DNA from: Hydrogenophaga sp.
GTDB lineage: Bacteria; Pseudomonadota; Gammaproteobacteria; Burkholderiales; Burkholderiaceae_C
Direction: 5' to 3'
NCBI GenBank assembly: GCA_018333605.1
Contig: JAGXSV010000073.1
Coordinates: 1-64,000 of the forward strand
Length of the DNA stretch: 64,000 nucleotides
Of the stretch, positions 1-64,000 are shown piece after piece. A program made the translations under genes and the position numbers. The notes below the pieces were generated by a model. The model was not told where the DNA came from. It was given only the letters and a program-made list of their open reading frames with translations, and searched no databases. How positions within the stretch are numbered: position 1 is the stretch's first letter; the number at the start of each line of letters is the position of its first letter.

Positions 1-785
1 CCTGCTCGAAGCTCACGAACTGAGCGTGCAAATCTTGGCCACGGTCAACGCCATGCTCACCGCCAAAGGCCTGCTGCTCAAGAGCGGCACGGTGGTCGAT
101 GCCACATTGATCGCGGCACCGAGTTCGACCAAGAACAGCAGCGGCGAACGTGACCCCGAAATGCACCAGACAAAAAAGGGCAACCAGTGGTACTTCGGGA
201 TGAAGGCGCATATCGGCACGGACGCCGAGTCGGGCTTGGTACACACGGTGGTAGGCACGGCGGCCAACGTCAGCGATGTCACGCAGGCGCACGCGCTGGT
301 GCACGGCGAGGAAACCGATGTGTTCGCCGACTCGGGCTACCAGGGCGTGAACAAGCGCGAAGAGACCCAGAGCATGGATATTGATTGGCACGTGGCCATG
401 CGCCCGGGCAAGCGCAAGGCGCTGGACAAGAGCACGCCCATGGGCGCGATCATGGACAAGCTGGAGCAGACCAAGGCCCGCATCCGGGCCATTGGCGAAC
501 ACCCGTTCCGGGTGGTCAAGCGCCAGTTCGGGCACATCAAGGTCCGCTACCGCGGGCTGAAGAAAAACACGGCGCAGTTGCACACCCTGTTTGCCCTCTC
601 CAATCTGTGGACGGCGCGTCGAACGCTTTTGAGAGCGATGCGGGCATGAGTGCGCCCGCAAAAGGCCCAAGGGCCCAGTGCGGGGGTGAATTCGACCCTG
701 AAACAAGCCGAGTGAGTCGAAAAATGCCGTCATCTGAAATCACGCGCATCAACGCGCGCGAGAACGGGTGTTGTGCAGACCTTCC
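1..785 (+). mobile_element. IS5-group insertion sequence, right part
   Basis: This is the right-hand part of an insertion sequence whose left end lies outside the window. It contains the C-terminal two thirds of an IS5-type DDE transposase. Read on the minus strand, the right terminus at 785-766 is GGAAGGTCTGCACAACACCC; its GGAAGGT opening resembles what I recall of E. coli IS5 ends. It is followed by TTAG at 786-789, which fits the YTAR target duplication of the IS5 subgroup. The exact end is an inference because the left inverted repeat cannot be compared. Confidence 0.75.
2..649 (+). CDS. IS5 family transposase, C-terminal part (5' cut by window edge)
   Basis: DDE transposase that would cut and insert its own IS element. 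The reading frame is open from base 2, so the N-terminus lies upstream; about 215 residues remain against roughly 320 for the family. Visible catalytic pieces are the first Asp in VVDATLI, the second in FADSGYQG, and an R-x3-E-x6-K signature in RAIGEHPFRVVK, the classical IS5/IS4 C1 region. The protein ends near the right terminus at 785 as expected. Nothing in the visible part is broken, so the gene may be intact, but this cannot be judged without the upstream sequence. Confidence 0.85.
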   Translation: MLEAHELSVQILATVNAMLTAKGLLLKSGTVVDATLIAAPSSTKNSSGERDPEMHQTKKGNQWYFGMKAHIGTDAESGLVHTVVGTAANVSDVTQAHALVHGEETDVFADSGYQGVNKREETQSMDIDWHVAMRPGKRKALDKSTPMGAIMDKLEQTKARIRAIGEHPFRVVKRQFGHIKVRYRGLKKNTAQLHTLFALSNLWTARRTLLRAMRA

Positions 786-867
786 TTAGAGGCTTTGTTG
801 GTTCGTGTTTTCCCAATTTGCAGGCCTCATAGGGCGCACGGGCTTGTTTTTGGGTGGTGACCAGTCT

Positions 868-993
868 TCAGGCAGCTTTGGCGGGAACGTCTTCCACGTA
901 TTCAAGCAATTCGTTGACGGGAACGTCGAAATACCGACAGAGCGCGTCGATGGCGTCCAGGTCGATGCGCGTACCCGCGAAACCTGGAGGCTC
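868..993 (-). pseudogene. C-terminal remnant of a small Xre/Cro-type HTH regulator
   Basis: On the minus strand an open frame of about 40 codons ends at 868 and contains RIDLDAIDALCRYFDVPVNE followed by LLEYVEDVP. This resembles the C-terminal half of short Cro/CI-type regulators, in which a helix with LCRxFDV precedes ELLEY. The DNA-recognition helix and N-terminus are missing, and the frame meets a stop at 994-996. At about 981 it abuts the beginning of an unrelated plus-strand gene remnant, so the two appear joined by a deletion. Assignment rests on a short stretch only. Confidence 0.5.
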
Positions 994-1349
994 TCAACCG
1001 CCGGATCGCCGAGAACCAGAAGTCGCTCAAGCGTTGGCTGCTCGTGGGGCTGTGCATGCCCTTCTTGTTGGGCGGCAGCATCTGGCGGGATCACCACCGC
1101 AACCAGCAGGTGCTCAGCAGCACAGCGGCGGGTGACTTGCTAGACCTGCGCCCGGTGTCCCAACCCAGGGGCTTCAAGCCGGTGGTGCTGGTGCTCAAGA
1201 CCAGCACCGGCTTAGTGTCCTTGACCGACCCGCTGAGCCTGGCGAGTGGTGTGGCCCTGGTCCGTGAAGAGCGCCAGAGCGGGCGCTCGTTCATCTGCGA
1301 CGAGCAGCGCACCCAGTGCGCCGAGATCGCCCAGCCCAGCGGGTCCTGA
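981..1349 (+). pseudogene. 5'-truncated small membrane protein of unknown function
   Basis: An open frame on the plus strand reads a short charged helix (LNRRIAENQKSLKR), one hydrophobic segment (WLLVGLCMPFLLGG) and then a soluble tail of about 80 residues ending at 1349. A GTG at 1044 could start a shortened product, but the helix before it is in frame and looks genuine, so the natural start seems lost at the junction near 981. I do not recognise the family; such single-pass proteins are common on integrative elements, which fits the tRNA scar downstream. Confidence 0.4.
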
Positions 1350-1409
1350 TGCAACCGCACGTCCGAGCTGACAACTTCAAACTCATCGCGACAGCCACAG
1401 AGACCCCCC

Positions 1410-1532
1410 ATGACCAAACCCGATGAACGAACCCGTGCATTGCGCCAAGCATGTATCTTCGGAGAATTTCGGACACGTGTCGGACACGGCGGATCCAGAA
1501 AGCAAAAAAGTCAGCGGGCGCTAACCTGCTGA
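1410..1532 (+). pseudogene. N-terminal remnant resembling BPSL0761-type small protein
   Basis: An ATG at 1410 begins MTKPDERTRALRQA, which from memory resembles the opening of the small BPSL0761 family of Burkholderiales. After about 14 residues the similarity stops and the frame runs through a palindrome and the terminator hairpin to a stop at 1532. This is what a gene cut off during island decay would look like. The call depends on only 14 residues and is tentative. Confidence 0.3.
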
Positions 1533-1537
1533 CTTTT
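1506..1537 (-). terminator. Hairpin terminator of the former tRNA-Asn gene
   Basis: A 10-bp perfect stem (AAAAGTCAGC / GCTGACTTTT, loop of 12) lies 8 bases beyond the 3' end of the minus-strand tRNA-Asn fragment. With A and T runs on the two arms it can work in both directions. Its place directly after the CCA end suggests it terminated the original tRNA transcript. Confidence 0.75.
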
Positions 1538-1545
1538 GATTGACT

Positions 1546-1590
1546 TGGCTCCCCGACCTGGACATGAACCAGGGACCTGCGGATTAACAG
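1546..1590 (-). pseudogene. tRNA-Asn 3' half: attachment-site remnant
   Basis: On the minus strand these 45 bases read from the anticodon loop (CTGTTAATCC) through variable region, T arm and acceptor strand to a terminal CCA, matching a betaproteobacterial tRNA-Asn(GTT). The 5' half is absent: beyond 1590 the sequence does not form D-arm or acceptor pairs. The T loop differs from the usual TTCGAGT (here TTCATGT), so it has decayed. A break exactly at the anticodon loop is typical of tyrosine-recombinase islands that integrate in tRNA genes, so this is best read as the distal att copy of a lost or remote element. Confidence 0.8.
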
Positions 1591-1701
1591 TAGGTATAAA
1601 CCGGTGACGGCACCCCAGAATTCCGGACTTTTCAAAACTAGAGGTACGGTTCGTCAGTTGCACTGATGCGTCTCAGTCAAGAACGGTTTGTGCAATGTGA
1701 A
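1591..1701. other. Intergenic stretch between tRNA scar and Hsp70 gene
   Basis: About 110 bases between the island scar and the 3' end of the Hsp70 gene. I see no ORF, strong hairpin or promoter. It may contain the arm sequences of the former attachment site, but nothing shows this directly. Confidence 0.3.
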
Positions 1702-2967
1702 TCAGCCCCGGCTGTAGGCCAGTCCGGAGGCCACGCCGCCGAACAGATCGCCCTCGACCAGGGCCACGCCTGGAAACTCGGCCTGCAGGGCGCGCTGGAA
1801 CGGGCGCAGGGCCGACGAACCGCCGGTGAGGTAGATCGCGTCCAGCGCGCTGTCGGACAGGCCGGCGCGCTGCACGCATGTGCGTGCGCAGGCCACGGTG
1901 CGCGCCAGCAGGGCCGCCAGGTGGCCCTGCAGAACGGCGGTCTCCAGCGGTGCCTGCAAGCCGGGCTCGACGATCGACAAGTCGATCTGCGTGCCGGCGT
2001 CGTGCTGCGAACAGCGGATCTTGGCCTGCTCCACCTCGTGCGCGATGTGGTGGCCGTGGCGGTGCCTGAGCACCTCCATCAGCCGCGCGTGCAGCCGCAG
2101 GTCGTTGTAGTTCACGCGCAGCGCCTGCGCCTGGCTGATCGCCCGCGGCAGGTACTGCCAGTGGATCAGGTGCCAGGTGGCGAGGTCAAAGAACACGCGG
2201 CTCGGCACCTCGCGCTGCTGTGGCCCGAGGTGGCGGTAGCCCAGCAGCGGCATGACCTGCTCCAGGCTCAGCTTCTGGTCAAAGTCGGTGCCGCCGATGT
2301 GCACGCCGCTGGTGGCCAGCACGTCGCCGCTGCGGTCGGCCAGGGTCATGCGCTCGGGGCCCAGGCGCACCACGGTGAAGTCCGAGGTGCCACCGCCCAG
2401 GTCCACCACCAGCACCAGGCTCTCGCGCGAGAGGCGGCGCTCGTGGTCCAGCGCCGCGGCGATCGGCTCCAGCTGGAAGCTCACCTGCTCGAAACCCACG
2501 GCCTGCGCCGCTTCCAGCAGCGAGCGCTGTGCCAGCGCGTCGCGCTCGGGGTCGTCGTCCACAAAGTGCACCGGCCGCCCCATCACCACGCGCGTGGGCG
2601 CCGCGCCCAGCGCCTGCGCCGCGCGCTCGCGCAGCTCGGCCAGAAAGGTGGCCACGATCTCCTGGTAGCTGATCTGCTGGTGGTTGACCTCGGTCTTCTC
2701 CAGCAGCAGCGGGCTGCCCAGCAGGCTCTTGAGCGAGCGCATCAGGCGACCTTCGGTACCCGCCAGGTACTGCGCCACCGCATCGCGGCCGAAGTGCGTG
2801 CGCCGGTCCTCGTCGTTGTAGAACACCGCGGTGGGCATGGACAGCGCCTCGCCTTCGAGCGGGATCAGGCGCGCCAGCCCGCCTTCGGCGGCCCAGGAGA
2901 CGGCAGAGTTGGAGGTGCCGAAATCGATGCCGAGCTTGGATGTGTGGCTTGCAGGTCCTTCTTCCAT
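1702..2967 (-). CDS. Hsp70 family protein, YegD-like
   Basis: Cytoplasmic actin-fold ATPase of the Hsp70 superfamily, similar to YegD: an Hsp70 nucleotide-binding domain without the usual C-terminal peptide-binding part. The phosphate-1 motif is KLGIDFGTSNSAV near the N-terminus; phosphate-2 is VVDLGGGTSDFTV at mid-protein; the adenosine motif YLTGGSSALRPFQ is near the end. Length is about 421 residues, close to YegD. I prefer the ATG at 2967, which has an AGGA nine bases upstream, over the ATG at 3003, which has no ribosome-binding site. It is probably chromosomal background next to the island scar rather than part of the catabolic cluster. Its client is unknown. Confidence 0.88.
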   Translation of the reverse strand: MEEGPASHTSKLGIDFGTSNSAVSWAAEGGLARLIPLEGEALSMPTAVFYNDEDRRTHFGRDAVAQYLAGTEGRLMRSLKSLLGSPLLLEKTEVNHQQISYQEIVATFLAELRERAAQALGAAPTRVVMGRPVHFVDDDPERDALAQRSLLEAAQAVGFEQVSFQLEPIAAALDHERRLSRESLVLVVDLGGGTSDFTVVRLGPERMTLADRSGDVLATSGVHIGGTDFDQKLSLEQVMPLLGYRHLGPQQREVPSRVFFDLATWHLIHWQYLPRAISQAQALRVNYNDLRLHARLMEVLRHRHGHHIAHEVEQAKIRCSQHDAGTQIDLSIVEPGLQAPLETAVLQGHLAALLARTVACARTCVQRAGLSDSALDAIYLTGGSSALRPFQRALQAEFPGVALVEGDLFGGVASGLAYSRG

Positions 2968-3003
2968 AGCCTTCGATCCTAGCTCGGGCAAAAAGGAAGA
3001 CAT

Positions 3004-3339
3004 GGCTGGATGAGCGGCCCTCTACGCACCCGAAATGCTCAGCAGTGGACCGTGCCAATCATGGCTTGACGACTGGAGCTGATGCATCTCGGAGAACACC
3101 TCTGAACACTGTCGACAAACGTCAGGCTCTTGGGTCATACTGAGACAGTATCAATAAATATGTTCAATATAGGTGAAAACCCGGGGTGGGAAAAAATATT
3201 CTAGATGCAGAATTTGAGTCGGCATACAGAATAACCATCCTGCGTTAACCGGACCTGAGAGATCAAGGCGGACGAATGTGGACGACGGCTGAACGATTTG
3301 CCAAGAACCAAGTAACCCCCGATCGATGGAGACAACCTT
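3004..3339. promoter_or_regulatory. Control region upstream of the DUF1302 operon
   Basis: This gap before the first operon is AT-rich in its middle. It holds a perfect 15-bp palindrome ATACTGAGACAGTAT (3137-3151), then TGTTCAATATA (3161-3171), also found exactly before the SDR gene at 37975, then ATGCAGAATTT (3205-3215), also found before the P450 at 59738. No canonical -35/-10 pair stands out, which could mean dependence on an activator. The leader from 3220 to the start codon is long. Function is inferred from position and sharing with other promoters of the cluster. Confidence 0.55.
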
Positions 3340-5076
3340 ATGAATAAAAGACAAACGAGGATGGGGCCTTCTGGGGCCGCCTTCCACATGATTGCCGCTG
3401 CAGCCGCCATGGTCGTGACCAGTGGCGCACACGCCATAGAAATCGACACCGGAAACCCCGACCTCAAAGTACGCGCCGACACCACGCTGCGCTACAACCT
3501 GGGTGTCCGGGCAGAGAAGCAAGATCCCCGCCTGTTGAACTTTGCCACCACGGATGAGGGGAACGCCAAGTTCAAACGGGGTGATATCGTTACCAATCGG
3601 GTGGACGTGCTGGGTGAGCTTGACGTCAACTACAAAGGGGTTGTCGGCGCACGCGTCAGCGCGGCTGCGTGGTACGACCACGCTTACCGCGACCCTACGG
3701 TGACGTCGCCTGCGGGGTCTGCTACTTCGTACAACAACAACCGGTATTCAAACGAGGTCAACCGATTTGTTCACGGCCCGTCAGGTGAGATCCTGGATGC
3801 GTTTGTCTGGTCCAACTTTGAACTGGCATCCGTGCCCGTCAACGTCAAGCTGGGCAAGCACACGGTGGTGTGGGGTGAAGGCATGCTCATTGGCGGGCAT
3901 GCCATTTCCTACGGGCAGTCTCCCATTGATGGTGTGAAGGCCGTGTCGAGCCCTGGCATCGAGACCAAGGAGGTCTTTCTTCCCATCAACCAGCTGACGT
4001 TCAAGGCGCAGGTGACCGACAAGTTGTCGATCGCAGGTCAGTACGCGCTGGAATGGAAGCCGACGCGAGTGCCTTACGCGGGCACGTACCTGATGGGTGC
4101 TGACAACGCGCCAGGTGTGGATCGTTTTGCCTTGACGCCTTGCAACCCGGCGCTGGGCCCTATGTCCTGCAGAACCATGGCCAATACAGTGGCCGGGACT
4201 TCGGGGGATAAGAACTGGGGTCTTTCCGCCCGTCTGGATGTGGACTCTATTGAATCGACGCTGGGTGCTTACTACCGGGTCTTTAACGATACCAATCCGG
4301 AAACCGGCATTCAGCTCGCCAATTTCTACCAGGCCATTCCTGGTGTGGCTGCAACAACCCTTCCGGGTACTTACCGATTCGTTTACCCGGCCGCTACCAA
4401 GGTCATCGGTGTGAGTCTTTCCAAGCCGGTGGGCCCCGTGAGCGTTGGTGCCGAACTGTCCTGGCGCAAGGATGCTCACCTCAACTCTGTGCCCAGCTAC
4501 ACGACCACCAGCACTGGCGCTGTAGGCGACACCTTTCATGCCGTCGTGAACGGGGTGTATCTGCTGCCCAAGACCGGGCTTTGGGATACCGGCTCGGTGA
4601 TTGGCGAGTTGGCTTACAGCCGACTGAACAAGATCACGGCCAATGAGAGGCTGTTCCGTGGCGTCGGCTACGCGGGCTGTGTGAAGCTTGGAACCAGCGG
4701 CGCAACCGCCCAGCCGGGTGATGTGACCGATACCTGCTCGACCAAGAACTATTGGGAGATGGCTGTTCGCTTTACGCCCCAGTATCTGGGTATCCTGCCC
4801 TCGTGGGATCTGTCCGTTCCGATGGCGCTCAGCTATGGTCTGAAGGGTACAGCGGCTACTGGTGGTGGCGGTTTCGAAGGGCGCCTCTCTTGGTCAATCG
4901 GACTTGCTGCCACCTATGCAAGCAAGCATGATTTCACCTTGACCTATGCTGACGCATCGGTGCCCACCAAGTACAACGCTGCGGGCACGACAGCCATTGG
5001 TGGCAACGCTCTCAACAGCGCCGTGGGTGCGACCGACCGTGGTCGCCTGCTCTTCACTTACAAGACCTCTTTCTGA
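3340..5076 (+). CDS. DUF1302 family outer-membrane protein
   Basis: Probable beta-barrel-like outer-membrane protein of the DUF1302 family, usually encoded beside DUF1329, YCF48-like and RND genes in clusters for degradation of hydrophobic compounds. A signal peptide is clear: basic start, hydrophobic core AAAAAMVVTSGAHA, cleavage before IEIDTG. The remaining ~545 residues are rich in alternating aromatic/polar stretches and end with Phe (YKTSF), as expected for a Bam substrate. Two Cys pairs are present in loops. It is the first gene of the operon and likely handles entry or sensing of the hydrophobic substrate at the outer membrane. No direct biochemical function is known to me for the family. 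Confidence 0.88.
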   Translation: MNKRQTRMGPSGAAFHMIAAAAAMVVTSGAHAIEIDTGNPDLKVRADTTLRYNLGVRAEKQDPRLLNFATTDEGNAKFKRGDIVTNRVDVLGELDVNYKGVVGARVSAAAWYDHAYRDPTVTSPAGSATSYNNNRYSNEVNRFVHGPSGEILDAFVWSNFELASVPVNVKLGKHTVVWGEGMLIGGHAISYGQSPIDGVKAVSSPGIETKEVFLPINQLTFKAQVTDKLSIAGQYALEWKPTRVPYAGTYLMGADNAPGVDRFALTPCNPALGPMSCRTMANTVAGTSGDKNWGLSARLDVDSIESTLGAYYRVFNDTNPETGIQLANFYQAIPGVAATTLPGTYRFVYPAATKVIGVSLSKPVGPVSVGAELSWRKDAHLNSVPSYTTTSTGAVGDTFHAVVNGVYLLPKTGLWDTGSVIGELAYSRLNKITANERLFRGVGYAGCVKLGTSGATAQPGDVTDTCSTKNYWEMAVRFTPQYLGILPSWDLSVPMALSYGLKGTAATGGGGFEGRLSWSIGLAATYASKHDFTLTYADASVPTKYNAAGTTAIGGNALNSAVGATDRGRLLFTYKTSF

Positions 5077-5094
5077 TCTTCAGGAGTCGCCATC

Positions 5095-6462
5095 ATGAAA
5101 CTTAAAAACATCCTTTCGCTGGCTGCCATCAGCCTCGCTGTGCCTGCATTTGCAGCCGTGACAGCGGAGGAGGCCAAGCAACTGGGCACCACACTGACCG
5201 AGTTCGGTGCCATCAAGGCGGGCAACGCCGACGGTAGCATCCCTGCCTACACCGGCGGACTGACCAAGGCCCCCCCAGGCTTCAAGCCAGACAGCGGCTT
5301 CTGGGTAGACCCGTTCAAGGACGAAAAGCCTGTGCTGCGCATCGACAGCAAGAACATGGCGCAGCACGCTGCGTTTCTGAGCGACGGGCAGAAGCATCTG
5401 TTGTCCAAGCACCCCACCACCTACTATCTGAATGTGTATCCCACGCACAGGACGGCGGCCTACCCCAAAAAGATCCTGGATGCGACGGTTCGCAATGCAA
5501 CGACTTGCAAGACGACCAAAGGAGGTCTGGCCATTGACCGCAGTTGCCGTGGTGGCATGCCGTTCCCCATTCCAAAAACGGGATATGAGGTGATGTGGAA
5601 CCAGATGCTCCGCTACCAGGGTGACACCATGATCACCACTTCGGCATCGCGTTCTTGGGTGGTCGATTCCTCTGGCAAGGCCGTGATGACGGCTGAGCAG
5701 GCTACTGTTCAGGATTTCGTGTACTACCAGACCGAGCAGGCTGATCGGGACCCTGACATGGTCTGGCGGACATATTCGATCAGCAAGTCGCCTGCGCGTC
5801 GCGCCGGTGAGATGACGGGAATCGCTGATTTCCTGGATCCGGTGGCTCGTCCTCGGAGTGCCTGGAGTTACACCCCTGGTCTGCGCCGCGTGAAACGCTC
5901 TCCCGAGTTTTCTTACGACACGCCCGTGGCCAGTATGGGTGGTGTGACGCTGTTTGACGAGCTGTTCGTGTTCTCCGGGGCCATGGACCGTTTCGATTTC
6001 AAGCTGGTCGGCAAGAAAGAGATGTACATCCAGTACAACGGCTACAAAAACCAGTATGACTGCCCGACGGCTGAAAAAGCCTTGATGCCGGCACACGTCA
6101 ATCCGGAGTGTGAGCGTTGGGAAAAGCACCGCGTCTGGGTGGTGGAAGCCACTCTCAAACCTGGTCAGCGTCACGCGTACTCCAAGCGCACCTACTACTT
6201 CGATGAAGACCTGAGTGGTGCGGCCAACTACGATGCCTTCGACCAAAGCGGTCAGTTGTATCGCTCGCTGTTCCAGACGACCTCGCCGATGTACGACAAG
6301 CAGATTCCCTTTTCTGCGAAGAACGTGGTTTACGACTTCAACAAGGGCATGTACGCCTATGTCAACGACGTGATGGTCGGCGGGTGGCAAGTGCTTTCTT
6401 CTGTGCGCAGTGAGCGTGAGATGAATCCTGAAGCCATCGTGTCGCGGGAATCGGCTCGCTGA
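5095..6462 (+). CDS. DUF1329 family periplasmic/outer-membrane protein
   Basis: DUF1329 proteins share a LolA/LolB-like fold and are thought to work with DUF1302 partners and RND transporters on hydrophobic molecules. The product (455 residues) has an N-terminal signal peptide (MKLKNILSLAAISLAVPAFA) followed by the typical opening with AEEAKQLGTTLTEFGA and IPAYTGGL. Conserved features include many Tyr/Trp residues and a Cys-containing segment around KTTKGGLAIDRSCRGG. It begins 18 bases after the DUF1302 gene with an AGGAG site upstream, so the two are co-expressed. The molecular role is not established. Confidence 0.88.
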   Translation: MKLKNILSLAAISLAVPAFAAVTAEEAKQLGTTLTEFGAIKAGNADGSIPAYTGGLTKAPPGFKPDSGFWVDPFKDEKPVLRIDSKNMAQHAAFLSDGQKHLLSKHPTTYYLNVYPTHRTAAYPKKILDATVRNATTCKTTKGGLAIDRSCRGGMPFPIPKTGYEVMWNQMLRYQGDTMITTSASRSWVVDSSGKAVMTAEQATVQDFVYYQTEQADRDPDMVWRTYSISKSPARRAGEMTGIADFLDPVARPRSAWSYTPGLRRVKRSPEFSYDTPVASMGGVTLFDELFVFSGAMDRFDFKLVGKKEMYIQYNGYKNQYDCPTAEKALMPAHVNPECERWEKHRVWVVEATLKPGQRHAYSKRTYYFDEDLSGAANYDAFDQSGQLYRSLFQTTSPMYDKQIPFSAKNVVYDFNKGMYAYVNDVMVGGWQVLSSVRSEREMNPEAIVSRESAR

Positions 6463-6500
6463 GCCCTGCGTGTAACGGAAATCAATCGGATCCCCGGACA

Positions 6501-7610
6501 ATGACCTCTCTGCGTGTTCTCACTGCCGCATTCACCCGACTGCGTTGGCACTTCGCTCTGCTGATAGGGGGGGGCGCGCTGGTGATCGGCCCTTGGGTGA
6601 TCGCCGCCCAAGGTGCCGCTTCCGTGGATCTGATTGATACGCCGTCAAGAACGCTTGTGACGGCGCAGCGAGCGATGGTCAGCGGGGTGGCCAGTCAGGG
6701 CGATCGTACCGTCGCGGTAGGACCGAGAGGCTTGATCCTGCTGTCAGAAGATGGTGGTGGTTCGTGGCGCCAGGTCACCAGCCCGGTGTCCACCGATCTC
6801 GCCACGGTCCGCTTCGCCGGCCCCAACGTGGTCTGGGCTGTAGGTCACGACGCGGTGGCCCTGCGGTCTTCTGATGGTGGCGTCACGTGGGAACGTATGT
6901 TGGACGGCCGCGGCGTGTTGAAGCTGATGCGTGAATCCGCCATAGGTTACGAACAGCAGGAAGCTGAAGTCGAGCGAACAATGGGGCAATCGGCCACCGC
7001 CGACGTCTGGCCAGCCCCCTTGCTTGACATCCGGTTCGCTTCAGACGGCCTCACCGGATTCGCGGTGGGCGGTTTTGGCTTGATCCTTCAGACCACCGAC
7101 GGTGGAAAATCCTGGCAATCCTGGCAGGGCAAAGCTGACAACGATCAGCGCTACCACCTGTACGCGCTGACGGGCAGCGATGGCGCGGTTTTCGTCGCAG
7201 GTGAACAGGGGCTGGTGATGCGTTTGAACGCCGAGAGTCAGCGCTTCGAACGTGTCGAGACACCCTACAACGGCAGCTACTTCGGTATCGATCTGCTGGG
7301 CTCAAGACTGGTCGCCTATGGCCTTCGCGGCAACGCGTTCGTGAGCGAGGACGCCGGGCAGGTGTGGCGAAAAATCGAAACCGGCGTCGACGCCAACCTG
7401 GTGGCCGCTGTGGCCCATGGCGAACTGGTGCTTTTGGTTTCGCAGAAGGGTGATGTGCTCTCCGTTGATTTCGATGCGGCGCGTGCTTCCGTTTACGACC
7501 AAGCGCCCGGTGCCGAAGTCTATGGGGCCGCCATGACCAGCTCCCATCGCTTGGCGTTGGCGCGCTTGAGTGGCGCCAGCGTGATCGCTTTTCCCGCGCA
7601 AGGTAAATGA
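6501..7610 (+). CDS. YCF48-like / BNR-repeat beta-propeller protein
   Basis: A predicted extracytoplasmic propeller protein related to the photosystem II assembly factor YCF48. Residues about 15-35 form a hydrophobic signal anchor (FALLIGGGALVIGPWVIAA). Repeated blades with the form xxxVGxxGxILxSxDGGxxW are visible (VAVGPRGLILLSEDGGGSW; FAVGGFGLILQTTDGGKSW; a weaker pair later). In clusters of this kind it sits between DUF1329 and the RND gene, and it probably acts as a periplasmic subunit or chaperone of that transporter. Residues 369. The partnership is inferred from gene order. Confidence 0.82.
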   Translation: MTSLRVLTAAFTRLRWHFALLIGGGALVIGPWVIAAQGAASVDLIDTPSRTLVTAQRAMVSGVASQGDRTVAVGPRGLILLSEDGGGSWRQVTSPVSTDLATVRFAGPNVVWAVGHDAVALRSSDGGVTWERMLDGRGVLKLMRESAIGYEQQEAEVERTMGQSATADVWPAPLLDIRFASDGLTGFAVGGFGLILQTTDGGKSWQSWQGKADNDQRYHLYALTGSDGAVFVAGEQGLVMRLNAESQRFERVETPYNGSYFGIDLLGSRLVAYGLRGNAFVSEDAGQVWRKIETGVDANLVAAVAHGELVLLVSQKGDVLSVDFDAARASVYDQAPGAEVYGAAMTSSHRLALARLSGASVIAFPAQGK

Positions 7611-7650
7611 TGGCCACTAATCTTTTGTTTCAGTGCCTGCGAAAGTTCTG

Positions 7651-10074
7651 ATGTCTGCTCATTCACAACAACCCGCCATGCCGGTGGTCAGTGACCCGGC
7701 CCAGTTTGATCGCAAGTCGGGCAGCCGCCTGGAACAACTGGTGTTCAACCACCGGTTGCCGGTCTTGCTGCTCTGTCTCATTGCCACGGTGGTGCTCGGC
7801 TTCTTCGCCTTAAAGCTGGAAGTCAACGCCAGCTTCGAGAGGATGATCCCGTCGTCCAGCCCCTACATTCAAAACTACTTTGCCTACCGCAAGGAGTTGC
7901 CAGGGCTGGGCAACACGGTGCGCATCGTTGTCGAGAACAAGAAGGGTGATGTGTACGACGCGGCCTACCTGGAGAAGCTGCGCAAGATCAACGACGCGCT
8001 CTATCTGATTCCTGGGGTGGACCGTTCCTGGATGAAGTCGCTGTGGATGCCGATCGTGCGTTGGCGCCAGGTGACGGAAGAGGGCGTGGTGGGCGGTCCG
8101 GTGATGCCGCCCGACTACAGCGGCACGCCGGAATCGATCAGCAAGCTCAAAGAGAATGTCGCGCGATCAGGCATTGTAGGAAGCCTGGTGGCCAATGACT
8201 CGCGTTCGACAATGATCATCGCGCCACTGCTGGACCGGCACCCACAGACGGGCGAGCCGCTGAACTACGGCGAGTTTTCGCGTGCTCTGGAAGAGCAAAT
8301 CCGCTCGTTTGAGGACGAGAGTACCGGCGTCTACATCGTCGGCTTCGCGAAGATCGTCGGCGATCTGATCGCTGGGCTCTATGAGGTGATGCTCTTTTTC
8401 GGACTCTCGGTGGCGGTTGCCGCGCTGTTCGTGTACCTCTACACGCGCTGCGTCCGCAGCACCTTGCTGCTGGTCGGCGTGGCTGTTGCCGGGGTGGTGT
8501 GGCTGCTGGGGCTGATGAGCCTGCTGGGCTACGAACTGGACCCCTATTCGATCCTGGTTCCGTTCCTGATCTTTGCGATCGGGCTCTCGCACGGTGCCCA
8601 GAAGATGAACGGCATCCTGCAAGACGTGGGGCGGGGGACGCACAAATACGTCGCCGCGCGCTATACGTTCAGACGCCTGTTCATGGCGGGCCTCACGGCG
8701 CTGCTGACCAACATCGTCGGCTTCGCCGTCTTGGTGATCATCGACATCCCGGTGATCCGCGACCTGGCCCTGACCAGCAGCATCGGCATCACAGTGCTGA
8801 TCTTCACCAAGCTGGTGTTGATCCCGGTGACCTTGTCCTACATCGGTGTGAGTGAGTCCGCAGCCCGTCGGGCCCTGGCCGAAGACACTGGGCAGAAGCG
8901 CGGCATTCTGGGCCGGGCCTGGAACGGGCTGGACCGTCTGACGGAGCGGCGTGCGGCCACGGTGACCGTGGGCGTGGCTGCGGTGATCACGGTGATTTGT
9001 ACGGTGGTGATGTTTGACCTGCGTATCGGTGACCTGGACCCTGGCGCACCTGAGTTGCGCCAGGACTCGCGCTACAACCGCGACAGTGCCTACATCACGG
9101 CCAACTATGGCTTGTCGAGTGCCCAGTTTGTGATCATCATGACCAACCCGGATGATGGCTGCCGCCTGTATGGCACCTTGCAGCTGATGGACCAATTGGC
9201 CCAGGAGCTGCGGCAGACGGAGGGCGTGCAGGCCACCAGTTCGCTGGCGGAATCGACGCGCTTCATCACCGCAGCCCTGAACGAGGGCAGTGGCAAGTGG
9301 CTCACCATCAGCCGGGATCAGGGCATCACCAACGCGGCGGTGAGTGCGGCCATGATCGCCACCCCGGACATTACCAACACATCGTGTGCCGTGTCGCCCT
9401 TGATCGCCTACCTGGCCGACCACAAGGCCGACACGCTCAACCGAGTGCTCAAGGTGAGCGAGGCCTTTGCGGCGGAACACAACAGCGTCAATCCCGAAGA
9501 CGGCCCGCGCTTCCTGCTGGCCGCTGGCTCGGCAGGCATTGAGGCCGCCACCAACATCGAGGTCGAGCGCGGCATCCTGCTGATGTACCTGGCGGTGTAC
9601 GGTGCCACAGCGCTGCTGTGCCTGCTCACCTTCCGCAGCCTGCGCGCCACCCTTGTGGCCATGATTCCGCTGGTGATGACCACCATCATTTGCAAGGCCT
9701 TGATGGTCTGGATGGGCATCGGTCTCAAAGTGGCGACGCTGCCCGTGATCGCTGTGGGTGTGGGGGTCGGTGTCGACTACGCGCTGTACCTGTTGAGCGT
9801 TCAGATCGCCATGCAGCGCCGGGGGGCGACGCTCGCCGAGGCGTACCGGAAGTCACTGGATTTCACCGGGCGTGTGGTGGCACTGGTGGGCCTGACCATG
9901 GCTGCTGGTGTGATCACCTGGGCGTTTTCTCCGATCAAGTTCCAGGCCGACATGGGTATCTTGCTCACCTTCATGTTTCTCTGGAACATGGTCGGCGCCT
10001 TGGTGCTGATCCCGGCCCTGTCGCACTTTCTGCTCAACCCGAAGCAGCCGACATCTCCCTTGCCAGCGGGGTGA
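7651..10074 (+). CDS. RND superfamily (MMPL-type) transporter
   Basis: Inner-membrane transporter of the RND/MMPL group, about 807 residues. Two repeats each have one hydrophobic helix, a large periplasmic loop and a five- to six-helix bundle; the second bundle carries the family motif GVGVGVDYALYLLS. Members of this subgroup occur beside DUF1302/DUF1329 genes and are presumed to move lipophilic substrates. I choose the ATG at 7651; a GTG at 7633 lies in frame but lacks better spacing. It follows the YCF48-like gene by 40 bases in the same operon. Direction of transport (uptake or efflux) cannot be read from the sequence. Confidence 0.88.
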   Translation: MSAHSQQPAMPVVSDPAQFDRKSGSRLEQLVFNHRLPVLLLCLIATVVLGFFALKLEVNASFERMIPSSSPYIQNYFAYRKELPGLGNTVRIVVENKKGDVYDAAYLEKLRKINDALYLIPGVDRSWMKSLWMPIVRWRQVTEEGVVGGPVMPPDYSGTPESISKLKENVARSGIVGSLVANDSRSTMIIAPLLDRHPQTGEPLNYGEFSRALEEQIRSFEDESTGVYIVGFAKIVGDLIAGLYEVMLFFGLSVAVAALFVYLYTRCVRSTLLLVGVAVAGVVWLLGLMSLLGYELDPYSILVPFLIFAIGLSHGAQKMNGILQDVGRGTHKYVAARYTFRRLFMAGLTALLTNIVGFAVLVIIDIPVIRDLALTSSIGITVLIFTKLVLIPVTLSYIGVSESAARRALAEDTGQKRGILGRAWNGLDRLTERRAATVTVGVAAVITVICTVVMFDLRIGDLDPGAPELRQDSRYNRDSAYITANYGLSSAQFVIIMTNPDDGCRLYGTLQLMDQLAQELRQTEGVQATSSLAESTRFITAALNEGSGKWLTISRDQGITNAAVSAAMIATPDITNTSCAVSPLIAYLADHKADTLNRVLKVSEAFAAEHNSVNPEDGPRFLLAAGSAGIEAATNIEVERGILLMYLAVYGATALLCLLTFRSLRATLVAMIPLVMTTIICKALMVWMGIGLKVATLPVIAVGVGVGVDYALYLLSVQIAMQRRGATLAEAYRKSLDFTGRVVALVGLTMAAGVITWAFSPIKFQADMGILLTFMFLWNMVGALVLIPALSHFLLNPKQPTSPLPAG

Positions 10075-10123
10075 GCGTGCTCCCCCTTATGACCCATCCC
10101 CAATATCTCTTGGAGCAACGCCT

Positions 10124-11089
10124 GTGTTTGATTTGTTGATGAGTGCCGACATGATGCTGTCCGATCCGGACGGCATGGCAGATATTCTGGTTAAGAAGCT
10201 GGGTGTGCATGGCCACCCCAAATGGCGCCAGGCCTTTGATGGGCACCCGTACATTGCCCACTTCTTGCGGGTGCACAAGTCGCTTGCCGTGGCGCCCACC
10301 CGCATTGAGCCACAGTGCCACCTGGATCAACCCAATCCGGGCGACCCGATGTTTCACGACTTCCTGGAGAGCCTCAAGGCCTATCAGGGGCCGCACCGCC
10401 CCATGGTGACCCACTCCATCGTGCTCGCTGCGCGGGGCGACAAGTTCGACCAGCTGGTGGAGAAGCTCATGCGCCGGCGCTTGCGGTTCCGCATGGCGCA
10501 GCGCACGCCCGACATGCCCTTTGACCGCCTCTGGCTCGGCGCCACGCCCGAAGACCCCCACTACCACCCCTCGGTGGATGGCGGCTTGTGCATCGAGGTC
10601 ATGCCGCTGGAGCCCTTGCAGATGCCGGCAGACACCTTCATGGTGCCGCCGCCCGAGCCGCGCGATTCCCAGCCGGGCGACATGGTGCGAGTCACCTCGC
10701 GTGGCTACATCGTTCGCAACCTCGACGAAACCCTGCGCACGGTGTCGAGCAACCTCGACTGGGAGCCGACCGGCCCGGTGGAGTCGCTGGGCAAAGAGGG
10801 CTACCGCCGTGCCCGCATGGGTTTCACGGTGCCGCACAGCGCCACCTTGGACGTGATTGAGGCCACCCGCTGGAACGGCGACGCCGGCGTGTACCTGAAC
10901 TCTTGGGGCCCTGGCCCGTACTACATCCGCATTGCCGTCAACGGCCTGCAGGCCAAGGCCGAAGACCTGAAGGCCCGTGGCACCCGCTTCACCTGGATCG
11001 AAGAATGCGAGGCGGTGGGCGGCAAGTCGCTGATCCGTGTCGACCCGGCCGATGTGCGCGGGCAGCTGTTTGAGTTCGAGGAGTATTGA
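10124..11089 (+). CDS. Two-module VOC (glyoxalase/vicinal oxygen chelate) family protein
   Basis: A 321-residue cytoplasmic protein that appears to contain two VOC-type beta-alpha-beta modules: residues about 75-175 (VTHSIVLAARGDKFDQLVEKL ... CIEVMPL) and about 195-318 (GYIVRNLDETLRTVSSNLDWE ... GQLFEFEEY). Possible metal ligands are His in VTHS and Glu residues closing each module. The start is GTG at 10124, with GGAG nine bases upstream. VOC enzymes include epimerases, isomerases and extradiol dioxygenases; the spacing here does not match a classical extradiol enzyme. Position between transporter and crotonase suggests a role in CoA-ester processing. The specific reaction is unknown. Confidence 0.65.
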   Translation: MFDLLMSADMMLSDPDGMADILVKKLGVHGHPKWRQAFDGHPYIAHFLRVHKSLAVAPTRIEPQCHLDQPNPGDPMFHDFLESLKAYQGPHRPMVTHSIVLAARGDKFDQLVEKLMRRRLRFRMAQRTPDMPFDRLWLGATPEDPHYHPSVDGGLCIEVMPLEPLQMPADTFMVPPPEPRDSQPGDMVRVTSRGYIVRNLDETLRTVSSNLDWEPTGPVESLGKEGYRRARMGFTVPHSATLDVIEATRWNGDAGVYLNSWGPGPYYIRIAVNGLQAKAEDLKARGTRFTWIEECEAVGGKSLIRVDPADVRGQLFEFEEY

Positions 11090-11096
11090 ACAGATC

Positions 11097-11933
11097 ATGG
11101 AAACCACCCTTCACAAACCAGCCTCAAAAGTGCGAGTTCAAGCAACAGCCTCTGGGCCTGCCGTCGAGGTGGAGCGTCGAGGGGCCATTGGCTGGATCGT
11201 GCTCAATCGCCCGGACCAGATCAACGCCATCAACGACGACATCCGCCGTGGTGTCCCAACGGCTTTGGCCGAGTTGGACGGGGATCCTTCCGTGCGCGTG
11301 ATCGTGATTCGCGGGGCGGGTGAGCGTGGGTTTTGTGCTGGGGCCGACATCAAGGAGCGGCGGGCAGCCGAGTCATCGGTCCAGGTGCGTCGGCGCATGC
11401 AAAAGTCGCGCTGGATCGAAGCGCTGGATCGAACCGAGAAACCGGTCATCGCAGCCATCCACGGCTATTGCATGGGCGGCGGCATGGAGCTCGCCCTGGC
11501 CTGCGACGTGCGATTCGCCGCACCCGATGCGGTGTTCGCCCTGCCCGAGACCGGCCTGGGTTTGATCCCCGGCGGCGGCGGGACGCAGCGTCTCGGCTCT
11601 GTCGTCGGGCCGGGTCGGGCGCTGGACCTGTTGCTGACCGGCGACCGCATGGACGCCCCTCAAGCATTGGCCATCGGCCTGGTCACCCGGGTAGCGGGCA
11701 GCGCGGACGCTCTGGACGACGAGGTCACCGCGCTGGCTGAGCGCATCGCCGGCAAGCCGCCCACGGCCACCCTGTTCGTCAAGCAGGCCGCGCGCGCGGC
11801 CACGCAACTGGATCTTCGGAGCGGCCTGGACTTGGAACTGGACCTGTTCGCCATGCTGGTCCCGATGCACGATGTCAAAGAAGCCGCGCTCGCGTTTCGC
11901 GAAAAGCGAGTCCCTTGTTTTACCGGTGAATGA
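11097..11933 (+). CDS. Enoyl-CoA hydratase/isomerase (crotonase) family protein
   Basis: Crotonase-fold enzyme for CoA esters, most likely hydration of a 2-enoyl-CoA. The oxyanion-hole region GAGERGFCAGADIKE is present, and both Glu residues used by true hydratases are in place: one in GGGMELALACD and one in ALPETGLGLIPGGGGTQRL. About 278 residues from the ATG at 11097, seven bases after the VOC stop. An N-terminal extension of about 22 residues precedes the usual start of the fold. The presence of both acids argues for hydratase rather than a pure isomerase or C-C hydrolase, but the ring or side-chain substrate is not known. Confidence 0.9.
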   Translation: METTLHKPASKVRVQATASGPAVEVERRGAIGWIVLNRPDQINAINDDIRRGVPTALAELDGDPSVRVIVIRGAGERGFCAGADIKERRAAESSVQVRRRMQKSRWIEALDRTEKPVIAAIHGYCMGGGMELALACDVRFAAPDAVFALPETGLGLIPGGGGTQRLGSVVGPGRALDLLLTGDRMDAPQALAIGLVTRVAGSADALDDEVTALAERIAGKPPTATLFVKQAARAATQLDLRSGLDLELDLFAMLVPMHDVKEAALAFREKRVPCFTGE

Positions 11934-11965
11934 CGCCGTCACGCCCATCAATTTCTGGAGACCCC

Positions 11966-12796
11966 ATGAGTGAACGCAAACTGGATGGCAAGGTCGCCAT
12001 CGTCACCGGCGCGGGTGCCGGCCTGGGCGCTGAGTGTGCCCGCTCGCTGGCTTTGCATGGCGCCCGGGTCGCTGTGGTGGACATCCACCTGGCGGGCGCG
12101 CAGTCCGTGGTCGCAGAGATTGAAGCGGCCGGTGGCCATGCCCTGGCGGTTCAGACCGATCTGACCTCCGAGGCCGAGGTGATCGCGATGGTGGCTGCGG
12201 TGGTCCAACACTTCGGCCGTGTGGATGTGTTGCACAACAACGCCGCCGCCTTGGCCCCCGCCCAACGTGCCGGGGACCGCGATGTCTGCAATGTGGATAT
12301 CGCTGCCTGGGACCAGGCCATGAATGTCAATGCGCGCGGCGCCATGCTGTGCTGCAAGCACACCATTCCCCACATGCTCAAAACCGGTGGGGGGTCCATC
12401 ATCTTTGCGACCTCGGGCTTCGGGTTGCTGGGCGACGTGACGCTGACGGCCTACGCTGCCTCCAAGGCGGCGCTGATGGCGCTGGCACGTTCGGTGGCCG
12501 CGCAATACGGCAAACAGGGCATCCGATCCAACGCCATCATGATCGGCTTTGTGCTCAACGAGCACGCTCAGAAGGGCGTTCCGGAAGAGATCAAGCAGAT
12601 CCTGCTGGACCAGCACCTGACACCCCAGCTGGGTTCGCCCCGGCAGATCGCCGATGTGGTGAGCTTCTTGGCCAGTGACGAGTCCTCGTTCGTCACCGGC
12701 GCGGTGATTCCGGTGGATGGTGGCTTCACCAGCCATTCCCCGTCCATGGTGCCCATGCGCGAGTTTTTCGCCCGCATGGGGTCCAACAAACTCTGA
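11966..12796 (+). CDS. Short-chain dehydrogenase/reductase (classical SDR)
   Basis: NAD(P)-dependent alcohol dehydrogenase or ketoreductase, 276 residues. Cofactor motif TGAGAGLGAECA near residue 15; NNAA motif in VLHNNAA; catalytic Ser 13 residues before Tyr, then YAASK. An acidic residue after the second strand (VVDIHL) points to NAD(H). The start ATG at 11966 is preceded by TGGAG. It is a close paralogue of the SDR at 52123-52956 (shared VLHNNAA insertion with a longer loop before the fourth strand, and a similar tail beginning with an H-x2-S/P-x2 run). It probably oxidises a hydroxy group made by the oxygenases or the crotonase. Confidence 0.88.
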   Translation: MSERKLDGKVAIVTGAGAGLGAECARSLALHGARVAVVDIHLAGAQSVVAEIEAAGGHALAVQTDLTSEAEVIAMVAAVVQHFGRVDVLHNNAAALAPAQRAGDRDVCNVDIAAWDQAMNVNARGAMLCCKHTIPHMLKTGGGSIIFATSGFGLLGDVTLTAYAASKAALMALARSVAAQYGKQGIRSNAIMIGFVLNEHAQKGVPEEIKQILLDQHLTPQLGSPRQIADVVSFLASDESSFVTGAVIPVDGGFTSHSPSMVPMREFFARMGSNKL

Positions 12797-12814
12797 CCCA
12801 ACTTCTACTCGATC

Positions 12815-13327
12815 ATGTCATTTTCTATGTATGCCGCCAGCGCTGAAGTTTATGTCCGCATGCTGCGCAACCTGCTTGCCTGGCTGGACAAAGCCGAAGT
12901 GCACGCCAAGGCCAGGGGCTTTGACAGCGGGGTGTTCCTGGGCACGAAGCTGTCGCCTGACATGCTTTCTTTTGGCAAACAAGTAGCCATCGCCAGCGAA
13001 GTAGCCCGACTGGCCGTTGCGCGGCTGGGTGGCTTGGATCTCCCTGCTGCTCAAGGTTCCGATGAAAGCTTTGACGGGTTGCGCGTTCGTGTGCGGGATG
13101 CCATTGCCTTTGTCGAAGGTGTGTCGCCGGAACAGCTCGCCGGGAGTGCCGAGCGAGCCGTGGTCCTGCCGCAGCGGCATGGCGATCCGCTGCACTTCAC
13201 CGGTCAGACCTTCCTGCAGCAGTGGTCGTTGCCGAACTTCTTTTTTCACGTGACGACGGCCTATGCGCTGCTGCGTCAGGCTGGTGTGGAGTTGGGCAAA
13301 GCCGACTATCTGGGGCCGATGACCTGA
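12815..13327 (+). CDS. DUF1993 family protein
   Basis: A 170-residue soluble protein of the DUF1993 family, which has a DinB-like four-helix bundle. It begins SMYAASAEVYVRMLRNLLAWL and ends with HVTTAYALLRQAGVELGKADYLG, both typical for the family. Candidate metal ligands are scattered His residues (HGDPLHFTG, FFHVTTA). It is the last gene of the operon, 18 bases after the SDR and about 100 bases before the terminator. No catalytic role is established; presence in a degradation operon may be incidental. Confidence 0.8.
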   Translation: MSFSMYAASAEVYVRMLRNLLAWLDKAEVHAKARGFDSGVFLGTKLSPDMLSFGKQVAIASEVARLAVARLGGLDLPAAQGSDESFDGLRVRVRDAIAFVEGVSPEQLAGSAERAVVLPQRHGDPLHFTGQTFLQQWSLPNFFFHVTTAYALLRQAGVELGKADYLGPMT

Positions 13328-13424
13328 CCTGGTTGGGGCCTGAATGATTGTCTCCAAGGTGGCAAGTACCGGAACGAAGACCGGTGATTGACACTGCACC
13401 CCGTGGAAACCGGGGTGATTGAAT

Positions 13425-13462
13425 ACCCTGACAAGCCTTGCTGGTTTGTCAGGGTTTTTTTT
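13425..13462 (+). terminator. Rho-independent terminator of the DUF1302-DUF1993 operon
   Basis: Perfect 10-bp stem ACCCTGACAA / TTGTCAGGGT with an 11-base loop, followed by eight T. It lies between the DUF1993 gene and the convergent ferredoxin reductase gene. The T run is on the plus strand only, so it mainly serves the plus-strand operon. Confidence 0.93.
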
Positions 13463-13490
13463 GACCGGCGGAAGCGGGAGCGTGGCGTCC

Positions 13491-14729
13491 TCAGTTCGCC
13501 TCGCGCGTCGCGGCTTCAAAGGCTTTGAGCTCGAAGCCCGCGGCCGAAGCCTCGGCCGCACTGAGCGGTGTGTGGCGTGCAATCAGCTTGCGTGCCGCCA
13601 TGTGGTCGGCTGGCCGGTTGCAGGACTCCACCGCCACCAGACGACCGGCGCGAAAACACAGCACACTGATCTGTCGTTGCTCTACGGAGCCCAGCACGAC
13701 GGTTTCATCGTGTCCATCGGAGAGGCCGGCAATCTGCAGCTTGAGCTCCCCTTGATCGGTCCAGAACCAGGGCAGGGCGGTGTAGCTGGCGGGTTTGCCC
13801 ATGAGCCGGGCCGCCACGGTCTTGGCCTGATCGACGGCGTTCTGAACCGATTCGAGCCGGATGGGCTGGTGTGCCCAGGGGCTGGGGAAGCTGACCACGT
13901 CGCCAATGGCAGAGATGGCCGGATCGCTGGTGAGCAGCTGCGCGTCCACAACGATGCCGTTGTGGACCGCCAGTCCGGCTTCGCTGGCCAGTTCCGCGTT
14001 GGGCAGCACACCAATTCCATACACAACAAGATCGGCCGACAGCGCTTCACCGCTGGCCAGCTGCACGCCGGTCACATGGCCATCAGCGCCAAGGATGGCC
14101 GCCAGACTTTGACCATAGTGAATCCGCACGCCCCAACTGGCGTGGGCCTGATCGAACACCCTGGACGTGACCGTGGAGACCGCCCGCGCCATGGGCCGTG
14201 TACCGAGCTCCAGGACATCCACCGAGATGCCGCGCGCGGCCGCGACGGCAGCGAACTCCAAGCCGATGAAGCCCGCGCCGATGACCACGGCGCGTTTTGC
14301 ATGGCCCAGGCGTTGTGACAACCCGTCCGCATCGGCCAGGCTGCGCAACCCGAACACGCCGTCGAACTCCATGCCTGGGACTGTTGGCACGCGGTTGCGC
14401 GCGCCTGTGGCCAGCACCAGGTGCTCGTAGCTGAGCTTTTCGCCACTCGTGAGAACCAGTTGGCGATGGTCACGATCGATGGCGGCCACGCTGCCCTGTA
14501 TGCGGGCAATACGGTGTTCGTCAAAGTACTCAGGCGGACGAAATCGCAGCGCCGCCACACCGACTTTTCCCAGCAGATAGGCCTTGGACAGTGGCGGGCG
14601 CTGGTAGGGCACGCCGGGTTCGTCGCCGACGAGCGTGATCGCACCATCGAACCCTTCCTGCCGTAGCGATGCCGCAACCTGGTAACCGGCTTGACCGGCA
14701 CCGACGATGACGATGGTTTGGGGTGACAT
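13491..14729 (-). CDS. FAD-dependent ferredoxin (rubredoxin-type) reductase
   Basis: Flavoprotein that passes electrons from NAD(P)H to a ferredoxin serving Rieske oxygenases or P450s; 412 residues, the usual length. FAD motif IVIVGAGQAGYQVAASLR at the N-terminus; the PYQRPPLSK segment typical of this group; NAD motif VVIGAGFIGLEFAA near residue 150; second FAD segment SAIGDVVSF. The C-terminal reductase domain follows. It is the last gene of the minus-strand DUF35/SCP-x/MFS operon, 12 bases after the MFS gene. It is the only such reductase in the window, so it may feed both Rieske enzymes and all three P450s; its ferredoxin is not visible here. Confidence 0.92.
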   Translation of the reverse strand: MSPQTIVIVGAGQAGYQVAASLRQEGFDGAITLVGDEPGVPYQRPPLSKAYLLGKVGVAALRFRPPEYFDEHRIARIQGSVAAIDRDHRQLVLTSGEKLSYEHLVLATGARNRVPTVPGMEFDGVFGLRSLADADGLSQRLGHAKRAVVIGAGFIGLEFAAVAAARGISVDVLELGTRPMARAVSTVTSRVFDQAHASWGVRIHYGQSLAAILGADGHVTGVQLASGEALSADLVVYGIGVLPNAELASEAGLAVHNGIVVDAQLLTSDPAISAIGDVVSFPSPWAHQPIRLESVQNAVDQAKTVAARLMGKPASYTALPWFWTDQGELKLQIAGLSDGHDETVVLGSVEQRQISVLCFRAGRLVAVESCNRPADHMAARKLIARHTPLSAAEASAAGFELKAFEAATREAN

Positions 14730-14741
14730 GGTTGTTCAGCC

Positions 14742-16040
14742 TCAATGGGTTGGGGCAGCGGAGGTGCTGCGGTCAAAGATGGGGTAGCGACCCAGAGCGA
14801 GCAGCGACAGACCGCCGATGAGAAAGACAGGACCACAGATCATCAACGTCGCCTGGTACGTGCCGGTGCTTCGGTAGAGTTGTCCGAAAAGCCAGGGTGC
14901 CAGGGTGGATGCCAGGGTGATCAGACCAAGGTGAATGCCGAACAGGCGACCGTACTCGCGCATGCCGAAATACCGCGAAACGAGGAATGCTGCTACGTCG
15001 AATTCAGCACCTGCGCCAATGCCCACCAGCATGACCCCTGCGATCAGCCAAATGGTGTCGTCCGCACTGCCAATGCCCAGCAAGAGGCATCCCAGGGCAG
15101 GCAAGCTCAAGGCCACGGCAGCCACACCAGGTGCCCAGAATCGGTCTACGAGGTAACCCACTATCACCCGTCCCAGTATCAGGGACAGGCCAAAGCTGCC
15201 GAAGATGCGCGCGGCATCGACGGCTTCCAACCCCTTGTCTTGCAACAAGGGAACGCCATTCGTGACCAGTGTCACCACACAGGCGACGATCATCGACAAG
15301 GCGATGTTCAGGAGCCAGAAGCGTGGATTGCGCACGCCCTCGCGCAACGAGACGCCTGCCACCAATTCGGACGAAGATGCCTGCTGACTGGTTGCGCGAG
15401 CCGGTGTGCGCGCGGGCTCTTTCATCCAGGCCAGAACCAGCGGCAACACCAATGTGACGGGCAGGGCTGCGAGCAACCAGAAGGCCGCTTGCCAGTTCCA
15501 ACGAGTGATCACGGCACTCACCGCAGAGGGGATCAGCATGGCGGCCAGACCGGTGCCGGAAAGCACGATCGCCAGTGCGAGGCCCCTATTGTGTTCAAAC
15601 CACAGGTTCACCAGGTGGGTCCACGTGACGTGCATGGTGCCCATGCTAGCCATGGACATCAAGAAGAAGCTCAGGTAGAGCGTCACGATGGAAGGCCCCA
15701 TGCGCGTCATGGCAATGAAGGTCAGGGACAGCACGCACAGTGATATCACGGTGACGCGCTTCATGCCAAAACGCAGATTGAGCCATCCCACGATTTGAGA
15801 CGCCACAACCGACCCCAAAAACATGAAGCTCACTGCCGACTGGAGATCGGCGCGGGCCCAGTCAAAGGTTTGTTGTAGCGGAACCATCATCGCGCCGTAC
15901 GCATACAGCATGGATGAGTTGGAATTGATCGCCAATCCCAACGTGGCCAGGATCACGATGCGCCAGGCGCGTTTGAACTCGGTCGGATCAATGCCCAACC
16001 CACGTGGGCCATGTGAGCTGCTGGAGTTGTGTTGTGTCAT
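14742..16040 (-). CDS. MFS transporter (OxlT/monocarboxylate-like)
   Basis: Twelve-helix major facilitator protein of 432 residues. The first helices are ILATLGLAINSNSSMLYAYGAM and SFMFLGSVVASQIVGWL, followed by the loop 2-3 signature RFGMKRVTVISL. The architecture resembles OxlT-type carboxylate carriers, as often found with aromatic-acid genes. It lies between the SCP-x-type gene (63 bases away) and the ferredoxin reductase. It may import the acid form of the substrate or export an intermediate; the sequence cannot decide. Confidence 0.85.
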   Translation of the reverse strand: MTQHNSSSSHGPRGLGIDPTEFKRAWRIVILATLGLAINSNSSMLYAYGAMMVPLQQTFDWARADLQSAVSFMFLGSVVASQIVGWLNLRFGMKRVTVISLCVLSLTFIAMTRMGPSIVTLYLSFFLMSMASMGTMHVTWTHLVNLWFEHNRGLALAIVLSGTGLAAMLIPSAVSAVITRWNWQAAFWLLAALPVTLVLPLVLAWMKEPARTPARATSQQASSSELVAGVSLREGVRNPRFWLLNIALSMIVACVVTLVTNGVPLLQDKGLEAVDAARIFGSFGLSLILGRVIVGYLVDRFWAPGVAAVALSLPALGCLLLGIGSADDTIWLIAGVMLVGIGAGAEFDVAAFLVSRYFGMREYGRLFGIHLGLITLASTLAPWLFGQLYRSTGTYQATLMICGPVFLIGGLSLLALGRYPIFDRSTSAAPTH

Positions 16041-16103
16041 TCGGTCATACCGGGGAAGGTGAGGGGGTTCTGCTTTGCCGACGCAGGCGGAGGTACGAGC
16101 GGA

Positions 16104-17297
16104 TCACTCGCGCACGAGCAGCAGTGAACCGGCGAGCGGTCCTCCACCGGCTGCCGCGATCGCGACCCGATGCGGTGCGATCTGGCGCAGCCCGGCGCGG
16201 CCCCAGAGTTGGGTACAGGCTTCATGCACATAGCCCAGGCCGTGGGTCCTGCCGCCCGAGAGCTGGCCACCGTTGGTGTTGATCGGCAGCGCGCCGCTGC
16301 GGGCGATGCGCGCACCGCCTTCAACAAAGCGGCCACTTTCACCGACCGGGCACAGGCCCAGGGCTTCCATCCACAGCAGGGTGAGGATGGAGAAACCGTC
16401 GTACAACTGAGCGCTTCCCACATCCGCAGGTTTGAGATCGGTTCGTTGCCACATCATGTTGGCCGCGTCGATGCTGGCCCCGCCGGTCAACGAAATCTGG
16501 TCCCAGGACCAGGGCTGGTGCAGGGCCGATCCGATCGCCTCCAGCCGGATGGGCGGGTGGGGGCCGTCGCGCGCGGCGTCGATGCGCGAGAGCACGATGG
16601 CCGTGGAGCCATCGCAGTGCACGTCGCAATCAAACATGCGCAGCGGTGTCGAGATCATGCGCGACGCCATGTAGTCGTCCATGCTCATGGGCGTGCGGTA
16701 CACGGCTTTCGGGTTGACCACGGCATTGGCGCGGCAGGTCAGGGCGATCTGGGCCAGTTGCTCCTCGGTGGTCCCGTATTCGTGAAAGTGCCGCTGTGCG
16801 TACATCGCCATCAGGTTGATGGCCGAGTGCACTTCATACGGCGTGTACCACTGCCAGAAGAAGCTGCTGTCGCGGCCGGTGGTCTTGTTGCTCAAGGCGT
16901 TGGCATGCTTGTCGACCCGCCGGGCGCTGGCTTCGGTGATCGTGCGGAACACCAGCACATGGCGGCACAGACCCGCAGCAACGGCCATGGCGCCGTTGAT
17001 CACGCCGGCCAATGGCCCGGGGCCTTCATAGCCCCCGCCATACCAGTTGACCTTGAGCCCCATGGTGCCGATCAGGGCATTGGGCCCGACGGGTGAAAAA
17101 CTGTTGCCGTTGTTGTTGTCGCCTGGCCAGCAGGCCACGCCATCGATGTCCTCGCGCGTGAGCCCGGCGTCGGCAATGGCCTCCATGCAAGCGTCCAGGG
17201 TCAGGCGCATGGCGGATTTGTCGGAGGGACGTGCCACCTCAGACTGGCCCACGCCCGCAATCGCCACGTTCTTTTCGTACAGGTGATCGAACATCAT
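16104..17297 (-). CDS. SCP-x/lipid-transfer-type thiolase-fold protein (Ltp2-like)
   Basis: Thiolase-fold protein of 397 residues, of the non-decarboxylating group paired with DUF35 proteins. In degradation of steroid side chains and of ibuprofen-like acids such pairs (Ltp2 with DUF35; IpfD/IpfE) cleave a C-C bond next to a thioester by a retro-aldol-like step. The segment where thiolases carry the nucleophilic Cys reads GPGPLAGVINGAMAVAAG, with no Cys, so normal thiolysis is unlikely. Retained features include QLYDGFSI and the NTNGGQLSGGRTHGLGYVHE region. It overlaps the DUF35 gene by four bases (ATGA), consistent with an obligate complex. Function as an aldolase is an inference. Confidence 0.82.
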   Translation of the reverse strand: MMFDHLYEKNVAIAGVGQSEVARPSDKSAMRLTLDACMEAIADAGLTREDIDGVACWPGDNNNGNSFSPVGPNALIGTMGLKVNWYGGGYEGPGPLAGVINGAMAVAAGLCRHVLVFRTITEASARRVDKHANALSNKTTGRDSSFFWQWYTPYEVHSAINLMAMYAQRHFHEYGTTEEQLAQIALTCRANAVVNPKAVYRTPMSMDDYMASRMISTPLRMFDCDVHCDGSTAIVLSRIDAARDGPHPPIRLEAIGSALHQPWSWDQISLTGGASIDAANMMWQRTDLKPADVGSAQLYDGFSILTLLWMEALGLCPVGESGRFVEGGARIARSGALPINTNGGQLSGGRTHGLGYVHEACTQLWGRAGLRQIAPHRVAIAAAGGGPLAGSLLLVRE

Positions 17298-17692
17298 TCG
17301 GCTTTCTCGAACAGGGGAAGCCAGACGTCTTCGTGCTGCTCAAAGCGCACTTGAACCGGCATGTCGATCCGCACCTGTTCGGGCGGCATCCCCACCACAT
17401 TGCTGAGCAGGCGCAAGCCGGGCTGATCATCGAGCTCGATGATGGCGACGACGTAATGTTCGGTCAGCTCGGGTTTCCAGGCCTGGTGATTCACGGTGAA
17501 CGTGGCCACGTGGCCGCGACCACTTGTGGGCTCCGGGGCCACATCCATCGAGCCGCAGCGTGGGCACATCGGTGCGGGGGGATGGAAGAAGCGTCTGCAG
17601 GCGCCGCAGCGGTGGATCATCAGCCGACCCGACGCCCCGCCCTGCCAGAAGGCCGACGAATCGCTGGTGATCTGGGGCAGTTTTCGTGGCAT
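17294..17692 (-). CDS. DUF35 Zn-ribbon/OB-fold protein, partner of the SCP-x-type enzyme
   Basis: About 132 residues from an ATG at 17692. An N-terminal rubredoxin-like zinc ribbon has two Cys pairs (CGAC and CPRC, 11 residues between), followed by an OB-fold with GRGHVATFTVNHQAW and a C-terminal strand VQVRFEQHEDVWLP. DUF35 proteins bind acyl-CoA and form complexes with thiolase-fold enzymes. A GTG at 17740 would add 16 residues; I prefer the ATG because the family normally begins just before the PxxT/W segment. First gene of its operon; the promoter candidate is at 17765-17792. Confidence 0.85.
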   Translation of the reverse strand: MPRKLPQITSDSSAFWQGGASGRLMIHRCGACRRFFHPPAPMCPRCGSMDVAPEPTSGRGHVATFTVNHQAWKPELTEHYVVAIIELDDQPGLRLLSNVVGMPPEQVRIDMPVQVRFEQHEDVWLPLFEKAE

Positions 17693-17764
17693 GGACAAGT
17701 GGTGTGTGAAGCAGACAGCGGGTGTGGTCAGGGTCGCCACGAATTGACGTGGAGGGTTCGAACG

Positions 17765-17792
17765 AGTTTAATAGCTGAACAGATTGCGTCAA
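17765..17792 (-). promoter_or_regulatory. Promoter with internal TGTTCA box for the DUF35 operon
   Basis: On the minus strand TTGACG and TAAACT are separated by 16 bases, and TGTTCA sits exactly in the middle (five bases from each). The same arrangement, TTGACA-N5-TGTTCA-N5-TAGACT, occurs on the plus strand at 27614-27641. The match of promoter spacing and internal box suggests one regulator represses both by blocking polymerase. Confidence 0.6.
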
Positions 17793-17830
17793 TATGTCTA
17801 ACTACTGGTTTACACCAACTACCCGCACTT

Positions 17831-18526
17831 ATGACTGAACTTTCTTTGGCGAACCGCCATATTGTTGTGACCGGTGGCCTGGGCGTGCTGGGCCGCGCGG
17901 TCGGGGCCGTGCTCGCCGAGCACGGCGCGCGCGTGGTCCTGCTCGATCGTGCCCCAGCTCACGATGTACCCGGAATGGCTGCTGTGATCGGTGGCGTTGA
18001 TCTGACCGACTCGGACGCTACACGGTCTGCGTTCGACCAGGCCGGTGAGCGGCTCAATGGATTCGACGGTCTGGTGAACGTGGCCGGTGGTTTCCGCTGG
18101 GAAACGCTGGAAACCGGGAGCCTGGAGTCCTGGGACGCACTCTACGCGATGAACCTGCGCAGCACCGTGGTGGCGTGCCGTGAGGCCTTGCCCCGTCTGG
18201 TGAAGGCGGGCGGGTCGGGCATCATCAACGTGGGGGCTCTGGCCGCTCAAAAGGCGGGTGCGGGCATGGGTGCCTATGCGGCGTCCAAGGCGGGCGTCGC
18301 CCGGCTGACCGAAGCACTGGCCGAAGAACTGAAAGACCGCGGTGTGCGTGTGAACGCGGTTCTGCCGAGCATTCTGGATACCCCCGCCAACCGGGCCGAC
18401 ATGCCCGACGCAGACGCCACGCGCTGGGTGCCTCCACGCTCGCTGGCTGCGGTCATCGCATTTTTGTTGTCCGACGACGCCAGTGCTGTCACCGGTGCCT
18501 GCATCCCTGTGGCGGGTCGGGTTTGA
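17831..18526 (+). CDS. SDR family protein, catalytic Ser replaced
   Basis: Rossmann-fold protein of 231 residues with cofactor motif TGGLGVLGRAVG, VNVAGG in place of NNAG, and YAASK. The residue 13 before the Tyr, where SDRs normally carry the catalytic Ser, reads Ala (NVGALAAQ). It therefore may have low activity, use another residue, or act on an unusual substrate. The ATG at 17831 begins the fold properly; the frame is open far upstream without a better start. The gene is divergent from the DUF35 gene and its stop overlaps the start of the hemerythrin gene. Confidence 0.82.
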   Translation: MTELSLANRHIVVTGGLGVLGRAVGAVLAEHGARVVLLDRAPAHDVPGMAAVIGGVDLTDSDATRSAFDQAGERLNGFDGLVNVAGGFRWETLETGSLESWDALYAMNLRSTVVACREALPRLVKAGGSGIINVGALAAQKAGAGMGAYAASKAGVARLTEALAEELKDRGVRVNAVLPSILDTPANRADMPDADATRWVPPRSLAAVIAFLLSDDASAVTGACIPVAGRV

Positions 18527-19050
18527 TGATGGAGAACCTGAACGTGTCTTCCGAGTCTTCTTCATCCACGGCCGCCGGATCGACGGGCGGCAGCACCATG
18601 ACATGGTCCGACCGCTACCTGCTCGGGCACAACGGCATGGACGACACCCACCGCGAATTTGTCGAGTGCGTGGCAGCTCTTCAATTGGCAGAAGATGCCG
18701 ACCTCGCTGAATGCCTGGCCGCTTTCGAGGCACATGCCGTCGAGCATTTCGAACAGGAAAGGCGCTGGATGGACAGCACCGCATTTCCTGCCGCGCAGTG
18801 CCACGTGGACGAGCACACCGCGGTCCTCAACTCCGTGCACGAGGTGCAGGAGTTGCTGCGCAACGGGGCCTCCGGGCAGGTGGCTCGCGATCTCGCCCGT
18901 GCGCTCGCGGACTGGTTTCCCGGACACGCTGATTACATGGATGCCTCTCTCTCCCAGTGGCTGATCAAACGCAGTCATGGTGGGAAACCCGTGGTGCTTC
19001 GCCGGCGGATGGACCCCGCTGACGCACCGGTTCCGCCCGAGGCCGATTGA
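18526..19050 (+). CDS. Hemerythrin-like protein (bacteriohemerythrin)
   Basis: O2- or redox-sensing di-iron protein, about 174 residues. The domain starts near residue 25 at MTWSDRYLLGHNGMDDTHRE and shows the hemerythrin ligands in order: His in LGHN, His in DDTHRE, HAVEHFEQE (His plus Glu three to four residues later), HVDEH, and HADYMD with the final Asp. The start overlaps the SDR stop (TGATG at 18524-18528); an internal ATG at 18598 would give a product beginning at the domain. Coupled to an SDR and an FAH hydrolase, it may deliver or sense oxygen for the oxygenase-rich pathway. That role is inference. Confidence 0.85.
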   Translation: MMENLNVSSESSSSTAAGSTGGSTMTWSDRYLLGHNGMDDTHREFVECVAALQLAEDADLAECLAAFEAHAVEHFEQERRWMDSTAFPAAQCHVDEHTAVLNSVHEVQELLRNGASGQVARDLARALADWFPGHADYMDASLSQWLIKRSHGGKPVVLRRRMDPADAPVPPEAD

Positions 19051-19112
19051 ATCCTCGCTCACGCCAGGTTCGCTGTTGACCCTGGTTTCCACTTTCCCCA
19101 AAGAGACACGCT

Positions 19113-20123
19113 ATGAGACTTGTGACATTTCAGACACCAGGTGAAGCGGCCCGCGCCGGCGCATTCATCGAGAGCGATCAGGCGGTGCTGGATTTGCGGC
19201 AGGCCGCACAGGCCGTGCACGGCGGCAGCGCCGATGCGCTGGCCAGCGTGCTGTCGCTGATCGAAGCGGGGCCTGCGGCTTCCGAGCTGGCGCGAGGCTT
19301 GATCGCGCGCGCGCCTAGCGTGGCGGTTCGGCAGCGGAGCGAGGTTAAGATCCTGGCGCCCATTCAACCCCCGCCACAGATGCGCGATGCCTCGTGTTTC
19401 GAGCTGCACCTGCGCCAGAGCTTCGCGGCAGCGCGGCGGGCCCGCGCGGCGCGCACACCGGACCCAGAAGCCACGCTGAAGGCCATGAACACACGCGCCG
19501 ACGATCGCGTGATCGAGACCTTTCAGCGCCAGCCCATCTACTACAAGTGCAACCGCTTCGCGACCATCGGCGCGGACGACGATGTGGTCTGGCCCAGCTA
19601 CAGCAAGCTGCTGGACTTTGAACTCGAGTTCGGTTTCTACATGGGTGCGCGGGCCAAGGACGTGCCCAAAGAGAAAGCGCGCGAGTTCATTTTTGGTTAC
19701 ACGATCTTCAACGACATCAGCGCGCGCGATGCGCAGGCCGTGGAAATGGGCGGCATGCTCGGGCCGGCCAAGGGCAAGGACTTTGACACCGGCAACGTGA
19801 TGGGCCCCTGTCTCGTGACGGTCGATGAACTGCCCGATCCCTACAACCTGAGCATGGTCGCCCGCGTCAATGGCGAGGAATGGGGGCGCGGCAATTCACG
19901 CGACATGTACTGGAAGTTCGAGGACGTGATCGCGCACATTTCGCGCTCCGAAACCCTGTACCCGGGCGAGTTCTTCGGGTCGGGCACGGTGGGCAACGGC
20001 TGCGGCCTGGAGCAGATGCGTTACCTCAAGCCCGGTGACGTGGTGGAGCTGGAGGTCGAAGGCATTGGCCTGCTGCGCACGCGCATCACACAGCCAACCA
20101 TCCAGCCCATCCCCCAGCCCTGA
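19113..20123 (+). CDS. Fumarylacetoacetate hydrolase family protein
   Basis: FAH-fold enzyme of 336 residues, with an N-terminal extension of about 110 residues before the catalytic core. Metal ligands are recognisable as the Glu pair in LLDFELEFGFYMG and the Asp of FGYTIFNDISARD; GPCLVTVDEL and VGNGCGLEQ complete the signature. Such enzymes hydrolyse a C-C bond of a diketo acid or act as decarboxylase/isomerase or hydratase after ring opening. It follows the hemerythrin by 62 bases. The second FAH gene at 43738 is shorter and only distantly similar, so the two likely act at different steps. Confidence 0.88.
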   Translation: MRLVTFQTPGEAARAGAFIESDQAVLDLRQAAQAVHGGSADALASVLSLIEAGPAASELARGLIARAPSVAVRQRSEVKILAPIQPPPQMRDASCFELHLRQSFAAARRARAARTPDPEATLKAMNTRADDRVIETFQRQPIYYKCNRFATIGADDDVVWPSYSKLLDFELEFGFYMGARAKDVPKEKAREFIFGYTIFNDISARDAQAVEMGGMLGPAKGKDFDTGNVMGPCLVTVDELPDPYNLSMVARVNGEEWGRGNSRDMYWKFEDVIAHISRSETLYPGEFFGSGTVGNGCGLEQMRYLKPGDVVELEVEGIGLLRTRITQPTIQPIPQP

Positions 20124-20150
20124 GGAAGGGGCTGCTGGCGGGTGCAGTCG

Positions 20151-20783
20151 TCATGGAGGGGAGGCGGCGCACAACAGGCCCTCAAGCGCTGTGAGCAGGT
20201 TGCCCAATGTGCCCTCGGCTGACCAGAACGCATGGGTGGTCTCGGTGCGTTCCAGGCTCGCCTCACGGGCCGCCAGGATGGCGCGCAGTGAAATGCTCAT
20301 GAACACCAGGCGCTGTTCCAGCACCGCCGCAGGGACGGCTGTGACCAGCTGCCGGATGTGCGCCAGGCAACGCTGGTAGCCCGTGTTCAGGCCGCCCTCC
20401 AGCACCTCGTTGAGCAGCCCCCGGTTCTGCAGCGCGAGCAGGCTGATGAAGCGCAGGTAGGTGTCTTCCTCGCCGTTGGCCTCGCCCAGGTTGATCGAGG
20501 GAAACACCAGCACTTCCAGGACCTGGCGCAGGTGCCTGGGCCCACCCTCGGCCTCCATCTGGTCCAGTGCGGCGTTGCGCCGGTCGTCGATCAGTTTTGC
20601 GGTGTCGACGATCAGTTCACGGACGAGGGCGTCCTTGGTCCGGAAGTAGTAGTGCAGCGACCCGGAGTTCTTTTGCTCGCTCGCGGCCACGATTTCCCGC
20701 ACGGTCACGCCGTCGATACCGCGCCGGGCAAACAGCCGTCTGGCCGAGAGTTTGATGTGCTCACGGGTGTCGTTTCCGCTCAT
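20151..20783 (-). CDS. TetR family repressor (divergent from the SDR-ACAD operon)
   Basis: TetR/AcrR regulator of about 210 residues. The HTH runs from about residue 8 to 54 (HIKLSARRLFARRGIDGVTV, then an inserted SEQKNSGSLHYYFRTKDAL with the SLHYYF recognition helix). The C-terminal ligand-binding domain is all-helical with no recognised signature. Start at ATG 20783. It faces the SDR at 20882 across a 98-bp region with a near-perfect palindrome at 20816-20846, the obvious operator for auto-repression and control of the divergent operon. The ligand is probably an acyl-CoA or pathway intermediate, by analogy only. Confidence 0.88.
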   Translation of the reverse strand: MSGNDTREHIKLSARRLFARRGIDGVTVREIVAASEQKNSGSLHYYFRTKDALVRELIVDTAKLIDDRRNAALDQMEAEGGPRHLRQVLEVLVFPSINLGEANGEEDTYLRFISLLALQNRGLLNEVLEGGLNTGYQRCLAHIRQLVTAVPAAVLEQRLVFMSISLRAILAAREASLERTETTHAFWSAEGTLGNLLTALEGLLCAASPP

Positions 20784-20815
20784 GGATGGCTTCTTTTCTT
20801 GGGGGGTTGCATGAA

Positions 20816-20846
20816 TTAGGTCATTTGCTTTAACATGATGACCTAA
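20816..20846. promoter_or_regulatory. Palindromic TetR operator
   Basis: TTAGGTCAT and ATGACCTAA form a perfect 9-bp inverted repeat separated by 13 bases; one base further out mismatches and the next pairs again. It lies midway between two divergent starts (20783 and 20882), the usual place for a TetR-family operator that controls both genes. Confidence 0.85.
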
Positions 20847-20881
20847 ATGCCCGAGGGCAGGCATTCATCCTACTGGACACC

Positions 20882-21631
20882 ATGGAAGACACCTTGCAAG
20901 AACTCAATTTCGACCAGCGCCGCGTGCTGGTGGTGGGGGGCTCCAGCGGCATCGGCAATGGCATCGCCCAGGCATTCCGGGGGCGCGGTGCCGACGTGCA
21001 CGTGTGGGGCACGCGTGCCAGCGCGGTGGACTACGCGGCAGAAAAGGGCTCCAACCTGGAGGGGTTGCACTACGCGCAATGCGATGTGGCGAACAGCGCT
21101 GCCGTTGCCGCCCTGCAGCCCGGTTTTGATGCGCTGGACGTGTTGGTGCTGTGCCAGGGCATTGTTCGGTACGGGCGGGACGAGTTCGAGCCAAATGGGT
21201 TCCGCCATGTGGTGGATGTCAATCTCAACAGCCTGATGGATTGCGCGCACAAGTTCCACGCCATGCTCAAGCAGCGTCGGGGGGCGCTGATCATCATCAG
21301 CTCGCTGGCAGGCTTTGCCGCTCGAATAGGCAACCCGGCCTATGCGGCGTCCAAGGCGGGCGCCATCTCGCTCACCAAATCCCTGGGTGAGGCATGGGCC
21401 CGGGACGGCATCCGTGTCAACGGCGTGGCCCCCGGCCTGGTGCCATCCAAGCTCACCGGGGTCACCTTTGACGACCCCGAGCGGGCCGCCAAGGTGCTGC
21501 GTGGTATCCCGGCCGGCCGCTTTGGCACGCCGCAGGACATCGCTGGCCCGGTGCTCTTTCTGGCCTCTCCCCTCGCGTCGTACGTGGTGGGGCAAACCAT
21601 CCTGGCGGATGGCGGCAAGGGCCTGTCCTGA
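20882..21631 (+). CDS. SDR family oxidoreductase
   Basis: Classical SDR of 249 residues: cofactor motif GGSSGIGNGIAQ, LVLCQG at the NNAG position, Ser 13 before Tyr in IIISSLAGFAARIGNPAYAASK, and the C-terminal LADGG loop. All catalytic residues are present. First gene of an operon with acyl-CoA dehydrogenase, APH kinase, CoA ligase and another SDR, under the palindromic operator. It is likely to oxidise a secondary alcohol of a CoA ester or ring. Confidence 0.87.
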   Translation: MEDTLQELNFDQRRVLVVGGSSGIGNGIAQAFRGRGADVHVWGTRASAVDYAAEKGSNLEGLHYAQCDVANSAAVAALQPGFDALDVLVLCQGIVRYGRDEFEPNGFRHVVDVNLNSLMDCAHKFHAMLKQRRGALIIISSLAGFAARIGNPAYAASKAGAISLTKSLGEAWARDGIRVNGVAPGLVPSKLTGVTFDDPERAAKVLRGIPAGRFGTPQDIAGPVLFLASPLASYVVGQTILADGGKGLS

Positions 21632-21685
21632 CGGGCTTGGACGCCACTCACTCTCCTTCACGAACTTCAAAGACGAGGCATCACC

Positions 21686-22969
21686 ATGGGCTGGGATTTC
21701 GAGACCGAACCTGCTTTTCAGGCCAAACTGGACTGGATCACCACCTTCGTGCGCGAGGAGGTGGATCCGCTGGAATTCGTGCTGGGCAACCACTACGACG
21801 TCAAGCACCCCGACAACGTGCGCTTGATCCGGCCGCTGCAGCAGCGGGTCAAGGCCCAGGGTTTGTGGGCCTGTCACCTGGGCAAGGAACTGGGCGGGCA
21901 GGGCTACGGCCAGGTACAGTTGGCGCTGATGAACGAGATTCTGGGCGCCGCCCGGTTCGGCCCCATCGTTTTTGGCTGCCAGGCGCCCGACACCGGCAAC
22001 GCCGAAATCCTGGCGCACTTCGGGACCCCCGACCAGAAAGTCCGCTACCTGCAGCCTTTGTTGGACAACCACATCGTGTCCTGCTTCTCCATGACCGAGC
22101 CGCAAGGCGGCGCCGACCCGCTGGAGATCCGCACCCGTGCGGTGCTGGAGGGCGATCATTGGGTGATCGAGGGCGAAAAATGGTTCGCGTCCAACGCCAG
22201 CCTGGCGGAGTTCTTCATCGTGATGGCGCAGAGCGAGCCCGATGCCGCGCCTCACCAGCGCATCTCGGCGTTCATCGTGCCCGCAGAAACCCCCGGCATC
22301 GAGATCGTGCGCGACTGCGGCTACGGCACCGGGACCAAGACCCACGCGTACGTGCGTTTCCATCAGGTCCGTGTGCCGGCCGACCACATCCTGGGCCAGC
22401 GGGGCCAGGGTTTTCTGGTGGCGCAAACCCGGCTCGGGGGCGGGCGCATTCACCATGCCATGCGCACCATCGCCAAGGCCAAAAAAGCGCTGGACTACAT
22501 GCTGCGGCGGGCCGTCTCCCGCAGCACCAAAGGCTCGCTGCTGTCACAGAAACAGATGGTGCAGGAGCGCATCGCGGACTCGTGGATCCAGCTCGAACAG
22601 TTCCGGTTGCTGGTCATGCGCACGGCTTGGCTGATCGACAAGCACCAGGACTATCGAATGGTTCGCAAGGACATCGCGGCGGTGAAAGCCGCCATGCCCA
22701 AGGTGTTGCACGACATCGCTAGCCACGCGCTGCAGGTGCACGGTTCGCTGGGTTTGTCCGATGAAATGCCGTTCATGCACTGGATCACCGAGTCGTACTT
22801 CCTGGGTCTGGCGGACGGCCCAACCGAGGTGCACAAGGTGACGGTGGCAGAACAACTCACGAGGCATGTTGTGCCCGACGACAGCCCCTTTCCCGACTAC
22901 CACCTGCCGCAGCGCGCACAGGCGGCCAGAGATCGGTATGCCGACATGCTGGAGGCCGATCTGCCATGA
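21686..22969 (+). CDS. Acyl-CoA dehydrogenase, ACAD10/11-like
   Basis: FAD-dependent acyl-CoA dehydrogenase fold, 427 residues. The FAD/substrate loop reads CFSMTEPQGGADPLEIRT; the C-terminal region SLGLSDEMPFMHWITESYFL and GLADGPTEVHKVTVAEQL resembles the ACAD10/11 group. Its stop overlaps the start of an APH-type kinase by four bases. In animals and bacteria, ACAD10/11 enzymes act with such a kinase: the kinase phosphorylates a 4-hydroxyacyl-CoA and the dehydrogenase-fold partner eliminates phosphate to give an enoyl-CoA. That pairing makes the same reaction here plausible; ordinary dehydrogenation remains possible. Confidence 0.88.
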   Translation: MGWDFETEPAFQAKLDWITTFVREEVDPLEFVLGNHYDVKHPDNVRLIRPLQQRVKAQGLWACHLGKELGGQGYGQVQLALMNEILGAARFGPIVFGCQAPDTGNAEILAHFGTPDQKVRYLQPLLDNHIVSCFSMTEPQGGADPLEIRTRAVLEGDHWVIEGEKWFASNASLAEFFIVMAQSEPDAAPHQRISAFIVPAETPGIEIVRDCGYGTGTKTHAYVRFHQVRVPADHILGQRGQGFLVAQTRLGGGRIHHAMRTIAKAKKALDYMLRRAVSRSTKGSLLSQKQMVQERIADSWIQLEQFRLLVMRTAWLIDKHQDYRMVRKDIAAVKAAMPKVLHDIASHALQVHGSLGLSDEMPFMHWITESYFLGLADGPTEVHKVTVAEQLTRHVVPDDSPFPDYHLPQRAQAARDRYADMLEADLP

Positions 22970-24015
22970 GCGATGCACAGGAGAGGCTCGCGTCCATTGA
23001 CTTTCTGCGCCTGAATCGCTGGCTGCTGGCGCAGGGCCTGGCCGATGGGGAGCTGCAAGGGCCCACCTTGCTGGCGGGGGGCACCCAGAACCTGATCGTG
23101 CGTTTCCACTGTGGTGGTCGGGCGTTCGTCCTGCGCAAGGCGGCGGGCACGGCCTACGCCAACGGCAGTGAAACCATGCGCCGTGAAGCCCGGATCCTGG
23201 CGGCGCTGGCCGGCACCGACGTGCCCCATGCCCGCCTTATCGCGGCCTGCGACGACGATGCGGTGCTGGACGGCGCGTTTTACCTCATGGAGCCCGTGGA
23301 GGGTTTCAACGTGGGCATGGGCATGCCCGAGCCCCACGCCAGCCAGCCCGCGATGCGGCGCGCCATGGGCTTCGCTTTGATCGACGGGTTGGCCGCGCTG
23401 CGACGTGTGGACCCCGTGGCCGCGGGTCTTTCCGACCTTGGCCACCTCGATGGTTTTCTGGAGCGTCAGGTCAGCCGCTGGCGGACCCAGCTGGAGAGCT
23501 ATGCGCGCTACACCGGCTGGCCGGGCCCGGGCGGGTTGCCGCAGGTGGAGGCGGTCGGGCGCTGGCTGGAGCAACACATGCCGACAAGCTTCACGCCCGG
23601 CATCCTGCACGGCGATTACCACATCAAGAACGTGCTGTTCCGCCCTGACAGTCCGGCGCTGGCCGCCATCGTCGATTGGGAACTGAGCACAGTGGGTGAC
23701 CCGATGATCGACCTCGGGTGGCTGATGGCCACCTGGCGGGGGCAGGGCGCGGACGACCCCGGATCGCCCATCGAAATCGAGCCCTGGTCGGGGTTCCCCA
23801 CGGCGGTCGAGCTGGTGGACTGTTACGCCGAGCGCACCGGAGCCGATGTGTCTCAGGCGCGTTGGTACGGCGTGTTGGCCTGCTACAAGCTGGGCCTGTT
23901 GCTGGAAGGCACCTTTGCGAGGTCTTGCGCGGGCAAGGCCGATCAGGCGCTGGGCCAACGCTTTCACCACAACGCCGTCAATCTGCTGGAACGTGCAGCG
24001 AGGTGGACCGAATGA
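22966..24015 (+). CDS. APH-type phosphotransferase (acyl-CoA kinase candidate)
   Basis: Aminoglycoside-phosphotransferase-fold kinase, 349 residues, of the family fused or linked to ACAD10/11. Features: glycine-rich start LLAGGTQNLIVRF, catalytic loop HGDYHIKNVLF (Brenner motif HxDxxxxN), and metal site VDWELSTVGDPMIDLGWL. Four-base overlaps on both sides (with the acyl-CoA dehydrogenase and the CoA ligase) imply tight stoichiometric expression. Antibiotic modification is unlikely in this setting. Probable role: phosphorylation of a hydroxyacyl-CoA formed after ring opening. Confidence 0.87.
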   Translation: MSDAQERLASIDFLRLNRWLLAQGLADGELQGPTLLAGGTQNLIVRFHCGGRAFVLRKAAGTAYANGSETMRREARILAALAGTDVPHARLIAACDDDAVLDGAFYLMEPVEGFNVGMGMPEPHASQPAMRRAMGFALIDGLAALRRVDPVAAGLSDLGHLDGFLERQVSRWRTQLESYARYTGWPGPGGLPQVEAVGRWLEQHMPTSFTPGILHGDYHIKNVLFRPDSPALAAIVDWELSTVGDPMIDLGWLMATWRGQGADDPGSPIEIEPWSGFPTAVELVDCYAERTGADVSQARWYGVLACYKLGLLLEGTFARSCAGKADQALGQRFHHNAVNLLERAARWTE

Positions 24016-25640
24016 ACACACCCATGGACAACACACCGGGGTGGACCACTGGGAACCGCGACACCCCGGTCGCGGCCCTGGCGCGCGCCGTGGCCGCGCA
24101 CCCGCACAAAGTGCTGTTCGCTTTCAGCGGGGAAACCACCACCTACGCCGAGTTCGACGCGCTCACCAACCGAATGGCCCATGCGCTGAGGGCATTGGGG
24201 GTGAAGACCGGCGCCACGGTCACCTCCTTGTTCGACAACCACCTCGACGCGGTGGTGCTGTGGATCGCGCTCAACAAGCTGGGTGCCGTGAGCGTGCCGC
24301 TGAACACCGCGCTCAAGGGCGAGTTCCTGCGCCACCAGGTGGTGGACTCGGGGGCCGAGATCGTCGTGTGTGACGCGGTCTATGCGCCGCGCCTGTTCGA
24401 GGTCTCGGAGCACATCGGCAACGTCAAGCGCGCGCTGGTTCGCGGAACGCTGGAAGTCCGTCCATCCGTTGGCTTTGCGATCGAACACCTGGACGAGCAC
24501 CGGGGGTTTGATGCCACGCCCATAGCCGAGCTGCCCGACCCCGCAGCGCTCAACGCCCTGATCTACACCTCCGGCACCACCGGCCCGTCCAAGGGCTGCA
24601 TGATCAGTGGCAACCAGATGTGCCACGTGGCCCGCCTGCTCTTGCGGGCGGCGCCGTTCGGCCCGGACGATGTGCTCTGGACCCCGCTGCCGCTGTACCA
24701 CATGAACGCGATCGCGACGGGTGTGGTGTCCACGTTGCTGGTCGGCGCGACGATCTCGATCGCCCCCAGGTTTTCAGTCAGTGGCTTCTGGCCCGCCGTG
24801 GAGGCCTCGGGCGCCACCGTGGTGTCGATCCTGGGTGCGCTCGGCACGCTGCTCGCTCAGGCGCCGGACAACGACGCCATGCAACGCTGCTTTGGCCAGA
24901 TCCACACGGTCAAGGGCAATCCGTTCCCAGAGGAAATCAAGGCCATCTGGCGCACGCGTTTCGGTACACGCCAGATCGGATCCAACGCTTATGGATTGAC
25001 GGAGGCACTGATCACATCGGTGCCCGCAGGTGAACCGGTGCCGCCGGGTTCGTCGGGACGCTGTGCGCCCGAGTTTGATGTGCGCATCTTTGACGACCAG
25101 GACCACCCGCTGCCGCCGGGTCAGGCCGGTGAGGTGGTGTGTCGCCCCCTGCACCCCGACATCATGTTCAAGGGCTACTGGCGCCGCGCCGAGGACACGC
25201 AGAAGGTGATGGGGAACATGTGGTTCCACACGGGCGACATTGGCAAGTTCGACGAGGCCGGGTTCTTCTATTTTGTGGACCGAAAGAAGGACTACCTGCG
25301 CCGACGCGGGGAGAACATCTCCAGCTTCGAAATGGAGTCGGCGATCTTGCTGCACCCCGATGTCGAGCAGGTCGCGGTGCATGCCGTGCGGTCGAACCTG
25401 GGCGAGGACGATCTCAAGGTCACCGCCCTGCTGGTGGAGCACGCGCAACTCACCGAGGAAGCCTTGTGCCGCTGGCTGGTGGACCGGGTGCCTTACTACG
25501 CTGTGCCCCGCTACATCGAGTTCCGGGAAGAGCTGCCGGTCAATCCACAAGGGCGGGTGCTGAAGTACCAGCTGCGCGACGAAGGCGTGACACCCGCCAC
25601 CTGGGACATCGAAAAGTCCCCCATCAAAGTGAAGCGCTGA
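24012..25640 (+). CDS. AMP-dependent acyl-CoA ligase (paralogue 1)
   Basis: Adenylate-forming CoA ligase, 542 residues from ATG 24012, which overlaps the kinase stop (ATGA). P-loop YTSGTTGPSKGC, the GxTE-type motif NAYGLTEA, and the hinge/adenylate Asp in HTGDIGKFDEAGFFYFVDRKKDYLRRRGENIS are visible; the C-terminal catalytic Lys lies in NPQGRVLKYQLR. The fold resembles crotonobetaine/benzoate/steroid-acid ligases. It is a close paralogue of the ligase at 38796-40427 (shared KGEFLRHQ segment). It likely activates the carboxylic-acid substrate or a ring-opened acid. Confidence 0.9.
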   Translation: MNTPMDNTPGWTTGNRDTPVAALARAVAAHPHKVLFAFSGETTTYAEFDALTNRMAHALRALGVKTGATVTSLFDNHLDAVVLWIALNKLGAVSVPLNTALKGEFLRHQVVDSGAEIVVCDAVYAPRLFEVSEHIGNVKRALVRGTLEVRPSVGFAIEHLDEHRGFDATPIAELPDPAALNALIYTSGTTGPSKGCMISGNQMCHVARLLLRAAPFGPDDVLWTPLPLYHMNAIATGVVSTLLVGATISIAPRFSVSGFWPAVEASGATVVSILGALGTLLAQAPDNDAMQRCFGQIHTVKGNPFPEEIKAIWRTRFGTRQIGSNAYGLTEALITSVPAGEPVPPGSSGRCAPEFDVRIFDDQDHPLPPGQAGEVVCRPLHPDIMFKGYWRRAEDTQKVMGNMWFHTGDIGKFDEAGFFYFVDRKKDYLRRRGENISSFEMESAILLHPDVEQVAVHAVRSNLGEDDLKVTALLVEHAQLTEEALCRWLVDRVPYYAVPRYIEFREELPVNPQGRVLKYQLRDEGVTPATWDIEKSPIKVKR

Positions 25641-25682
25641 CGGTCACGGTCACGTTCAGGCTCACGTTCAAGGAAAACCCAC

Positions 25683-26450
25683 ATGTCTGTTTCTGAATTG
25701 ACCGGTCGCCGCATCCTCATCACCGGAGGGGCCAGTGGCATGGGCGAGGGCTTGGTGCGTTCGCTCACGGCCATGGGCGCGCTGGTGGTGTCCATGGACC
25801 TGAATCGCACCAGCGGTGAAGCCATTGCCACGGCCGCGGGCGCCCGGGGTTTCATCGAGGTCGATGTGGCCGACGAGGCCTCCGTGGCGCAAGCCGTGGA
25901 CGCTGCCTGCGCCGGTCTGGGTGGCCTGGATGTGCTGATCCACGCCGCCGGCATCGCGCCGTCCTCGCCAGCGCAAGACACCAGCCTGGCGCTGTGGGAG
26001 AAGGTCTTCGCGGTCAACGCTACCGGCACTTTCCTGATGAACCGGGCTGTGTTCCCCCACCTGCAGGAACACGGCGGCAGCATCATCAACTTTGCGTCCG
26101 CAGCCGGTGCGCTGGGCCTGCCCAACAAATCGGCGTATTCGGCCGCCAAAGGGGCCGTGCTGGCCTGGACCCGCACGGTGGCGCAGGAATGGGCGCCCTA
26201 CAACATCCGCGTGAACGCGATCGCCCCGGCCATCTGGACACCGATGTACGACAAGACCCGCGCCGAAATGAGCCCGGAACAACTGACCGCGCACGACGCC
26301 ATGATGGCCAGGGTGATTCCGCTGGGGGGCCAGCTGGGCGACATGGAGCGCGACCTGGTGCCCGTGCTGGCCTTTCTGGCTTCTCCGGGCGCGCGCTTCA
26401 TGACGGGGCAGACCTTCGCCGTGGACGGCGGTACCCTGATGGTTCGCTGA
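25683..26450 (+). CDS. SDR family oxidoreductase
   Basis: Classical SDR of 255 residues with cofactor motif TGGASGMGEGLVRS, Asp after strand two (VSMDLN, favouring NAD), Ser and Tyr spaced by 13 (NFASAAGALGLPNKSAYSAAK), and a TFAVDGG end. Last gene of the operon controlled by the TetR at 20151. It ends 15 bases before the convergent aldo/keto reductase gene. Confidence 0.87.
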   Translation: MSVSELTGRRILITGGASGMGEGLVRSLTAMGALVVSMDLNRTSGEAIATAAGARGFIEVDVADEASVAQAVDAACAGLGGLDVLIHAAGIAPSSPAQDTSLALWEKVFAVNATGTFLMNRAVFPHLQEHGGSIINFASAAGALGLPNKSAYSAAKGAVLAWTRTVAQEWAPYNIRVNAIAPAIWTPMYDKTRAEMSPEQLTAHDAMMARVIPLGGQLGDMERDLVPVLAFLASPGARFMTGQTFAVDGGTLMVR

Positions 26451-26465
26451 TCGGGAGAAGGCGCA

Positions 26466-27578
26466 TCAGCGCCAGCCGCCGCTGCGGGCTGCGGGGGGCT
26501 GATCAAAGTGCGGGGGGCGCACCGACACGCTGGCACCGCCATGCAGGCGCGGCTGCACGGCACCCAGGAAGTTGTACGGGAACAGCGCCGGCAGAGCACC
26601 CACCTGGTCCAGCCGGTCGCGCAGTTCGGGCGGCAATTCAAAGTCCAGGGCGCGCAAGCCGTCTTCCAGTTGTTCCAGCCGGGTGGCGCCGAGAATCACC
26701 GAACTGAGGGCAGGGCGACCCGACAGCCAGTTGATGGCCACCCGTGCCATGGGTTGCCCCAAGGCCTTGGCGACGGACTCCAGCGCTGCAACGATCTCCC
26801 AGTTGCGGGGTGTCAGCTTGTTCAACGCAGGCGTCGCCACCGCAGCGGTGGTCTTGATGCGGCCAGCCTGTTGGGCCTGCGCCTCGACGTTGGGCAGGTA
26901 CTTTCCGGACAACAGCCCTCCGCCCAAGGGGCTCCAGGCCACCAGCCCGAGCCCCAGCTCCTGGCACATGGCCGGAAACTCGTATTCGATGCCGCGCTGC
27001 ACCAGCGAATACTCCAGCTGCACGGCGCATGGCCCTTCGAGGCCGTGACCCTGAGCCAGGGTGGTGATGCGGGCGGCGTACCAGGCGGGCACGTCCGAGA
27101 GCGCCCAGTGGCGGATCTTTCCGGCCCGCACCAGGTCGTCCATGCTGCGAAGCACCTCCTCTGCCGGCGTGATGCCATCCCACGCATGCAGGTAGTAAAG
27201 ATCCACGTGGTCTGTTTTCAGCCGCGTCAGCGAGGCTTCGATGGAGCGCATCAGGTTCTTGCGGCCGTTGCCCGCAGCGTTCGGGTTGCCTTGCGGGTTC
27301 TGGTGGTTGAAGCTGTATTTGGTGGCCAGGACCACGCGATCACGCGTGCCCGTTTCGGCCATGAGCTCGCCCAGCCAGGTTTCGGCGGTCCCTTGGGTGT
27401 AGATGTCGGCGGTGTCGATGAAATTGCCACCCGAGGCCAGGTAGGTGTCGAACATCGAGCGCGCGGTCGCCCGGTCGCAACCCCAGCCGTTTTCGGTGCC
27501 AAACGTCATGGTGCCCAGCGCAAGGCGCGAGACGCGCAAACCGGTGCGGCCCAGCAGGTGGTACGGGGTGGGTGTCAT
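26466..27578 (-). CDS. Aldo/keto reductase
   Basis: NADPH-dependent TIM-barrel reductase, 370 residues from ATG 27578, with AGGAG eight bases upstream. The catalytic tetrad is visible: Asp in FIDTADIYTQG with Tyr five residues on, Lys in LATKYSF, and His in YYLHAWDG. The C-terminal cofactor region contains ILGATRLEQLEDGL. About 30 residues longer at the C-terminus than typical members, with a Pro/Arg-rich end. It is divergent from the amidohydrolase at 27718 and shares a control region with it. Confidence 0.88.
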   Translation of the reverse strand: MTPTPYHLLGRTGLRVSRLALGTMTFGTENGWGCDRATARSMFDTYLASGGNFIDTADIYTQGTAETWLGELMAETGTRDRVVLATKYSFNHQNPQGNPNAAGNGRKNLMRSIEASLTRLKTDHVDLYYLHAWDGITPAEEVLRSMDDLVRAGKIRHWALSDVPAWYAARITTLAQGHGLEGPCAVQLEYSLVQRGIEYEFPAMCQELGLGLVAWSPLGGGLLSGKYLPNVEAQAQQAGRIKTTAAVATPALNKLTPRNWEIVAALESVAKALGQPMARVAINWLSGRPALSSVILGATRLEQLEDGLRALDFELPPELRDRLDQVGALPALFPYNFLGAVQPRLHGGASVSVRPPHFDQPPAARSGGWR

Positions 27579-27603
27579 CGGATGCTCCTGATCTTGTTTT
27601 GTA

Positions 27604-27648
27604 TTAATACAGATTGACAAAAAGTGTTCAATCATTAGACTGTTCGAT
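27604..27648. promoter_or_regulatory. Overlapping divergent promoters with two TGTTC boxes
   Basis: Plus strand: TTGACA (27614) and TAGACT (27636), 16-bp spacer, with TGTTCA (27625-27630) in its centre. Minus strand: TTGAAC (27631-27626) and TATTAA (27609-27604), also 16-bp spacer. A second box, TGTTCGAT, starts at 27641, 16 bases after the first. The two promoters overlap, so one bound regulator could switch both genes. Confidence 0.6.
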
Positions 27649-27717
27649 CCCTGCTCATGTCAAGTACGGGTGGCCGCTCGAGGGCCCTTTCCTCGTCTCT
27701 TCCCACTGTTTCAAATC

Positions 27718-28737
27718 ATGCTGATCGACGCCCACGCCCACCTGATCACCCCCGGAATGCTCAATCGCCATGCCTTCTGGGGGCCGTTCATGAAGATGCA
27801 GGGTTTCACCGTCGGAAACTTTTCGCTGGGTACAAAACAGAAATCCAAGGCGGCCAGCGATGAAGAGGCGGAAGCGAACCTGTTGGCGAAGATGACGCAC
27901 GCCTCGCGCCGTGAGTTGATGGCACAGCGGGGCGTGGACCAGATCGTGGTGTCCACCCCGTCGCATGCGTTCATGTACTGGGCGGACGACTTCGGCAGCG
28001 AGTACGCGCGCATCTGCAACGAAGAGATGTCCGCCTATTGCGCCCAGGACCCGGCGCACTTTGCCTTCTGGGCCCACGCCAACCTGGCCGAGCCCGCTGA
28101 AGCCGCGCGCGAGATCGAGCGCGCCGTGACGCAACTCGGGGCCAAGGGGGTTTGTGTGGGCGGCGCCAACTTCAAGGGCTTGCAGGCCTATAGCGAGGAA
28201 CTGTTCCCCGTCTGGGAAGCCGCCACCCGGCTGGACGTTCCGCTGATGGTGCATGGCTACAACCAGTCTGTGTGGTGGGGCGACAAGCACGCGGAAGACC
28301 GCTTTGAAACCACCTCGATCGTGGGCGACTGCGTCGATGAGACCCTGTTTTTCTGGTACCTGATCTGTGGTGGTGCACTGGACGTTTTCCCCACGCTGAA
28401 AACCTACATCAACCACGCCGGGGGCATGTCGGTGTTCCAGCTCGGTCGTCTGGCCGAGCTGAACAAGTCGATGGCACCCGACGCCCGCAACAAGCGCCCG
28501 TTCATGGATTACCTGCCCAGTTTCTGGTTCGATCTGGATGTGCACCACCCGGCCCTGCGTCGCGCGGTGGTGGAGGTGGTGGGTGCTGACCAGGTCCTTT
28601 ACGGCACCAACTTTGGCGGTGCCTACGACAACGGTGACCTGACCGCCGGGCTCGGCCTGTCGGACGCCGACGTGGCCAAGATCCGCAGCGGGAATGCGCG
28701 CCGTCTGCTGAAACTCGACGCCCCCGTCGCGGGGTAA
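27718..28737 (+). CDS. Amidohydrolase family protein (paralogue A, Asp-to-Asn variant)
   Basis: Metal-dependent hydrolase or decarboxylase of the amidohydrolase-2 (ACMSD-like) family, 339 residues. HxH metal motif in MLIDAHAHL; His in VHGYNQSV; His in YINHAGGMS. At the strand-8 position, where the family normally has Asp (GTDYP-like), it reads YGTNFGG, an Asn. This change is shared with the paralogue at 42665. The start ATG 27718 lacks a clear ribosome-binding site; a GTG at 27670 is a weaker option. Such enzymes can decarboxylate or cleave C-C or C-N bonds of cyclic compounds. The reaction here is unknown. Confidence 0.85.
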   Translation: MLIDAHAHLITPGMLNRHAFWGPFMKMQGFTVGNFSLGTKQKSKAASDEEAEANLLAKMTHASRRELMAQRGVDQIVVSTPSHAFMYWADDFGSEYARICNEEMSAYCAQDPAHFAFWAHANLAEPAEAAREIERAVTQLGAKGVCVGGANFKGLQAYSEELFPVWEAATRLDVPLMVHGYNQSVWWGDKHAEDRFETTSIVGDCVDETLFFWYLICGGALDVFPTLKTYINHAGGMSVFQLGRLAELNKSMAPDARNKRPFMDYLPSFWFDLDVHHPALRRAVVEVVGADQVLYGTNFGGAYDNGDLTAGLGLSDADVAKIRSGNARRLLKLDAPVAG

Positions 28738-29127
28738 CAGGCTTTGTCCTCAGCCGGCGCCAGGTCTGGCTGCTGGTGTGGATCACCCCGTTATAGGGGG
28801 GCACTGGCCCTTCATCAAGTTGGTTGTCGGAGCCTGCCCCGAGGTGCCGTTGCAGGCCTGTCCATGCTGCTGAGCCTGCCTTGTCTATCGGGTGGGCAAG
28901 TCAATGCATGAGCCTCTGCGTGTACCCCGGAGGCATCGCCTTGCGGTCGACTAGGACAGAATCCGATCAACTGCTCAAAAATCTGAAAAAGACCCTAAAA
29001 GTTTGAGGTAGATCAAGGGCGCACATGATTCGATTCCGGGTAAACCCTTGTAAGTTATACACAAACAATAAAACTGTCTTAAATTAGTTTCCATGCCTGC
29101 AATGGTGCTGGCTCCAAGGAGACTGAT
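28738..29127. promoter_or_regulatory. Control region upstream of the first Rieske oxygenase
   Basis: A 390-bp gap. The first part contains a weak CCCC/GGGG hairpin near 28784-28797 without a T run. From about 28970 the DNA becomes AT-rich. GGTAAACCCTTG at 29039-29050 is repeated exactly at 40515-40526 and, as GTTAACCCTTG, before the second Rieske gene at 34984. It overlaps a possible -35 (TTGTAA, 29048). TGTCTTAAA at 29075-29083 also occurs in the promoter at 37921. The start codon has an AAGGAG site. No other gene is seen here. Confidence 0.5.
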
Positions 29128-30528
29128 ATGTTGACGCGTAGCAATCCGGTGTTGGCCGATGGAACCAAGATCTCGGACCTCATCAACCTGGACACCCGTG
29201 AAGTGAAGATGCGGGTTTTGTCCGATACCGAGCTGTACCAGCTCGAGATGGAAAAAATCTTCGCCAAGACGTGGGTATTTCTGGCCCACGAGACGGAAAT
29301 ACCCAACTCGGGTGATTTTGTTCAGCGGGACATGGGATCGGATTCGGTCCTTGTCACGCGCGACCGCGAAGGCTCGGTGCATGTGGTGCTCAACGCCTGT
29401 ACCCACCGGGGCATGAAGGTGTCCACCCTGGACATGGGCAATACGCAGGCCCACATGTGCATTTACCACGGCTGGGCCTTCAAGCCCAACGGTGACTTCA
29501 TTGGTGCACCCGTCGATAAAGAGTGCATGCACGGGAAGATGATGAGCAAGGCAGAGCTCTCATTGACCAAAGCCCGTGTGGCGATCTATGGCGGCATGAT
29601 CTTCGCCACCTGGAACATCGAAGGTCCGTCGTTTGACGAATTCCTGGGCGATGCCAAGTTTTACTACGACACCATGTGGTGCCGCACCACCAAAGGCATG
29701 GAAGTGCTGGGCCCGCCGCAACGCTTCATCATCAAGGCCAACTGGAAGACTGCGGCTGAGCAGGGGGCTTGCGACGGCTACCACACGCTGACCTTGCACC
29801 GCTGGCTGGGGGAGATCGGCCCTTACGCGAAGAAGCCCGGTGCCGAGGGCGGCGGCGCTGACCTGACCCCGGAGATGTACGGTGTTGAAGTCTGGACCGA
29901 CCACGGCCACACCATGCGCTGCATCGATCTGGACCGCAAGGTGCGTCGCATCACCGGCCAGGACCCGTCCGAGCTGACACCCGAGCAGAAGCTGGCCGTG
30001 CTGCCGCCCCCAGGGTTGACACCGGAGATGATTCCCGAGGTGGTGAGCCGCCTCTCGCCCGAGCAGATCCGGGTGATGAGCTCCAACCCGCCGCAGGTGG
30101 GCAACTTTTTCCCCAACGGCCTGTTCGAGTTTCTCTATCTGCCCACGGCCGACGGCAAGGTGGTCAGTGCCATGGCGTTGCACACCTATGTCCCCATGGG
30201 GCCGGACAAGTTCATGTTCATGAACTGGATCCTGGCAGAAAAGGACACCCCCCCCGAGCAGAAGGCCGCCATGCTGCGCATTTCCTGCCAGTTGCTGGGT
30301 ACCTCCGGCATGGTCGAGCAGGACGATTCCGACACCTGGCCGCACCAGACCATCGTGTCCAAGGGTGCCATGAGCAGGAACATCACGCTGAAGTACCAGG
30401 CGAAATATGAGACCGGCAAGCCCGACGGTTGGCCCGGTCCCGGCCATGTGGGCAGCGGCTTTACCAAGGACGACACCAACTGGAGCTTCTGGCAGTACTG
30501 GCACGAACTGATGACTCAGGCGTCTTGA
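29128..30528 (+). CDS. Rieske non-heme iron oxygenase, alpha subunit (copy 1)
   Basis: Catalytic subunit of a ring-hydroxylating oxygenase, 466 residues. Rieske [2Fe-2S] ligands are Cys91, His93, Cys111 and His114 (CTHRG and CIYHGW). The mononuclear iron site is His219 and His224 with the bridging Asp216 in CDGYHTLTLH; the distal carboxylate is probably in EQDDSDTW. It hydroxylates an aromatic or alicyclic substrate with O2 and electrons from a ferredoxin. The beta subunit follows 37 bases later. A same-length paralogue with identically placed ligands lies at 35099. Sequence gives no substrate; this pair belongs to the alpha3beta3 dioxygenase type. Confidence 0.95.
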   Translation: MLTRSNPVLADGTKISDLINLDTREVKMRVLSDTELYQLEMEKIFAKTWVFLAHETEIPNSGDFVQRDMGSDSVLVTRDREGSVHVVLNACTHRGMKVSTLDMGNTQAHMCIYHGWAFKPNGDFIGAPVDKECMHGKMMSKAELSLTKARVAIYGGMIFATWNIEGPSFDEFLGDAKFYYDTMWCRTTKGMEVLGPPQRFIIKANWKTAAEQGACDGYHTLTLHRWLGEIGPYAKKPGAEGGGADLTPEMYGVEVWTDHGHTMRCIDLDRKVRRITGQDPSELTPEQKLAVLPPPGLTPEMIPEVVSRLSPEQIRVMSSNPPQVGNFFPNGLFEFLYLPTADGKVVSAMALHTYVPMGPDKFMFMNWILAEKDTPPEQKAAMLRISCQLLGTSGMVEQDDSDTWPHQTIVSKGAMSRNITLKYQAKYETGKPDGWPGPGHVGSGFTKDDTNWSFWQYWHELMTQAS

Positions 30529-30565
30529 GTTGCCCATGCCAGCCCCACATCACCAGGAGATCACC

Positions 30566-31135
30566 ATGCTTGCCCATTTGCTCGAACCCACACCCTTGCC
30601 ACCTACCGTGCGCAGCAACCGCCTGCCCGTCGGTAGCCCGTTGTACAACGAATGCGTTGAGTTCCTCATTGATGAAGCCGAAATGCTCGATGAGCTTCGC
30701 TTTGCCGAATGGAGCCAACTTCTGGCGCAGGACATTGAATACAACGTTCCCCAGCGCTTGACACGGCCCGTGCGCATGCAGGACGGCACCATCATCCGCA
30801 CGGTCCAGCACATGCACGACAACCACGCGTCGTTGATGCTGCGCGTGCGCCGCATCACGGAGACCCGCAGTGCTTGGTGCGAAGACCCGCCGTCGCGTAC
30901 GCGCCGCTTGGTCAGCAACGTGCGTGTCTACAGGACCGAAAAGCCGAATGAAATTAAGGTGCAGAGCTACATGCTGCTCACCCGGAACCGGTTCGACTTC
31001 GATTACTTTGACCTCATCCCCTGTGACCGGCACGACGTGTTGCGCAAGGACGGAGACACCCTGCAATTGGCGCGGCGCGAGGTCCTGATCGACCAATCCG
31101 TGCTCGGAACGCCCAACCTGGGCATCTTCCTTTGA
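30566..31135 (+). CDS. Rieske oxygenase beta subunit (copy 1)
   Basis: Small structural subunit of the alpha3beta3 oxygenase, 189 residues, NTF2-like fold. Family markers are the RRxxxTRSAWCEDPPSRTRRLVSN region, where the Rieske beta motif RxxxG/S-xxWxEDPPSRxRRxVxN is typical, and the closing VLGTPNLGIFL. Start ATG 30566 with AGGAG seven bases upstream; a TTG at 30530 is less likely. Compared with copy 2 it has an N-terminal extension of about ten residues. Confidence 0.93.
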   Translation: MLAHLLEPTPLPPTVRSNRLPVGSPLYNECVEFLIDEAEMLDELRFAEWSQLLAQDIEYNVPQRLTRPVRMQDGTIIRTVQHMHDNHASLMLRVRRITETRSAWCEDPPSRTRRLVSNVRVYRTEKPNEIKVQSYMLLTRNRFDFDYFDLIPCDRHDVLRKDGDTLQLARREVLIDQSVLGTPNLGIFL

Positions 31136-31171
31136 TCTGTCCTCCCACCCTCTGCTGATCAGGATCAAAAA

Positions 31172-32452
31172 ATGACCACCACCTACCGCTCCGAAAAGCT
31201 CGAACAAGCGTTCGCAGCACTGTCGGCCAACTACCGGGGAACCGACATCGACCTGTATGCGGCGTGCCGCGACAGGCGCGCGAACACGCCGGTCGCGACC
31301 GGCGACTTCATGAACAGCATCGGCGTGCCCACCCATGCGGGCGCCAATCACGGCCACCCGACCTTCACCCTGTTCAAGTACAACGATGTCAAGACCGTGC
31401 TGCAGGATTCCGCCACCTTCAACAGCCGCTTCATGGCCAAGGGCTTCGGCAGCTTTTTCAGTGCCGATGGGCTGGTCATCACGGCCATGGACGGTGAAGC
31501 GCACCGCAAGGCCCGCGGGCTTTTGCAGCCGGTGTTCGCACCCGACGCGGTGCTGCCATGGCGCACCGCCATCGAACACCAGATTCGCGACGAATTCATC
31601 CTGCCGCTGGTGCCGGAAAAGCGCGCCGACCTGATGGACTTTGCCCTGTACTTTCCGATCCGGGTCATCTACGGACTGATCGGTTTTCCGGACGAAGAGC
31701 TGGGCAACTTTTACGAGTACGCGGCGATGGGACTGACCGTGCTGGCCGGTCCCAAGCTCGACCCGACCGAAGAGGCGGCATCCCGCGAACGCGCCATGAA
31801 GGCCACCAACACCTTGTACGAGGCCGTGATGGCGCTGGTCAAACGCCGCCGCGCCGAAGGTGCGCCCGGTGACGACCTGGTTTGCCGCCTGTTGCGTGCC
31901 GAGTTCGAGGGCCGCAAGCTCGATGACCACGAAATCACGACCTTCGCTCGCTCGATGGTGGCCGCCGGCGGTGAAACCACCACCCGCACCTTCAGCTCGA
32001 TCATGACGCTGCTGTTGCAGCGCCCTGCTTTGGTCGAGCGGGTTCGTAACGATCGCAGCCTGGTGGCCAAACTGATCGACGAGAGCGTGCGCTTCGAGCC
32101 GGTGTCCACGGTCAAGGTGCGCCAGGCTGTTCGCGATGTCGAGATCCGTGGTGTGCAGATTCCCAAGGATGCGATGGTGCAGTGCGTGGTCGCTTCGGCC
32201 AATCGCGACGAAGAGGTGTTCGACAACAGCGACACCTTTGACATCGATCGCCGCCAGAAGCCGTCCTTCACCTTCGGCTTCGGCCCGCACATGTGCATCG
32301 GCCAGTACCTGGCAAAGATGGAACTGTCCATCGCCATCAATGCGGTGCTCGACCTGTTCCCCAACGTTCGACTCGACCCGGACCGCCCCGCGCCCGTGAT
32401 CGCCGGAAGCATGTTGCGCGGCGCTTCCTCGGTTCCCGTGATTTGGGACTGA
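31172..32452 (+). CDS. Cytochrome P450 (paralogue 1)
   Basis: Soluble bacterial class I P450, 426 residues. I-helix oxygen-activation motif MVAAGGETTTRTF; K-helix ExxR in DESVRFEP; heme loop FGFGPHMCIGQ with Cys375 as axial ligand. Two more P450s in the window (55799 and 59738) have the same length, the same heme loop and the same VxxVxWD-type end, so all three are one subfamily. It lies directly after the Rieske beta gene, implying that both oxygenases act on the same compound. Electrons would come from a ferredoxin and probably the reductase at 13491. Confidence 0.93.
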   Translation: MTTTYRSEKLEQAFAALSANYRGTDIDLYAACRDRRANTPVATGDFMNSIGVPTHAGANHGHPTFTLFKYNDVKTVLQDSATFNSRFMAKGFGSFFSADGLVITAMDGEAHRKARGLLQPVFAPDAVLPWRTAIEHQIRDEFILPLVPEKRADLMDFALYFPIRVIYGLIGFPDEELGNFYEYAAMGLTVLAGPKLDPTEEAASRERAMKATNTLYEAVMALVKRRRAEGAPGDDLVCRLLRAEFEGRKLDDHEITTFARSMVAAGGETTTRTFSSIMTLLLQRPALVERVRNDRSLVAKLIDESVRFEPVSTVKVRQAVRDVEIRGVQIPKDAMVQCVVASANRDEEVFDNSDTFDIDRRQKPSFTFGFGPHMCIGQYLAKMELSIAINAVLDLFPNVRLDPDRPAPVIAGSMLRGASSVPVIWD

Positions 32453-32463
32453 AGACCCTGACC

Positions 32464-32568
32464 ATGAAACGTGGCGTTCCAACGGTCGTCGACTTTGACG
32501 AACACGCCATCGACACCCTGATCGACCCGCCGGTGATCAGGCCCCCACACCTCTGCACATTCCTTTGA
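32464..32568 (+). CDS. Very small ORF (34 aa) between P450 and amidohydrolase
   Basis: An ATG at 32464, 11 bases after the P450 stop, opens a 34-codon frame beginning MKRGVPTVVDFDEHAID and ending at 32568, 13 bases before the next gene. No strong ribosome-binding site precedes it. It is listed because a second tiny ORF at 33908 in the same operon begins similarly (MKQRNDVPCQVDF). It could be a translated microprotein, a leader that couples translation, or chance. I do not recognise a family. Confidence 0.3.
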   Translation: MKRGVPTVVDFDEHAIDTLIDPPVIRPPHLCTFL

Positions 32569-32581
32569 TCTGGAGACCCTC

Positions 32582-33892
32582 ATGAAACTCGACGACCTCA
32601 TTCTTGTCAGCGTGGACGACCACGCGATCGAACCGCGCGGTGCTTTTGACCGCCACATGCCAGCCAAATTCAAGGGCCGCGAGCCCAAGGTGGTGCAAAG
32701 CAAGGGCCGTGATGTCTGGGTCTTTGAAGGCCGTGCCACGGGCTACATGGGCCTGAACTCGGTGGTGGGTCGGCCGAAGGACGAATACGGCATGGAGCCT
32801 CTGGGCTATGAACACATGCGCCGCGGCACCTGGGATATCAAAGCCCGTGTCGAGGACATGAACGCCAACGGCGTTCTCGGGTCGATCTGCTTTCCGACCT
32901 TTCCCGGTTTCGCAGGTCAACGCTTCCAGCAGTACAAGGACGCGCGGGAGGTCTCGTTTGCAGCCATCCAGGCCTACAACGACTGGCACCTGCACGATTG
33001 GTGCAATGCCGCACCGGGTCGGTTCATTCCACTGAGTCTGATTCCCTGGTGGGACGGTGCATTGGCGGCTCAGGAAATCGGGCGCATGGCGAAACTCGGC
33101 GTTCACGCGATTTCGCTCTCGGACAACCCGGCACTGCACGGATTCCCGTCGATCCACTCTGACCACTGGGACCCGGTATGGCAGGCCTGCGCGGACAACG
33201 ACGTCGTGATCTGCTGCCACATCGGTACCGGCGTCAAGGCCGAGCATGCCTCGGACCTCACGCCGATCGATGCCTGGATCACCTCGATGCCGATCTCGAT
33301 CGCCAACTCGGCCGCCGACTGGATCTGGGCACCCATGTGGAAGAAATACCCCAACCTGCGCATGGCCTTGTCCGAGGGCAGCATCGGGTGGATTCCCTAT
33401 CTGCTGGAGCGCGCCGACTTCACCTACCGGCACCACCACGAGTGGACCAACACCGACTTCGGCGGCGGAAAGCCCAGCGATGTTTTCAGAAAGCACATCA
33501 TCACCTGCTTCATAGAAGACGAATTTGGCCTTCGCAATCTGGCCGACATCGGTGAAGACAAGGTGACCTGGGAATGCGACTACCCGCACTCCGACTGCAC
33601 CTGGCCGGGTTCCCCGGAGATCTTCCATGCCCAGACCCAGCACCTGACCGATGTGCAGATCGACAAGATCGGCCACCTCAATGCCATGCGGGAGTTCTCC
33701 TATGACCCGTTCTCGATTTTGGGACGCGAGAACTGCACGGTGGGCGCGCTGCGGGCGCAGGCCAAGCATGTGAGTGTGGAGCCCATGTTGGGCATGGGAG
33801 GGGCCAAGCCGGTGCGTGTGGCCGGTAAGCCCGTGACGTCGGGCGACATCAACAAGATGTTTGCCGATGCAGATGCCGAAACCGCGCTGTAA
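32582..33892 (+). CDS. Amidohydrolase family protein (type B)
   Basis: Amidohydrolase-2 family enzyme, 436 residues. The N-terminus reads VSVDDHAIEP, the D-x-H form of the metal motif common in this subgroup; later ligands appear as ICCHIGTG (His) and the strand-8 Asp in ECDYPHSDCTWP, which is retained, unlike in the other two amidohydrolases of the window. About 90 residues longer than those. Members of this subgroup are frequent near Rieske and P450 genes of terpenoid or aromatic pathways, but I know of no firmly assigned reaction. It starts at ATG 32582 with TGGAG upstream. Confidence 0.87.
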   Translation: MKLDDLILVSVDDHAIEPRGAFDRHMPAKFKGREPKVVQSKGRDVWVFEGRATGYMGLNSVVGRPKDEYGMEPLGYEHMRRGTWDIKARVEDMNANGVLGSICFPTFPGFAGQRFQQYKDAREVSFAAIQAYNDWHLHDWCNAAPGRFIPLSLIPWWDGALAAQEIGRMAKLGVHAISLSDNPALHGFPSIHSDHWDPVWQACADNDVVICCHIGTGVKAEHASDLTPIDAWITSMPISIANSAADWIWAPMWKKYPNLRMALSEGSIGWIPYLLERADFTYRHHHEWTNTDFGGGKPSDVFRKHIITCFIEDEFGLRNLADIGEDKVTWECDYPHSDCTWPGSPEIFHAQTQHLTDVQIDKIGHLNAMREFSYDPFSILGRENCTVGALRAQAKHVSVEPMLGMGGAKPVRVAGKPVTSGDINKMFADADAETAL

Positions 33893-33907
33893 CCCAAGGC
33901 GAACCAG

Positions 33908-33997
33908 ATGAAACAACGCAACGATGTGCCATGTCAGGTCGATTTCCGGCATTATGACCATGTCGGGCTGAACCTTGACCAGCAGGCGTTCGCCTGA
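33908..33997 (+). CDS. Very small ORF (29 aa) coupled to the MDR reductase gene
   Basis: A 29-codon frame from ATG 33908 starts 15 bases after the amidohydrolase and ends with TGA whose last base is the A of the next gene's ATG (TGATG at 33995-33999). This coupling suggests the frame is translated, perhaps only to allow reinitiation. It begins MKQRNDVPCQVDFRHYDH, resembling the small ORF at 32464. No family recognised. Confidence 0.35.
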   Translation: MKQRNDVPCQVDFRHYDHVGLNLDQQAFA

Positions 33998-34923
33998 TGC
34001 GCGCCGCTGTCATCACCGAGCGCGGCCTGGGACCGGTCCTGCAGGACTTTCCTGCTCCGCAAGCACGCGAGGGCGCGACCTTGATCAAGGTCGACACCGC
34101 CGGACTGGGAGGCTGGGACGTTCTGGGCGCCTACCGTCTGGGGGTGCAATTCCCTTGCGTCATTCGTGGCGAGGGGGTCGGCCGTGCGTCGGATGGGCGC
34201 CGGGTCTATTTTGGTGAGCGCTCGGTGGCGCCCTTTGGCGCCTGGGCCGAGCAAACCCTGGTGCCGACCGAAGAGGTGTGGGACGTGCCCGACGATGTGG
34301 ACGATGTGCTCGCCATCACCATGGGCATCGCGGGCACGGGCGCGCTGCTGCCGCTGGAGCAGGCCGCTATCAAGCCCGGCGAGAACGTGTTGATCCTCGG
34401 CGCGACCGGAACGCTGGGGCAGATCGCGCTTCAGCTCGCGCGCATTCTGGGGGCGGGTCGTGTGGTGGGGGCGGCCCGAGATGCGGCCGCGCTGGAACGC
34501 CTGCGCGCCCGCGGCCTGGCCGATGCCGTGGTGGCGCTGGGCAGCGACGACGATGCCGCCGCCCTGAAGGCCGTGGCGGGGGAGGGCTTCGACGTGGTGC
34601 TCGATGGCGTCTGTGGACCGCCCCTGCTCGCTGCCCTGAAGGCCACACGCTGGGGGGCACGCATCCTCACCATCGGCACCGGCGCCGGGCGCGACATCCA
34701 GCTCAACATCGCCGATCTGCTGTTCCGAACGCTCAGCTGTGTGGGCACTGGTCAGCGTTCACCGAGTGATCGTGAGGCCACCTGGCGCAGGCTCTTGCAG
34801 CTGGCACGTGAACACCAGATCACTTTCGATCATGTGGGTTACCGCTTCGATCAGATGCCTGATGCCTGGGCGGCGCAGGTGGCGGGGCCTCATGCCAAGA
34901 TCACGGCCTCCTTTCGGGGCTGA
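33997..34923 (+). CDS. MDR family (quinone-oxidoreductase-like) dehydrogenase/reductase
   Basis: Medium-chain dehydrogenase/reductase of 308 residues, shorter than the usual 320-340. Substrate domain with RGEGVGRA and GAWAEQTLVP; Rossmann motif ILGATGTLGQIALQLA near residue 133; DGVCGPPLLAALKAT after it. No structural zinc Cys cluster and no catalytic Cys-x-His pair are visible, so it is a zinc-less reductase. Probably reduces an enone or oxidises an alcohol in the pathway. It ends the Rieske/P450/amidohydrolase operon. Confidence 0.85.
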   Translation: MRAAVITERGLGPVLQDFPAPQAREGATLIKVDTAGLGGWDVLGAYRLGVQFPCVIRGEGVGRASDGRRVYFGERSVAPFGAWAEQTLVPTEEVWDVPDDVDDVLAITMGIAGTGALLPLEQAAIKPGENVLILGATGTLGQIALQLARILGAGRVVGAARDAAALERLRARGLADAVVALGSDDDAAALKAVAGEGFDVVLDGVCGPPLLAALKATRWGARILTIGTGAGRDIQLNIADLLFRTLSCVGTGQRSPSDREATWRRLLQLAREHQITFDHVGYRFDQMPDAWAAQVAGPHAKITASFRG

Positions 34924-34983
34924 TGCGCATGCTGTGGATGGGCTGATCCAGCAGCAGGGCAATGAGTGGGGTAGAAGATCGGT

Positions 34984-35020
34984 GTTAACCCTTGTTTTTT
35001 GCCGCATTTTGCAAATACGA
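34984..35020 (+). promoter_or_regulatory. Promoter candidate of the second Rieske oxygenase
   Basis: GTTAACCCTTG (34984-34994) matches the GGTAAACCCTTG motif at 29039 and 40515. The TTG of the motif begins a possible -35 (TTGTTT, 34992), followed by 17 bases and ATACGA. The motif plus weak -10 would suit an activator-dependent promoter. The rest of the gap up to 35098 is AT-rich and has no gene. Confidence 0.45.
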
Positions 35021-35098
35021 GGGGCTTTATATGTACACAGTTGGATGAATTGTTTATATTAAGTCTTCACCGCTGCTTAACAGATGAAGGAGACGCGC

Positions 35099-36499
35099 AT
35101 GCTGAGCCCGACACACCTCACACTTTCCGATGGAACCAAGGTCTCTGACCTGGTCAATGTCGCCACCCGGGAGGTGCAGATGCGCGCACTCTCGGATCCC
35201 GAGCTCTACGAGATGGAGATGGAACAGATCTTCGGCAAGATCTGGGTATTCCTCGGTCACGAATCTGAGATTCCGAACTCCGGCGATTTCATCACCCGCG
35301 ACATGGGTTCCGACTCGGTGCTGGTCACGCGCGACAAGTCGGGCGAGGTCCATGTGCTGCTCAACCTGTGTTCGCACCGCGGTATGCGGGTTTCAACCCT
35401 GGATGCGGGCAACACCCAGATTCACACTTGCATCTACCACGGTTGGGCATTCCGCCCGAACGGTGCCTTTCTCGGTGCGCCGGTCGAAAAAGAGACGATG
35501 CACGGCAAGATGATGAGCAAGGATGAGCTGGGTCTGAAGAAGGCCCGGGTCACGCTGTATGGTGGGCTGATCTTTGCGACCTGGAACATCGACGGGCCTT
35601 CGTTTGATGACTTTCTCGGCGATGCCAAGTGGTACTACGACATTCTTTTCAAGCGCACGGACAAAGGCATGGAAGTGCTGGGTCCGCCGCAACGCTTCAC
35701 GGTTCGCGCCAACTGGAAGGCTGCCGGCGAGCAATCGGCCGCCGACGGGTACCACACGCTGACCCTGCACCGCTGGCTCGGCGAGGTCGGCAATTACTCC
35801 AAGAAGGGTGAGGGTGAGGGCGGCGGCGGTGATCTGAGCCCAGAGATGTACGGCGTGGAAGTGAGCTCTCCCCATGGCCATGCGTTGCGCTGCATCGATC
35901 TGGGGCGAAAGATCCGCCGCATGACGGGGCTGGACCCCGATGTGCTCAGCGTTGACGAAAAGCTCAACGCCTTGCCACCGGCCGGTATGACCAAGGACAT
36001 GGTCGAGCAACTCAAACGCAACCTTACCCCTGAACAGCTGAAGGTGCAGACCAGCATGCCACCCCAGGTGGGCGGCATTTTCCCGAACGTGTTGTTTGGC
36101 TTTGTCTACATCCCCCAGGCCGATGGCACCGTGGTCGGCTCGATGACCATGCACGCCTATGTGCCTAAAGGGCCGGACAAACTGGAGTTCGTGAACTGGA
36201 TCTTCGCCGAGAAGGACGCGCCGCAAGATCTGCGCGACAAGATGCTCAAGCAGACCATCCAGTTGTTTGGTACGTCGGGCATGGTTGAGCAGGACGACTC
36301 CGACACCTGGCCTCACATGACCCTGGCCGCCAAGGGCGCACAGGGCAAGAAGGCGACGCTGAAGTACCAGGCGGTCTACGAAACCGGCGCCCCCGAAGGC
36401 TGGCCCGGCCCTGGCATCGTCAATGAGGGCTTCACCAAGGACGACACGCAGTGGCACTGGTGGATGTATTGGCGCCAGCTCATGGGCGGCAATGTCTGA
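35099..36499 (+). CDS. Rieske non-heme iron oxygenase, alpha subunit (copy 2)
   Basis: Second ring-hydroxylating oxygenase alpha subunit, also 466 residues from ATG 35099 (AAGGAG seven bases upstream; the in-frame ATG at 35084 contains the ribosome-binding site itself and is rejected). Rieske ligands Cys91, His93, Cys111, His114; iron ligands Asp216, His219, His224 in ADGYHTLTLH. It is strongly similar to copy 1 along its whole length; differences cluster in the loop after the iron ligands and in the 250-330 region that lines the substrate pocket in this family. It may act on a later intermediate, or on the other ring or isomer of the substrate. Confidence 0.95.
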   Translation: MLSPTHLTLSDGTKVSDLVNVATREVQMRALSDPELYEMEMEQIFGKIWVFLGHESEIPNSGDFITRDMGSDSVLVTRDKSGEVHVLLNLCSHRGMRVSTLDAGNTQIHTCIYHGWAFRPNGAFLGAPVEKETMHGKMMSKDELGLKKARVTLYGGLIFATWNIDGPSFDDFLGDAKWYYDILFKRTDKGMEVLGPPQRFTVRANWKAAGEQSAADGYHTLTLHRWLGEVGNYSKKGEGEGGGGDLSPEMYGVEVSSPHGHALRCIDLGRKIRRMTGLDPDVLSVDEKLNALPPAGMTKDMVEQLKRNLTPEQLKVQTSMPPQVGGIFPNVLFGFVYIPQADGTVVGSMTMHAYVPKGPDKLEFVNWIFAEKDAPQDLRDKMLKQTIQLFGTSGMVEQDDSDTWPHMTLAAKGAQGKKATLKYQAVYETGAPEGWPGPGIVNEGFTKDDTQWHWWMYWRQLMGGNV

Positions 36500-36559
36500 A
36501 CCCTCTTCCAGCCCCCGAGCTCTCGTCGCAATTCGATACCCCCATTTTCGGAGATTCTC

Positions 36560-37096
36560 ATGAGTGAAGCCCAAGGCGCCCTGGTGCCGATTGGATCGCC
36601 TGTTTACAACCAGATCCTCCAATTCCTGTACGTCGAAGCGCGACTGCTGGATGAAACCCGCCTCAAGGAATGGGGCGACACGCTGGCACAGGATCTGATC
36701 TACACCGCCCCCTTGAGGGAAACCCGGCCGGTGAGTCAGCAGGCGGCGTCGGTGGTGCGCACCATGCAGCACTACCACGACGACTGGCGTTCCGTGATGG
36801 GGCGCATTGTCCGCCTCACCGGTACCAAGAGCGCCTGGGCGGAAGACCCCCCATCGCGCACGCGGCGGCTGGTGACCAATGTCCTGGTTGAAGAGACCGA
36901 CAAGCCCCAGGAATACAGCGTGCGCAGCTACCTGCTGGTGACGCGCAGCCGTTTCAACTTCGACGAGTTTGACCTGATCAGCGCCGAGCGCCGGGATGTG
37001 CTGCGGGTCGATGGCGAGAGCTTCAAGCTGGCGCGCCGTGAGATCCTGCTGGATCAGGCTGTGCTGGGAACTCCGAACCTGGCCATCTTCCTCTGA
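36560..37096 (+). CDS. Rieske oxygenase beta subunit (copy 2)
   Basis: Structural beta subunit of 178 residues. Markers: SVMGRIVRLTGTKSAWAEDP, PSRTRRLVTNVLV, and the end VLGTPNLAIFL. Start ATG 36560 with a CGGAG site upstream. Paired with the copy-2 alpha gene 60 bases before. Followed by a hairpin shared with the convergent DUF2889 gene. Confidence 0.93.
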   Translation: MSEAQGALVPIGSPVYNQILQFLYVEARLLDETRLKEWGDTLAQDLIYTAPLRETRPVSQQAASVVRTMQHYHDDWRSVMGRIVRLTGTKSAWAEDPPSRTRRLVTNVLVEETDKPQEYSVRSYLLVTRSRFNFDEFDLISAERRDVLRVDGESFKLARREILLDQAVLGTPNLAIFL

Positions 37097-37104
37097 GCCT
37101 GTTA

Positions 37105-37129
37105 ATCGCCTTCAGACCTTGAAGGCGAT
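37105..37129. terminator. Hairpin between convergent Rieske beta and DUF2889 genes
   Basis: Perfect 10-bp stem ATCGCCTTCA / TGAAGGCGAT with a 5-base loop, spanning the stop codon of the DUF2889 gene. There is no long T run on either strand, so it is a possible bidirectional terminator or mRNA-end stabiliser. Confidence 0.6.
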
Positions 37130-37852
37130 CCAGTCCTGGTCGTCCCGGCACAACTGGTCGGGCTGCCAGGTGAAGTTCCAGGTCGAACCCACCTGGCGCA
37201 GAGCCAGAGGGGCCTGTTCAGGCTGTTGCGCATAGCAGGCGCCGCTCAATTGGGCGTGCCGTTGGGCATCAAGTGGGCGGTTCTTGCCCATGGATATCAC
37301 CGCACATCGCCGCAACACCAGGGCCGCCTCGGCCATGTCTTCGCTCAGGTGGCTCAGAGCCCAGCGCGCCATGCCCTGGCGCAAACCGATGCCGCTGTAG
37401 GGCGGCGGTCCTTCGATCTCAAGATCCTGGACATCCCAGGCCAGCAGCCGGGTGCCGTCTCGGTCCAGGGTGGCATGGGTGCGCCCGTCGACCCGCAAAG
37501 GTATCTCGATGTCATAGCGCCGTTCCTGCAGAGCGCGTGCCGCGGCCGCGGCCGTCAGGCCACTGAGTTCCAGCATGTGGGTGCATTGCTGGCTGGCATC
37601 GACCTGGCGCATCACCGCGTGTGCACTGGTGGCTGGGACCGTACCCACCAGCTGCTGGAGCTGGTCTGCCGCAGAGGGGCACAGGCTGTAGGGGTGGCGG
37701 GGCGCTTGCGCGTGCAGGGAAGCGATGAGGCCATCCCGGACCACCAGTTCAACCCGGAAATGGTGGAAGTCGTCCTCAAGCGCAGCCCGGTACCGGATGC
37801 CGATCTCCATGGGGTCGGTGGCGATCAGAATGCGTCGTCGGAACAGAGGCAT
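37112..37852 (-). CDS. DUF2889 family protein
   Basis: A 246-residue protein that fits DUF2889: an N-terminal half with YRAALEDDFHHFRVELVVRDG and HAQAPRHPYSLCPSAADQLQQLVG, the family core with a single conserved Cys, then a C-terminal helical part. DUF2889 genes recur in clusters with Rieske oxygenases and CoA ligases, but no activity is known to me. It is oriented against the oxygenase genes and lies divergent from the SDR at 37975, so it may share control with it. Confidence 0.75.
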   Translation of the reverse strand: MPLFRRRILIATDPMEIGIRYRAALEDDFHHFRVELVVRDGLIASLHAQAPRHPYSLCPSAADQLQQLVGTVPATSAHAVMRQVDASQQCTHMLELSGLTAAAAARALQERRYDIEIPLRVDGRTHATLDRDGTRLLAWDVQDLEIEGPPPYSGIGLRQGMARWALSHLSEDMAEAALVLRRCAVISMGKNRPLDAQRHAQLSGACYAQQPEQAPLALRQVGSTWNFTWQPDQLCRDDQDWIAFKV

Positions 37853-37919
37853 GCGGACTTTCTAGGGTTTCTACCGAGCAGGAAATCCACGATGTTCACG
37901 TCTTCCCGGCTGACACGAG

Positions 37920-37960
37920 TTGTCTTAAAGTGTACGATAAATAAGAATGTGTTCAATATA
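37920..37960 (+). promoter_or_regulatory. Promoter with TGTTCAATATA box upstream of SDR
   Basis: TTGTCT (37920) and AAGAAT (37943) with a 17-bp spacer form a fair sigma-70 promoter. TGTTCAATATA at 37950-37960 overlaps the expected transcription start and is identical to 3161-3171 before the DUF1302 operon, where the flanking ATAAATA is also shared. A repressor site is the simplest reading. Confidence 0.6.
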
Positions 37961-37974
37961 TATCTGGAGACTCG

Positions 37975-38775
37975 ATGGATCTGCTGAAAGACAAAGTGGC
38001 CTTGATCACAGGGGCCGGGGGCGGCATAGGCCGAGGCGTCGCTCGATGCTACGCACGCGAAGGTGCGGCGGTGCTGATTGCCGAGCTTGACCCGGTGACA
38101 GGGGCTGAGGCCGAACTCGAGCTCAAGCAGATGGGTGCCCGCGCCCTGTTCGTTCCGACCGACGTGTTGCGCAAGGAAAGTGTGGAGGCTTCGGTCCAGG
38201 CTGCGGTGGACCATTTCGGGGGGCTCGACATCCTGGTCAACAACGCCTTTGTGCCTTCGGAGAACGTGTTGCTGGAGGACAAGACGGACGCGATGCTGGA
38301 GCGCACCCTGACCTCGACCGTCTGGGCCAGCTGGTGGGCGATGCGTGCGGCCATGCCGCACATGCGCCAGCGCGGTGGTGGGCGCATCATCAACTTCACC
38401 TCGATTGATGTGGACATTGGCGCCTGGCAACACGCGGACTACAACACGGGCAAATCGGGTGTGGTCGGGTTGACCCGCAGCGCGGCGGCCGAGTGGGGCC
38501 GTTTCAACATCACCTGCAACGCCATTGCGCCGACCGCCATGGGCGCCACCTTCCACAAGCTGGCCGCTGAAATCCCCGGTTTTGCCGAGCGCTCGGCGGC
38601 AGCACGACCGCTGGGTCGATCCGGTGACCCGGAGCTCGACATCGGGCCTGTGGTCGTTTTTCTGGGTTCGGAGATGGCCCGGTTCGTGACCGGGATCACC
38701 ATGCACGTGGACGGCGGCCTGCACCTGCCCGGCTACAACTCGCGCCCGGCCCATGTGCCGGTGCGCGAATACTGA
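37975..38775 (+). CDS. SDR family oxidoreductase
   Basis: Classical SDR of 266 residues: cofactor motif TGAGGGIGRGVARC, VNNAF at the NNAG position, Ser 13 before Tyr (NFTSIDVDIGAWQHADYNTGK), and HVDGG near the end. The Tyr motif is YNTGK rather than YxxSK, which is acceptable. An ATG at 37975 has TGGAG upstream. Single-gene unit, ending convergently with the CoA ligase gene at a hairpin. Confidence 0.87.
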   Translation: MDLLKDKVALITGAGGGIGRGVARCYAREGAAVLIAELDPVTGAEAELELKQMGARALFVPTDVLRKESVEASVQAAVDHFGGLDILVNNAFVPSENVLLEDKTDAMLERTLTSTVWASWWAMRAAMPHMRQRGGGRIINFTSIDVDIGAWQHADYNTGKSGVVGLTRSAAAEWGRFNITCNAIAPTAMGATFHKLAAEIPGFAERSAAARPLGRSGDPELDIGPVVVFLGSEMARFVTGITMHVDGGLHLPGYNSRPAHVPVREY

Positions 38776-38780
38776 TGGAC

Positions 38781-38808
38781 CAAGAAGCGCTGGGTTTAGC
38801 GCTTCTTG
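38781..38808. terminator. Hairpin between convergent SDR and CoA ligase genes
   Basis: An 11-bp perfect stem CAAGAAGCGCT / AGCGCTTCTTG with a 6-base loop. It includes the stop codon region of the CoA ligase gene (38796-38798). No T run follows, so termination efficiency is uncertain. Confidence 0.65.
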
Positions 38809-40427
38809 ACCTGGATGCCGCTGGTCTCCTGATCCCAGGTGGTCGGCGTGCAGCCCTGGTCACGCAGTTCGTACTTGAGAACCCGCCCCTGTGGGTTCTT
38901 CGGGAGGCTGTCGCGGAATTCGATGTAGCGCGGCAACGCGTAATAAGGCACCGCGTCAATGGCCCACCGGAACAGGTCCTCGGGACTCAGCGTCATGTCG
39001 GGGCGCAGCATGGCCGTCACCTTGACGTCGTCCTCTCCCTTGTCAGACGGCACGGCGTGCACAGCGACTTCAGCGAGGGCCGGATGACGCGCAAACGCCG
39101 CCTCCATCTCGAAGCTGGAAATGTTCTCGCCGCGCCGGCGCAAGTAGTCCTTCTTGCGGTCCACGAAGTAGAAAAAACCTTGCTCGTCGAACTTGCCAAT
39201 GTCCCCGGTGTGCAACCAGAGATTGCGCATGATCTTCAGCGTGTCTTCTGGCCGGCGCCAGTAGCCCATGAACATGATGTCCGGGCGCAGCGGTCGCACC
39301 ACGATCTCGCCGGAAGTCCCGGTCGGTACCTCGCGGTCGAGGTCGTCCACGATGCGCACGTCGAAGTCGGGAATGCGAGTGCCCGACGAGCCGGGCGCTG
39401 CGTATTCACCCCCGGCCAGCGAGGTGATAACCGCCGCCTCCGTGAGCCCGTAGCCATTGCCGCCCACCTGTTTGGCGCCAAAGCGTTCGCGCCAGATGGC
39501 TTTGACTTCTTCGGTGAACGGATTGCCACGCACCGTGTGGATCTGTCCCTTGCAGCGCTGTCCCGCTTCGGTGTCGGGCGCATTGGCCAGCATGGCGCCC
39601 ATGCTGCCCAGGATGGAGGCGATGGTCGCACCGCTGCGCTCCACCTCGGGCCAGAAATTCGACACCGAAAAGCGCGGCACAAAGGCGACACGGGCGCCGA
39701 CCAGGATCGACGCCAGCACGCCCACGCACATGGCGTTCATGTGGAACAGTGGCAGCGGCGTGATCGTGACGTCGTTTTCGTTGGCCGGACCGGCGCGCAG
39801 TTGCAGGCGCGCCAGGTTGCACATGTAGTTGTAGCTGATCATGCAGCCCTTGGACGGCCCGGTGGTGCCCGAGGTGTAGATGAGGCAAGCGAGTTCCCAG
39901 GGGTTGGGTTTGCGCTCGATCGCGCTGTCGTCATAACCCTGGTGCTCGCTGAGAGGTGCCAGTGGCAGGGTGCCACACTGTCCGTTGCCGGGCTCACCCC
40001 GGGTCAGCACCTGCTTCACGTCCGGCAGCCCATCCGAGACCGCCGCGATGCGTTCGACGTAGTTCGCTTCGCAGACCACCAATGCGGCTCCTGCATCGGC
40101 GATCTGGTGGCGCAGAAATTCGCCCTTGAGGGCCGTGTTGATGGGGACGCTGACAGCGCAAAGCTTGTTGATGGCGAACCAGCAGAGCACCGCGTCGACG
40201 TTGTTGTCGAGCATCGTCACCACGGTTTGCCCAGCTTGCACACCGAGTGCTGCAAACGAATGGGCCAAGCGGGTCGATTGGCGATCCACCTCACCGTAAG
40301 TATGAAATTCACCCGAAAAGTCGAGCAGAACCCGGTCAGGGTGTTTCGCTACCGCGCGTTCAAGCGCTGCAATGACCGTATCCTGTTGACCGAGAGACCA
40401 TGTGTCTGGGTTGCCAATGCCTGCCAT
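38796..40427 (-). CDS. AMP-dependent acyl-CoA ligase (paralogue 2)
   Basis: Adenylate-forming ligase of 543 residues from ATG 40427. P-loop YTSGTTGPSKGC, NGYGLTEA, HTGDIGKFDEQGFFYFVDRK and the C-terminal NPQGRVLKYELR with the catalytic Lys. Very similar to the ligase at 24012, including the TALKGEFLRHQIADAGAA segment, which suggests duplication within the cluster and action on related acids. The reading frame is open further upstream, but MAGIGNPDTW is the natural start. Divergent from the TetR at 40568. Confidence 0.9.
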   Translation of the reverse strand: MAGIGNPDTWSLGQQDTVIAALERAVAKHPDRVLLDFSGEFHTYGEVDRQSTRLAHSFAALGVQAGQTVVTMLDNNVDAVLCWFAINKLCAVSVPINTALKGEFLRHQIADAGAALVVCEANYVERIAAVSDGLPDVKQVLTRGEPGNGQCGTLPLAPLSEHQGYDDSAIERKPNPWELACLIYTSGTTGPSKGCMISYNYMCNLARLQLRAGPANENDVTITPLPLFHMNAMCVGVLASILVGARVAFVPRFSVSNFWPEVERSGATIASILGSMGAMLANAPDTEAGQRCKGQIHTVRGNPFTEEVKAIWRERFGAKQVGGNGYGLTEAAVITSLAGGEYAAPGSSGTRIPDFDVRIVDDLDREVPTGTSGEIVVRPLRPDIMFMGYWRRPEDTLKIMRNLWLHTGDIGKFDEQGFFYFVDRKKDYLRRRGENISSFEMEAAFARHPALAEVAVHAVPSDKGEDDVKVTAMLRPDMTLSPEDLFRWAIDAVPYYALPRYIEFRDSLPKNPQGRVLKYELRDQGCTPTTWDQETSGIQVKKR

Positions 40428-40567
40428 GTGAAAAGCTCCAAACCGTGACGAAAGCCACAGATTATTCTGTATATAGATACTAATTCTAAATGCAGATTTC
40501 ACAACGGATGTGCTGGTAAACCCTTGACTTTGCCCCGTTGCAGCAACTTCACCGACCTTCAGAAAGT
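40428..40567. promoter_or_regulatory. Divergent control region between CoA ligase and TetR genes
   Basis: AT-rich 140-bp region. It holds ATGCAGATTT (40490-40499), close to the ATGCAGAATTT element of 3205 and 59675, and GGTAAACCCTTG (40515-40526), identical to 29039-29050. The latter overlaps TTGACT (40524), a fair -35 for the TetR gene. TATATAGATACTAATTCTA near 40470-40488 is a weak dyad. The presence of two motif types shared with other promoters suggests that this region is a hub of the regulon. Confidence 0.5.
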
Positions 40568-41371
40568 ATGGAAATGAGTCTCAAGAGTGCGAAGAAACAA
40601 ACCTCAGTCGCTCTGGCTTTGGACGTAGAAGCCGAACCTGACGCCCAACCCGAGGGCAAGCCCCGTCCCAGAGTGGCGAAAAAAGTCGTTGCTGCATCGG
40701 TGGCAAAAAAGCCCTTGGCCGCTGTCGCGGTGCCAGAAAAAAAGCCGGCGGCCGTGGTGCCGGAAGGTGTCCGGCGCGTGCGCAGCAATCGGCGATCCGA
40801 GCAGACCATTGCGAACATCCTGGCGGCCACCGAAAACATCGTGTTGGAATCCGGCGCTGAGCGCATCTCTATCCTGGATGTCTGCCGGGCGGCTGATGTT
40901 TCTCGGGGAACGTTCTACCGCTACTTTGCGTCCCAAGATGAGCTGCTGGATGCTTTCTCACGACACAAACGGGCCCGGTTTCATGTGGCACTGGCCGAAG
41001 CCGTGGAGTCTTACCAAGATCCCGATGAGCGCTTTGCCGCGCTGATTCGCTACCTCGACTACTACCTCGAACATGGTCGTGCGCGGCGGCTGCTGGTGGT
41101 GGCACCGGAGTACGCCCTGGGGTTCTTCCGGCGCATCTTCCACGACTCGGTCGTTCGATTTCAGGATGTCTTGGCCGTGGTCTTTGACGCCTGGGAGGCC
41201 CGCATGGGGATCAAGCTCGACCGGGAACTGGTGTGTGAGCTGCTGATCCGATATGTGTTGAGCGAGCAGCTGGTGCCGGGTGACACCGATCGCAAGGCGC
41301 TGCCCCGGCGCATCGGGCGGATGGTGGAGTCGCTGATGGCTGGTGGAACGTCCTCGCGCGCAAGGCGCTGA
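40568..41371 (+). CDS. TetR family regulator with Lys/Ala/Pro-rich N-terminal tail
   Basis: About 267 residues. The first ~75 residues are a low-complexity basic tail rich in Ala, Lys and Pro (VAKKVVAASVAKKPLAAVAV and following), resembling histone H1-like tails. The HTH follows at about 80-125 with ISILDVCRAADVSRGTFYRYF as the recognition region, then an all-helical C-terminal domain. The ATG at 40568 is preferred; 40574 is an alternative. The tail may add non-specific DNA binding. Its position beside the CoA ligase and two shared promoter motifs make it a candidate for the central regulator of the cluster, but no binding data are available. Confidence 0.85.
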   Translation: MEMSLKSAKKQTSVALALDVEAEPDAQPEGKPRPRVAKKVVAASVAKKPLAAVAVPEKKPAAVVPEGVRRVRSNRRSEQTIANILAATENIVLESGAERISILDVCRAADVSRGTFYRYFASQDELLDAFSRHKRARFHVALAEAVESYQDPDERFAALIRYLDYYLEHGRARRLLVVAPEYALGFFRRIFHDSVVRFQDVLAVVFDAWEARMGIKLDRELVCELLIRYVLSEQLVPGDTDRKALPRRIGRMVESLMAGGTSSRARR

Positions 41372-41393
41372 CCCGGGCAGGCGGCGTACCCCG

Positions 41394-42440
41394 TCAACCG
41401 GTGGATGGCTTGGATGTGCCCTGCTGCAGAACGGTGGCAATGCGTGCGAACAACTGGTTCATCGGCATCTCGTAGGAGTGGGTGAGCAGCGGATCCTGAT
41501 GTGCTGAAAAGGCTTGGTAGACCGTTGACCATTCGGCGTGGGTGAGGTGTCGGCGCGCTGCCGGAAAAATGACGGTCTCCTCCAGAGACATGTGTTCCCA
41601 GATCGCTCCACTGAGGCGCTGGACCGCTGCGCTGATGGCCGTCTGGGCGTCTGGCTGTCCGCGCTCCTGCCGGGACAGGGCGTCGGACAAGCTGTCGATC
41701 AACGCATTTTCCAGGGTGTGCTGCCGCTCCAGTTCGTCCAGCACGGCGTTGTGCTCGCCCGTGTGTTGCCGGAGCAAACGAAAAATGAATGTCTCTTCCT
41801 TGGGGTGGTGCAACTTCGCCGGACACTGGCGGAGGTAGTCGACCATCAGGTGCATCAACCCCAGATCGGGCGCCTTGCCGTTGATGCGCCCGGCTTGGTC
41901 CAGTTGCTGAAGTCCACTCAGTACCGCAGCGATGGAGCGATGTTCTCCCAGCACGATGGCGAGTGCACGGTTGGCGTCGGCCTCATCGTCATTCGACTCT
42001 ATGCTGGCCACATGCACCGGCAGGTCGGCGATCTGCAGCAGGCGGTGGGTCACACTGCCGTGCAGCCAACCCCGCAAACCCGGCAAACGGCCGTGCGAAC
42101 TGACGAAAAGAAGGTCGCAGGCATGCCGGTGTGCTGCGTCAAGAATGGCCTGGGCCGGGTGGTCGCTGACGCTGGCGTCTGTCGAGCACACCACGCCACC
42201 GATTCTGGCCGCGTTGCTCGCTTTGAGCAGCACCGCATGCCGGGGCAAATCGCTCTCGTCGCTGAATGCCTGCCGGTCGAGGGAAAACAGCATGGCACCT
42301 TCGCCGGTGGCGGTCAGGTCGGGTGCGGCGTAAAAAAAGGTGATTCGAGCTCCCAGGGCGCGCGCGAATTCAACCGAACGGTTCACAGTGGTCACCCCGA
42401 GTGGGGTGTCGTCCAAGGCAACCAGCAGGTGTTTGTACAT
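41394..42440 (-). CDS. UspA-hemerythrin fusion protein
   Basis: A 348-residue fusion. Residues 1-145 are a universal stress protein domain (MYKHLLVALDDTPLG opening; DLLFVSSHGRLPGLRGWLHG nucleotide loop). Residues about 155-300 are a hemerythrin/HHE domain with His/Glu ligands in LGEHRSI, HLMVDYLR, KLHHPKEETFIF, GEHNAVL and WEHMSLEETVIFP. Such a fusion could couple an oxygen, redox or metal signal to an ATP-binding stress module. Separate from the catabolic operons but placed between the TetR and the lower-pathway operon. The second hemerythrin in the window is at 18526. Confidence 0.87.
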   Translation of the reverse strand: MYKHLLVALDDTPLGVTTVNRSVEFARALGARITFFYAAPDLTATGEGAMLFSLDRQAFSDESDLPRHAVLLKASNAARIGGVVCSTDASVSDHPAQAILDAAHRHACDLLFVSSHGRLPGLRGWLHGSVTHRLLQIADLPVHVASIESNDDEADANRALAIVLGEHRSIAAVLSGLQQLDQAGRINGKAPDLGLMHLMVDYLRQCPAKLHHPKEETFIFRLLRQHTGEHNAVLDELERQHTLENALIDSLSDALSRQERGQPDAQTAISAAVQRLSGAIWEHMSLEETVIFPAARRHLTHAEWSTVYQAFSAHQDPLLTHSYEMPMNQLFARIATVLQQGTSKPSTG

Positions 42441-42664
42441 AAAAAATCTCCATGCAAGACAGTGTGCAGAGTACCTGCATCGGGTCCGATCGTGATCTCA
42501 GTGTTTTCGATAACTTGAACAGAATCGCATTTTCTGATTAATATCGCATTGATGCAGCGCAAATCCATGTCGAATGTCTGGCATGTACCGCGACTGCTTC
42601 GGTGACACACGAAACGACATCCGCGTCTGCCCCTTTGGCCACGCCTGAACCTGAAAGAACCACC
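42441..42664. promoter_or_regulatory. Divergent control region: UspA-hemerythrin and amidohydrolase operon
   Basis: A 224-bp gap between divergent genes. TGAACA (42516-42521, TGTTCA on the minus strand) lies inside an AT-rich segment TTTTCGATAACTTGAACAG. A 17-codon frame at 42551-42604 is too short to call. No clear -35/-10 pair is seen for the strongly organised operon that begins at 42665. Confidence 0.4.
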
Positions 42665-43741
42665 ATGCTGATCGATCTCCACGCCCACGCACCGCTACCC
42701 GGTTACTACAACCAGCACCCGTTCTGGGGGCCGTTCTTCGAAAGGCATCCGGACGGCGATGTCAAACTTCGCGTCGGCCACTGGGTGCTGCGCCTCGGCT
42801 CGCCCGAGCGCAAGGCGGCTGTGCGCGCCGGCAATGGTCCGAGCGTCGAGGAATACATGGCGCGCTGGGCTGATCCGAAAAACCGCCTGAACGGCATGGA
42901 CGCCGCGGGCCAGAACGCGCAAGTGCTGTCGGTCCCTTCGCATTGCTACATGTACTGGGCCGACCCCGAGTTCTCGGTCCGTTTTGCCACCAAAGTCAAT
43001 GACATCCTGGCCGACTACTGCTCGGCAGCGCCAGACCGCCTGATGTTCTGGGCCCATGCGCCGCTGAATGCACCGCACGATGCGGCGAAGGAAATTCGCC
43101 GTGCCTGCACCGAGCTGGGTGCCAAAGGCCTGGTGGCTGGTGGCGCGAACTTCGGCGGTCTGGAAGCCGATTCGCCGCAACTCGATGTGGTCTGGAAAAC
43201 GATGTGCGACCTGGATCTGCCGATCTTCATTCACGGCTACAACCAGTCGGTTACCTGGGGCATGCAGGCCGACCACGACAAGTACGAGACCACGGCCATC
43301 GTGGGGATGAACTACGACGAAACGCGTTTCTTCTGGTACCTGATCAACGGTGGCGTGCTGGATCGCTTCCCCGATCTGAAGGTCTACATCACGCACGGTG
43401 GTGGCTACATCCCCTACCAGCTCGGTCGTCTGGCCCAGACCAACCGCAATCTGGATGTGAAATTCAACAAGAAGCCCGTCGAGGAATACCTGAAGAACTT
43501 CTGGTTTGACGTGGAGCTGCACGAAGTGCCGATGCGCCAGGCCCTGGTCGACATCATCGGCGCCGACCGCGTGCTGTACGGCAGCAACTTTGGCGGCAGT
43601 GACGCTGTTCGCCACGACCTGACCGATGGCCTGCGTTTGTCGGACGACGATCTGCAGAAAATCCGCTGGAAAAACGCGTGTGAACTGCTGCATCTCGATC
43701 CGGCCAAGCTGGGCAAACCCGCCGTCAAAGCCGTCGCATGA
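42665..43741 (+). CDS. Amidohydrolase family protein (paralogue A2, Asp-to-Asn variant)
   Basis: Amidohydrolase-2 family enzyme, 358 residues, paralogous to the one at 27718: MLIDLHAHAPLPGYYNQHPF against MLIDAHAHLITPGMLNRHAF. HxH motif, His in FIHGYNQSV and His in YITHGGGYI are kept; the strand-8 position reads YGSNFGGSD, again Asn instead of the usual Asp. The gene overlaps the FAH gene by four bases and opens the lower-pathway operon. It probably acts on a ring-cleavage or ring-hydroxylation product as decarboxylase or C-C hydrolase; this is inference. Confidence 0.86.
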   Translation: MLIDLHAHAPLPGYYNQHPFWGPFFERHPDGDVKLRVGHWVLRLGSPERKAAVRAGNGPSVEEYMARWADPKNRLNGMDAAGQNAQVLSVPSHCYMYWADPEFSVRFATKVNDILADYCSAAPDRLMFWAHAPLNAPHDAAKEIRRACTELGAKGLVAGGANFGGLEADSPQLDVVWKTMCDLDLPIFIHGYNQSVTWGMQADHDKYETTAIVGMNYDETRFFWYLINGGVLDRFPDLKVYITHGGGYIPYQLGRLAQTNRNLDVKFNKKPVEEYLKNFWFDVELHEVPMRQALVDIIGADRVLYGSNFGGSDAVRHDLTDGLRLSDDDLQKIRWKNACELLHLDPAKLGKPAVKAVA

Positions 43742-44583
43742 AACTCGCCCGCTGCACCGATGGCGGCGCACCGTTCTGGGCGCTGGTGAACACCGAACAA
43801 GGGGAGCTTCGCCCGATCGAGGGCGGCGTGCCCGATTGGGGGCCGGCGGTCACGCGCGGTGAGGGCGAGGCCGCACTGCGGTTCACCGGGGCCGTGTTGC
43901 CCATGGGTTCGGTGAGGCTTCTGCCGCCGATTGAGAAGACCAACCGAGTGGTGGTGGCGGGCGCCAACTACGCCAAGCACCTCGCCGCCGATTTCGGCAT
44001 CAAGGGCCACAGCCAGCCCATTGCCTTCCTGAAGGCCTACGGCGCACTCATCGGCGCCAATGACGCGCTGCGTTACCCGCACTTGACCCAGGAGCTGGAC
44101 CACGAAGTGGAGCTGGTGGCGGTGATTGGTGATGTGGTCAATCGCCAGGACCCGATCGCCAGTGTGTTGGGGTATACCGTGGGCAACGACGTGAGTTCGC
44201 GTGATCTGCAGCGCAGCGGACCGCCCGGTGTGGGGATGGACCTGTTCGCCGCCAAGAGCGGCGACCAGACCACCGGACTCGGCCCCTGGATCGTGACCCG
44301 CGATGAATTCCCGCTCGAGGGCAAATTGTCGTTGCGCCTGTTGCTGCGTGTGAATGGCGACCTCCGGCAGGACGGCGACACCGCCGAGATGACCTGGGAC
44401 GTGGCGGAGCTGGTGAAGTTCGTGGACGAACGGTCGAGATTCGAGAGCGGCGATGTCATGTTCACCGGCTCACCCGCCGGCACGGCGCAAGGGTCCGGCA
44501 AATTCCTCAAGGTGGGTGACGTGGTCGAGGCCGAAATCCCGGGCATTGGAGTCTTGCGCAACACCGTCACGGCCGCGCAATAA
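43738..44583 (+). CDS. Fumarylacetoacetate hydrolase family protein
   Basis: FAH-domain enzyme of 281 residues, of the fumarylpyruvate/acylpyruvate hydrolase type. Metal ligands: ELDHEVELVAVIG (two Glu) and VGNDVSSRD (Asp); GLGPWIVTRDEFP and FTGSPAGTAQGSG complete the core. It overlaps the amidohydrolase (ATGA) and is followed by a beta-oxidation dehydrogenase, so it likely cleaves or hydrates a diketo or enol acid before thiolysis. Confidence 0.88.
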   Translation: MKLARCTDGGAPFWALVNTEQGELRPIEGGVPDWGPAVTRGEGEAALRFTGAVLPMGSVRLLPPIEKTNRVVVAGANYAKHLAADFGIKGHSQPIAFLKAYGALIGANDALRYPHLTQELDHEVELVAVIGDVVNRQDPIASVLGYTVGNDVSSRDLQRSGPPGVGMDLFAAKSGDQTTGLGPWIVTRDEFPLEGKLSLRLLLRVNGDLRQDGDTAEMTWDVAELVKFVDERSRFESGDVMFTGSPAGTAQGSGKFLKVGDVVEAEIPGIGVLRNTVTAAQ

Positions 44584-44602
44584 ACACTCAGAAAGAAATC
44601 AA

Positions 44603-45508
44603 ATGAGCATCACGCAAAACAAAGTGGTCGTCGTCGGTGGCGGCTTGATGGGAACGGGCATTGCCCATGCCTTCGCCAGTTCGGGCTTCTCCACCGTGCT
44701 GGTGGACAGCAACGAGGCCGCGGCCGCCAAGGCTTTGGCCGCCGTGGCCAAGATCCTTGACGACGGTGTTCGCCTCGGAAAACTCGATGCAGCGGTGGCC
44801 GAGGCCGCGAAGGCTCGCCTCACCACACAAACCGATCTGGCCGCCGCCTGTGCGGGGGCGGCGTTGCTGGTCGAGACCGTGACCGAAAACATTGCGGTGA
44901 AGAAGCAGGTGGTGGCCACGGCCGCTGCCCACATGCTGCCCGGCGCCCTCATCGCCAGCAACACGTCGGCGCTCAGCGTGACCGAGATCGCCACGGCCGT
45001 ACCCAACCCGGAGCGGGTGGTGGGAATGCACTTCTTCAACCCGGTGCACAAGATGAAGCTGGTCGAACTGGTGCGCGGCATCGCCACCAGCGACGAGGCC
45101 GTGGCCCTGAGCCGTGCGTACAGCGACGCCTTGGGCAAGACGTCGATCGTCGTCAACGAGTCCCCCGGCCTGACCACCAGCCGCATGTCGGCCATGCTGG
45201 GCAACGAGGCGATGTGGATGCTGCAGGAAGGTGTGGCCACGGCCGAAGACATCGACACCGCGCTGCGCATGGGCTTCAACCACCCGATGGGGCCACTGGA
45301 GCTGGGCGATTTGACCGGCTGGGACACCCGGCTGTCGGTGCTCCGCTACCTGCATTCCACACTGGGTGACAAGTTCCGCCCGTGCCCGCTGATCATCAAG
45401 ATGGTGGCCTCCGGTCGCCACGGCCGAAAGACCGGCGCGGGCGTGTACCAGTACGACGACAAAGGCCAGCGCGTGCCCGGTTCCGGCCTGAAAGCGAGCG
45501 TGCTGTGA
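44603..45508 (+). CDS. 3-hydroxyacyl-CoA dehydrogenase
   Basis: NAD-dependent beta-oxidation enzyme, 301 residues, single-function type like PaaH/FadB2. NAD motif VVVVGGGLMGTGIAHAFA; catalytic His in GMHFFNPVHKMKLVEL with Glu downstream; NEAMWMLQEGVATAEDIDTA in the C-terminal helical domain. Start ATG 44603 with AGAAAG upstream. It overlaps the thiolase start by four bases (GTGA). Oxidises a 3-hydroxyacyl-CoA to 3-ketoacyl-CoA for the next enzyme. Confidence 0.93.
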   Translation: MSITQNKVVVVGGGLMGTGIAHAFASSGFSTVLVDSNEAAAAKALAAVAKILDDGVRLGKLDAAVAEAAKARLTTQTDLAAACAGAALLVETVTENIAVKKQVVATAAAHMLPGALIASNTSALSVTEIATAVPNPERVVGMHFFNPVHKMKLVELVRGIATSDEAVALSRAYSDALGKTSIVVNESPGLTTSRMSAMLGNEAMWMLQEGVATAEDIDTALRMGFNHPMGPLELGDLTGWDTRLSVLRYLHSTLGDKFRPCPLIIKMVASGRHGRKTGAGVYQYDDKGQRVPGSGLKASVL

Positions 45509-46680
45509 GCCGCGTTGATGTCGTGATCGTCGGGGCGGTTCGCACCCCCGTCGGAAAATTCAAGGGCAGTCTGGCGGGCGTTCGCGCCGATCACTTGGGG
45601 GCCGTGGTGCTGGACGAACTCATCACCCGCGCCGGGCTTGAACCCGAGCAGGTGGACGATGTCATCTTCGGCTGCGTCACCCAGGTGGGTGAACAGTCGG
45701 CCAACATCGCGCGCACCGCACTGCTGGGGGCCGGCTGGCCCTGCACGATTCCTGGCCTGACCATCGATCGAAAATGCGGATCGGGTGAAGAGGCCGTGCA
45801 CCTGGCCGCGGGCCTGATTGCCTTCGGCTCGGCCGACGTGGTGGTGGCTGGCGGTGCCGAGAACATGAGCCGGGTGCCCATGGGCAGCAACCGCAGCATC
45901 CACGGAGAGGCCTTTGGCTGGATGGCCGCCGACCGCTATGAAATGACCGGTCAAGGCGAAGCCGCCGAACGGCTGTGCGATCAATGGGGACTGGTGCGCG
46001 AGGAACTCGATGCGTTCGCGGTGGAGAGCCACCGCCGTGCCGCCGCCGCCGCGCTGGCTGGCCATTTCCAGAAAGAAATCGTGTCGGTGCCTGTGGCGCA
46101 AGTGCGCGAGAAGGGCACCGAGGGCGAGGCGCCCCTGTTCTCTGCGGATGAAACGATTCGCCCGGGCACGGCGGCTGAAAAGCTGGCGACCCTCAAGACC
46201 AGTTTTCGCACCGACGGGCGCCTGACCGCCGGGAACTCATCACAGATTTCCGACGGCGCGGCCGCGTTGCTGTTGATGTCCTCAGTCAAGGCGGAGTCGC
46301 TGGGTCTCAAACCCCGCGCCCGCATCCGCGCCATGACCACGGTGGGCTCCGACCCCACGCTGATGCTGACGGGGCCGATCGCGGCCACCCGCAAAGTGCT
46401 GGTACAGGCGGGCCTCACGCTGGACGATATCGACCTCTTTGAAATCAACGAAGCGTTCGCGCCGGTGCCGATGGTGTGGATGAAAGAGCTGGGTGTGTCC
46501 GCCGAGCGGTTGAACGTCAATGGCGGCGCCATCGCGCTGGGCCACCCCTTGGGGGCCAGTGGTGCGCGCATCATGACCTCGATGCTGCACGAGCTGGAGC
46601 GCCGCGGTGGCCGCTACGCGCTGCAGGCCATCTGTTGCGCTGGTGGCATGGCCACCGCCACGCTGATCGAGCTTCTGTAG
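45505..46680 (+). CDS. Thiolase (acetyl-CoA C-acyltransferase)
   Basis: Degradative thiolase, 391 residues, starting at GTG 45505 overlapping the previous stop. Nucleophile Cys91 in IDRKCGSGEEA, catalytic NEAFAP, His in ALGHPLGASGAR and second Cys in CCAGGMATA are all present, in contrast to the SCP-x-type protein at 16104. It cleaves 3-ketoacyl-CoA to acetyl-CoA (or propionyl-CoA) and a shorter acyl-CoA. Fits the end of the pathway. Confidence 0.93.
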   Translation: MSRVDVVIVGAVRTPVGKFKGSLAGVRADHLGAVVLDELITRAGLEPEQVDDVIFGCVTQVGEQSANIARTALLGAGWPCTIPGLTIDRKCGSGEEAVHLAAGLIAFGSADVVVAGGAENMSRVPMGSNRSIHGEAFGWMAADRYEMTGQGEAAERLCDQWGLVREELDAFAVESHRRAAAAALAGHFQKEIVSVPVAQVREKGTEGEAPLFSADETIRPGTAAEKLATLKTSFRTDGRLTAGNSSQISDGAAALLLMSSVKAESLGLKPRARIRAMTTVGSDPTLMLTGPIAATRKVLVQAGLTLDDIDLFEINEAFAPVPMVWMKELGVSAERLNVNGGAIALGHPLGASGARIMTSMLHELERRGGRYALQAICCAGGMATATLIELL

Positions 46681-46682
46681 CC

Positions 46683-47210
46683 GTGGCGCGCCTGCCGCTG
46701 GTGCCGCTGGCCGATTTTCCGGCGCCGCTGGGTGAGGCCGTGCAGCGGGGTGTGGACACCCGCATGCTCAGCTCCACCGTGCCGGTCCAGGTGTGGGCCC
46801 ACCGGCCGCAGGCGGCGCTGGCTTGGCTGGCGCTGCTGGACCAGTTGCACAACCATGGTCTGCTGGACGCGCGCCTGCGGGAGCTGGTGCGCCTGCGCAT
46901 CGCCAGCATCACGCAGTGCCAAGCCTGCCAGCTGGCGCGCAAAAGTGATCGTGTGGACGCGCAAGACATCGAGGCCCTCAACTGCCTGCAGACCGGCAGC
47001 GAGCACTTCACGCCGGCCGAGCGCGCGGCGCTGACCTACGCCGAGCTGTTCGCGGCCGACGCACACGCCATTGATGAACACCATTTTGCCGCGCTGGCGG
47101 CACATTTTTCGACCGCCGAAACCGTGGAACTGCAGATGTTCTGCGCCTTGATGCTGGCGGGCGGTCGCATGACTTTGGTTCAACAAGCCTACGAGGAAAC
47201 ACCCCGATGA
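46683..47210 (+). CDS. Carboxymuconolactone decarboxylase/AhpD-like protein
   Basis: CMD-family protein of 175 residues starting at GTG 46683, two bases after the thiolase stop. It has the AhpD-type CxxC (SITQCQACQLAR) with a nearby acidic/His relay weakly preserved (ELFAADAHAIDEHHF). The CxxC argues for a thiol-based peroxidase-like role rather than lactone decarboxylation. Overlaps the glutathione peroxidase gene by four bases, which supports a peroxide-defence function next to oxygenase genes. Confidence 0.78.
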   Translation: MARLPLVPLADFPAPLGEAVQRGVDTRMLSSTVPVQVWAHRPQAALAWLALLDQLHNHGLLDARLRELVRLRIASITQCQACQLARKSDRVDAQDIEALNCLQTGSEHFTPAERAALTYAELFAADAHAIDEHHFAALAAHFSTAETVELQMFCALMLAGGRMTLVQQAYEETPR

Positions 47211-47755
47211 GCTCATCGATTTTCGACATCCCCCTTCAAGCACTGGACGGCGCCAACACCAGCCTCGCTCCCTTCAAGGGGCAGGTGATTCTGGTCGTCA
47301 ATGTGGCGTCCAAATGTGGCCTGACCCCGCAGTACGCCGGCCTGCAGGCCCTGCACGACCGGTTTCATCACCGTGGCCTGCAAGTCACGGGATTCCCGTG
47401 CAACGACTTTGCCGGTCAGGAGCCGGGAAGCGAGGGCGAGATTCGCGATTTCTGCGACACCGAGTACCACGTGAACTTTCCGTTGTTCTCCAAACTGCGC
47501 ATCAACAGCGAACCCCGGCACCCACTGTACGCCGCGCTTATTGCCGCGCAGCCACAGGCCCTGGCGTCTGGCGATTCGCTGCTGCGCGACACCCTGACCA
47601 AGCACCAACTGCTGCCCAAGGGCGACACCGATGTGATGTGGAACTTTGAAAAATTCCTGATCGACCGCAACGGTACCGTGGTGGCCCGTTTTGCCCCCGA
47701 CGTGACACCCAACGACGCACGGCTGATTTCGGCCATCGAGGATGCCCTCGGTTGA
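47207..47755 (+). CDS. Glutathione peroxidase
   Basis: Thioredoxin-fold peroxidase, 182 residues. Catalytic Cys in NVASKCGLTPQY, Gln in FPCNDFAGQEPGS and Trp in MWNFEKFLIDRNG form the known triad. Cys rather than selenocysteine. It overlaps the AhpD-like gene upstream and the MFS gene downstream by 14 bases. Likely protects the cell from peroxides produced by uncoupled P450 or Rieske cycles, or acts in general defence. Confidence 0.92.
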   Translation: MSSSIFDIPLQALDGANTSLAPFKGQVILVVNVASKCGLTPQYAGLQALHDRFHHRGLQVTGFPCNDFAGQEPGSEGEIRDFCDTEYHVNFPLFSKLRINSEPRHPLYAALIAAQPQALASGDSLLRDTLTKHQLLPKGDTDVMWNFEKFLIDRNGTVVARFAPDVTPNDARLISAIEDALG

Positions 47756-48938
47756 TCCGGCGACCCGCAGCGAGCGTTCCCGGTTTGGGTGGGCGCTGCT
47801 GACGCTGGTCGCTGCGCAGGTCGGTTTGCATGGCTGCCTCAACGGCATGCGCATGACCATCCCCTTGCTGGCGGTGAACGAGGCACGTGGCGCGGCCGTG
47901 ATCGGCTTGCTGATGGCCCTGTTTGCGGTGTTCCCCTTTTTGTTGGCCATTCCCGCAGGCCGTCTGGTGGACCGGCGGGGGTACCACCTGGCGACGCGCA
48001 TCGGCGCCCTGCTGGCCCTGGTGGGGGCTGTGCTCGCAGCGTTGAGTTCCCATGTGTGGGCACTGGGAGCCGCCGCCGCCCTGGTGGGCGCAGGCTCGGC
48101 GATGGGCATGATTGCGCTCCAGCGCACCGCCGGCCGGCTGGCCCGTGGCGAGGCCGAACGCCTGAAAATTTTCAGCTGGGTGGCGCTCGCTCCGTCCATC
48201 GCCACGTTTCTCGGTCCCTTGCTGGCAGGCGCGCTGATCGACCAAGTGAGCTACCGCGCCGCGTTTGTCGGATTGGCGCTGTTTCCCTTGGGGACGCTGC
48301 TCGCCACCACCCGGGTGCCGCCTGAAGCACCCCGGGCGCCGGCCAAACCGGTGGCCGCGCCACAGAAGGCCTGGGACCTGCTGGGGAACAGCGATCTTCG
48401 GCGGCTGTTCTTCATCAACTGGCTTATTGCCGCTTGCTGGGACGCACACGCATTTGCCTTGCCGATCCTGGGCCATGAGCGGGGATTGAGCGCGTCCGCG
48501 ATTGCCATGGTGCTGGCCAGTTACGCCGTCACGTCGGCCTCCGTGCGACTGGCGATTCCATTCATGGCGGAGCGTTTGCAACCCCGGTGGGTGATGACCG
48601 GCGCGCTGGCCCTGACGGCGTCGGTGTTTCTGCTCTACCCCTGGCTGGACAGTGCGTGGGCCATGGCCGTCTGTGCTGGCACCATGGGCCTGGGTCTGGG
48701 TGCCATCCAGCCCGCGGTCATGTCCAGCCTGCACAGCTTCACCCCGCCCGAGCGCCAGGGTGAGGCGCTGGGGCTTCGGTCCACCGTCATCCACTTCTCC
48801 ACCCTGGTGATGCCCTTGAGTTTTGGTGCCGTGGGCGCCGTGCTGGGTGTCGCGCCGGTGTTCTGGATGACCGGGGCGGCGCTGTCTGCGGGCGCCTGGG
48901 CCGCATTCGGCTTGCCTTCCCGGGCCAGGCACGCCTGA
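47742..48938 (+). CDS. MFS transporter
   Basis: Twelve-helix permease of 398 residues beginning within the glutathione peroxidase gene. Motif A-like loop GRLVDRRGYHLATRIGALLA after helix 2. N- and C-terminal bundles are both complete. Last gene of the lower-pathway operon. The substrate is unknown; drug-efflux-like and sugar-like families cannot be separated by eye. Confidence 0.85.
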   Translation: MPSVDPATRSERSRFGWALLTLVAAQVGLHGCLNGMRMTIPLLAVNEARGAAVIGLLMALFAVFPFLLAIPAGRLVDRRGYHLATRIGALLALVGAVLAALSSHVWALGAAAALVGAGSAMGMIALQRTAGRLARGEAERLKIFSWVALAPSIATFLGPLLAGALIDQVSYRAAFVGLALFPLGTLLATTRVPPEAPRAPAKPVAAPQKAWDLLGNSDLRRLFFINWLIAACWDAHAFALPILGHERGLSASAIAMVLASYAVTSASVRLAIPFMAERLQPRWVMTGALALTASVFLLYPWLDSAWAMAVCAGTMGLGLGAIQPAVMSSLHSFTPPERQGEALGLRSTVIHFSTLVMPLSFGAVGAVLGVAPVFWMTGAALSAGAWAAFGLPSRARHA

Positions 48939-49003
48939 CGGGTGCAGCACACCACTGTGCACCCACGCCAATCATTCCGGTCAAACCACCGCAAGGAAAC
49001 ACG

Positions 49004-49582
49004 ATGCTGAAGCTGTATCACTCACCCGGTTCCAATTCAACGCGCATCCTGTGGCTGCTGGAGGAGCTGGGTGCCGACCGGGAGATTGTGGTGGTGAAGT
49101 ACCCGCGCGCCGACGGCAGCGAGGCCGATCCGCGCAACCCGCATCCGCACGGATTCACGCCGGCACTGGAACACGAGGGTCATCTGGTGTCGGAAACGGC
49201 GGCCATTGCTCTGTACCTGACCGATCTGTATCCCGATGCGGAAGTCGGTGTCCCGGTGGGCCATGCGCTGCGCGGCGCCTACCTCACCTGGCTGTTCTAT
49301 CAGGTGGGCTTGACCGAACCGCTGGTCTACATGAAGGGGCAGGGCTTGCTGGTGCAGGACCGGGCGATGGGCGGACTGAACGAATCGATGATGCAGCACA
49401 TCAGGCACACGCTGCAACGTGGCCCCTACCTGCTCGGCCCACGCTTCACCGCTGCCGACATCCTGTTCATGAGCCTGTTCGAGATGGCGCGGCCGCTGCT
49501 GGGGGACTGTCCGGTCATCGACGCCTACCTCGCACGTGCCGACCGCCCCGCGCGGCGCCGTGCTTTGGCCCTGGACCGCTGA
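49004..49582 (+). CDS. Glutathione S-transferase
   Basis: GST of 192 residues, slightly short. N-terminal thioredoxin-like domain MLKLYHSPGSNSTRILWLLEE with Ser/Asn near the glutathione site, cis-Pro in GFTPALEHEG, and SETAAIALYLTDLYP. The C-terminal helical domain includes GPYLLGPRFTAADILFMS, with the conserved Asp N-cap. Separated from the operon before it by 65 bases. May detoxify epoxide-type intermediates; could equally be housekeeping. Confidence 0.88.
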   Translation: MLKLYHSPGSNSTRILWLLEELGADREIVVVKYPRADGSEADPRNPHPHGFTPALEHEGHLVSETAAIALYLTDLYPDAEVGVPVGHALRGAYLTWLFYQVGLTEPLVYMKGQGLLVQDRAMGGLNESMMQHIRHTLQRGPYLLGPRFTAADILFMSLFEMARPLLGDCPVIDAYLARADRPARRRALALDR

Positions 49583-49646
49583 GTCGCCGCACGGTAGTCA
49601 ACCGTTTCCTCGCCCGATCCCCATTCGTTATCTGGAGCGTAATTTC

Positions 49647-50423
49647 ATGTCCCGTTCTGTCGTACTTGTCACCGGCGGCGCACGCCGCATCGGGCGGGCC
49701 ATCGCGCTCGACCTGGCTACCGCCGGATGGAGCGTCGCGTTCAGCTACCGCCATTCGTCGGCCGAAGCGCAAGACACCTTGCGGGAACTGCGCCGCCACC
49801 CAGGGCAGGCGGAAGCCCTCTTTGCCGATTTGAGTGACGAGGCCAGTTGCCGTGCACTGGTGCCCGAGGTGGTGAAGCGTTTCGGCCGCATCGATGCGGT
49901 GGTGAACAACGCATCCACCTTTGAGTACGACAACGCCGAGACCTTCGGACTGGCGGCCATGGAGCGTCACTGGAAGGCCAACACCGCGCCCGCCATTGTG
50001 CTGTCTCAGGAGTTGTACCAACATCTGAAAGGCACCGGGCGCACAGGGTGCGCGGTGAATCTGCTCGATCAGAAGTTGTGGAATCCCAACCCTGACTACT
50101 TCTCTTACACCCTGTCCAAGGCGGCGCTGGAGGCGGCAACCAAGATGCTGGCCATGGCCATGGCGCCGCAGCTGCGTGTGAGTGGCGTGGCCCCGGGTCT
50201 CACCCTGCTGTCCGGCCCGATGAGCGAACAGGAGTTTGATGTGGGCCAGCGGCTCAATCCCCTGGAGCGCAGTTCACCCCCGGAGGACATTGCCGGCGCG
50301 GTGCGTTTCCTGCTGACCTCGCCTGCCACGACCGGCTCCACGATCCTGGTGGACGGTGGCCAGCACCTGTCTCGCCAGGCGCGCGACGTGATGTTTCTGG
50401 CACGCGAAATGGAAGCCCACTGA
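49647..50423 (+). CDS. folM: Dihydromonapterin/pteridine reductase-like SDR (FolM type)
   Basis: SDR of 258 residues with the pterin-reductase hallmark TGGARRIGRAIA (Arg-Arg-Ile-Gly binding NADPH). The residue 13 before the catalytic Tyr (FSYTLSK) is Asp in NLLDQK, which is the Asp-Tyr-Lys arrangement of PTR1/FolM rather than Ser-Tyr-Lys. The dihydroneopterin aldolase gene follows one base later, supporting a pterin role. The ATG at 49647 is preceded by GGAG. It reduces dihydromonapterin or dihydrobiopterin, which could matter for a pterin-dependent hydroxylase. Confidence 0.85.
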   Translation: MSRSVVLVTGGARRIGRAIALDLATAGWSVAFSYRHSSAEAQDTLRELRRHPGQAEALFADLSDEASCRALVPEVVKRFGRIDAVVNNASTFEYDNAETFGLAAMERHWKANTAPAIVLSQELYQHLKGTGRTGCAVNLLDQKLWNPNPDYFSYTLSKAALEAATKMLAMAMAPQLRVSGVAPGLTLLSGPMSEQEFDVGQRLNPLERSSPPEDIAGAVRFLLTSPATTGSTILVDGGQHLSRQARDVMFLAREMEAH

Positions 50424-50424
50424 C

Positions 50425-50859
50425 ATGCCCCACGCGCTCCTGATCTCCGAACTGGCGCAATGCCGGCGTCTGTTCCTGCGTAACCATGAGGTGGATATCG
50501 GCATTGGGGTGCATGCCTTTGAACAAGGGCGCCCGCAACGCGTTCGGATCAATGTGGATTTGTACGTGCCGCTCGCTTGCAGCACGCCGGTGGGTGATGT
50601 GCTTGACGAGGTCGTGGATTACGACTTTGTGCGGGAGGTCGTTCGTGAGCGGGTGGGTCGAGGGCACATCCAGCTGCAGGAAACCTTGGCCGATGATCTG
50701 TTGCGCTCTTTACTGGCCCATCCCCAGGTGGTTGCGGTGCGCGTGTCAACCGAAAAGCCCGATGTCTACCCCGACTGCGAAGCGGTCGGGGTCGAGGTGT
50801 TTGGCTTCAAAGGCGCCAGGCAGCACCCTCTGGGCGTTGAGGCGCAGAAGCCTCAGTGA
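50425..50859 (+). CDS. folB: Dihydroneopterin aldolase family protein
   Basis: Small tunnel-fold enzyme of 144 residues. The family opening FLRNHEVDIGIGVHAFEQG, the catalytic-Glu-containing VDYDFVREVVRERV and the Lys of VSTEKPDVYPDCEAVGVEVF fit FolB/FolX. It follows the FolM-like gene by one base, so both act in pterin/folate metabolism. It overlaps the 3' end of the convergent MFS gene by seven bases. Confidence 0.88.
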   Translation: MPHALLISELAQCRRLFLRNHEVDIGIGVHAFEQGRPQRVRINVDLYVPLACSTPVGDVLDEVVDYDFVREVVRERVGRGHIQLQETLADDLLRSLLAHPQVVAVRVSTEKPDVYPDCEAVGVEVFGFKGARQHPLGVEAQKPQ

Positions 50860-52073
50860 GGGAGGCGCTCTTCCACGCTAGTGCCACGGGTCCACAGCAG
50901 CAGCAGCACGCTGAACACCGCGGAGACCACCAGGGCCGAGTTCACCGAGGTGTGCTCGGCCACCACGCCCCACACAATGGCCCCTCCGGCGCTGCCGCCC
51001 ATGATGCTCATCTGGTAGATCGCCATGCCGCGGGCGCGCAGGTTGGTGGGCAGCACCAGCTGGGCCGACATGGTGAGCGTGTTGGCCACGCACAGCCAGA
51101 CCGCACCCGACAGCGCCAGCGCGGGTGCCAGCGTCCATGCGCTGGGCGCCCAGACGGCGCCCAGTGTGGCCAGCGCGTGCAACCAGACGCCGGCATCGAT
51201 GATGCGGTTGCGCGCCGCCATGGCCGGCAGGCGGGGCAGAGCCATGGCGGCGAGCACGGCGCCCGCACCCATGGCCGCGAGCAAGGCGGTGTAGGTGGCT
51301 TCGTTGGCACCAAGACCTTTGGCGACCAAAGGCAGCAAGGCCACCAAAGCGACGGCCTGGGCGAAAAACACGAAGGCGCGGAACAACACGGCCCGAAGGA
51401 TGGGCGAGGCCCGTGCGTGGCCCACGCCATCGCGCATGGCCTGCAGCAACCGGGTGCGCTGGGCGGGGGGCGTGTGCGGGGGAATGGGGGCCCGCCAGAT
51501 CAACACACCGGCCAGGATGGACAGCACGGCGTTGAGCGCAAACACCATGGCCGATCCCTGCCAGGCCAGCACGATGCCCGCGACGATCGGGCCCAACACC
51601 CGCGTCAGGTTGATGGCTAGGGCGTTCAGGGTCAGGGCCGACGACAGCAGGCGCCGCTCCACCAGGTCGGGCACCAGGGCTGAGAACACCGGGAACCGGA
51701 ACGCCAGGCCCACGCCATTGAGCAGGCACAGCAGCAACAGCGTGCCCGGCGTCAGGGCGTCGCTGCCGGCGAGCACCGCCAGCACCGCCGCCACCACCGC
51801 GATCCAGGCCTGTGCGACGGCCAGAAAACGCCTGCGGTTGAGCAGATCGGCCAGGGCGCCGCTGGCCAGACCCAGCACAAAGAGGGGCAGTGTGCCGGCC
51901 GCCTGAACCCAGGCCACCCAGACGGGGCTTTCGGTGAGTTGGGTCATGCGCCAGGCGGCCGTCACCTCGTGCATCCACATGGTCATGTTGCCGGACAGCC
52001 AGGCCAGCCACAAATAACGAAAGCCCGAACCCCGGAAGGGTTCGAGCAGGGAGTCTGAGGGCGCGCGCGGCAT
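50853..52073 (-). CDS. MFS transporter (EntS-like group)
   Basis: Permease of about 406 residues. The N-terminus SLLEPFRGSGFRYLWLAWLSG and helix 1 with GNMTMWMHEVTAAWRMTQL are typical of the MFS_3/EntS group, followed by SGALADLLNRRRFLAVAQ (motif A). Twelve helices are present. Start at ATG 52073; a start 30 bases upstream is possible. Last gene of the minus-strand set that begins at 59500, 49 bases after the SDR. Exporter of small molecules by family; substrate unknown. Confidence 0.83.
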   Translation of the reverse strand: MPRAPSDSLLEPFRGSGFRYLWLAWLSGNMTMWMHEVTAAWRMTQLTESPVWVAWVQAAGTLPLFVLGLASGALADLLNRRRFLAVAQAWIAVVAAVLAVLAGSDALTPGTLLLLCLLNGVGLAFRFPVFSALVPDLVERRLLSSALTLNALAINLTRVLGPIVAGIVLAWQGSAMVFALNAVLSILAGVLIWRAPIPPHTPPAQRTRLLQAMRDGVGHARASPILRAVLFRAFVFFAQAVALVALLPLVAKGLGANEATYTALLAAMGAGAVLAAMALPRLPAMAARNRIIDAGVWLHALATLGAVWAPSAWTLAPALALSGAVWLCVANTLTMSAQLVLPTNLRARGMAIYQMSIMGGSAGGAIVWGVVAEHTSVNSALVVSAVFSVLLLLWTRGTSVEERLPH

Positions 52074-52122
52074 CAGGTCGGCTGGCCCAATGGCGCGCCG
52101 CAACGGAAGAGGTTCATGTGGT

Positions 52123-52956
52123 TCAGAGGGTCTTGGATTTCGCCATGTCGACGAGGTCGGCCATGGTCGGGTTGTGGGCCAGCATGCCGCCGTCTGCGAT
52201 GTAGGTCTGGCCGTTGATGTAACGCGCTTCGGCGGACGCCAGGAAACACACCAGCGCGGCGATGTCTTCGGCCTCGCCGAATTCAGGCACCAGCAGATGG
52301 CGCTGCATCACGTCGATCACACTGGCCGCCGCACCGCGCGTGCCCGGTGTCAGCACCAGGCCCGGGGCCACGGCATTGCAGCGCACGCCCTGGGCGCCGT
52401 GGTGGGTGGCGATCTGGCGCGTCAGGCCAATGATGGCCGCCTTGGACACGCTGTAGGCCATGCGCGTGATGTCGCCCGAAAACCCGCCGGTGGACGCGGT
52501 GTTCACGATCGCGCCGCCGCCCTGGGCGATCATGGTCGGCAAGGCGTACTTGCAGCCGGCCAGGTAGCCGCGCAGGTTCACGGCCATGACCTGATCCCAG
52601 ACCTCGAACTCGATGTCGATGGCGTTTTTGTCCTTCGCATGAATGGCAGGGGAACTCAGTGCCGCGTTGTTGTGCAGCACATCCAGGCGACCGAAGCGAT
52701 CGATTGTTCCTTGCACAAGCCGCTTAATGCTCTGAACGTCGGCGGCGTCGAAGACCTGTGCACTGGCACGCGGGCCCAGTTCTGCGGCCAGCGCCACGGC
52801 CCGTTCAGCGTTGACGTCGGCCACCACCACAGTGGCGCCTTCGGCGACGAGCCGCCGGCAGGTGGCTTCACCGATGCCTGAGGCGCCCCCCGTGACGATG
52901 GCGATCTGGTCTTTGAACCGACCCTCATGCGGGCCGGGGAGTGCGGGCTTGCTCAT
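52123..52956 (-). CDS. SDR family oxidoreductase
   Basis: Classical SDR of 277 residues with TGGASGIGEATC, VLHNNAAL, Ser 13 before Tyr (NTASTGGFSGDITRMAYSVSK) and IADGG. Paralogue of the SDR at 11966, sharing the long loop after VLHNNAA. Its start overlaps the end of the NTF2-like gene by four bases (ATGA). Likely oxidises a hydroxylated intermediate produced by the P450 of this operon. Confidence 0.88.
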   Translation of the reverse strand: MSKPALPGPHEGRFKDQIAIVTGGASGIGEATCRRLVAEGATVVVADVNAERAVALAAELGPRASAQVFDAADVQSIKRLVQGTIDRFGRLDVLHNNAALSSPAIHAKDKNAIDIEFEVWDQVMAVNLRGYLAGCKYALPTMIAQGGGAIVNTASTGGFSGDITRMAYSVSKAAIIGLTRQIATHHGAQGVRCNAVAPGLVLTPGTRGAAASVIDVMQRHLLVPEFGEAEDIAALVCFLASAEARYINGQTYIADGGMLAHNPTMADLVDMAKSKTL

Positions 52957-53378
52957 GGTGCATCTGGGGGGATGGCGGCAGAGAAGCCGCGAAACTGTTC
53001 CAGGTTCACGTTGGCGTCCTTGGGAGGCTGCAGGAAGTAACGCACGTGCAGGGTGCCTGGGCCAAACCGGTAGGTCTCGATGCTCTCGATCACCTGGCTG
53101 GTGCCCACAATGCAATTGCGGTGGTGCACGGCGGCCTCGTTGCCATTGATGATGGTGTTCACGACCTCCAGGCGAAACTGGTGGTTGTGTTTGTCGAACA
53201 TCTCTTCAATGACGAGCCAGCCATCGGCCTGCTGGGCACGGCCCACGTATTCGATGTTCAGTTCAGCAGGGGCCACTTCACGGTACAGCGCCAGCAAGCC
53301 GGGTTTGTTGTGGCTGTTCCAACAGCGAACCTGGCCGCTCATGAAGCGTTCAATCTGCTCGGGGTTGATCTGGGACAT
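52953..53378 (-). CDS. NTF2-like (SnoaL-fold) protein, paralogue 1
   Basis: Small cone-shaped fold protein of 141 residues. It shares IEYVGR, TIINGNEAAVHHRN and VRYFLQPP with the NTF2-like protein at 54385; the two flank the flavin reductase gene. NTF2-like proteins include ketosteroid isomerase, SnoaL cyclases and dehydratases, but the ketosteroid-isomerase Tyr/Asp pair cannot be placed with confidence. Polar conserved residues (Asn, His, Arg in the INGNEAA-x-HxRN strand) point into the cavity in this fold, so a small-molecule role is plausible. Confidence 0.8.
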   Translation of the reverse strand: MSQINPEQIERFMSGQVRCWNSHNKPGLLALYREVAPAELNIEYVGRAQQADGWLVIEEMFDKHNHQFRLEVVNTIINGNEAAVHHRNCIVGTSQVIESIETYRFGPGTLHVRYFLQPPKDANVNLEQFRGFSAAIPPDAP

Positions 53379-53402
53379 GGTGTTTTCTTTCGGTTGGAGG
53401 GA

Positions 53403-54374
53403 TCAGGCCTCGTGCCAGAGGTCTGGGAAACCCGGGTTGGTGGCCGCGATGAACTTCTGAAGCTGCAGCTTCAACAGGGCGCCTTCGTCGTAGCTCCAAC
53501 GGGACAGCAGGTCGCCTTCATGGGCCTTGGCCGCTGCCAGCAGGTGCAGCGAGCGGTCGCGCCCGCTGGGGGTCAGGTGCCAGCGGCCCTGGGGATCTGC
53601 ATGAACCCACCCGTCGGATTGCATGCACTGCAGCAAAGGCGACAAGGGTTCGTCGAGCACATAGCCCAAGGCGGCGCTCAGGTCGTCGGCATGCACACCG
53701 TCGCGCGCCGTCAGTGCCGCTGCGACGATCCATTGGGCATCCGTCAGTCCGGCCGCGCGGGCCTTGTCGCGCACGCCCTGGTGAAACTGAAAATAGGCAC
53801 GACCCAGCAAGTACCCCAGCAGGTCTTCATCCAAGCCACCCGCAACACGTGCGCTGCGGGCCGGCGGCAGGCTGGGGTCGCGTTGGGCTGCCATGGCGTA
53901 GCGACCCGCGTGGAACACCAGCGGAGCACGGTCCGTGCGGTCAAAGGCGGCCACTTCGCCGACGAAGATCAGGTGATCACCACCTTCGTGCTGAAACGTG
54001 CTTTGGCATTGAAAGCGGGCAGCGCAACCGGCCAGCAGCGGGACATCGCCAATGCCGTTGGCGACCTCCAGTCCGCTGAACTTGTCGGTGCCTGAACGAG
54101 CGAAGCGTCCCGAAAGATCCTCTTGGTCGGCCGCCAGCACATGCACCGCCCAGTGGCTGCAGTTGCTGAAGACAGCGAGGCTGTGTGACTTCTTGGCCAG
54201 ACTCCACAGAACCATGGGCGGGTCCAGAGAAACGGAGTTGAAGCTGTTGGCCGTCAAGCCCACAGGCGACCCGTCGGCGGCCCGTGCGGTGATCACGGTG
54301 ACGCCGGTGGCAAAGCTGCCGAGCGCGGCACGGAAGGCTTTGGGGTCCAGCGCCGGGGCGGTGTTCGCTTCCAT
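53403..54374 (-). CDS. Flavin reductase with C-terminal MarR-like domain (HPAH C1 type)
   Basis: A 323-residue two-domain protein. Residues 1-165: FMN-binding reductase (FRAALGSFATGVTVITARAA, GLTANSFNSVSLDPPMVLWS, GGDHLIFVGEV). Residues about 185-320: winged-helix MarR-like domain (YFQFHQGVRDKARAAGLTDAQW, LLQCMQSDGWVHADPQGRWHLT). This is the layout of the reductase component C1 of p-hydroxyphenylacetate hydroxylase, where the C-terminal domain is an effector-controlled autoinhibitory domain. It supplies reduced flavin to a two-component monooxygenase, but no oxygenase partner is seen in the window. Confidence 0.88.
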   Translation of the reverse strand: MEANTAPALDPKAFRAALGSFATGVTVITARAADGSPVGLTANSFNSVSLDPPMVLWSLAKKSHSLAVFSNCSHWAVHVLAADQEDLSGRFARSGTDKFSGLEVANGIGDVPLLAGCAARFQCQSTFQHEGGDHLIFVGEVAAFDRTDRAPLVFHAGRYAMAAQRDPSLPPARSARVAGGLDEDLLGYLLGRAYFQFHQGVRDKARAAGLTDAQWIVAAALTARDGVHADDLSAALGYVLDEPLSPLLQCMQSDGWVHADPQGRWHLTPSGRDRSLHLLAAAKAHEGDLLSRWSYDEGALLKLQLQKFIAATNPGFPDLWHEA

Positions 54375-54384
54375 GACAAGGCAG

Positions 54385-54735
54385 TCAGGGTTGGCGAACG
54401 AAATAGCGCACCGTGACCTTGCCGTTGTCGAAGCTGTACAGCTCGATGGTCTCGATGGCCAGGGAGCTGCCGCGCACCTTGTTGCGGTTGTGGCATGCGG
54501 CCTCGTTGCCGTTGATGATCAGGGCGACTTCTTCGATCTCGATCTTGGCGCTCTGTTGTGCCCACATGCCCTCCAGCACCGGCCAGCCATTGCCCATGGG
54601 CCCACGGCCCACGTACTCGATCTGCAAGCCCTCGGGGGCCGCCGCGCGGTAGGCGGCGAAGAAGCCTTCTTTGTCGCCCCGGTTCCAGGCCTGCACCTGG
54701 GTGTGCAGGAAGTGTTCGATGGTGGATGTGTCCAT
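54385..54735 (-). CDS. NTF2-like (SnoaL-fold) protein, paralogue 2
   Basis: A 116-residue NTF2-like protein: HTQVQAWNRGDKEGFFAAYR, IEYVGRGPMGNGWPVLEGMW, LIINGNEAACHNRNKVRGS, VTVRYFVRQ. Paralogous to 52953-53378 but shorter at the C-terminus by about 20 residues. Ten bases separate it from the flavin reductase gene. Function unknown; a cavity enzyme or accessory subunit. Confidence 0.8.
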   Translation of the reverse strand: MDTSTIEHFLHTQVQAWNRGDKEGFFAAYRAAAPEGLQIEYVGRGPMGNGWPVLEGMWAQQSAKIEIEEVALIINGNEAACHNRNKVRGSSLAIETIELYSFDNGKVTVRYFVRQP

Positions 54736-54750
54736 GGCGTGGTCTCCGGT

Positions 54751-55782
54751 TCAGGTTTCGGTGCCACGGACATTGCGTGCCGTGCCGTTTCGTTTGTCGC
54801 TTTCGCCCCAGGCCATCCAGCGGTCGGGCTCACGGGTGTCACCCACCTTGCGCCAGCGACCCTCCTGCTGGGCGGTGATGGGGAAGCCGCCCACGAAGTC
54901 GATCATCCGGCCCCTCGGGTCGGGCAGGAATTCCCACTCCTCCTTGCCTTCCAGCACGATGCGAGCCTCTTCGGCAAACCAGCCATCGGCTTCATGGCGC
55001 ACCGTGCCCTCGGTGTCCGTGGTGCAGCGGACCTCACCCTTTTCGTTCTGGAAAATGGCGTAGCCCAGTTTGTCGTGACCGACCAGGAAGGAGCCGACGT
55101 CCCAACTCCCGTCCTTGTAGATCGTGGCGAAGTTCCACCAGATGACGTGCATCTTGTTGTTGACCACCAGGTCTTTGTGCATGTGGATGGCGGCGCCTTC
55201 GGCCATCCAGGCCTGGTCCAGGGAAATGATGCCCTTGACCTTTTTGCCCTCGCAGGTGCCCTGCACGTCGTAGAGCTGCGCGACGTAGAAGGTGCCCCAG
55301 TCCACCCCGGGCAGGTACCACTGCATGCCGTTGCCGATGAGCTTGCCCGTGAGGTCGAAAAGGCCTTCTTCCTTCCAGCTAAAGTCGGTGCCCGAGGCGG
55401 TCAGCCGCCAGGGTTGGCCGGGGTCTTCCGGGTGGCTGGACCACCAGGCGGTGTCGCCGTCGAGTCCGCGCGCCGGGAACATGGTGAGCGCCCGGGGGGC
55501 GATCTTTTCCTTGTCGACACGGATGTTCTTTCCGTCCAGGCGGGTGCTCTGGTAGATGAACTTGGTGGGGTTGGGCGTGCTGCCCGGTGCGTTGAGGGCG
55601 CGCACCATGGAGTAGATGTGGCCTTCTTCGTCGCGCACGCTGCCAAACGGCATGTGTTTGGTGAGCTTGAGGCCAAAGTGGTCACGCAGGTCGGCCAGCT
55701 TGGCGCCGCTGACCTTTTGCGGGCCAACCAGACACTGGTAGCCGAAGTCGGCGCGTTCAGGGATCGTGTCAAAGCTTCGCAT
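54751..55782 (-). CDS. Unrecognised 343-aa protein, possibly lipocalin-like (CrtC/AttH-type)
   Basis: A soluble-looking protein without signal peptide or membrane segments. It is rich in Trp and Gly in beta-type segments: WWSSHPEDPGQPWRL, GTDFSWKEEGLFDLTG, WYLPGVDWGTFYVAQLYDVQ, MHVIWWNFATIYKDGSWDVG. This resembles the two-lipocalin architecture of CrtC/AttH-like proteins, which act as hydratases, isomerases or cyclases on terpenoid-type molecules, but I cannot place it in a named family with confidence. It is between the P450 (16 bases) and an NTF2-like gene (15 bases), so it belongs to the operon. Confidence 0.7.
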   Translation of the reverse strand: MRSFDTIPERADFGYQCLVGPQKVSGAKLADLRDHFGLKLTKHMPFGSVRDEEGHIYSMVRALNAPGSTPNPTKFIYQSTRLDGKNIRVDKEKIAPRALTMFPARGLDGDTAWWSSHPEDPGQPWRLTASGTDFSWKEEGLFDLTGKLIGNGMQWYLPGVDWGTFYVAQLYDVQGTCEGKKVKGIISLDQAWMAEGAAIHMHKDLVVNNKMHVIWWNFATIYKDGSWDVGSFLVGHDKLGYAIFQNEKGEVRCTTDTEGTVRHEADGWFAEEARIVLEGKEEWEFLPDPRGRMIDFVGGFPITAQQEGRWRKVGDTREPDRWMAWGESDKRNGTARNVRGTET

Positions 55783-55798
55783 GATCGGCTGTCCTTGT

Positions 55799-57088
55799 TC
55801 AGTCCCAGATCACGTGCACGCTTTTGGCGCCACGCAGGTGGGCGCCTTCGATCTTCGGTGCGGGTTGCTCGGGGTCGAGGCGCACATTGGGGAAGAGATC
55901 CAGGATGCCGTTGATTGCGCAGTTCAGTTCGAGCTTGGCCACAAACTGGCCAATGCACATGTGCGGTCCGAAGCCGAAGCCGAACGACGGTTTCTGGCGG
56001 CGGTCGATGTCAAACACGTCCGGGTTCTCGAAGGCGCTTTCGTCGCGGTTGGCCGCGGCGACCATGCATTGCACGAAGGAGCCCTTGGGGATCAGGACGT
56101 CGCCGATCTGCACGTCGGCCGAGGTCTCGCGCACCTTGAAGGTGGAAGAGGGTTCGAAGCGCACGGCTTCGTCGATCAATTTGGACACCAGGGCGCGGTC
56201 GTTGCGCACCCGGTCGATCAGGCCGGGGACGGTCAGCAGGAACGTCATGGCGGCGCTGAAGGTGCGCGTGGTGGTCTCACCAGCGGCGGGCAGCAGCGAG
56301 CGAGCGAAGGTCGCGACCTCGTGGTCATCGAGCTTGTGGCCCTCGTATTCGGCGTTCATCAGGCGGGTGATCAGGTCGTCACCCGTGGCACCCTCGGCGC
56401 GGCGCCGTTTCACCTGTTCCATCAGCGCGTCGTACAGGCTCTTGACGGCAATGGCCGCGATGCGTCGACCTTCTTCGGCCTTGGCTTTGTCCAGCTGGTT
56501 CGCCGCCAGCATGGACAGCGCCCAGGTGGCGTATTGGTTGTACTGGTCGGGGTTGTCTTCCGGGAATCCGACCAGGGCGTACATGGCGCGCACGGGAAAG
56601 TGCAGACCCATCTCCATGAGGTCGGCTTTTTTGTTGGGCAGCAAGGGCTGAAGGAAATCTTCACGCACGACCCGATCGATCTTCGGGCGCCACTTGTTCA
56701 CGTTTTCGGGCATGAAGGCCGGCTGAAGCAGGGCACGGACCTTGCGGTGGGCCTCGCCGTCCATGCCGAGGATCATCAGGCCGTCCCATACCTTGCCCAT
56801 GCCTTCAAGGATGAAGCCGCTGGTGAAGGTGTTGGCGTCCTTGAGCACGTTCATCACGTCCTGGTACTGGAATACCGCGTAGGTCGGTTTGGTCTGCAGT
56901 CCGGCGTTGGTCGGAACCCCCAGGAACTTGGCGATGAAGTCACCTTCGTAGACGCGTGTGGTCTGGCGCATCTCGCGGCAAGCGGCATACAGGTCGTCCG
57001 TCTTGCCGCGGTAGAGGTCGGACACGCTGGCGTAGGCTGCTTCCAGCTTCTGGGCGTTTTCGGTACTGGCTTTGGTGGGGGTATTCAT
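55799..57088 (-). CDS. Cytochrome P450 (paralogue 2)
   Basis: Bacterial class I P450, 429 residues. I-helix SLLPAAGETTTRTFSA, ExxR in DEAVRFEP, heme loop FGFGPHMCIGQ with Cys378. Highly similar to the P450s at 31172 and 59738. ATG 57088 is preceded by an AAGGAG site. It is in an operon with an FAD oxidoreductase, NTF2-like proteins, flavin reductase and SDR, on the opposite strand from the third P450. Confidence 0.93.
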   Translation of the reverse strand: MNTPTKASTENAQKLEAAYASVSDLYRGKTDDLYAACREMRQTTRVYEGDFIAKFLGVPTNAGLQTKPTYAVFQYQDVMNVLKDANTFTSGFILEGMGKVWDGLMILGMDGEAHRKVRALLQPAFMPENVNKWRPKIDRVVREDFLQPLLPNKKADLMEMGLHFPVRAMYALVGFPEDNPDQYNQYATWALSMLAANQLDKAKAEEGRRIAAIAVKSLYDALMEQVKRRRAEGATGDDLITRLMNAEYEGHKLDDHEVATFARSLLPAAGETTTRTFSAAMTFLLTVPGLIDRVRNDRALVSKLIDEAVRFEPSSTFKVRETSADVQIGDVLIPKGSFVQCMVAAANRDESAFENPDVFDIDRRQKPSFGFGFGPHMCIGQFVAKLELNCAINGILDLFPNVRLDPEQPAPKIEGAHLRGAKSVHVIWD

Positions 57089-57139
57089 GGAGTGTCTCCT
57101 TCAGGGTTGGAAGTGGGTTTCTAGGCTGGGATAACGGAC

Positions 57140-58717
57140 TTACTTCAGATAACGTTTCACGCGGCCCGCTGCGATGCGACCTGGCAGCCCGTTGATACCG
57201 CCACCGGGATGGATGCCTGCGCCGCCGAAAAACAGACCCTTGACGGGCAGTGTCTCGCCACCCAGCCCAAAGGCGGGCCGCATGAGTCCCGTGCGCGAAG
57301 CCCCGGTGTCGATGTGCACCACACAGCCGTTGGGAACGTTCAACCGGGCGGCGAAGTCAGGGGCAGCCTCTGCGCGGCGACCGATCTCCAGCGCTTTGAG
57401 GCCGGGGAGGTACGCATCCGTCTGATCGATGACCGTCTCTGTCACCTGGGCCCGGATGGCATCCCATCCTTCGCGCGGCTCCAGGGGCATGGCGATCGGG
57501 TACAGGTACGCAATGTCCTGGCCCTCGGGGGCCTGGGTGGGATCGACCGCGCTCGGCGCCGTGGCCCACAGATAGGGCAGCTGGGACACTTCGCCGCGGG
57601 CCGCGCATTTGAAGTTGTCGAGCACGGCTTCGACGGTGCCGATCAGCAGCACGCTCCTGCGCAGGCTCAGTCCGTCGCTGCGCAGGGCTTCGTGGCGGCT
57701 TGCGCGCAATTGGCCGCTGAGCGCGATGTCGATTTTCATAGGCGAACCGCCATGGCCGTTGGCCGGTGCCAGATCGACCCGTGTCAGGTAGCGGCGTTCG
57801 ACGGCGCCAGGCGTCACCATGTGCAGCGCTACCCTGGGGTGCACCGCAGCGATCACGCTGCGCGACGTCAGCACCTCACCACTGGCGAGGCGCACACCTT
57901 GAGCTTGGCCATTCTTGGCCACGATCTCGGCCACGGGCGTGTTTAGCCGGATCTCGCCGCCGAGCTCGGTCAAACGGGCCGCCAGCGCGTTGGACAGCGT
58001 CTGCATGCCCCCCACGGCGCGGCCCAGGCCAAAGCGCTGGATGAAGCCCAGCAATGCGAAATACACGCCGGTGGCTTCACCGGTGATGGGGCCGGCGGCA
58101 CCCAGCAGGCAGCACAGGGCGGACTGCGTGACCGGGTGCTCGAACCGTTCCATGATGGAGGTGTAGGCGGGGCTCCCGATCAAGCCCATGAGTTCCGGCT
58201 TCATGTGGCGGTTCTTGATCAAGACCTTGAGCGCCTGCCATTTCGCCCCCAGGTTTTTCTGCGCCGGATCGACCCGCATCATGGGGATGGCCAGGTCGAT
58301 GAAGGTGTTCACCAGTTTCATCAGGGCCAGGAATTCCGTGGCATCCGCTGCACTGAAGCGGCGGATCTCGGCGGCGGTCTGCTCCGCACTGCGGCCGAAC
58401 ACCAGTGAACTGCCATCCGGGTGCAGATAGACATAGCCGGGGTCCATGTCGGTCTGGCGAAAGCCATGCCGTTCCAGTTGCAGTTCGAGCGGCATCATGG
58501 GATGCACCCGCAAGGACATCAGGTCCAGCGCACAGGGGTGCACCAGATGGTTCGGCGCCTCGGGGATGAGGTAGCCGGACGAGGCCATGCCGCCGACTTT
58601 GGCGAGTGATTCGAGCACGAGTACCTTGCGGCCCTCGGCGGCGAGGTAGCAGGCGGAGGCCAGTCCGTTGTGGCCTCCGCCGATGACGATGGCGTCGTAA
58701 GGAGTGCTTGTGCTCAT
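57140..58717 (-). CDS. FAD-dependent oxidoreductase, PYROXD2/CrtI-like
   Basis: Flavoprotein of 525 residues with N-terminal Rossmann motif AIVIGGGHNGLASACYLA and acidic end LVLESLAKVGG, and a C-terminal FFGGAGIHPGGGINGLPGR, the FAD signature of phytoene-desaturase-like amine-oxidase-superfamily enzymes. It matches the PYROXD2-like branch more than true carotenoid desaturases. Start ATG 58717. It probably desaturates or dehydrogenates a hydrophobic intermediate. It lies between the TetR gene (57 bases) and the P450 gene (51 bases). Confidence 0.87.
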   Translation of the reverse strand: MSTSTPYDAIVIGGGHNGLASACYLAAEGRKVLVLESLAKVGGMASSGYLIPEAPNHLVHPCALDLMSLRVHPMMPLELQLERHGFRQTDMDPGYVYLHPDGSSLVFGRSAEQTAAEIRRFSAADATEFLALMKLVNTFIDLAIPMMRVDPAQKNLGAKWQALKVLIKNRHMKPELMGLIGSPAYTSIMERFEHPVTQSALCCLLGAAGPITGEATGVYFALLGFIQRFGLGRAVGGMQTLSNALAARLTELGGEIRLNTPVAEIVAKNGQAQGVRLASGEVLTSRSVIAAVHPRVALHMVTPGAVERRYLTRVDLAPANGHGGSPMKIDIALSGQLRASRHEALRSDGLSLRRSVLLIGTVEAVLDNFKCAARGEVSQLPYLWATAPSAVDPTQAPEGQDIAYLYPIAMPLEPREGWDAIRAQVTETVIDQTDAYLPGLKALEIGRRAEAAPDFAARLNVPNGCVVHIDTGASRTGLMRPAFGLGGETLPVKGLFFGGAGIHPGGGINGLPGRIAAGRVKRYLK

Positions 58718-58774
58718 TCGGGTTCCAGTAGAAGGTTCCAGCAAGGAAAAGGGCAGATTCGGGGAGGGGCAGAT

Positions 58775-59500
58775 TCAGACCGGGTTGACCGGTTTCCACC
58801 AGTGCAGGTGTTCGGAGGCGCCTTGCAGCAGTTGCCAGGCGGTGTCGACGGCCCGGCGAGCTGCGGGGCGCTGCATGCCCAGGCCCAGCAGGATCATGAC
58901 CACGGTCTCGCGGATGCCGGCGCCGTCGAGTTGGCCCGTTCGGGAGATGCGCCTGGCTCCCTCGACACTGGTGCCGATCACCAGGTCAAAGGCGGCCTCG
59001 ATGGCGTCGAACTTGAAGACGCCTTGATCGCGTCCATGGTTCAGGCTGCGGTAAACCAGTTGGCGCCGCGGGTCCTCGCCGCTGGTGCGGTCGATCATGT
59101 CGGCGTGCGAAATGATGGCACCGTGAGGGGGGTCCATCGCCGCTCGGGCCAGTGCCATCAGCGGGCCTGTGGCCAGCATCACTGCGCCATCGTCCAGGGG
59201 GCCGAACAGGCGGTCGTAGCTGAGCAGCATCTCGCTCGCCGCGCTGCGGCCGATTTCGACCAGCACCTCGTCCAGCGTGTCGAAGTACTTGTAGAAGGTG
59301 CCGCGTGACACATCGGCCGCACGGATCACGTCGTCGATCACGGGGCGGCGTCCTCCGGGGCTCTGGCTGTAGACGTCCATGGTCGCCGCGATCAGGCGTT
59401 CGCGCATGCGGGCACGCCGCTCGCGCGCCACTCGGTGGCGATGATTGGCCTCGGGCTGTTCAGCTTCAGGCGGTTCGAGGTGGACCTGGCGGGCGTTCAT
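58775..59500 (-). CDS. TetR family regulator
   Basis: TetR regulator of 241 residues from ATG 59500. A basic stretch (RHRVARERRARMRERLIAAT) leads into the HTH with VIDDVIRAADVSRGTFYKYF. The C-terminal domain has a Trp-rich end (SEHLHWWKPV). It may control its own operon and the divergent P450 at 59738; the 237-bp gap carries two TGTTCA-type boxes in opposite orientation. The recognition helix AADVSRGTFYxYF is the same as in the TetR at 40568, so both could bind similar sites. Confidence 0.87.
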   Translation of the reverse strand: MNARQVHLEPPEAEQPEANHRHRVARERRARMRERLIAATMDVYSQSPGGRRPVIDDVIRAADVSRGTFYKYFDTLDEVLVEIGRSAASEMLLSYDRLFGPLDDGAVMLATGPLMALARAAMDPPHGAIISHADMIDRTSGEDPRRQLVYRSLNHGRDQGVFKFDAIEAAFDLVIGTSVEGARRISRTGQLDGAGIRETVVMILLGLGMQRPAARRAVDTAWQLLQGASEHLHWWKPVNPV

Positions 59501-59737
59501 GGTCTTCAGGTGGCGAGGCGGATGTCGTTGAGCAGAACCAAATTCGATTCCCGCTGGAGAAAGGCGAGCTAATGTTGAACAGTTATTGACATTGTGATCA
59601 TATAAGTTCAAAGTGGCATAGGTGTTTACTATGATTCAAGCTAGGTTTACCCGCTTGTGATTTCGTGTTAAGTAATGCAGAATTTAAAAAACTGTTCATA
59701 AATAAATCGATGCTACGCACCCATGTGAGTGCCGGGC
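59501..59737. promoter_or_regulatory. Divergent control region: TetR and P450
   Basis: AT-rich region with TGAACA at 59576-59581 and TGTTCA at 59693-59698, an inverted pair about 110 bases apart (TGAACAGTT and AACTGTTCA match over nine bases). ATGCAGAATTT at 59675-59685 is identical to 3205-3215. The boxes lie where they could control both divergent genes. No strong -35/-10 pair is evident. Confidence 0.5.
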
Positions 59738-61018
59738 ATGAAGCCTGAAATGACCAACTCCACCAGCAGTCTTGAGCGGGCATTTGCGGGCGTCGCAGAT
59801 AACTACCGCGGTTCCGATGTCGACCTCAACGCGGTCTACGCGGTCATGCGCCGCGACTCGCCAGTGATCGCGGAGAACTTCATGGCGGGTCTCGGTGTTC
59901 CCAACATTGCGGGGCTGGACGCGAACCGCCCGACGTTCACCGTCTTCAAGTACCGCGATGTGATGGCGGTGCTTCGAGATGCGACCAACTTCACCAGCGG
60001 CTTCATCGCGGAAGGTCTGGGCGCGTTTTTCGACGGCCTGATCCTGACCGGCATGGACGGCGACGAGCACCGCAAGGCCCGTGCGTTGCTGCAGCCGATC
60101 TTCATGCCCGAGGTGGTGAACCGGTGGAAGCCGAAGATGGACGCCATCGTCCGCAGCGAGTACCTGCAGCCCCTGGTGGCCAGCAAGCGTGCCGATCTGA
60201 TGGACTTTGCGTTGCACTTCCCGATCCGCCTGATCTATTCGCTGATCGGCTTCCCGGAGAACGAGCCTGAACGTGTCAAACAGGTTGCGGCCTGGGCACT
60301 TGCGATACTGGCAGGCCCTCAGGTTGACCCGGAAAAGGCGGCCCAGGCACGTGGGGCGGCCATGGAGGCCGCCAAGCAGCTCTACGACGCGGTCAAGGAG
60401 GCCGTGGTTCAGGTGCGAGCTGCGGGTGCGACGGGCGACGACCTGATCAGCAGGTTGATCCGCGCGGAGTACGAAGGCCACCAGCTCGACGACCATGAGA
60501 TCACCACCTTCGTGCGTTCGCTGCTGCCGGCGGCCGGCGAAACCACCACACGCACGTTTGGTTCGCTGCTGGTGTTGCTGCTGGAGCGCCCGGAGCTGCT
60601 GGAACGGGTTCGCAACGACCGCGCGCTGGTGGGCAAGGCCATCGATGAGGCGGTGCGGTTTGAGCCCGTGGCCACGTTCAAGGTGCGCCAGGCGGCGCAG
60701 GATCTGGAGATCGATGGGGTGAAGATTCCCAAGGGGGCCATGGTGCAGGCCATCGTGATGTCGGCCAACCGAGACGAAGAAGCTTTTGAGCACGCGGACC
60801 AGTTCGACATCGACCGCAAACCCAAGCCGTCGTTTGGCTTTGGCTTCGGCCCGCACATGTGCATCGGTCAGTTCATCGCCAAGACCGAGATGCAGGTGGC
60901 GCTGAACGCGGTGCTCGATCTGTTGCCCAACTTGCGACTGGATCCCGCGCAGCCCGCGCCGAGGATCACTGGTGCCCAGCTGCGTGGGCCGCACGAATTG
61001 CATGTGGTGTGGGACTGA
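59738..61018 (+). CDS. Cytochrome P450 (paralogue 3)
   Basis: Class I P450 of 426 residues from ATG 59738 (ATG 59750 is an alternative). I-helix SLLPAAGETTTRTFGS, ExxR in DEAVRFEPVATFK, heme loop FGFGPHMCIGQ with the Cys near residue 375. It shares the LERAFAG-x-ADNYRGSDVDL opening with the P450 at 31172. It precedes a Bug receptor gene by 13 bases. All three P450s of the window thus descend from one ancestor. Confidence 0.93.
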   Translation: MKPEMTNSTSSLERAFAGVADNYRGSDVDLNAVYAVMRRDSPVIAENFMAGLGVPNIAGLDANRPTFTVFKYRDVMAVLRDATNFTSGFIAEGLGAFFDGLILTGMDGDEHRKARALLQPIFMPEVVNRWKPKMDAIVRSEYLQPLVASKRADLMDFALHFPIRLIYSLIGFPENEPERVKQVAAWALAILAGPQVDPEKAAQARGAAMEAAKQLYDAVKEAVVQVRAAGATGDDLISRLIRAEYEGHQLDDHEITTFVRSLLPAAGETTTRTFGSLLVLLLERPELLERVRNDRALVGKAIDEAVRFEPVATFKVRQAAQDLEIDGVKIPKGAMVQAIVMSANRDEEAFEHADQFDIDRKPKPSFGFGFGPHMCIGQFIAKTEMQVALNAVLDLLPNLRLDPAQPAPRITGAQLRGPHELHVVWD

Positions 61019-61031
61019 GGAGCCAGACGGT

Positions 61032-62018
61032 ATGAAGCGCTCGTTTGTGATGTCCCGTCGCCAGTGGCTGCTGGCCAGTGCAGCCATTGGGTTGTCCCCG
61101 CTGCTGGGCGCCGAGGAAGCCTTTCCCGCCAGGGCCGTGAACCTGGTGGTGCCATTTCCGCCTGGTGGACTGGCCGACAGCGTGGCGAGGTTGCTGGCCC
61201 CCTCGCTGGAGCGGGCGCTTGGGCAACCCGTGGTGGTGATGAACCGGGTCGGTGCGGCGGGTGCGATCGGGGCGGCTGCGGTGGCCACCGCCAAGCCCGA
61301 TGGCTATTCGGTGCTCTTCGCCCTGTCGAGTGTGTCCACCCTGCCTGAACAGGCCGTGGTCAATCAACAGAAGCCGGCCTTCTTGTTGAGCCAGCTCAGG
61401 CCGATCGCACGCGTCAGCACCGACCCCCTGGCCATCGTGGTCAGGGCCGAGAGCCCTTTCAAATCCTTGGGCGAAATGATGGTCCAGGCGCGCTCAAAGC
61501 CGGGTGAGGTGAGCTACGGCTCGTCGGGCAACTACGGCACCGTGCACGTGCCGATCGAGATCTTTGCCCATGAAGCGAAGCTGAAGCTCAACCACATTCC
61601 TTATGCGGGCGGCGGTCCCTTGATGGTGGGGCTGCTGGGTGGTCAGGTGGACTTCACCATGCTGCCTCGCTCGTCGATCACGTCCCAGGTCCGTGCCGGC
61701 AAGCTGCGCATCCTGGCAACCGTGGGTGCTGAAGCGTGGCCGCAGTTTCCTTCGGTTCCAAACACCGCGGCTTTGGGTCTGAATGTGGATGTGCAGCCCT
61801 GGACGGGCGCGTTTGTTCCCCTGGACACCCCTGCTGCCGTGGTGGACCGGCTGCGCTCTGCGTTTCGGATGGCCACAGAGAATGCCGAGTTCAAGCAGGC
61901 GTTGCTCAAGGCAGAGGGCGGCCCGGCCTACCTGGACGCGGCCGAGTTCCGGACCTTTTGGGACCAGGATGCCGCACGTCTGACCCAGGCGGTCCGGCGC
62001 ATGGGCAAGCTCGAATAG
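61032..62018 (+). CDS. Tripartite tricarboxylate transporter receptor (Bug/TctC family)
   Basis: Periplasmic solute-binding protein of 328 residues. The signal peptide contains a twin Arg (MSRRQWLLASAAIGLSPLLG), so export by the Tat system is possible. The mature part starts with AVNLVVPFPPGGLADSVARL, the Bug signature; VNRVGAAGAIGAAAVA and IPYAGGGPLMVGLLGGQVDF are also typical. No TctA/TctB membrane genes are nearby, as is common for orphan Bug proteins of betaproteobacteria. It may bind an organic acid substrate or intermediate. Confidence 0.9.
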   Translation: MKRSFVMSRRQWLLASAAIGLSPLLGAEEAFPARAVNLVVPFPPGGLADSVARLLAPSLERALGQPVVVMNRVGAAGAIGAAAVATAKPDGYSVLFALSSVSTLPEQAVVNQQKPAFLLSQLRPIARVSTDPLAIVVRAESPFKSLGEMMVQARSKPGEVSYGSSGNYGTVHVPIEIFAHEAKLKLNHIPYAGGGPLMVGLLGGQVDFTMLPRSSITSQVRAGKLRILATVGAEAWPQFPSVPNTAALGLNVDVQPWTGAFVPLDTPAAVVDRLRSAFRMATENAEFKQALLKAEGGPAYLDAAEFRTFWDQDAARLTQAVRRMGKLE

Positions 62019-62027
62019 GCGGCCACG

Positions 62028-62807
62028 ATGGACCTGGGCATTGCGGGCCGCAAGGCCATCGTCTGCGCTTCATCGCGGGGGCTCGGAAAGGCCTGTGCCG
62101 TGGCGCTCGCGCGCGAAGGCTGCCTGGTGGTGATCAATGGTCGCCGCGCGGACACGCTGCATGCGACCGCTGCGGAGATCGCTGCCATCTCGGGACGCTC
62201 TCCCGTCGTGGTGGTGGCGGATGTGAGCACCGATGCAGGGCGCACGGCGTTGCTGGCCGCCTGCCCGGCCCCCGACATCCTGGTGACCAACAACGGGGGG
62301 CCGGTGCCCGGTGAGGCCGGGCAATGGGACCACGCCACCTGGATCGCCGCCGTTGAGAGCAACATGCTCAGCGGCATTCTGCTGATTCAGGCGGTGGTGC
62401 CCGGGATGCGGGCGCGCCGCTTCGGGCGCATCGTCAACATCACCTCGGCGATGGTGAAGTCACCCAAGTTGATGCTTGGTCTTTCCACCGCTTCGCGCGC
62501 GGGCCTGACCGCTTTCTCGAAAGCGATGTCCAACGAGGTGGTGCGCGACAACGTCACCATCAACAACCTGCTGCCCGAGCGCATCGAGACCGATCGCATT
62601 CGGTACATGACCGGGCAGCTGGCCGAGCGTCGGCAGCTCACGCTGGAGCAGGCCCGTGCCGAATTGCTCAAGCCGGTCGCCGCCAGGCGGTTTGGCCGAC
62701 CCGAGGAGCTGGCCGATGCCTGTGCCTTTTTGTGTTCGGCGCAGGCGGGGTACATCAGTGGCCAGAACCTTCAGGTGGATGGCGGCAGCTACGAAGGCCT
62801 GATTTAA
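62028..62807 (+). CDS. SDR-fold protein lacking the Tyr-Lys catalytic pair
   Basis: SDR of 259 residues with cofactor motif CASSRGLGKACAVA, TNNGG at the NNAG position, and a Ser at the usual place (NITSAMVK). At the YxxxK position it reads STASR: Ser instead of Tyr and Arg instead of Lys. This variant group is known in FabG-like SDRs and may not catalyse the usual hydride transfer. The loop VDGGSYEGLI closes the protein. It follows the Bug gene by nine bases and overlaps the convergent VOC gene by four bases. Confidence 0.83.
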   Translation: MDLGIAGRKAIVCASSRGLGKACAVALAREGCLVVINGRRADTLHATAAEIAAISGRSPVVVVADVSTDAGRTALLAACPAPDILVTNNGGPVPGEAGQWDHATWIAAVESNMLSGILLIQAVVPGMRARRFGRIVNITSAMVKSPKLMLGLSTASRAGLTAFSKAMSNEVVRDNVTINNLLPERIETDRIRYMTGQLAERRQLTLEQARAELLKPVAARRFGRPEELADACAFLCSAQAGYISGQNLQVDGGSYEGLI

Positions 62808-63217
62808 CGAAGCGGAGCAGAGAGCGTTTTCCAGTTTTCAGGAGGCGTTTCGGTTTCTGCAAAATCCAGTTCAACTTCAACGCCGTTGGGGTCGTTGAAA
62901 AACAGCTGCCATGTCCTGTTCGCGCCCGGCGAACGGATCAAGCGCAGATTCACACCGTGCGCACGCAAGCTGGCGATGGTGTCGGTCAGGCCCTCGGCCC
63001 AATAGGCCATGTGGTCGAGCGCACCCCGTCGGGGCGTGGGCATCTGGTCCACGGCCACCACATGCAGGACAGGGTGCTCGTGCACATAGAGCCACAGACC
63101 CGGGACCGGGAACGGAGGTCGCGGTCCCTCGCGCATGCCCAGCAGGTCGACATAGAAGCTGCGGGTGGCCTCCAGCTGGTCGGTCACGATGGTGAAATGG
63201 TCGGGTCGCTGGATCAC
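62804..63217 (-). CDS. VOC family protein (glyoxalase-like)
   Basis: Single-module-pair VOC protein of 137 residues: DHFTIVTDQLEATRSFYVDLLG opens with a metal-ligand His, HVVAVDQ and DHMAYWAEGL supply the second-module His, and FNDPNGVEVELDF ends with the ligand Glu. Typical of small isomerases, lyases or resistance-type VOC proteins. Much smaller than the VOC protein at 10124. Substrate unknown. Confidence 0.85.
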   Translation of the reverse strand: MIQRPDHFTIVTDQLEATRSFYVDLLGMREGPRPPFPVPGLWLYVHEHPVLHVVAVDQMPTPRRGALDHMAYWAEGLTDTIASLRAHGVNLRLIRSPGANRTWQLFFNDPNGVEVELDFAETETPPENWKTLSAPLR

Positions 63218-63275
63218 AACAGACTCCTTGGCTCTCGCCGGTTCGGTAACGCGGGGTGGAACGGGTGGGGTGCCT

Positions 63276-64000
63276 TCAGGCGCTGGAACGGTGGACGGTT
63301 CGATGAAGCTGCATCACCAGCAGGAAGCCCGCGATGCCCAGCAGCCCCGAGACCAGGAACACCTCGGCGTAACCCCAACCCGAGGCGATCAAGCCCATCA
63401 AAGGTCCGGCCAGGCCAACCGCCAGATCAAAGAACAGCGACAAGGCACTGAGTGCCGCACCCCGATTGGCAGGGGGTGTGCGCTCCAGGGTTTCCACCCC
63501 CAGCCCCGGGTAGACCCATGAAACACCGATACCGGTCAGCCCGGCACCGAGCATCACCAGTTCGGGTGAGGGGGCCTGCCATATCAGCAGCAAGCCCAGG
63601 CTCTGGACGAGCATGCACGCCGCGACCACCCGGTAGCCACCGAACCGTGGCAGCAAGTTGGGGGAAACCAGTCGGGCGACGATGAACGCCACACCGAAAC
63701 TGCTCAGGCAGTAGGCGGCGTTATCCCACCCGAGGCTGTTGAAATAGAGCGCGATGAAGGCGGTGAGGCTGCCAAAACCCACCGAACTGCAGGCCATGGC
63801 GGCGCCGTTGGACATGACCGCCAGGAACACATGGCGGAAGGGTTGACGGGCGCCCGACACGATGGTTGCCGCTGACCGGGTCGATGCGAACAGCAAGGCC
63901 AGAAGGCCGAGCAGGGCGGTGCACAGTCCGATGCCGATCAGGTGCGTTCCATCGCGCACGAGCACGCCCAAGGGGGCTCCCAGCGCGGTTCCACCGTAGG
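63276..64000 (-). CDS. MFS transporter, C-terminal part (5' cut by window edge)
   Basis: The frame is open to the right edge and already shows a membrane region (YGGTALGAPLGVLVRDGTH) typical of the end of an N-terminal MFS half. The remaining ~240 residues give seven to eight helices, ending at 63276. It resembles drug/metabolite exporters of the MFS_1 type. A TTG at 63971 should not be taken as the start. It follows the VOC gene's promoter side by 58 bases on the same strand. Confidence 0.82.
   Translation of the reverse strand, partial: YGGTALGAPLGVLVRDGTHLIGIGLCTALLGLLALLFASTRSAATIVSGARQPFRHVFLAVMSNGAAMACSSVGFGSLTAFIALYFNSLGWDNAAYCLSSFGVAFIVARLVSPNLLPRFGGYRVVAACMLVQSLGLLLIWQAPSPELVMLGAGLTGIGVSWVYPGLGVETLERTPPANRGAALSALSLFFDLAVGLAGPLMGLIASGWGYAEVFLVSGLLGIAGFLLVMQLHRTVHRSSA

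Follow-up and report, generated by a model that had tools for sequence, protein, structure and literature searches.

Two oxygenase gene pairs within a larger cluster

The window, i.e., the whole 64,000-nucleotide stretch of Hydrogenophaga sp. DNA analysed here, contains two Rieske oxygenase alpha/beta gene pairs, A1/B1 and A2/B2, flanking genes for a P450, an amidohydrolase and an MDR reductase. This arrangement agrees with the original prediction, including the order of Pfam domains (Rieske and Ring_hydroxyl_A twice, Ring_hydroxyl_B twice, p450, Amidohydro_2, ADH_zinc_N). The segment 29128–37096 is only part of a larger cluster:

3340..12796, plus strand: DUF1302, DUF1329, YCF48, MMPL, VOC-like, ECH, SDR
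13491..14729, minus strand: FAD ferredoxin reductase (PF07992, PF14759)
16104..17297, minus strand: SCP2-type thiolase, DitF-like (PF22691; 76–79% in loci L040/L046)
17294..17740, minus strand: OB-fold-type partner of the thiolase (62–64% in L040/L046, same place)
17776..17800, no strand: copy of the dyad seen upstream of A1 and A2, flanked by the genes for the OB-fold protein and the ditG-like SDR (same place in Acidovorax, L089 18959)
17819..18526, plus strand: SDR, DitG-like (Pfam; 64–71% in L046/L040)
19113..20123, plus strand: FAH-family protein, DitH-like (PF01557; 72–77% and directly before DitA1 in L046/L040)
20882..28737, mixed strands: SDR, ACAD, APH, CoA ligase, SDR, aldo/keto reductase (minus), Amidohydro_2, between ditH and A1
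29056..29084, plus strand: upstream element of A1, T..ACA-N13-TGT
29128..30528, plus strand: alpha1 (A1), Rieske oxygenase alpha subunit, sister clade of DitA1 (Rieske, Ring_hydroxyl_A)
30566..31135, plus strand: beta1 (B1), ring-hydroxylating beta subunit (PF00866)
31172..32452, plus strand: P450a, third CYP226-like P450, own clade (PF00067)
32582..33892, plus strand: Amidohydro_2 protein adjoining A1 (PF04909)
33997..34923, plus strand: MDR (zinc-type) reductase (PF00107)
35032..35060, plus strand: upstream element of A2, T..ACA-N13-TGT, coinciding with a sigma-70-like promoter match
35099..36499, plus strand: alpha2 (A2), DitA1 orthologue (Rieske, Ring_hydroxyl_A)
36560..37096, plus strand: beta2 (B2), DitA2 orthologue (PF00866)
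37112..47210, mixed strands: DUF2889 (minus), SDR, CoA ligase (minus), TetR, USP/hemerythrin (minus), Amidohydro_2, FAH, HCDH, thiolase, CMD
54751..55782, minus strand: conserved protein with no Pfam match, predicted AttH/kievitone-hydratase-like fold
55799..57088, minus strand: P450, orthologue of one of two CYP226-like P450s (LB400 67%, P. abietaniphila 70%)
59729..61018, plus strand: P450, orthologue of the other CYP226-like P450 of LB400 and P. abietaniphila (74–75%)

In total, the window holds three P450s, three Amidohydro_2 proteins, two FAH-family proteins, two CoA ligases and two thiolases.

The predicted equal length of the alpha subunits, 466 aa, holds outright for alpha1, and for alpha2 when it is started at ATG 35099, with GGAG just 5' of it (the longest ORF, from 35084, has 471 aa). 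For beta1, we used ATG 30566, also with GGAG upstream, while the listed ORF starts at 30530. The alpha subunits align without gaps at 67% identity over 462 residues, and the beta subunits are 59% identical over 170 residues. The metal ligands occupy the same positions in both alphas, as had been claimed (C91-x-H93 … C111-x2-H114, D216/H219/H224), and so does a DDSD stretch at 399–402; both pairs thus show the CxH–CxxH motif, the bridging D, the 2-His-1-carboxylate motif and the beta subunit of Rieske alpha/beta oxygenases. Neither alpha scored above the family cut-off of the curated NCBIfam oxygenases (HcaE, BenA, AndAc, and others), the top match of both being HcaE with 249 and 256 bits versus a cut-off of 830. 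The closest solved structure by sequence, Rhodococcus naphthalene dioxygenase (2b1x), is a distant relative named for naphthalene.

A2/B2 and the dit cluster

In the alpha tree, A2 lies within the clade of the DitA1 proteins of P. abietaniphila and LB400 (the former represented by the identical L047 protein). It is 80% identical to the DitA1-type protein of P. abietaniphila ATCC 700689 and 76% to that of LB400, with the same neighbourhood, and each of these two genomes has only one alpha of this type (E ≤ 1e-60). Beta2, in turn, is 69–73% identical to the beta subunits adjoining DitA1 in loci L046 and L040. We take ATCC 700689 to be strain BKME-9; a passage of PMC6994688 cites a BKME-9 paper for ATCC 700689.

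Genes of the ditF, ditG and ditH types lie beside ditA1 and ditA2, the names and roles following section 15 of PMC12628601 and the letters being our own assignment by type and place. The window also has CYP226-type P450s (the name comes from a paper title in the consulted part of PMC6891630). Genes for a DitA3-like ferredoxin, a DitC-like/BphC-type protein and an IclR regulator (DitR type) are found in the same genome on contig C57, outside the window; Acidovorax temperans has its ferredoxin and DitC genes on the contig that carries A2, some 38 kb downstream of it.

Hence, the likeness to the known dit cluster comprises A2/B2, orthologous to DitA1A2 and preceded by ditF-G-H types; the genes for DUF2889, SDR, CoA ligase, TetR, amidohydrolase, FAH, HCDH, thiolase and CMD after ditA1A2 (in the P. 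abietaniphila locus, too, DitA1A2 is followed by all genes of 37112..47210 except USP/hemerythrin); two CYP226-like P450s; and the ferredoxin, IclR and DitC types in the genome. In contrast, A1/B1, the third CYP226-like P450 and the A1-adjacent amidohydrolase copy are extra here, the ditA3 and ditC types are on another contig, and the ACAD/APH block stands between ditH and ditA1; LB400 has a similar block (SDR, ACAD, APH, SDR, Amidohydro_2) about 35 kb downstream of DitA1. The gene row at 3340..12796 recurs on a Massilia putida plasmid and in Acidovorax, the OB-fold gene has its homologous place on that plasmid annotated as an OB-fold protein, and the MDR reductase gene stands beside SDR-ECH-VOC-like genes in several other clusters. 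Acidovorax temperans DSM 7270 and Simplicispira metamorpha DSM 1837 share the gene order of the window.

Judged by these sequence relations, the window is a dit-type (abietane resin-acid) cluster, which is expected to enable growth on tricyclic resin-acid diterpenoids. Of the two compound classes originally proposed, aromatic or terpenoid, terpenoid breakdown is therefore supported, while the suggestion of an undescribed degradation system mostly fails, as A2 and its surroundings belong to the dit pathway of abietane diterpenoids. A described pathway with exactly this gene order was indeed not found in the excerpts of the literature searched; duplication of certain dit genes within one island is already in print for P. 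aeruginosa PA2192 (PMC3570484, in part). The dit pathway and the DitA1 type of A2 are known, and what appears new is a sister oxygenase variant in an otherwise known dit-type system.

The A1 sister clade and its distribution

A1-like and A2-like alphas form sister clades (30 rows, support 100/99, and 46 rows, 96/86, respectively). The tree was built from the best 80 of 156 relatives, 11 of 90 sequences being removed beforehand as identical to another; L082/L083 are the window's own copies. Placement of both alphas inside a clade of known substrate had been named as the outcome speaking against novelty: A2 does fall in such a clade, whereas A1 lies outside the DitA1 clade, in a sister clade for which neither a characterised member nor a description was found in those parts of the literature searched. 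The proposed duplication of one ancestral oxygenase is supported, and the separate sister clade of A1 implies that it is old; a recent tandem duplication was rejected, as the split predates the sampled genera in the midpoint-rooted tree. Among 399 genomes of the order, with at most four candidates scored per genome, a match at 1e-150 was seen in the source genome only.

Between the two clades, six columns are fixed differently and 208 alike, the latter including the metal ligands, a pattern that would likewise suit a pair of enzymes sharing one substrate. Indeed, A1 and A2 might be isozymes that both act on 7-oxo-dehydroabietic acid and are retained for dosage or for use under different conditions; their common upstream element (see below) and the presence of A1 alone where A2 was not found also favour this explanation. 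We consider it unlikely, given that the old split is maintained in many genera, that A1 has a linked DitC copy and a third P450 clade, and that A1 has changed more near the iron site: the Fe-ligand segment 205–231 varies relatively more in A1 than in A2, its fraction of the overall difference being 0.56 versus 0.24 in nine of the 22 genomes having both types, and 0.57 versus 0.36 over all 29 A1 and 45 A2 rows (both without a significance test).

Among 34 genomes or records chosen from the hits, 22 have both types, six A1 alone and six A2 alone; as they were picked by hand from loci, these tallies are not frequencies. Types were called by identity to A1 (69–93% for the A1 type in the tree, 64–69% for others), the second copies in G006, G007, G411, G414, G415, G419, G420 and G422 being outside the tree. 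As 22 of the 28 A1 carriers searched also have A2, A1 might serve the same molecule, and the original prediction assigned the two copies to two steps or two rings. Such successive action of A1 and A2 on one diterpenoid would agree with this co-occurrence and with the adjacency of A1 and A2 in the window and four close relatives. It is nevertheless very improbable and was not borne out, as A2 occurs alone, with the A1 type not found, in the genomes of three bacteria known to degrade abietanes (LB400, P. abietaniphila and P. vancouverensis DhA-51), and A1 occurs alone in six genomes or records, four of them Oxalobacteraceae genomes, with ditC, ditF and ditH types present. The DitC type was found in 28 of 28 genomes or records searched, and the DitF and DitH types in nine of nine, both sets including the six with A1 only (four of the nine DitH matches have one TGA; the Massilia-plasmid match ends at the annotated gene end). 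A2 may have been overlooked in two of the A1-only cases, one being a MAG and the other a plasmid record that comes without its chromosome.

Because A1-only genomes keep these types, A1 seems to substitute for DitA1 or to work in parallel with it, and does not look like a second-ring enzyme. The same genomes, together with the location of A1 inside dit-type clusters, argue against its serving another compound class (e.g., steroids, hopanoids or alkylated aromatics) and sharing only the regulon and transporters, an option to which we give little credence even though Pseudomaricurvus alkylphenolicus, Zoogloea, Thauera and Aromatoleum are among the A1 carriers (within the best 80 of 156 relatives).

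The Massilia putida plasmid NZ_CP019037 shares with the Hydrogenophaga cluster A1/B1, the DitC, DitF and DitH types, IclR, ferredoxin, two P450s and the DUF1302-DUF1329-YCF48-MMPL row; unlike in the window, A2/B2 was not found on this record, a transporter and a reductase gene occupying the ditA1A2 place between ditH and DUF2889, and A1/B1 being elsewhere within the cluster. Pseudomonas resinovorans, P. mendocina and Stutzerimonas (L015, L011, L019) have A1-clade alphas in the order A1-B1-amidohydrolase and the A2 cluster about 16–17 kb off; they differ from the window in the DitC copy with A1, in A1 lying on the strand opposite to A2, and in having no P450 match of the P450a type. Altogether, a DitC copy beside A1 is seen in eight Pseudomonas/Stutzerimonas loci and forms one clade (100/100).

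P450a shares 59–61% identity with the two P450 matches found in each of LB400 and P. abietaniphila and falls in a separate clade (100/100; rows were labelled by the best-scoring window P450 prior to the tree). LB400 has two P450 matches at 1e-100, versus three related P450s in the window, two of them with 67–75% LB400 orthologues. P450a orthologues of at least 73% occur in five of 28 genomes or records, all with A1 and A2; the Zoogloea MAG G006 has no P450 match at 1e-100.

The A1-adjacent amidohydrolases form a single group in only 64% of bootstrap trees. The amidohydrolase gene at 32582 was considered as A1-specific (19 A1 loci, no A2-only loci); this was dropped, since most of the loci extend no farther than about 10 kb from the oxygenase and a 77–78% homologue lies farther off in the dit regions of P. 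abietaniphila and LB400.

Shared upstream element and proposed role of A1/B1

The element T..ACA-N13-TGT, derived after inspection of the window and its relatives, precedes the oxygenase gene in 28 of 29 A1 loci and 44 of 45 A2 loci (0.8–1.0% in shuffles); because these loci share ancestry, the counts are not independent of one another. A stricter form, the full dyad (..TGT..A), occurs in 21/29 A1 and 16/45 A2 loci and is absent from the A1 site of the window; either form occurs in one of three outgroup loci, and full dyads are also found at further places of the loci. Two other motifs were not used: TGTCTTAA (two matches, equalled in three of 100 shuffles) and GTWAACCCTTG (three matches, derived after seeing the same sites, few in relatives).

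From the observed sequence relations, clades, gene content and shared element, we infer the roles and substrates of A1, P450a and the amidohydrolase. The explanation that we consider probable as a whole is a dit cluster in which A2/B2 is DitA1A2 and A1/B1 is an ancient paralogue acting on a related tricyclic substrate. A CYP226-type P450 would first oxidise C7; A2/B2 would then dioxygenate ring C at C11/C12, with electrons from the DitA3-like ferredoxin encoded on contig C57 and probably the ferredoxin reductase of the window; and DitC, also from C57, would open the ring. The DitQ and DitA reactions are taken from the P. abietaniphila literature, where, according to part of section 11 of PMC13063091, no enzymes other than DitQ and DitA have been tied directly to pathway steps. 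A1/B1 would carry out a reaction of this same type, dioxygenating ring C ahead of DitC, with a putative substrate that is most likely a related tricyclic diterpenoid, and would thereby widen the range of diterpenoids entering the shared lower pathway. Together with the third CYP226-like P450 and the amidohydrolase copy, A1 may form an entry cassette that runs in parallel and is controlled through the same upstream element, and in some bacteria A1/B1 would replace DitA1.

Resin acids are toxic in pulp-mill water, so this substrate range is of practical use. With a defined sister oxygenase and both A1-only and A2-only strains at hand, it can be addressed with a few knockouts, and the conserved upstream element is a handle for finding the rest of the regulon. 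What has been published on the degradation of pimarane-type acids is described as sporadic (in a portion of PMC6891630). Pimarane acids were not adopted as candidate A1 substrates: pimarane-growing isolates are said to use abietanes too, which favours them (in the same portion of PMC6891630), but P. abieticivorans grows on isopimaric acid with a dit cluster said to be organised as in P. abietaniphila (PMC10710418, in part).

Only tentatively do we suggest that A1/B1, accompanied by a P450 (P450a) or a ring-cleaving DitC copy of its own, might constitute a second, separate entry branch for a class of tricyclic diterpenoids not open to attack by DitA1, feeding the known lower dit pathway, and that some bacteria have fully switched to it. 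Clusters of the Massilia type additionally contain a split Rieske/VanA_C gene pair, which might matter there.

Two oxygenase pairs and their dit-type neighbourhood

ORF calls and Pfam searches recovered all seven genes of the original prediction, with the predicted coordinates and order: alpha1 (A1, 29128..30528), beta1 (B1, 30566..31135), a P450 (P450a, 31172..32452), an amidohydrolase (32582..33892), an MDR reductase (33997..34923), alpha2 (A2, 35099..36499), and beta2 (B2, 36560..37096). Given the alpha2 ATG at 35099, both alpha subunits have 466 aa, and their metal ligands are in register. In pairwise alignments, alpha1 and alpha2 are 67% identical over 462 residues with zero gaps, which is not a chance match, and beta1 and beta2 are 59% identical. 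Neither alpha reached the cut-off of any NCBIfam model. These 8 kb are part of a cluster filling most of the window.

The neighbours of A2/B2 resemble those in P. abietaniphila ATCC 700689 and P. xenovorans LB400 (tblastn with the window proteins, 50–82% identity): in both, A2 and B2 are preceded by genes for an SCP2-type thiolase, OB-fold protein, SDR, and FAH-family protein, and followed by DUF2889, SDR, CoA ligase, TetR, amidohydrolase, FAH, HCDH, and thiolase genes. Genes of matching types in the dit (abietane resin-acid degradation) cluster, according to passages of PMC12628601, are ditF (sterol carrier-like), ditG (reductase), and ditH (isomerase/decarboxylase), alongside ditA1, ditA2, ditR (IclR), ditC, and ditA3. 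A2 shares 80% identity with its P. abietaniphila counterpart and 76% with the LB400 one, and each of these genomes encodes a single alpha subunit at E<=1e-60. Taking all this into account, A2/B2 is, by sequence and neighbourhood, DitA1A2, the ring-C dioxygenase. The suggestion of an undescribed system is thus not supported, as A2/B2 is DitA1A2 in a dit-like setting; the sister clade holding A1 is new as far as our literature search shows.

Neither a ferredoxin (motif scan) nor a BphC-type gene was found within the window; both occur together with an IclR regulator gene on another contig of the same genome, which is fragmented and 62% complete. In Acidovorax temperans, ferredoxin and DitC (proposed ring-opening enzyme) genes lie on the same contig as A2, about 38 kb downstream.

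The A1 clade, its distribution and its partners

In the alpha-subunit tree (79 rows, midpoint root), A1 and 29 other rows form one clade (support 100/99), and A2 and 45 other rows a second one (96/86); the Caulobacter and Novosphingobium/Croceicoccus plasmid proteins fall outside both under this root. Judged by the tree, A1 is not DitA1. As both clades span Comamonadaceae, Burkholderiaceae, Rhodocyclaceae, and Pseudomonadaceae, the duplication is old, and the adjacency of A1 and A2 in the window secondary. The full seven-gene order was confirmed in four further loci (an Aquabacterium MAG, Acidovorax temperans, Simplicispira metamorpha, Acidovorax sp. GW101-3H11). A Rubrivivax locus retains much of the window order without the block from the SDR gene at 20882 to the MDR gene, and in Azohydromonas A1, B1, and the amidohydrolase gene lie immediately 5' of A2 and B2, P450a and the MDR gene being absent. 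In four loci from three genera (L005, L006, L007, L079), the A2 proteins are identical and the A1 proteins nearly so, which points to a recent transfer of the cluster.

For 34 loci, hand-picked from the matches, the complete source genome or record was searched, with types assigned by identity. Both types are present in 22 of 34; A1 occurs without A2 in six (four Oxalobacteraceae genomes, one MAG, and one Massilia plasmid record, which lacks the host chromosome), and A2 without A1 in the other six (LB400, P. abietaniphila, P. vancouverensis DhA-51, Rubrivivax, Polaromonas, P. madseniana). A DitC-type gene was found in 28 out of 28 genomes or records searched, and DitF and DitH types in nine out of nine, including all six with A1 only. 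On the Massilia putida plasmid, the cluster includes, in this order, IclR, ferredoxin, DitC-type, thiolase, OB-fold, SDR, and FAH (DitH-type) genes; a transporter and a reductase gene occupy the place expected for ditA1A2, followed by DUF2889, SDR, and TetR genes, and A1/B1 lie ~24 kb from the DitH gene.

Known abietane degraders, listed in the growth table of PMC6891630, manage without A1; judging from gene content, the A1-only Oxalobacteraceae seem to get by without A2, the remaining pathway genes being present. General literature searches returned no account of resin-acid growth by these Oxalobacteraceae. The proposed division of labour, with A1 and A2 acting on two steps or two rings, is therefore a poor fit, and the data fit A1 as a substitute for, or parallel to, A2.

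The family's P450s fall into three groups, and 100% of bootstrap trees recover each of these as one-sided. Two are the LB400 types, represented in the window at 59729 and 55799, and the third is P450a, adjoining A1; its orthologues (at least 73% identity) were found in five of 28 genomes or records searched, every one carrying both A1 and A2. In eight Pseudomonas/Stutzerimonas loci, a second DitC copy, forming its own clade (100/100), follows A1, B1, and the amidohydrolase gene. Two DitC matches occur in six of the 28 genomes or records, all of this A1-linked kind; a single DitC is present in the window's genome and in most others. Given the P450a clade and the linked DitC copies, A1 tends to come with partners of its own for preceding or following steps, though not in all lineages. 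The amidohydrolase gene next to A1 has a paralogue that is likewise dit-linked; the A1-adjacent amidohydrolases group together in 64% of bootstrap trees, and whether they form a single clade is unsure.

Duplication as such is not new, since parts of published reports describe dit islands as mobile or present at several places (PMC6210171, PMC12369383) and certain dit genes as duplicated in P. aeruginosa PA2192 (PMC3570484). As far as the literature search shows, the new elements are a sister clade of DitA1, its presence without A2 in some genomes or records, a third clade of P450s, a DitC copy linked to A1, and an upstream element common to both alpha genes.

Active site and likely reaction

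At a 95% threshold within each clade, six alignment columns are fixed differently in the A1 and A2 clades, and 208 alike. Relative to the overall difference within each set, segment 205–231 around the iron ligands varies at 0.56 among A1 and 0.24 among A2 proteins (nine genomes with both), or 0.57 and 0.36 over all rows. Position 213 is glycine throughout the A1 subclade that includes the window (six rows), and serine in A2 and the remaining A1 rows. Together, these observations suggest a retuned A1 active site within the same general architecture, rather than a new reaction.

In P. abietaniphila, as outlined in sections of PMC13063091, the P450 DitQ hydroxylates C-7 of dehydroabietic acid, the 7-oxo form is thought to arise via a dehydrogenase, DitA yields the 11,12-dihydrodiol, and ring opening is attributed to DitC. 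A2/B2 should catalyze the DitA step, yielding this dihydrodiol, and A1/B1 most likely a DitA-like step on a related tricyclic acid.

Upstream element and other genes of the cluster

The element T..ACA-N13-TGT precedes both alpha genes in the window and lies at most 160 nt from the start in 28 of 29 A1 and 44 of 45 A2 loci, all of them kin (dinucleotide shuffles, 0.8–1.0%). It was found by comparing upstream DNA, and hence the sequences used to derive it are no independent evidence. Full dyads are present, too, between the OB-fold and SDR genes (window, Acidovorax), 5' of the ferredoxin gene (Acidovorax), 5' of the homologous amidohydrolase gene (LB400, P. abietaniphila, Acidovorax), and at other places of the loci. 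We infer a candidate common regulator, perhaps the IclR protein.

In locus L088, a full dyad begins 30 nt 5' of the start of an ORF (6581–10096) for a POR/DUF6537 protein (indolepyruvate ferredoxin oxidoreductase-like) near a ditC-type gene; a gene with this annotation also lies near ditC on the Massilia plasmid.

Four further features of the window are:
10124–11089, plus strand, 321-aa VOC-like protein, no Pfam match at 0.001
21686–24015, plus strand, acyl-CoA dehydrogenase adjoining an APH-type kinase
47207–47755, plus strand, glutathione peroxidase gene
54751–55782, minus strand, conserved protein without a Pfam match, adjoining a CYP226-like P450

The last of these is conserved (63–93%) in 16 other loci, and in two Zoogloea loci its homologue adjoins the P450a type instead. 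In Foldseek comparisons, its predicted structure (model pLDDT 69) is similar to AttH, kievitone hydratase, and lipocalin-type pericyclases (best E 3.9e-8, TM 0.46), and it may be a pathway hydratase or isomerase. Paired acyl-CoA dehydrogenases and APH-type kinases (LvaA/LvaC, ACAD10/11) phosphorylate and eliminate 4-hydroxyacyl-CoA groups; by analogy, the pair at 21686–24015 may belong to a step that follows ring opening. The VOC-like protein recurs in 12 other loci (61–94%), mostly adjoining an ECH gene. A split Rieske oxygenase, a Rieske-domain ORF followed by one with the VanA C-terminal domain alone (23258–25203 of locus L001), comprises two families, the first in nine A1 loci and the second in ten A1 and five A2-only loci. 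The glutathione peroxidase gene recurs in several dit-type clusters (Massilia, Caulobacter, Paraburkholderia).
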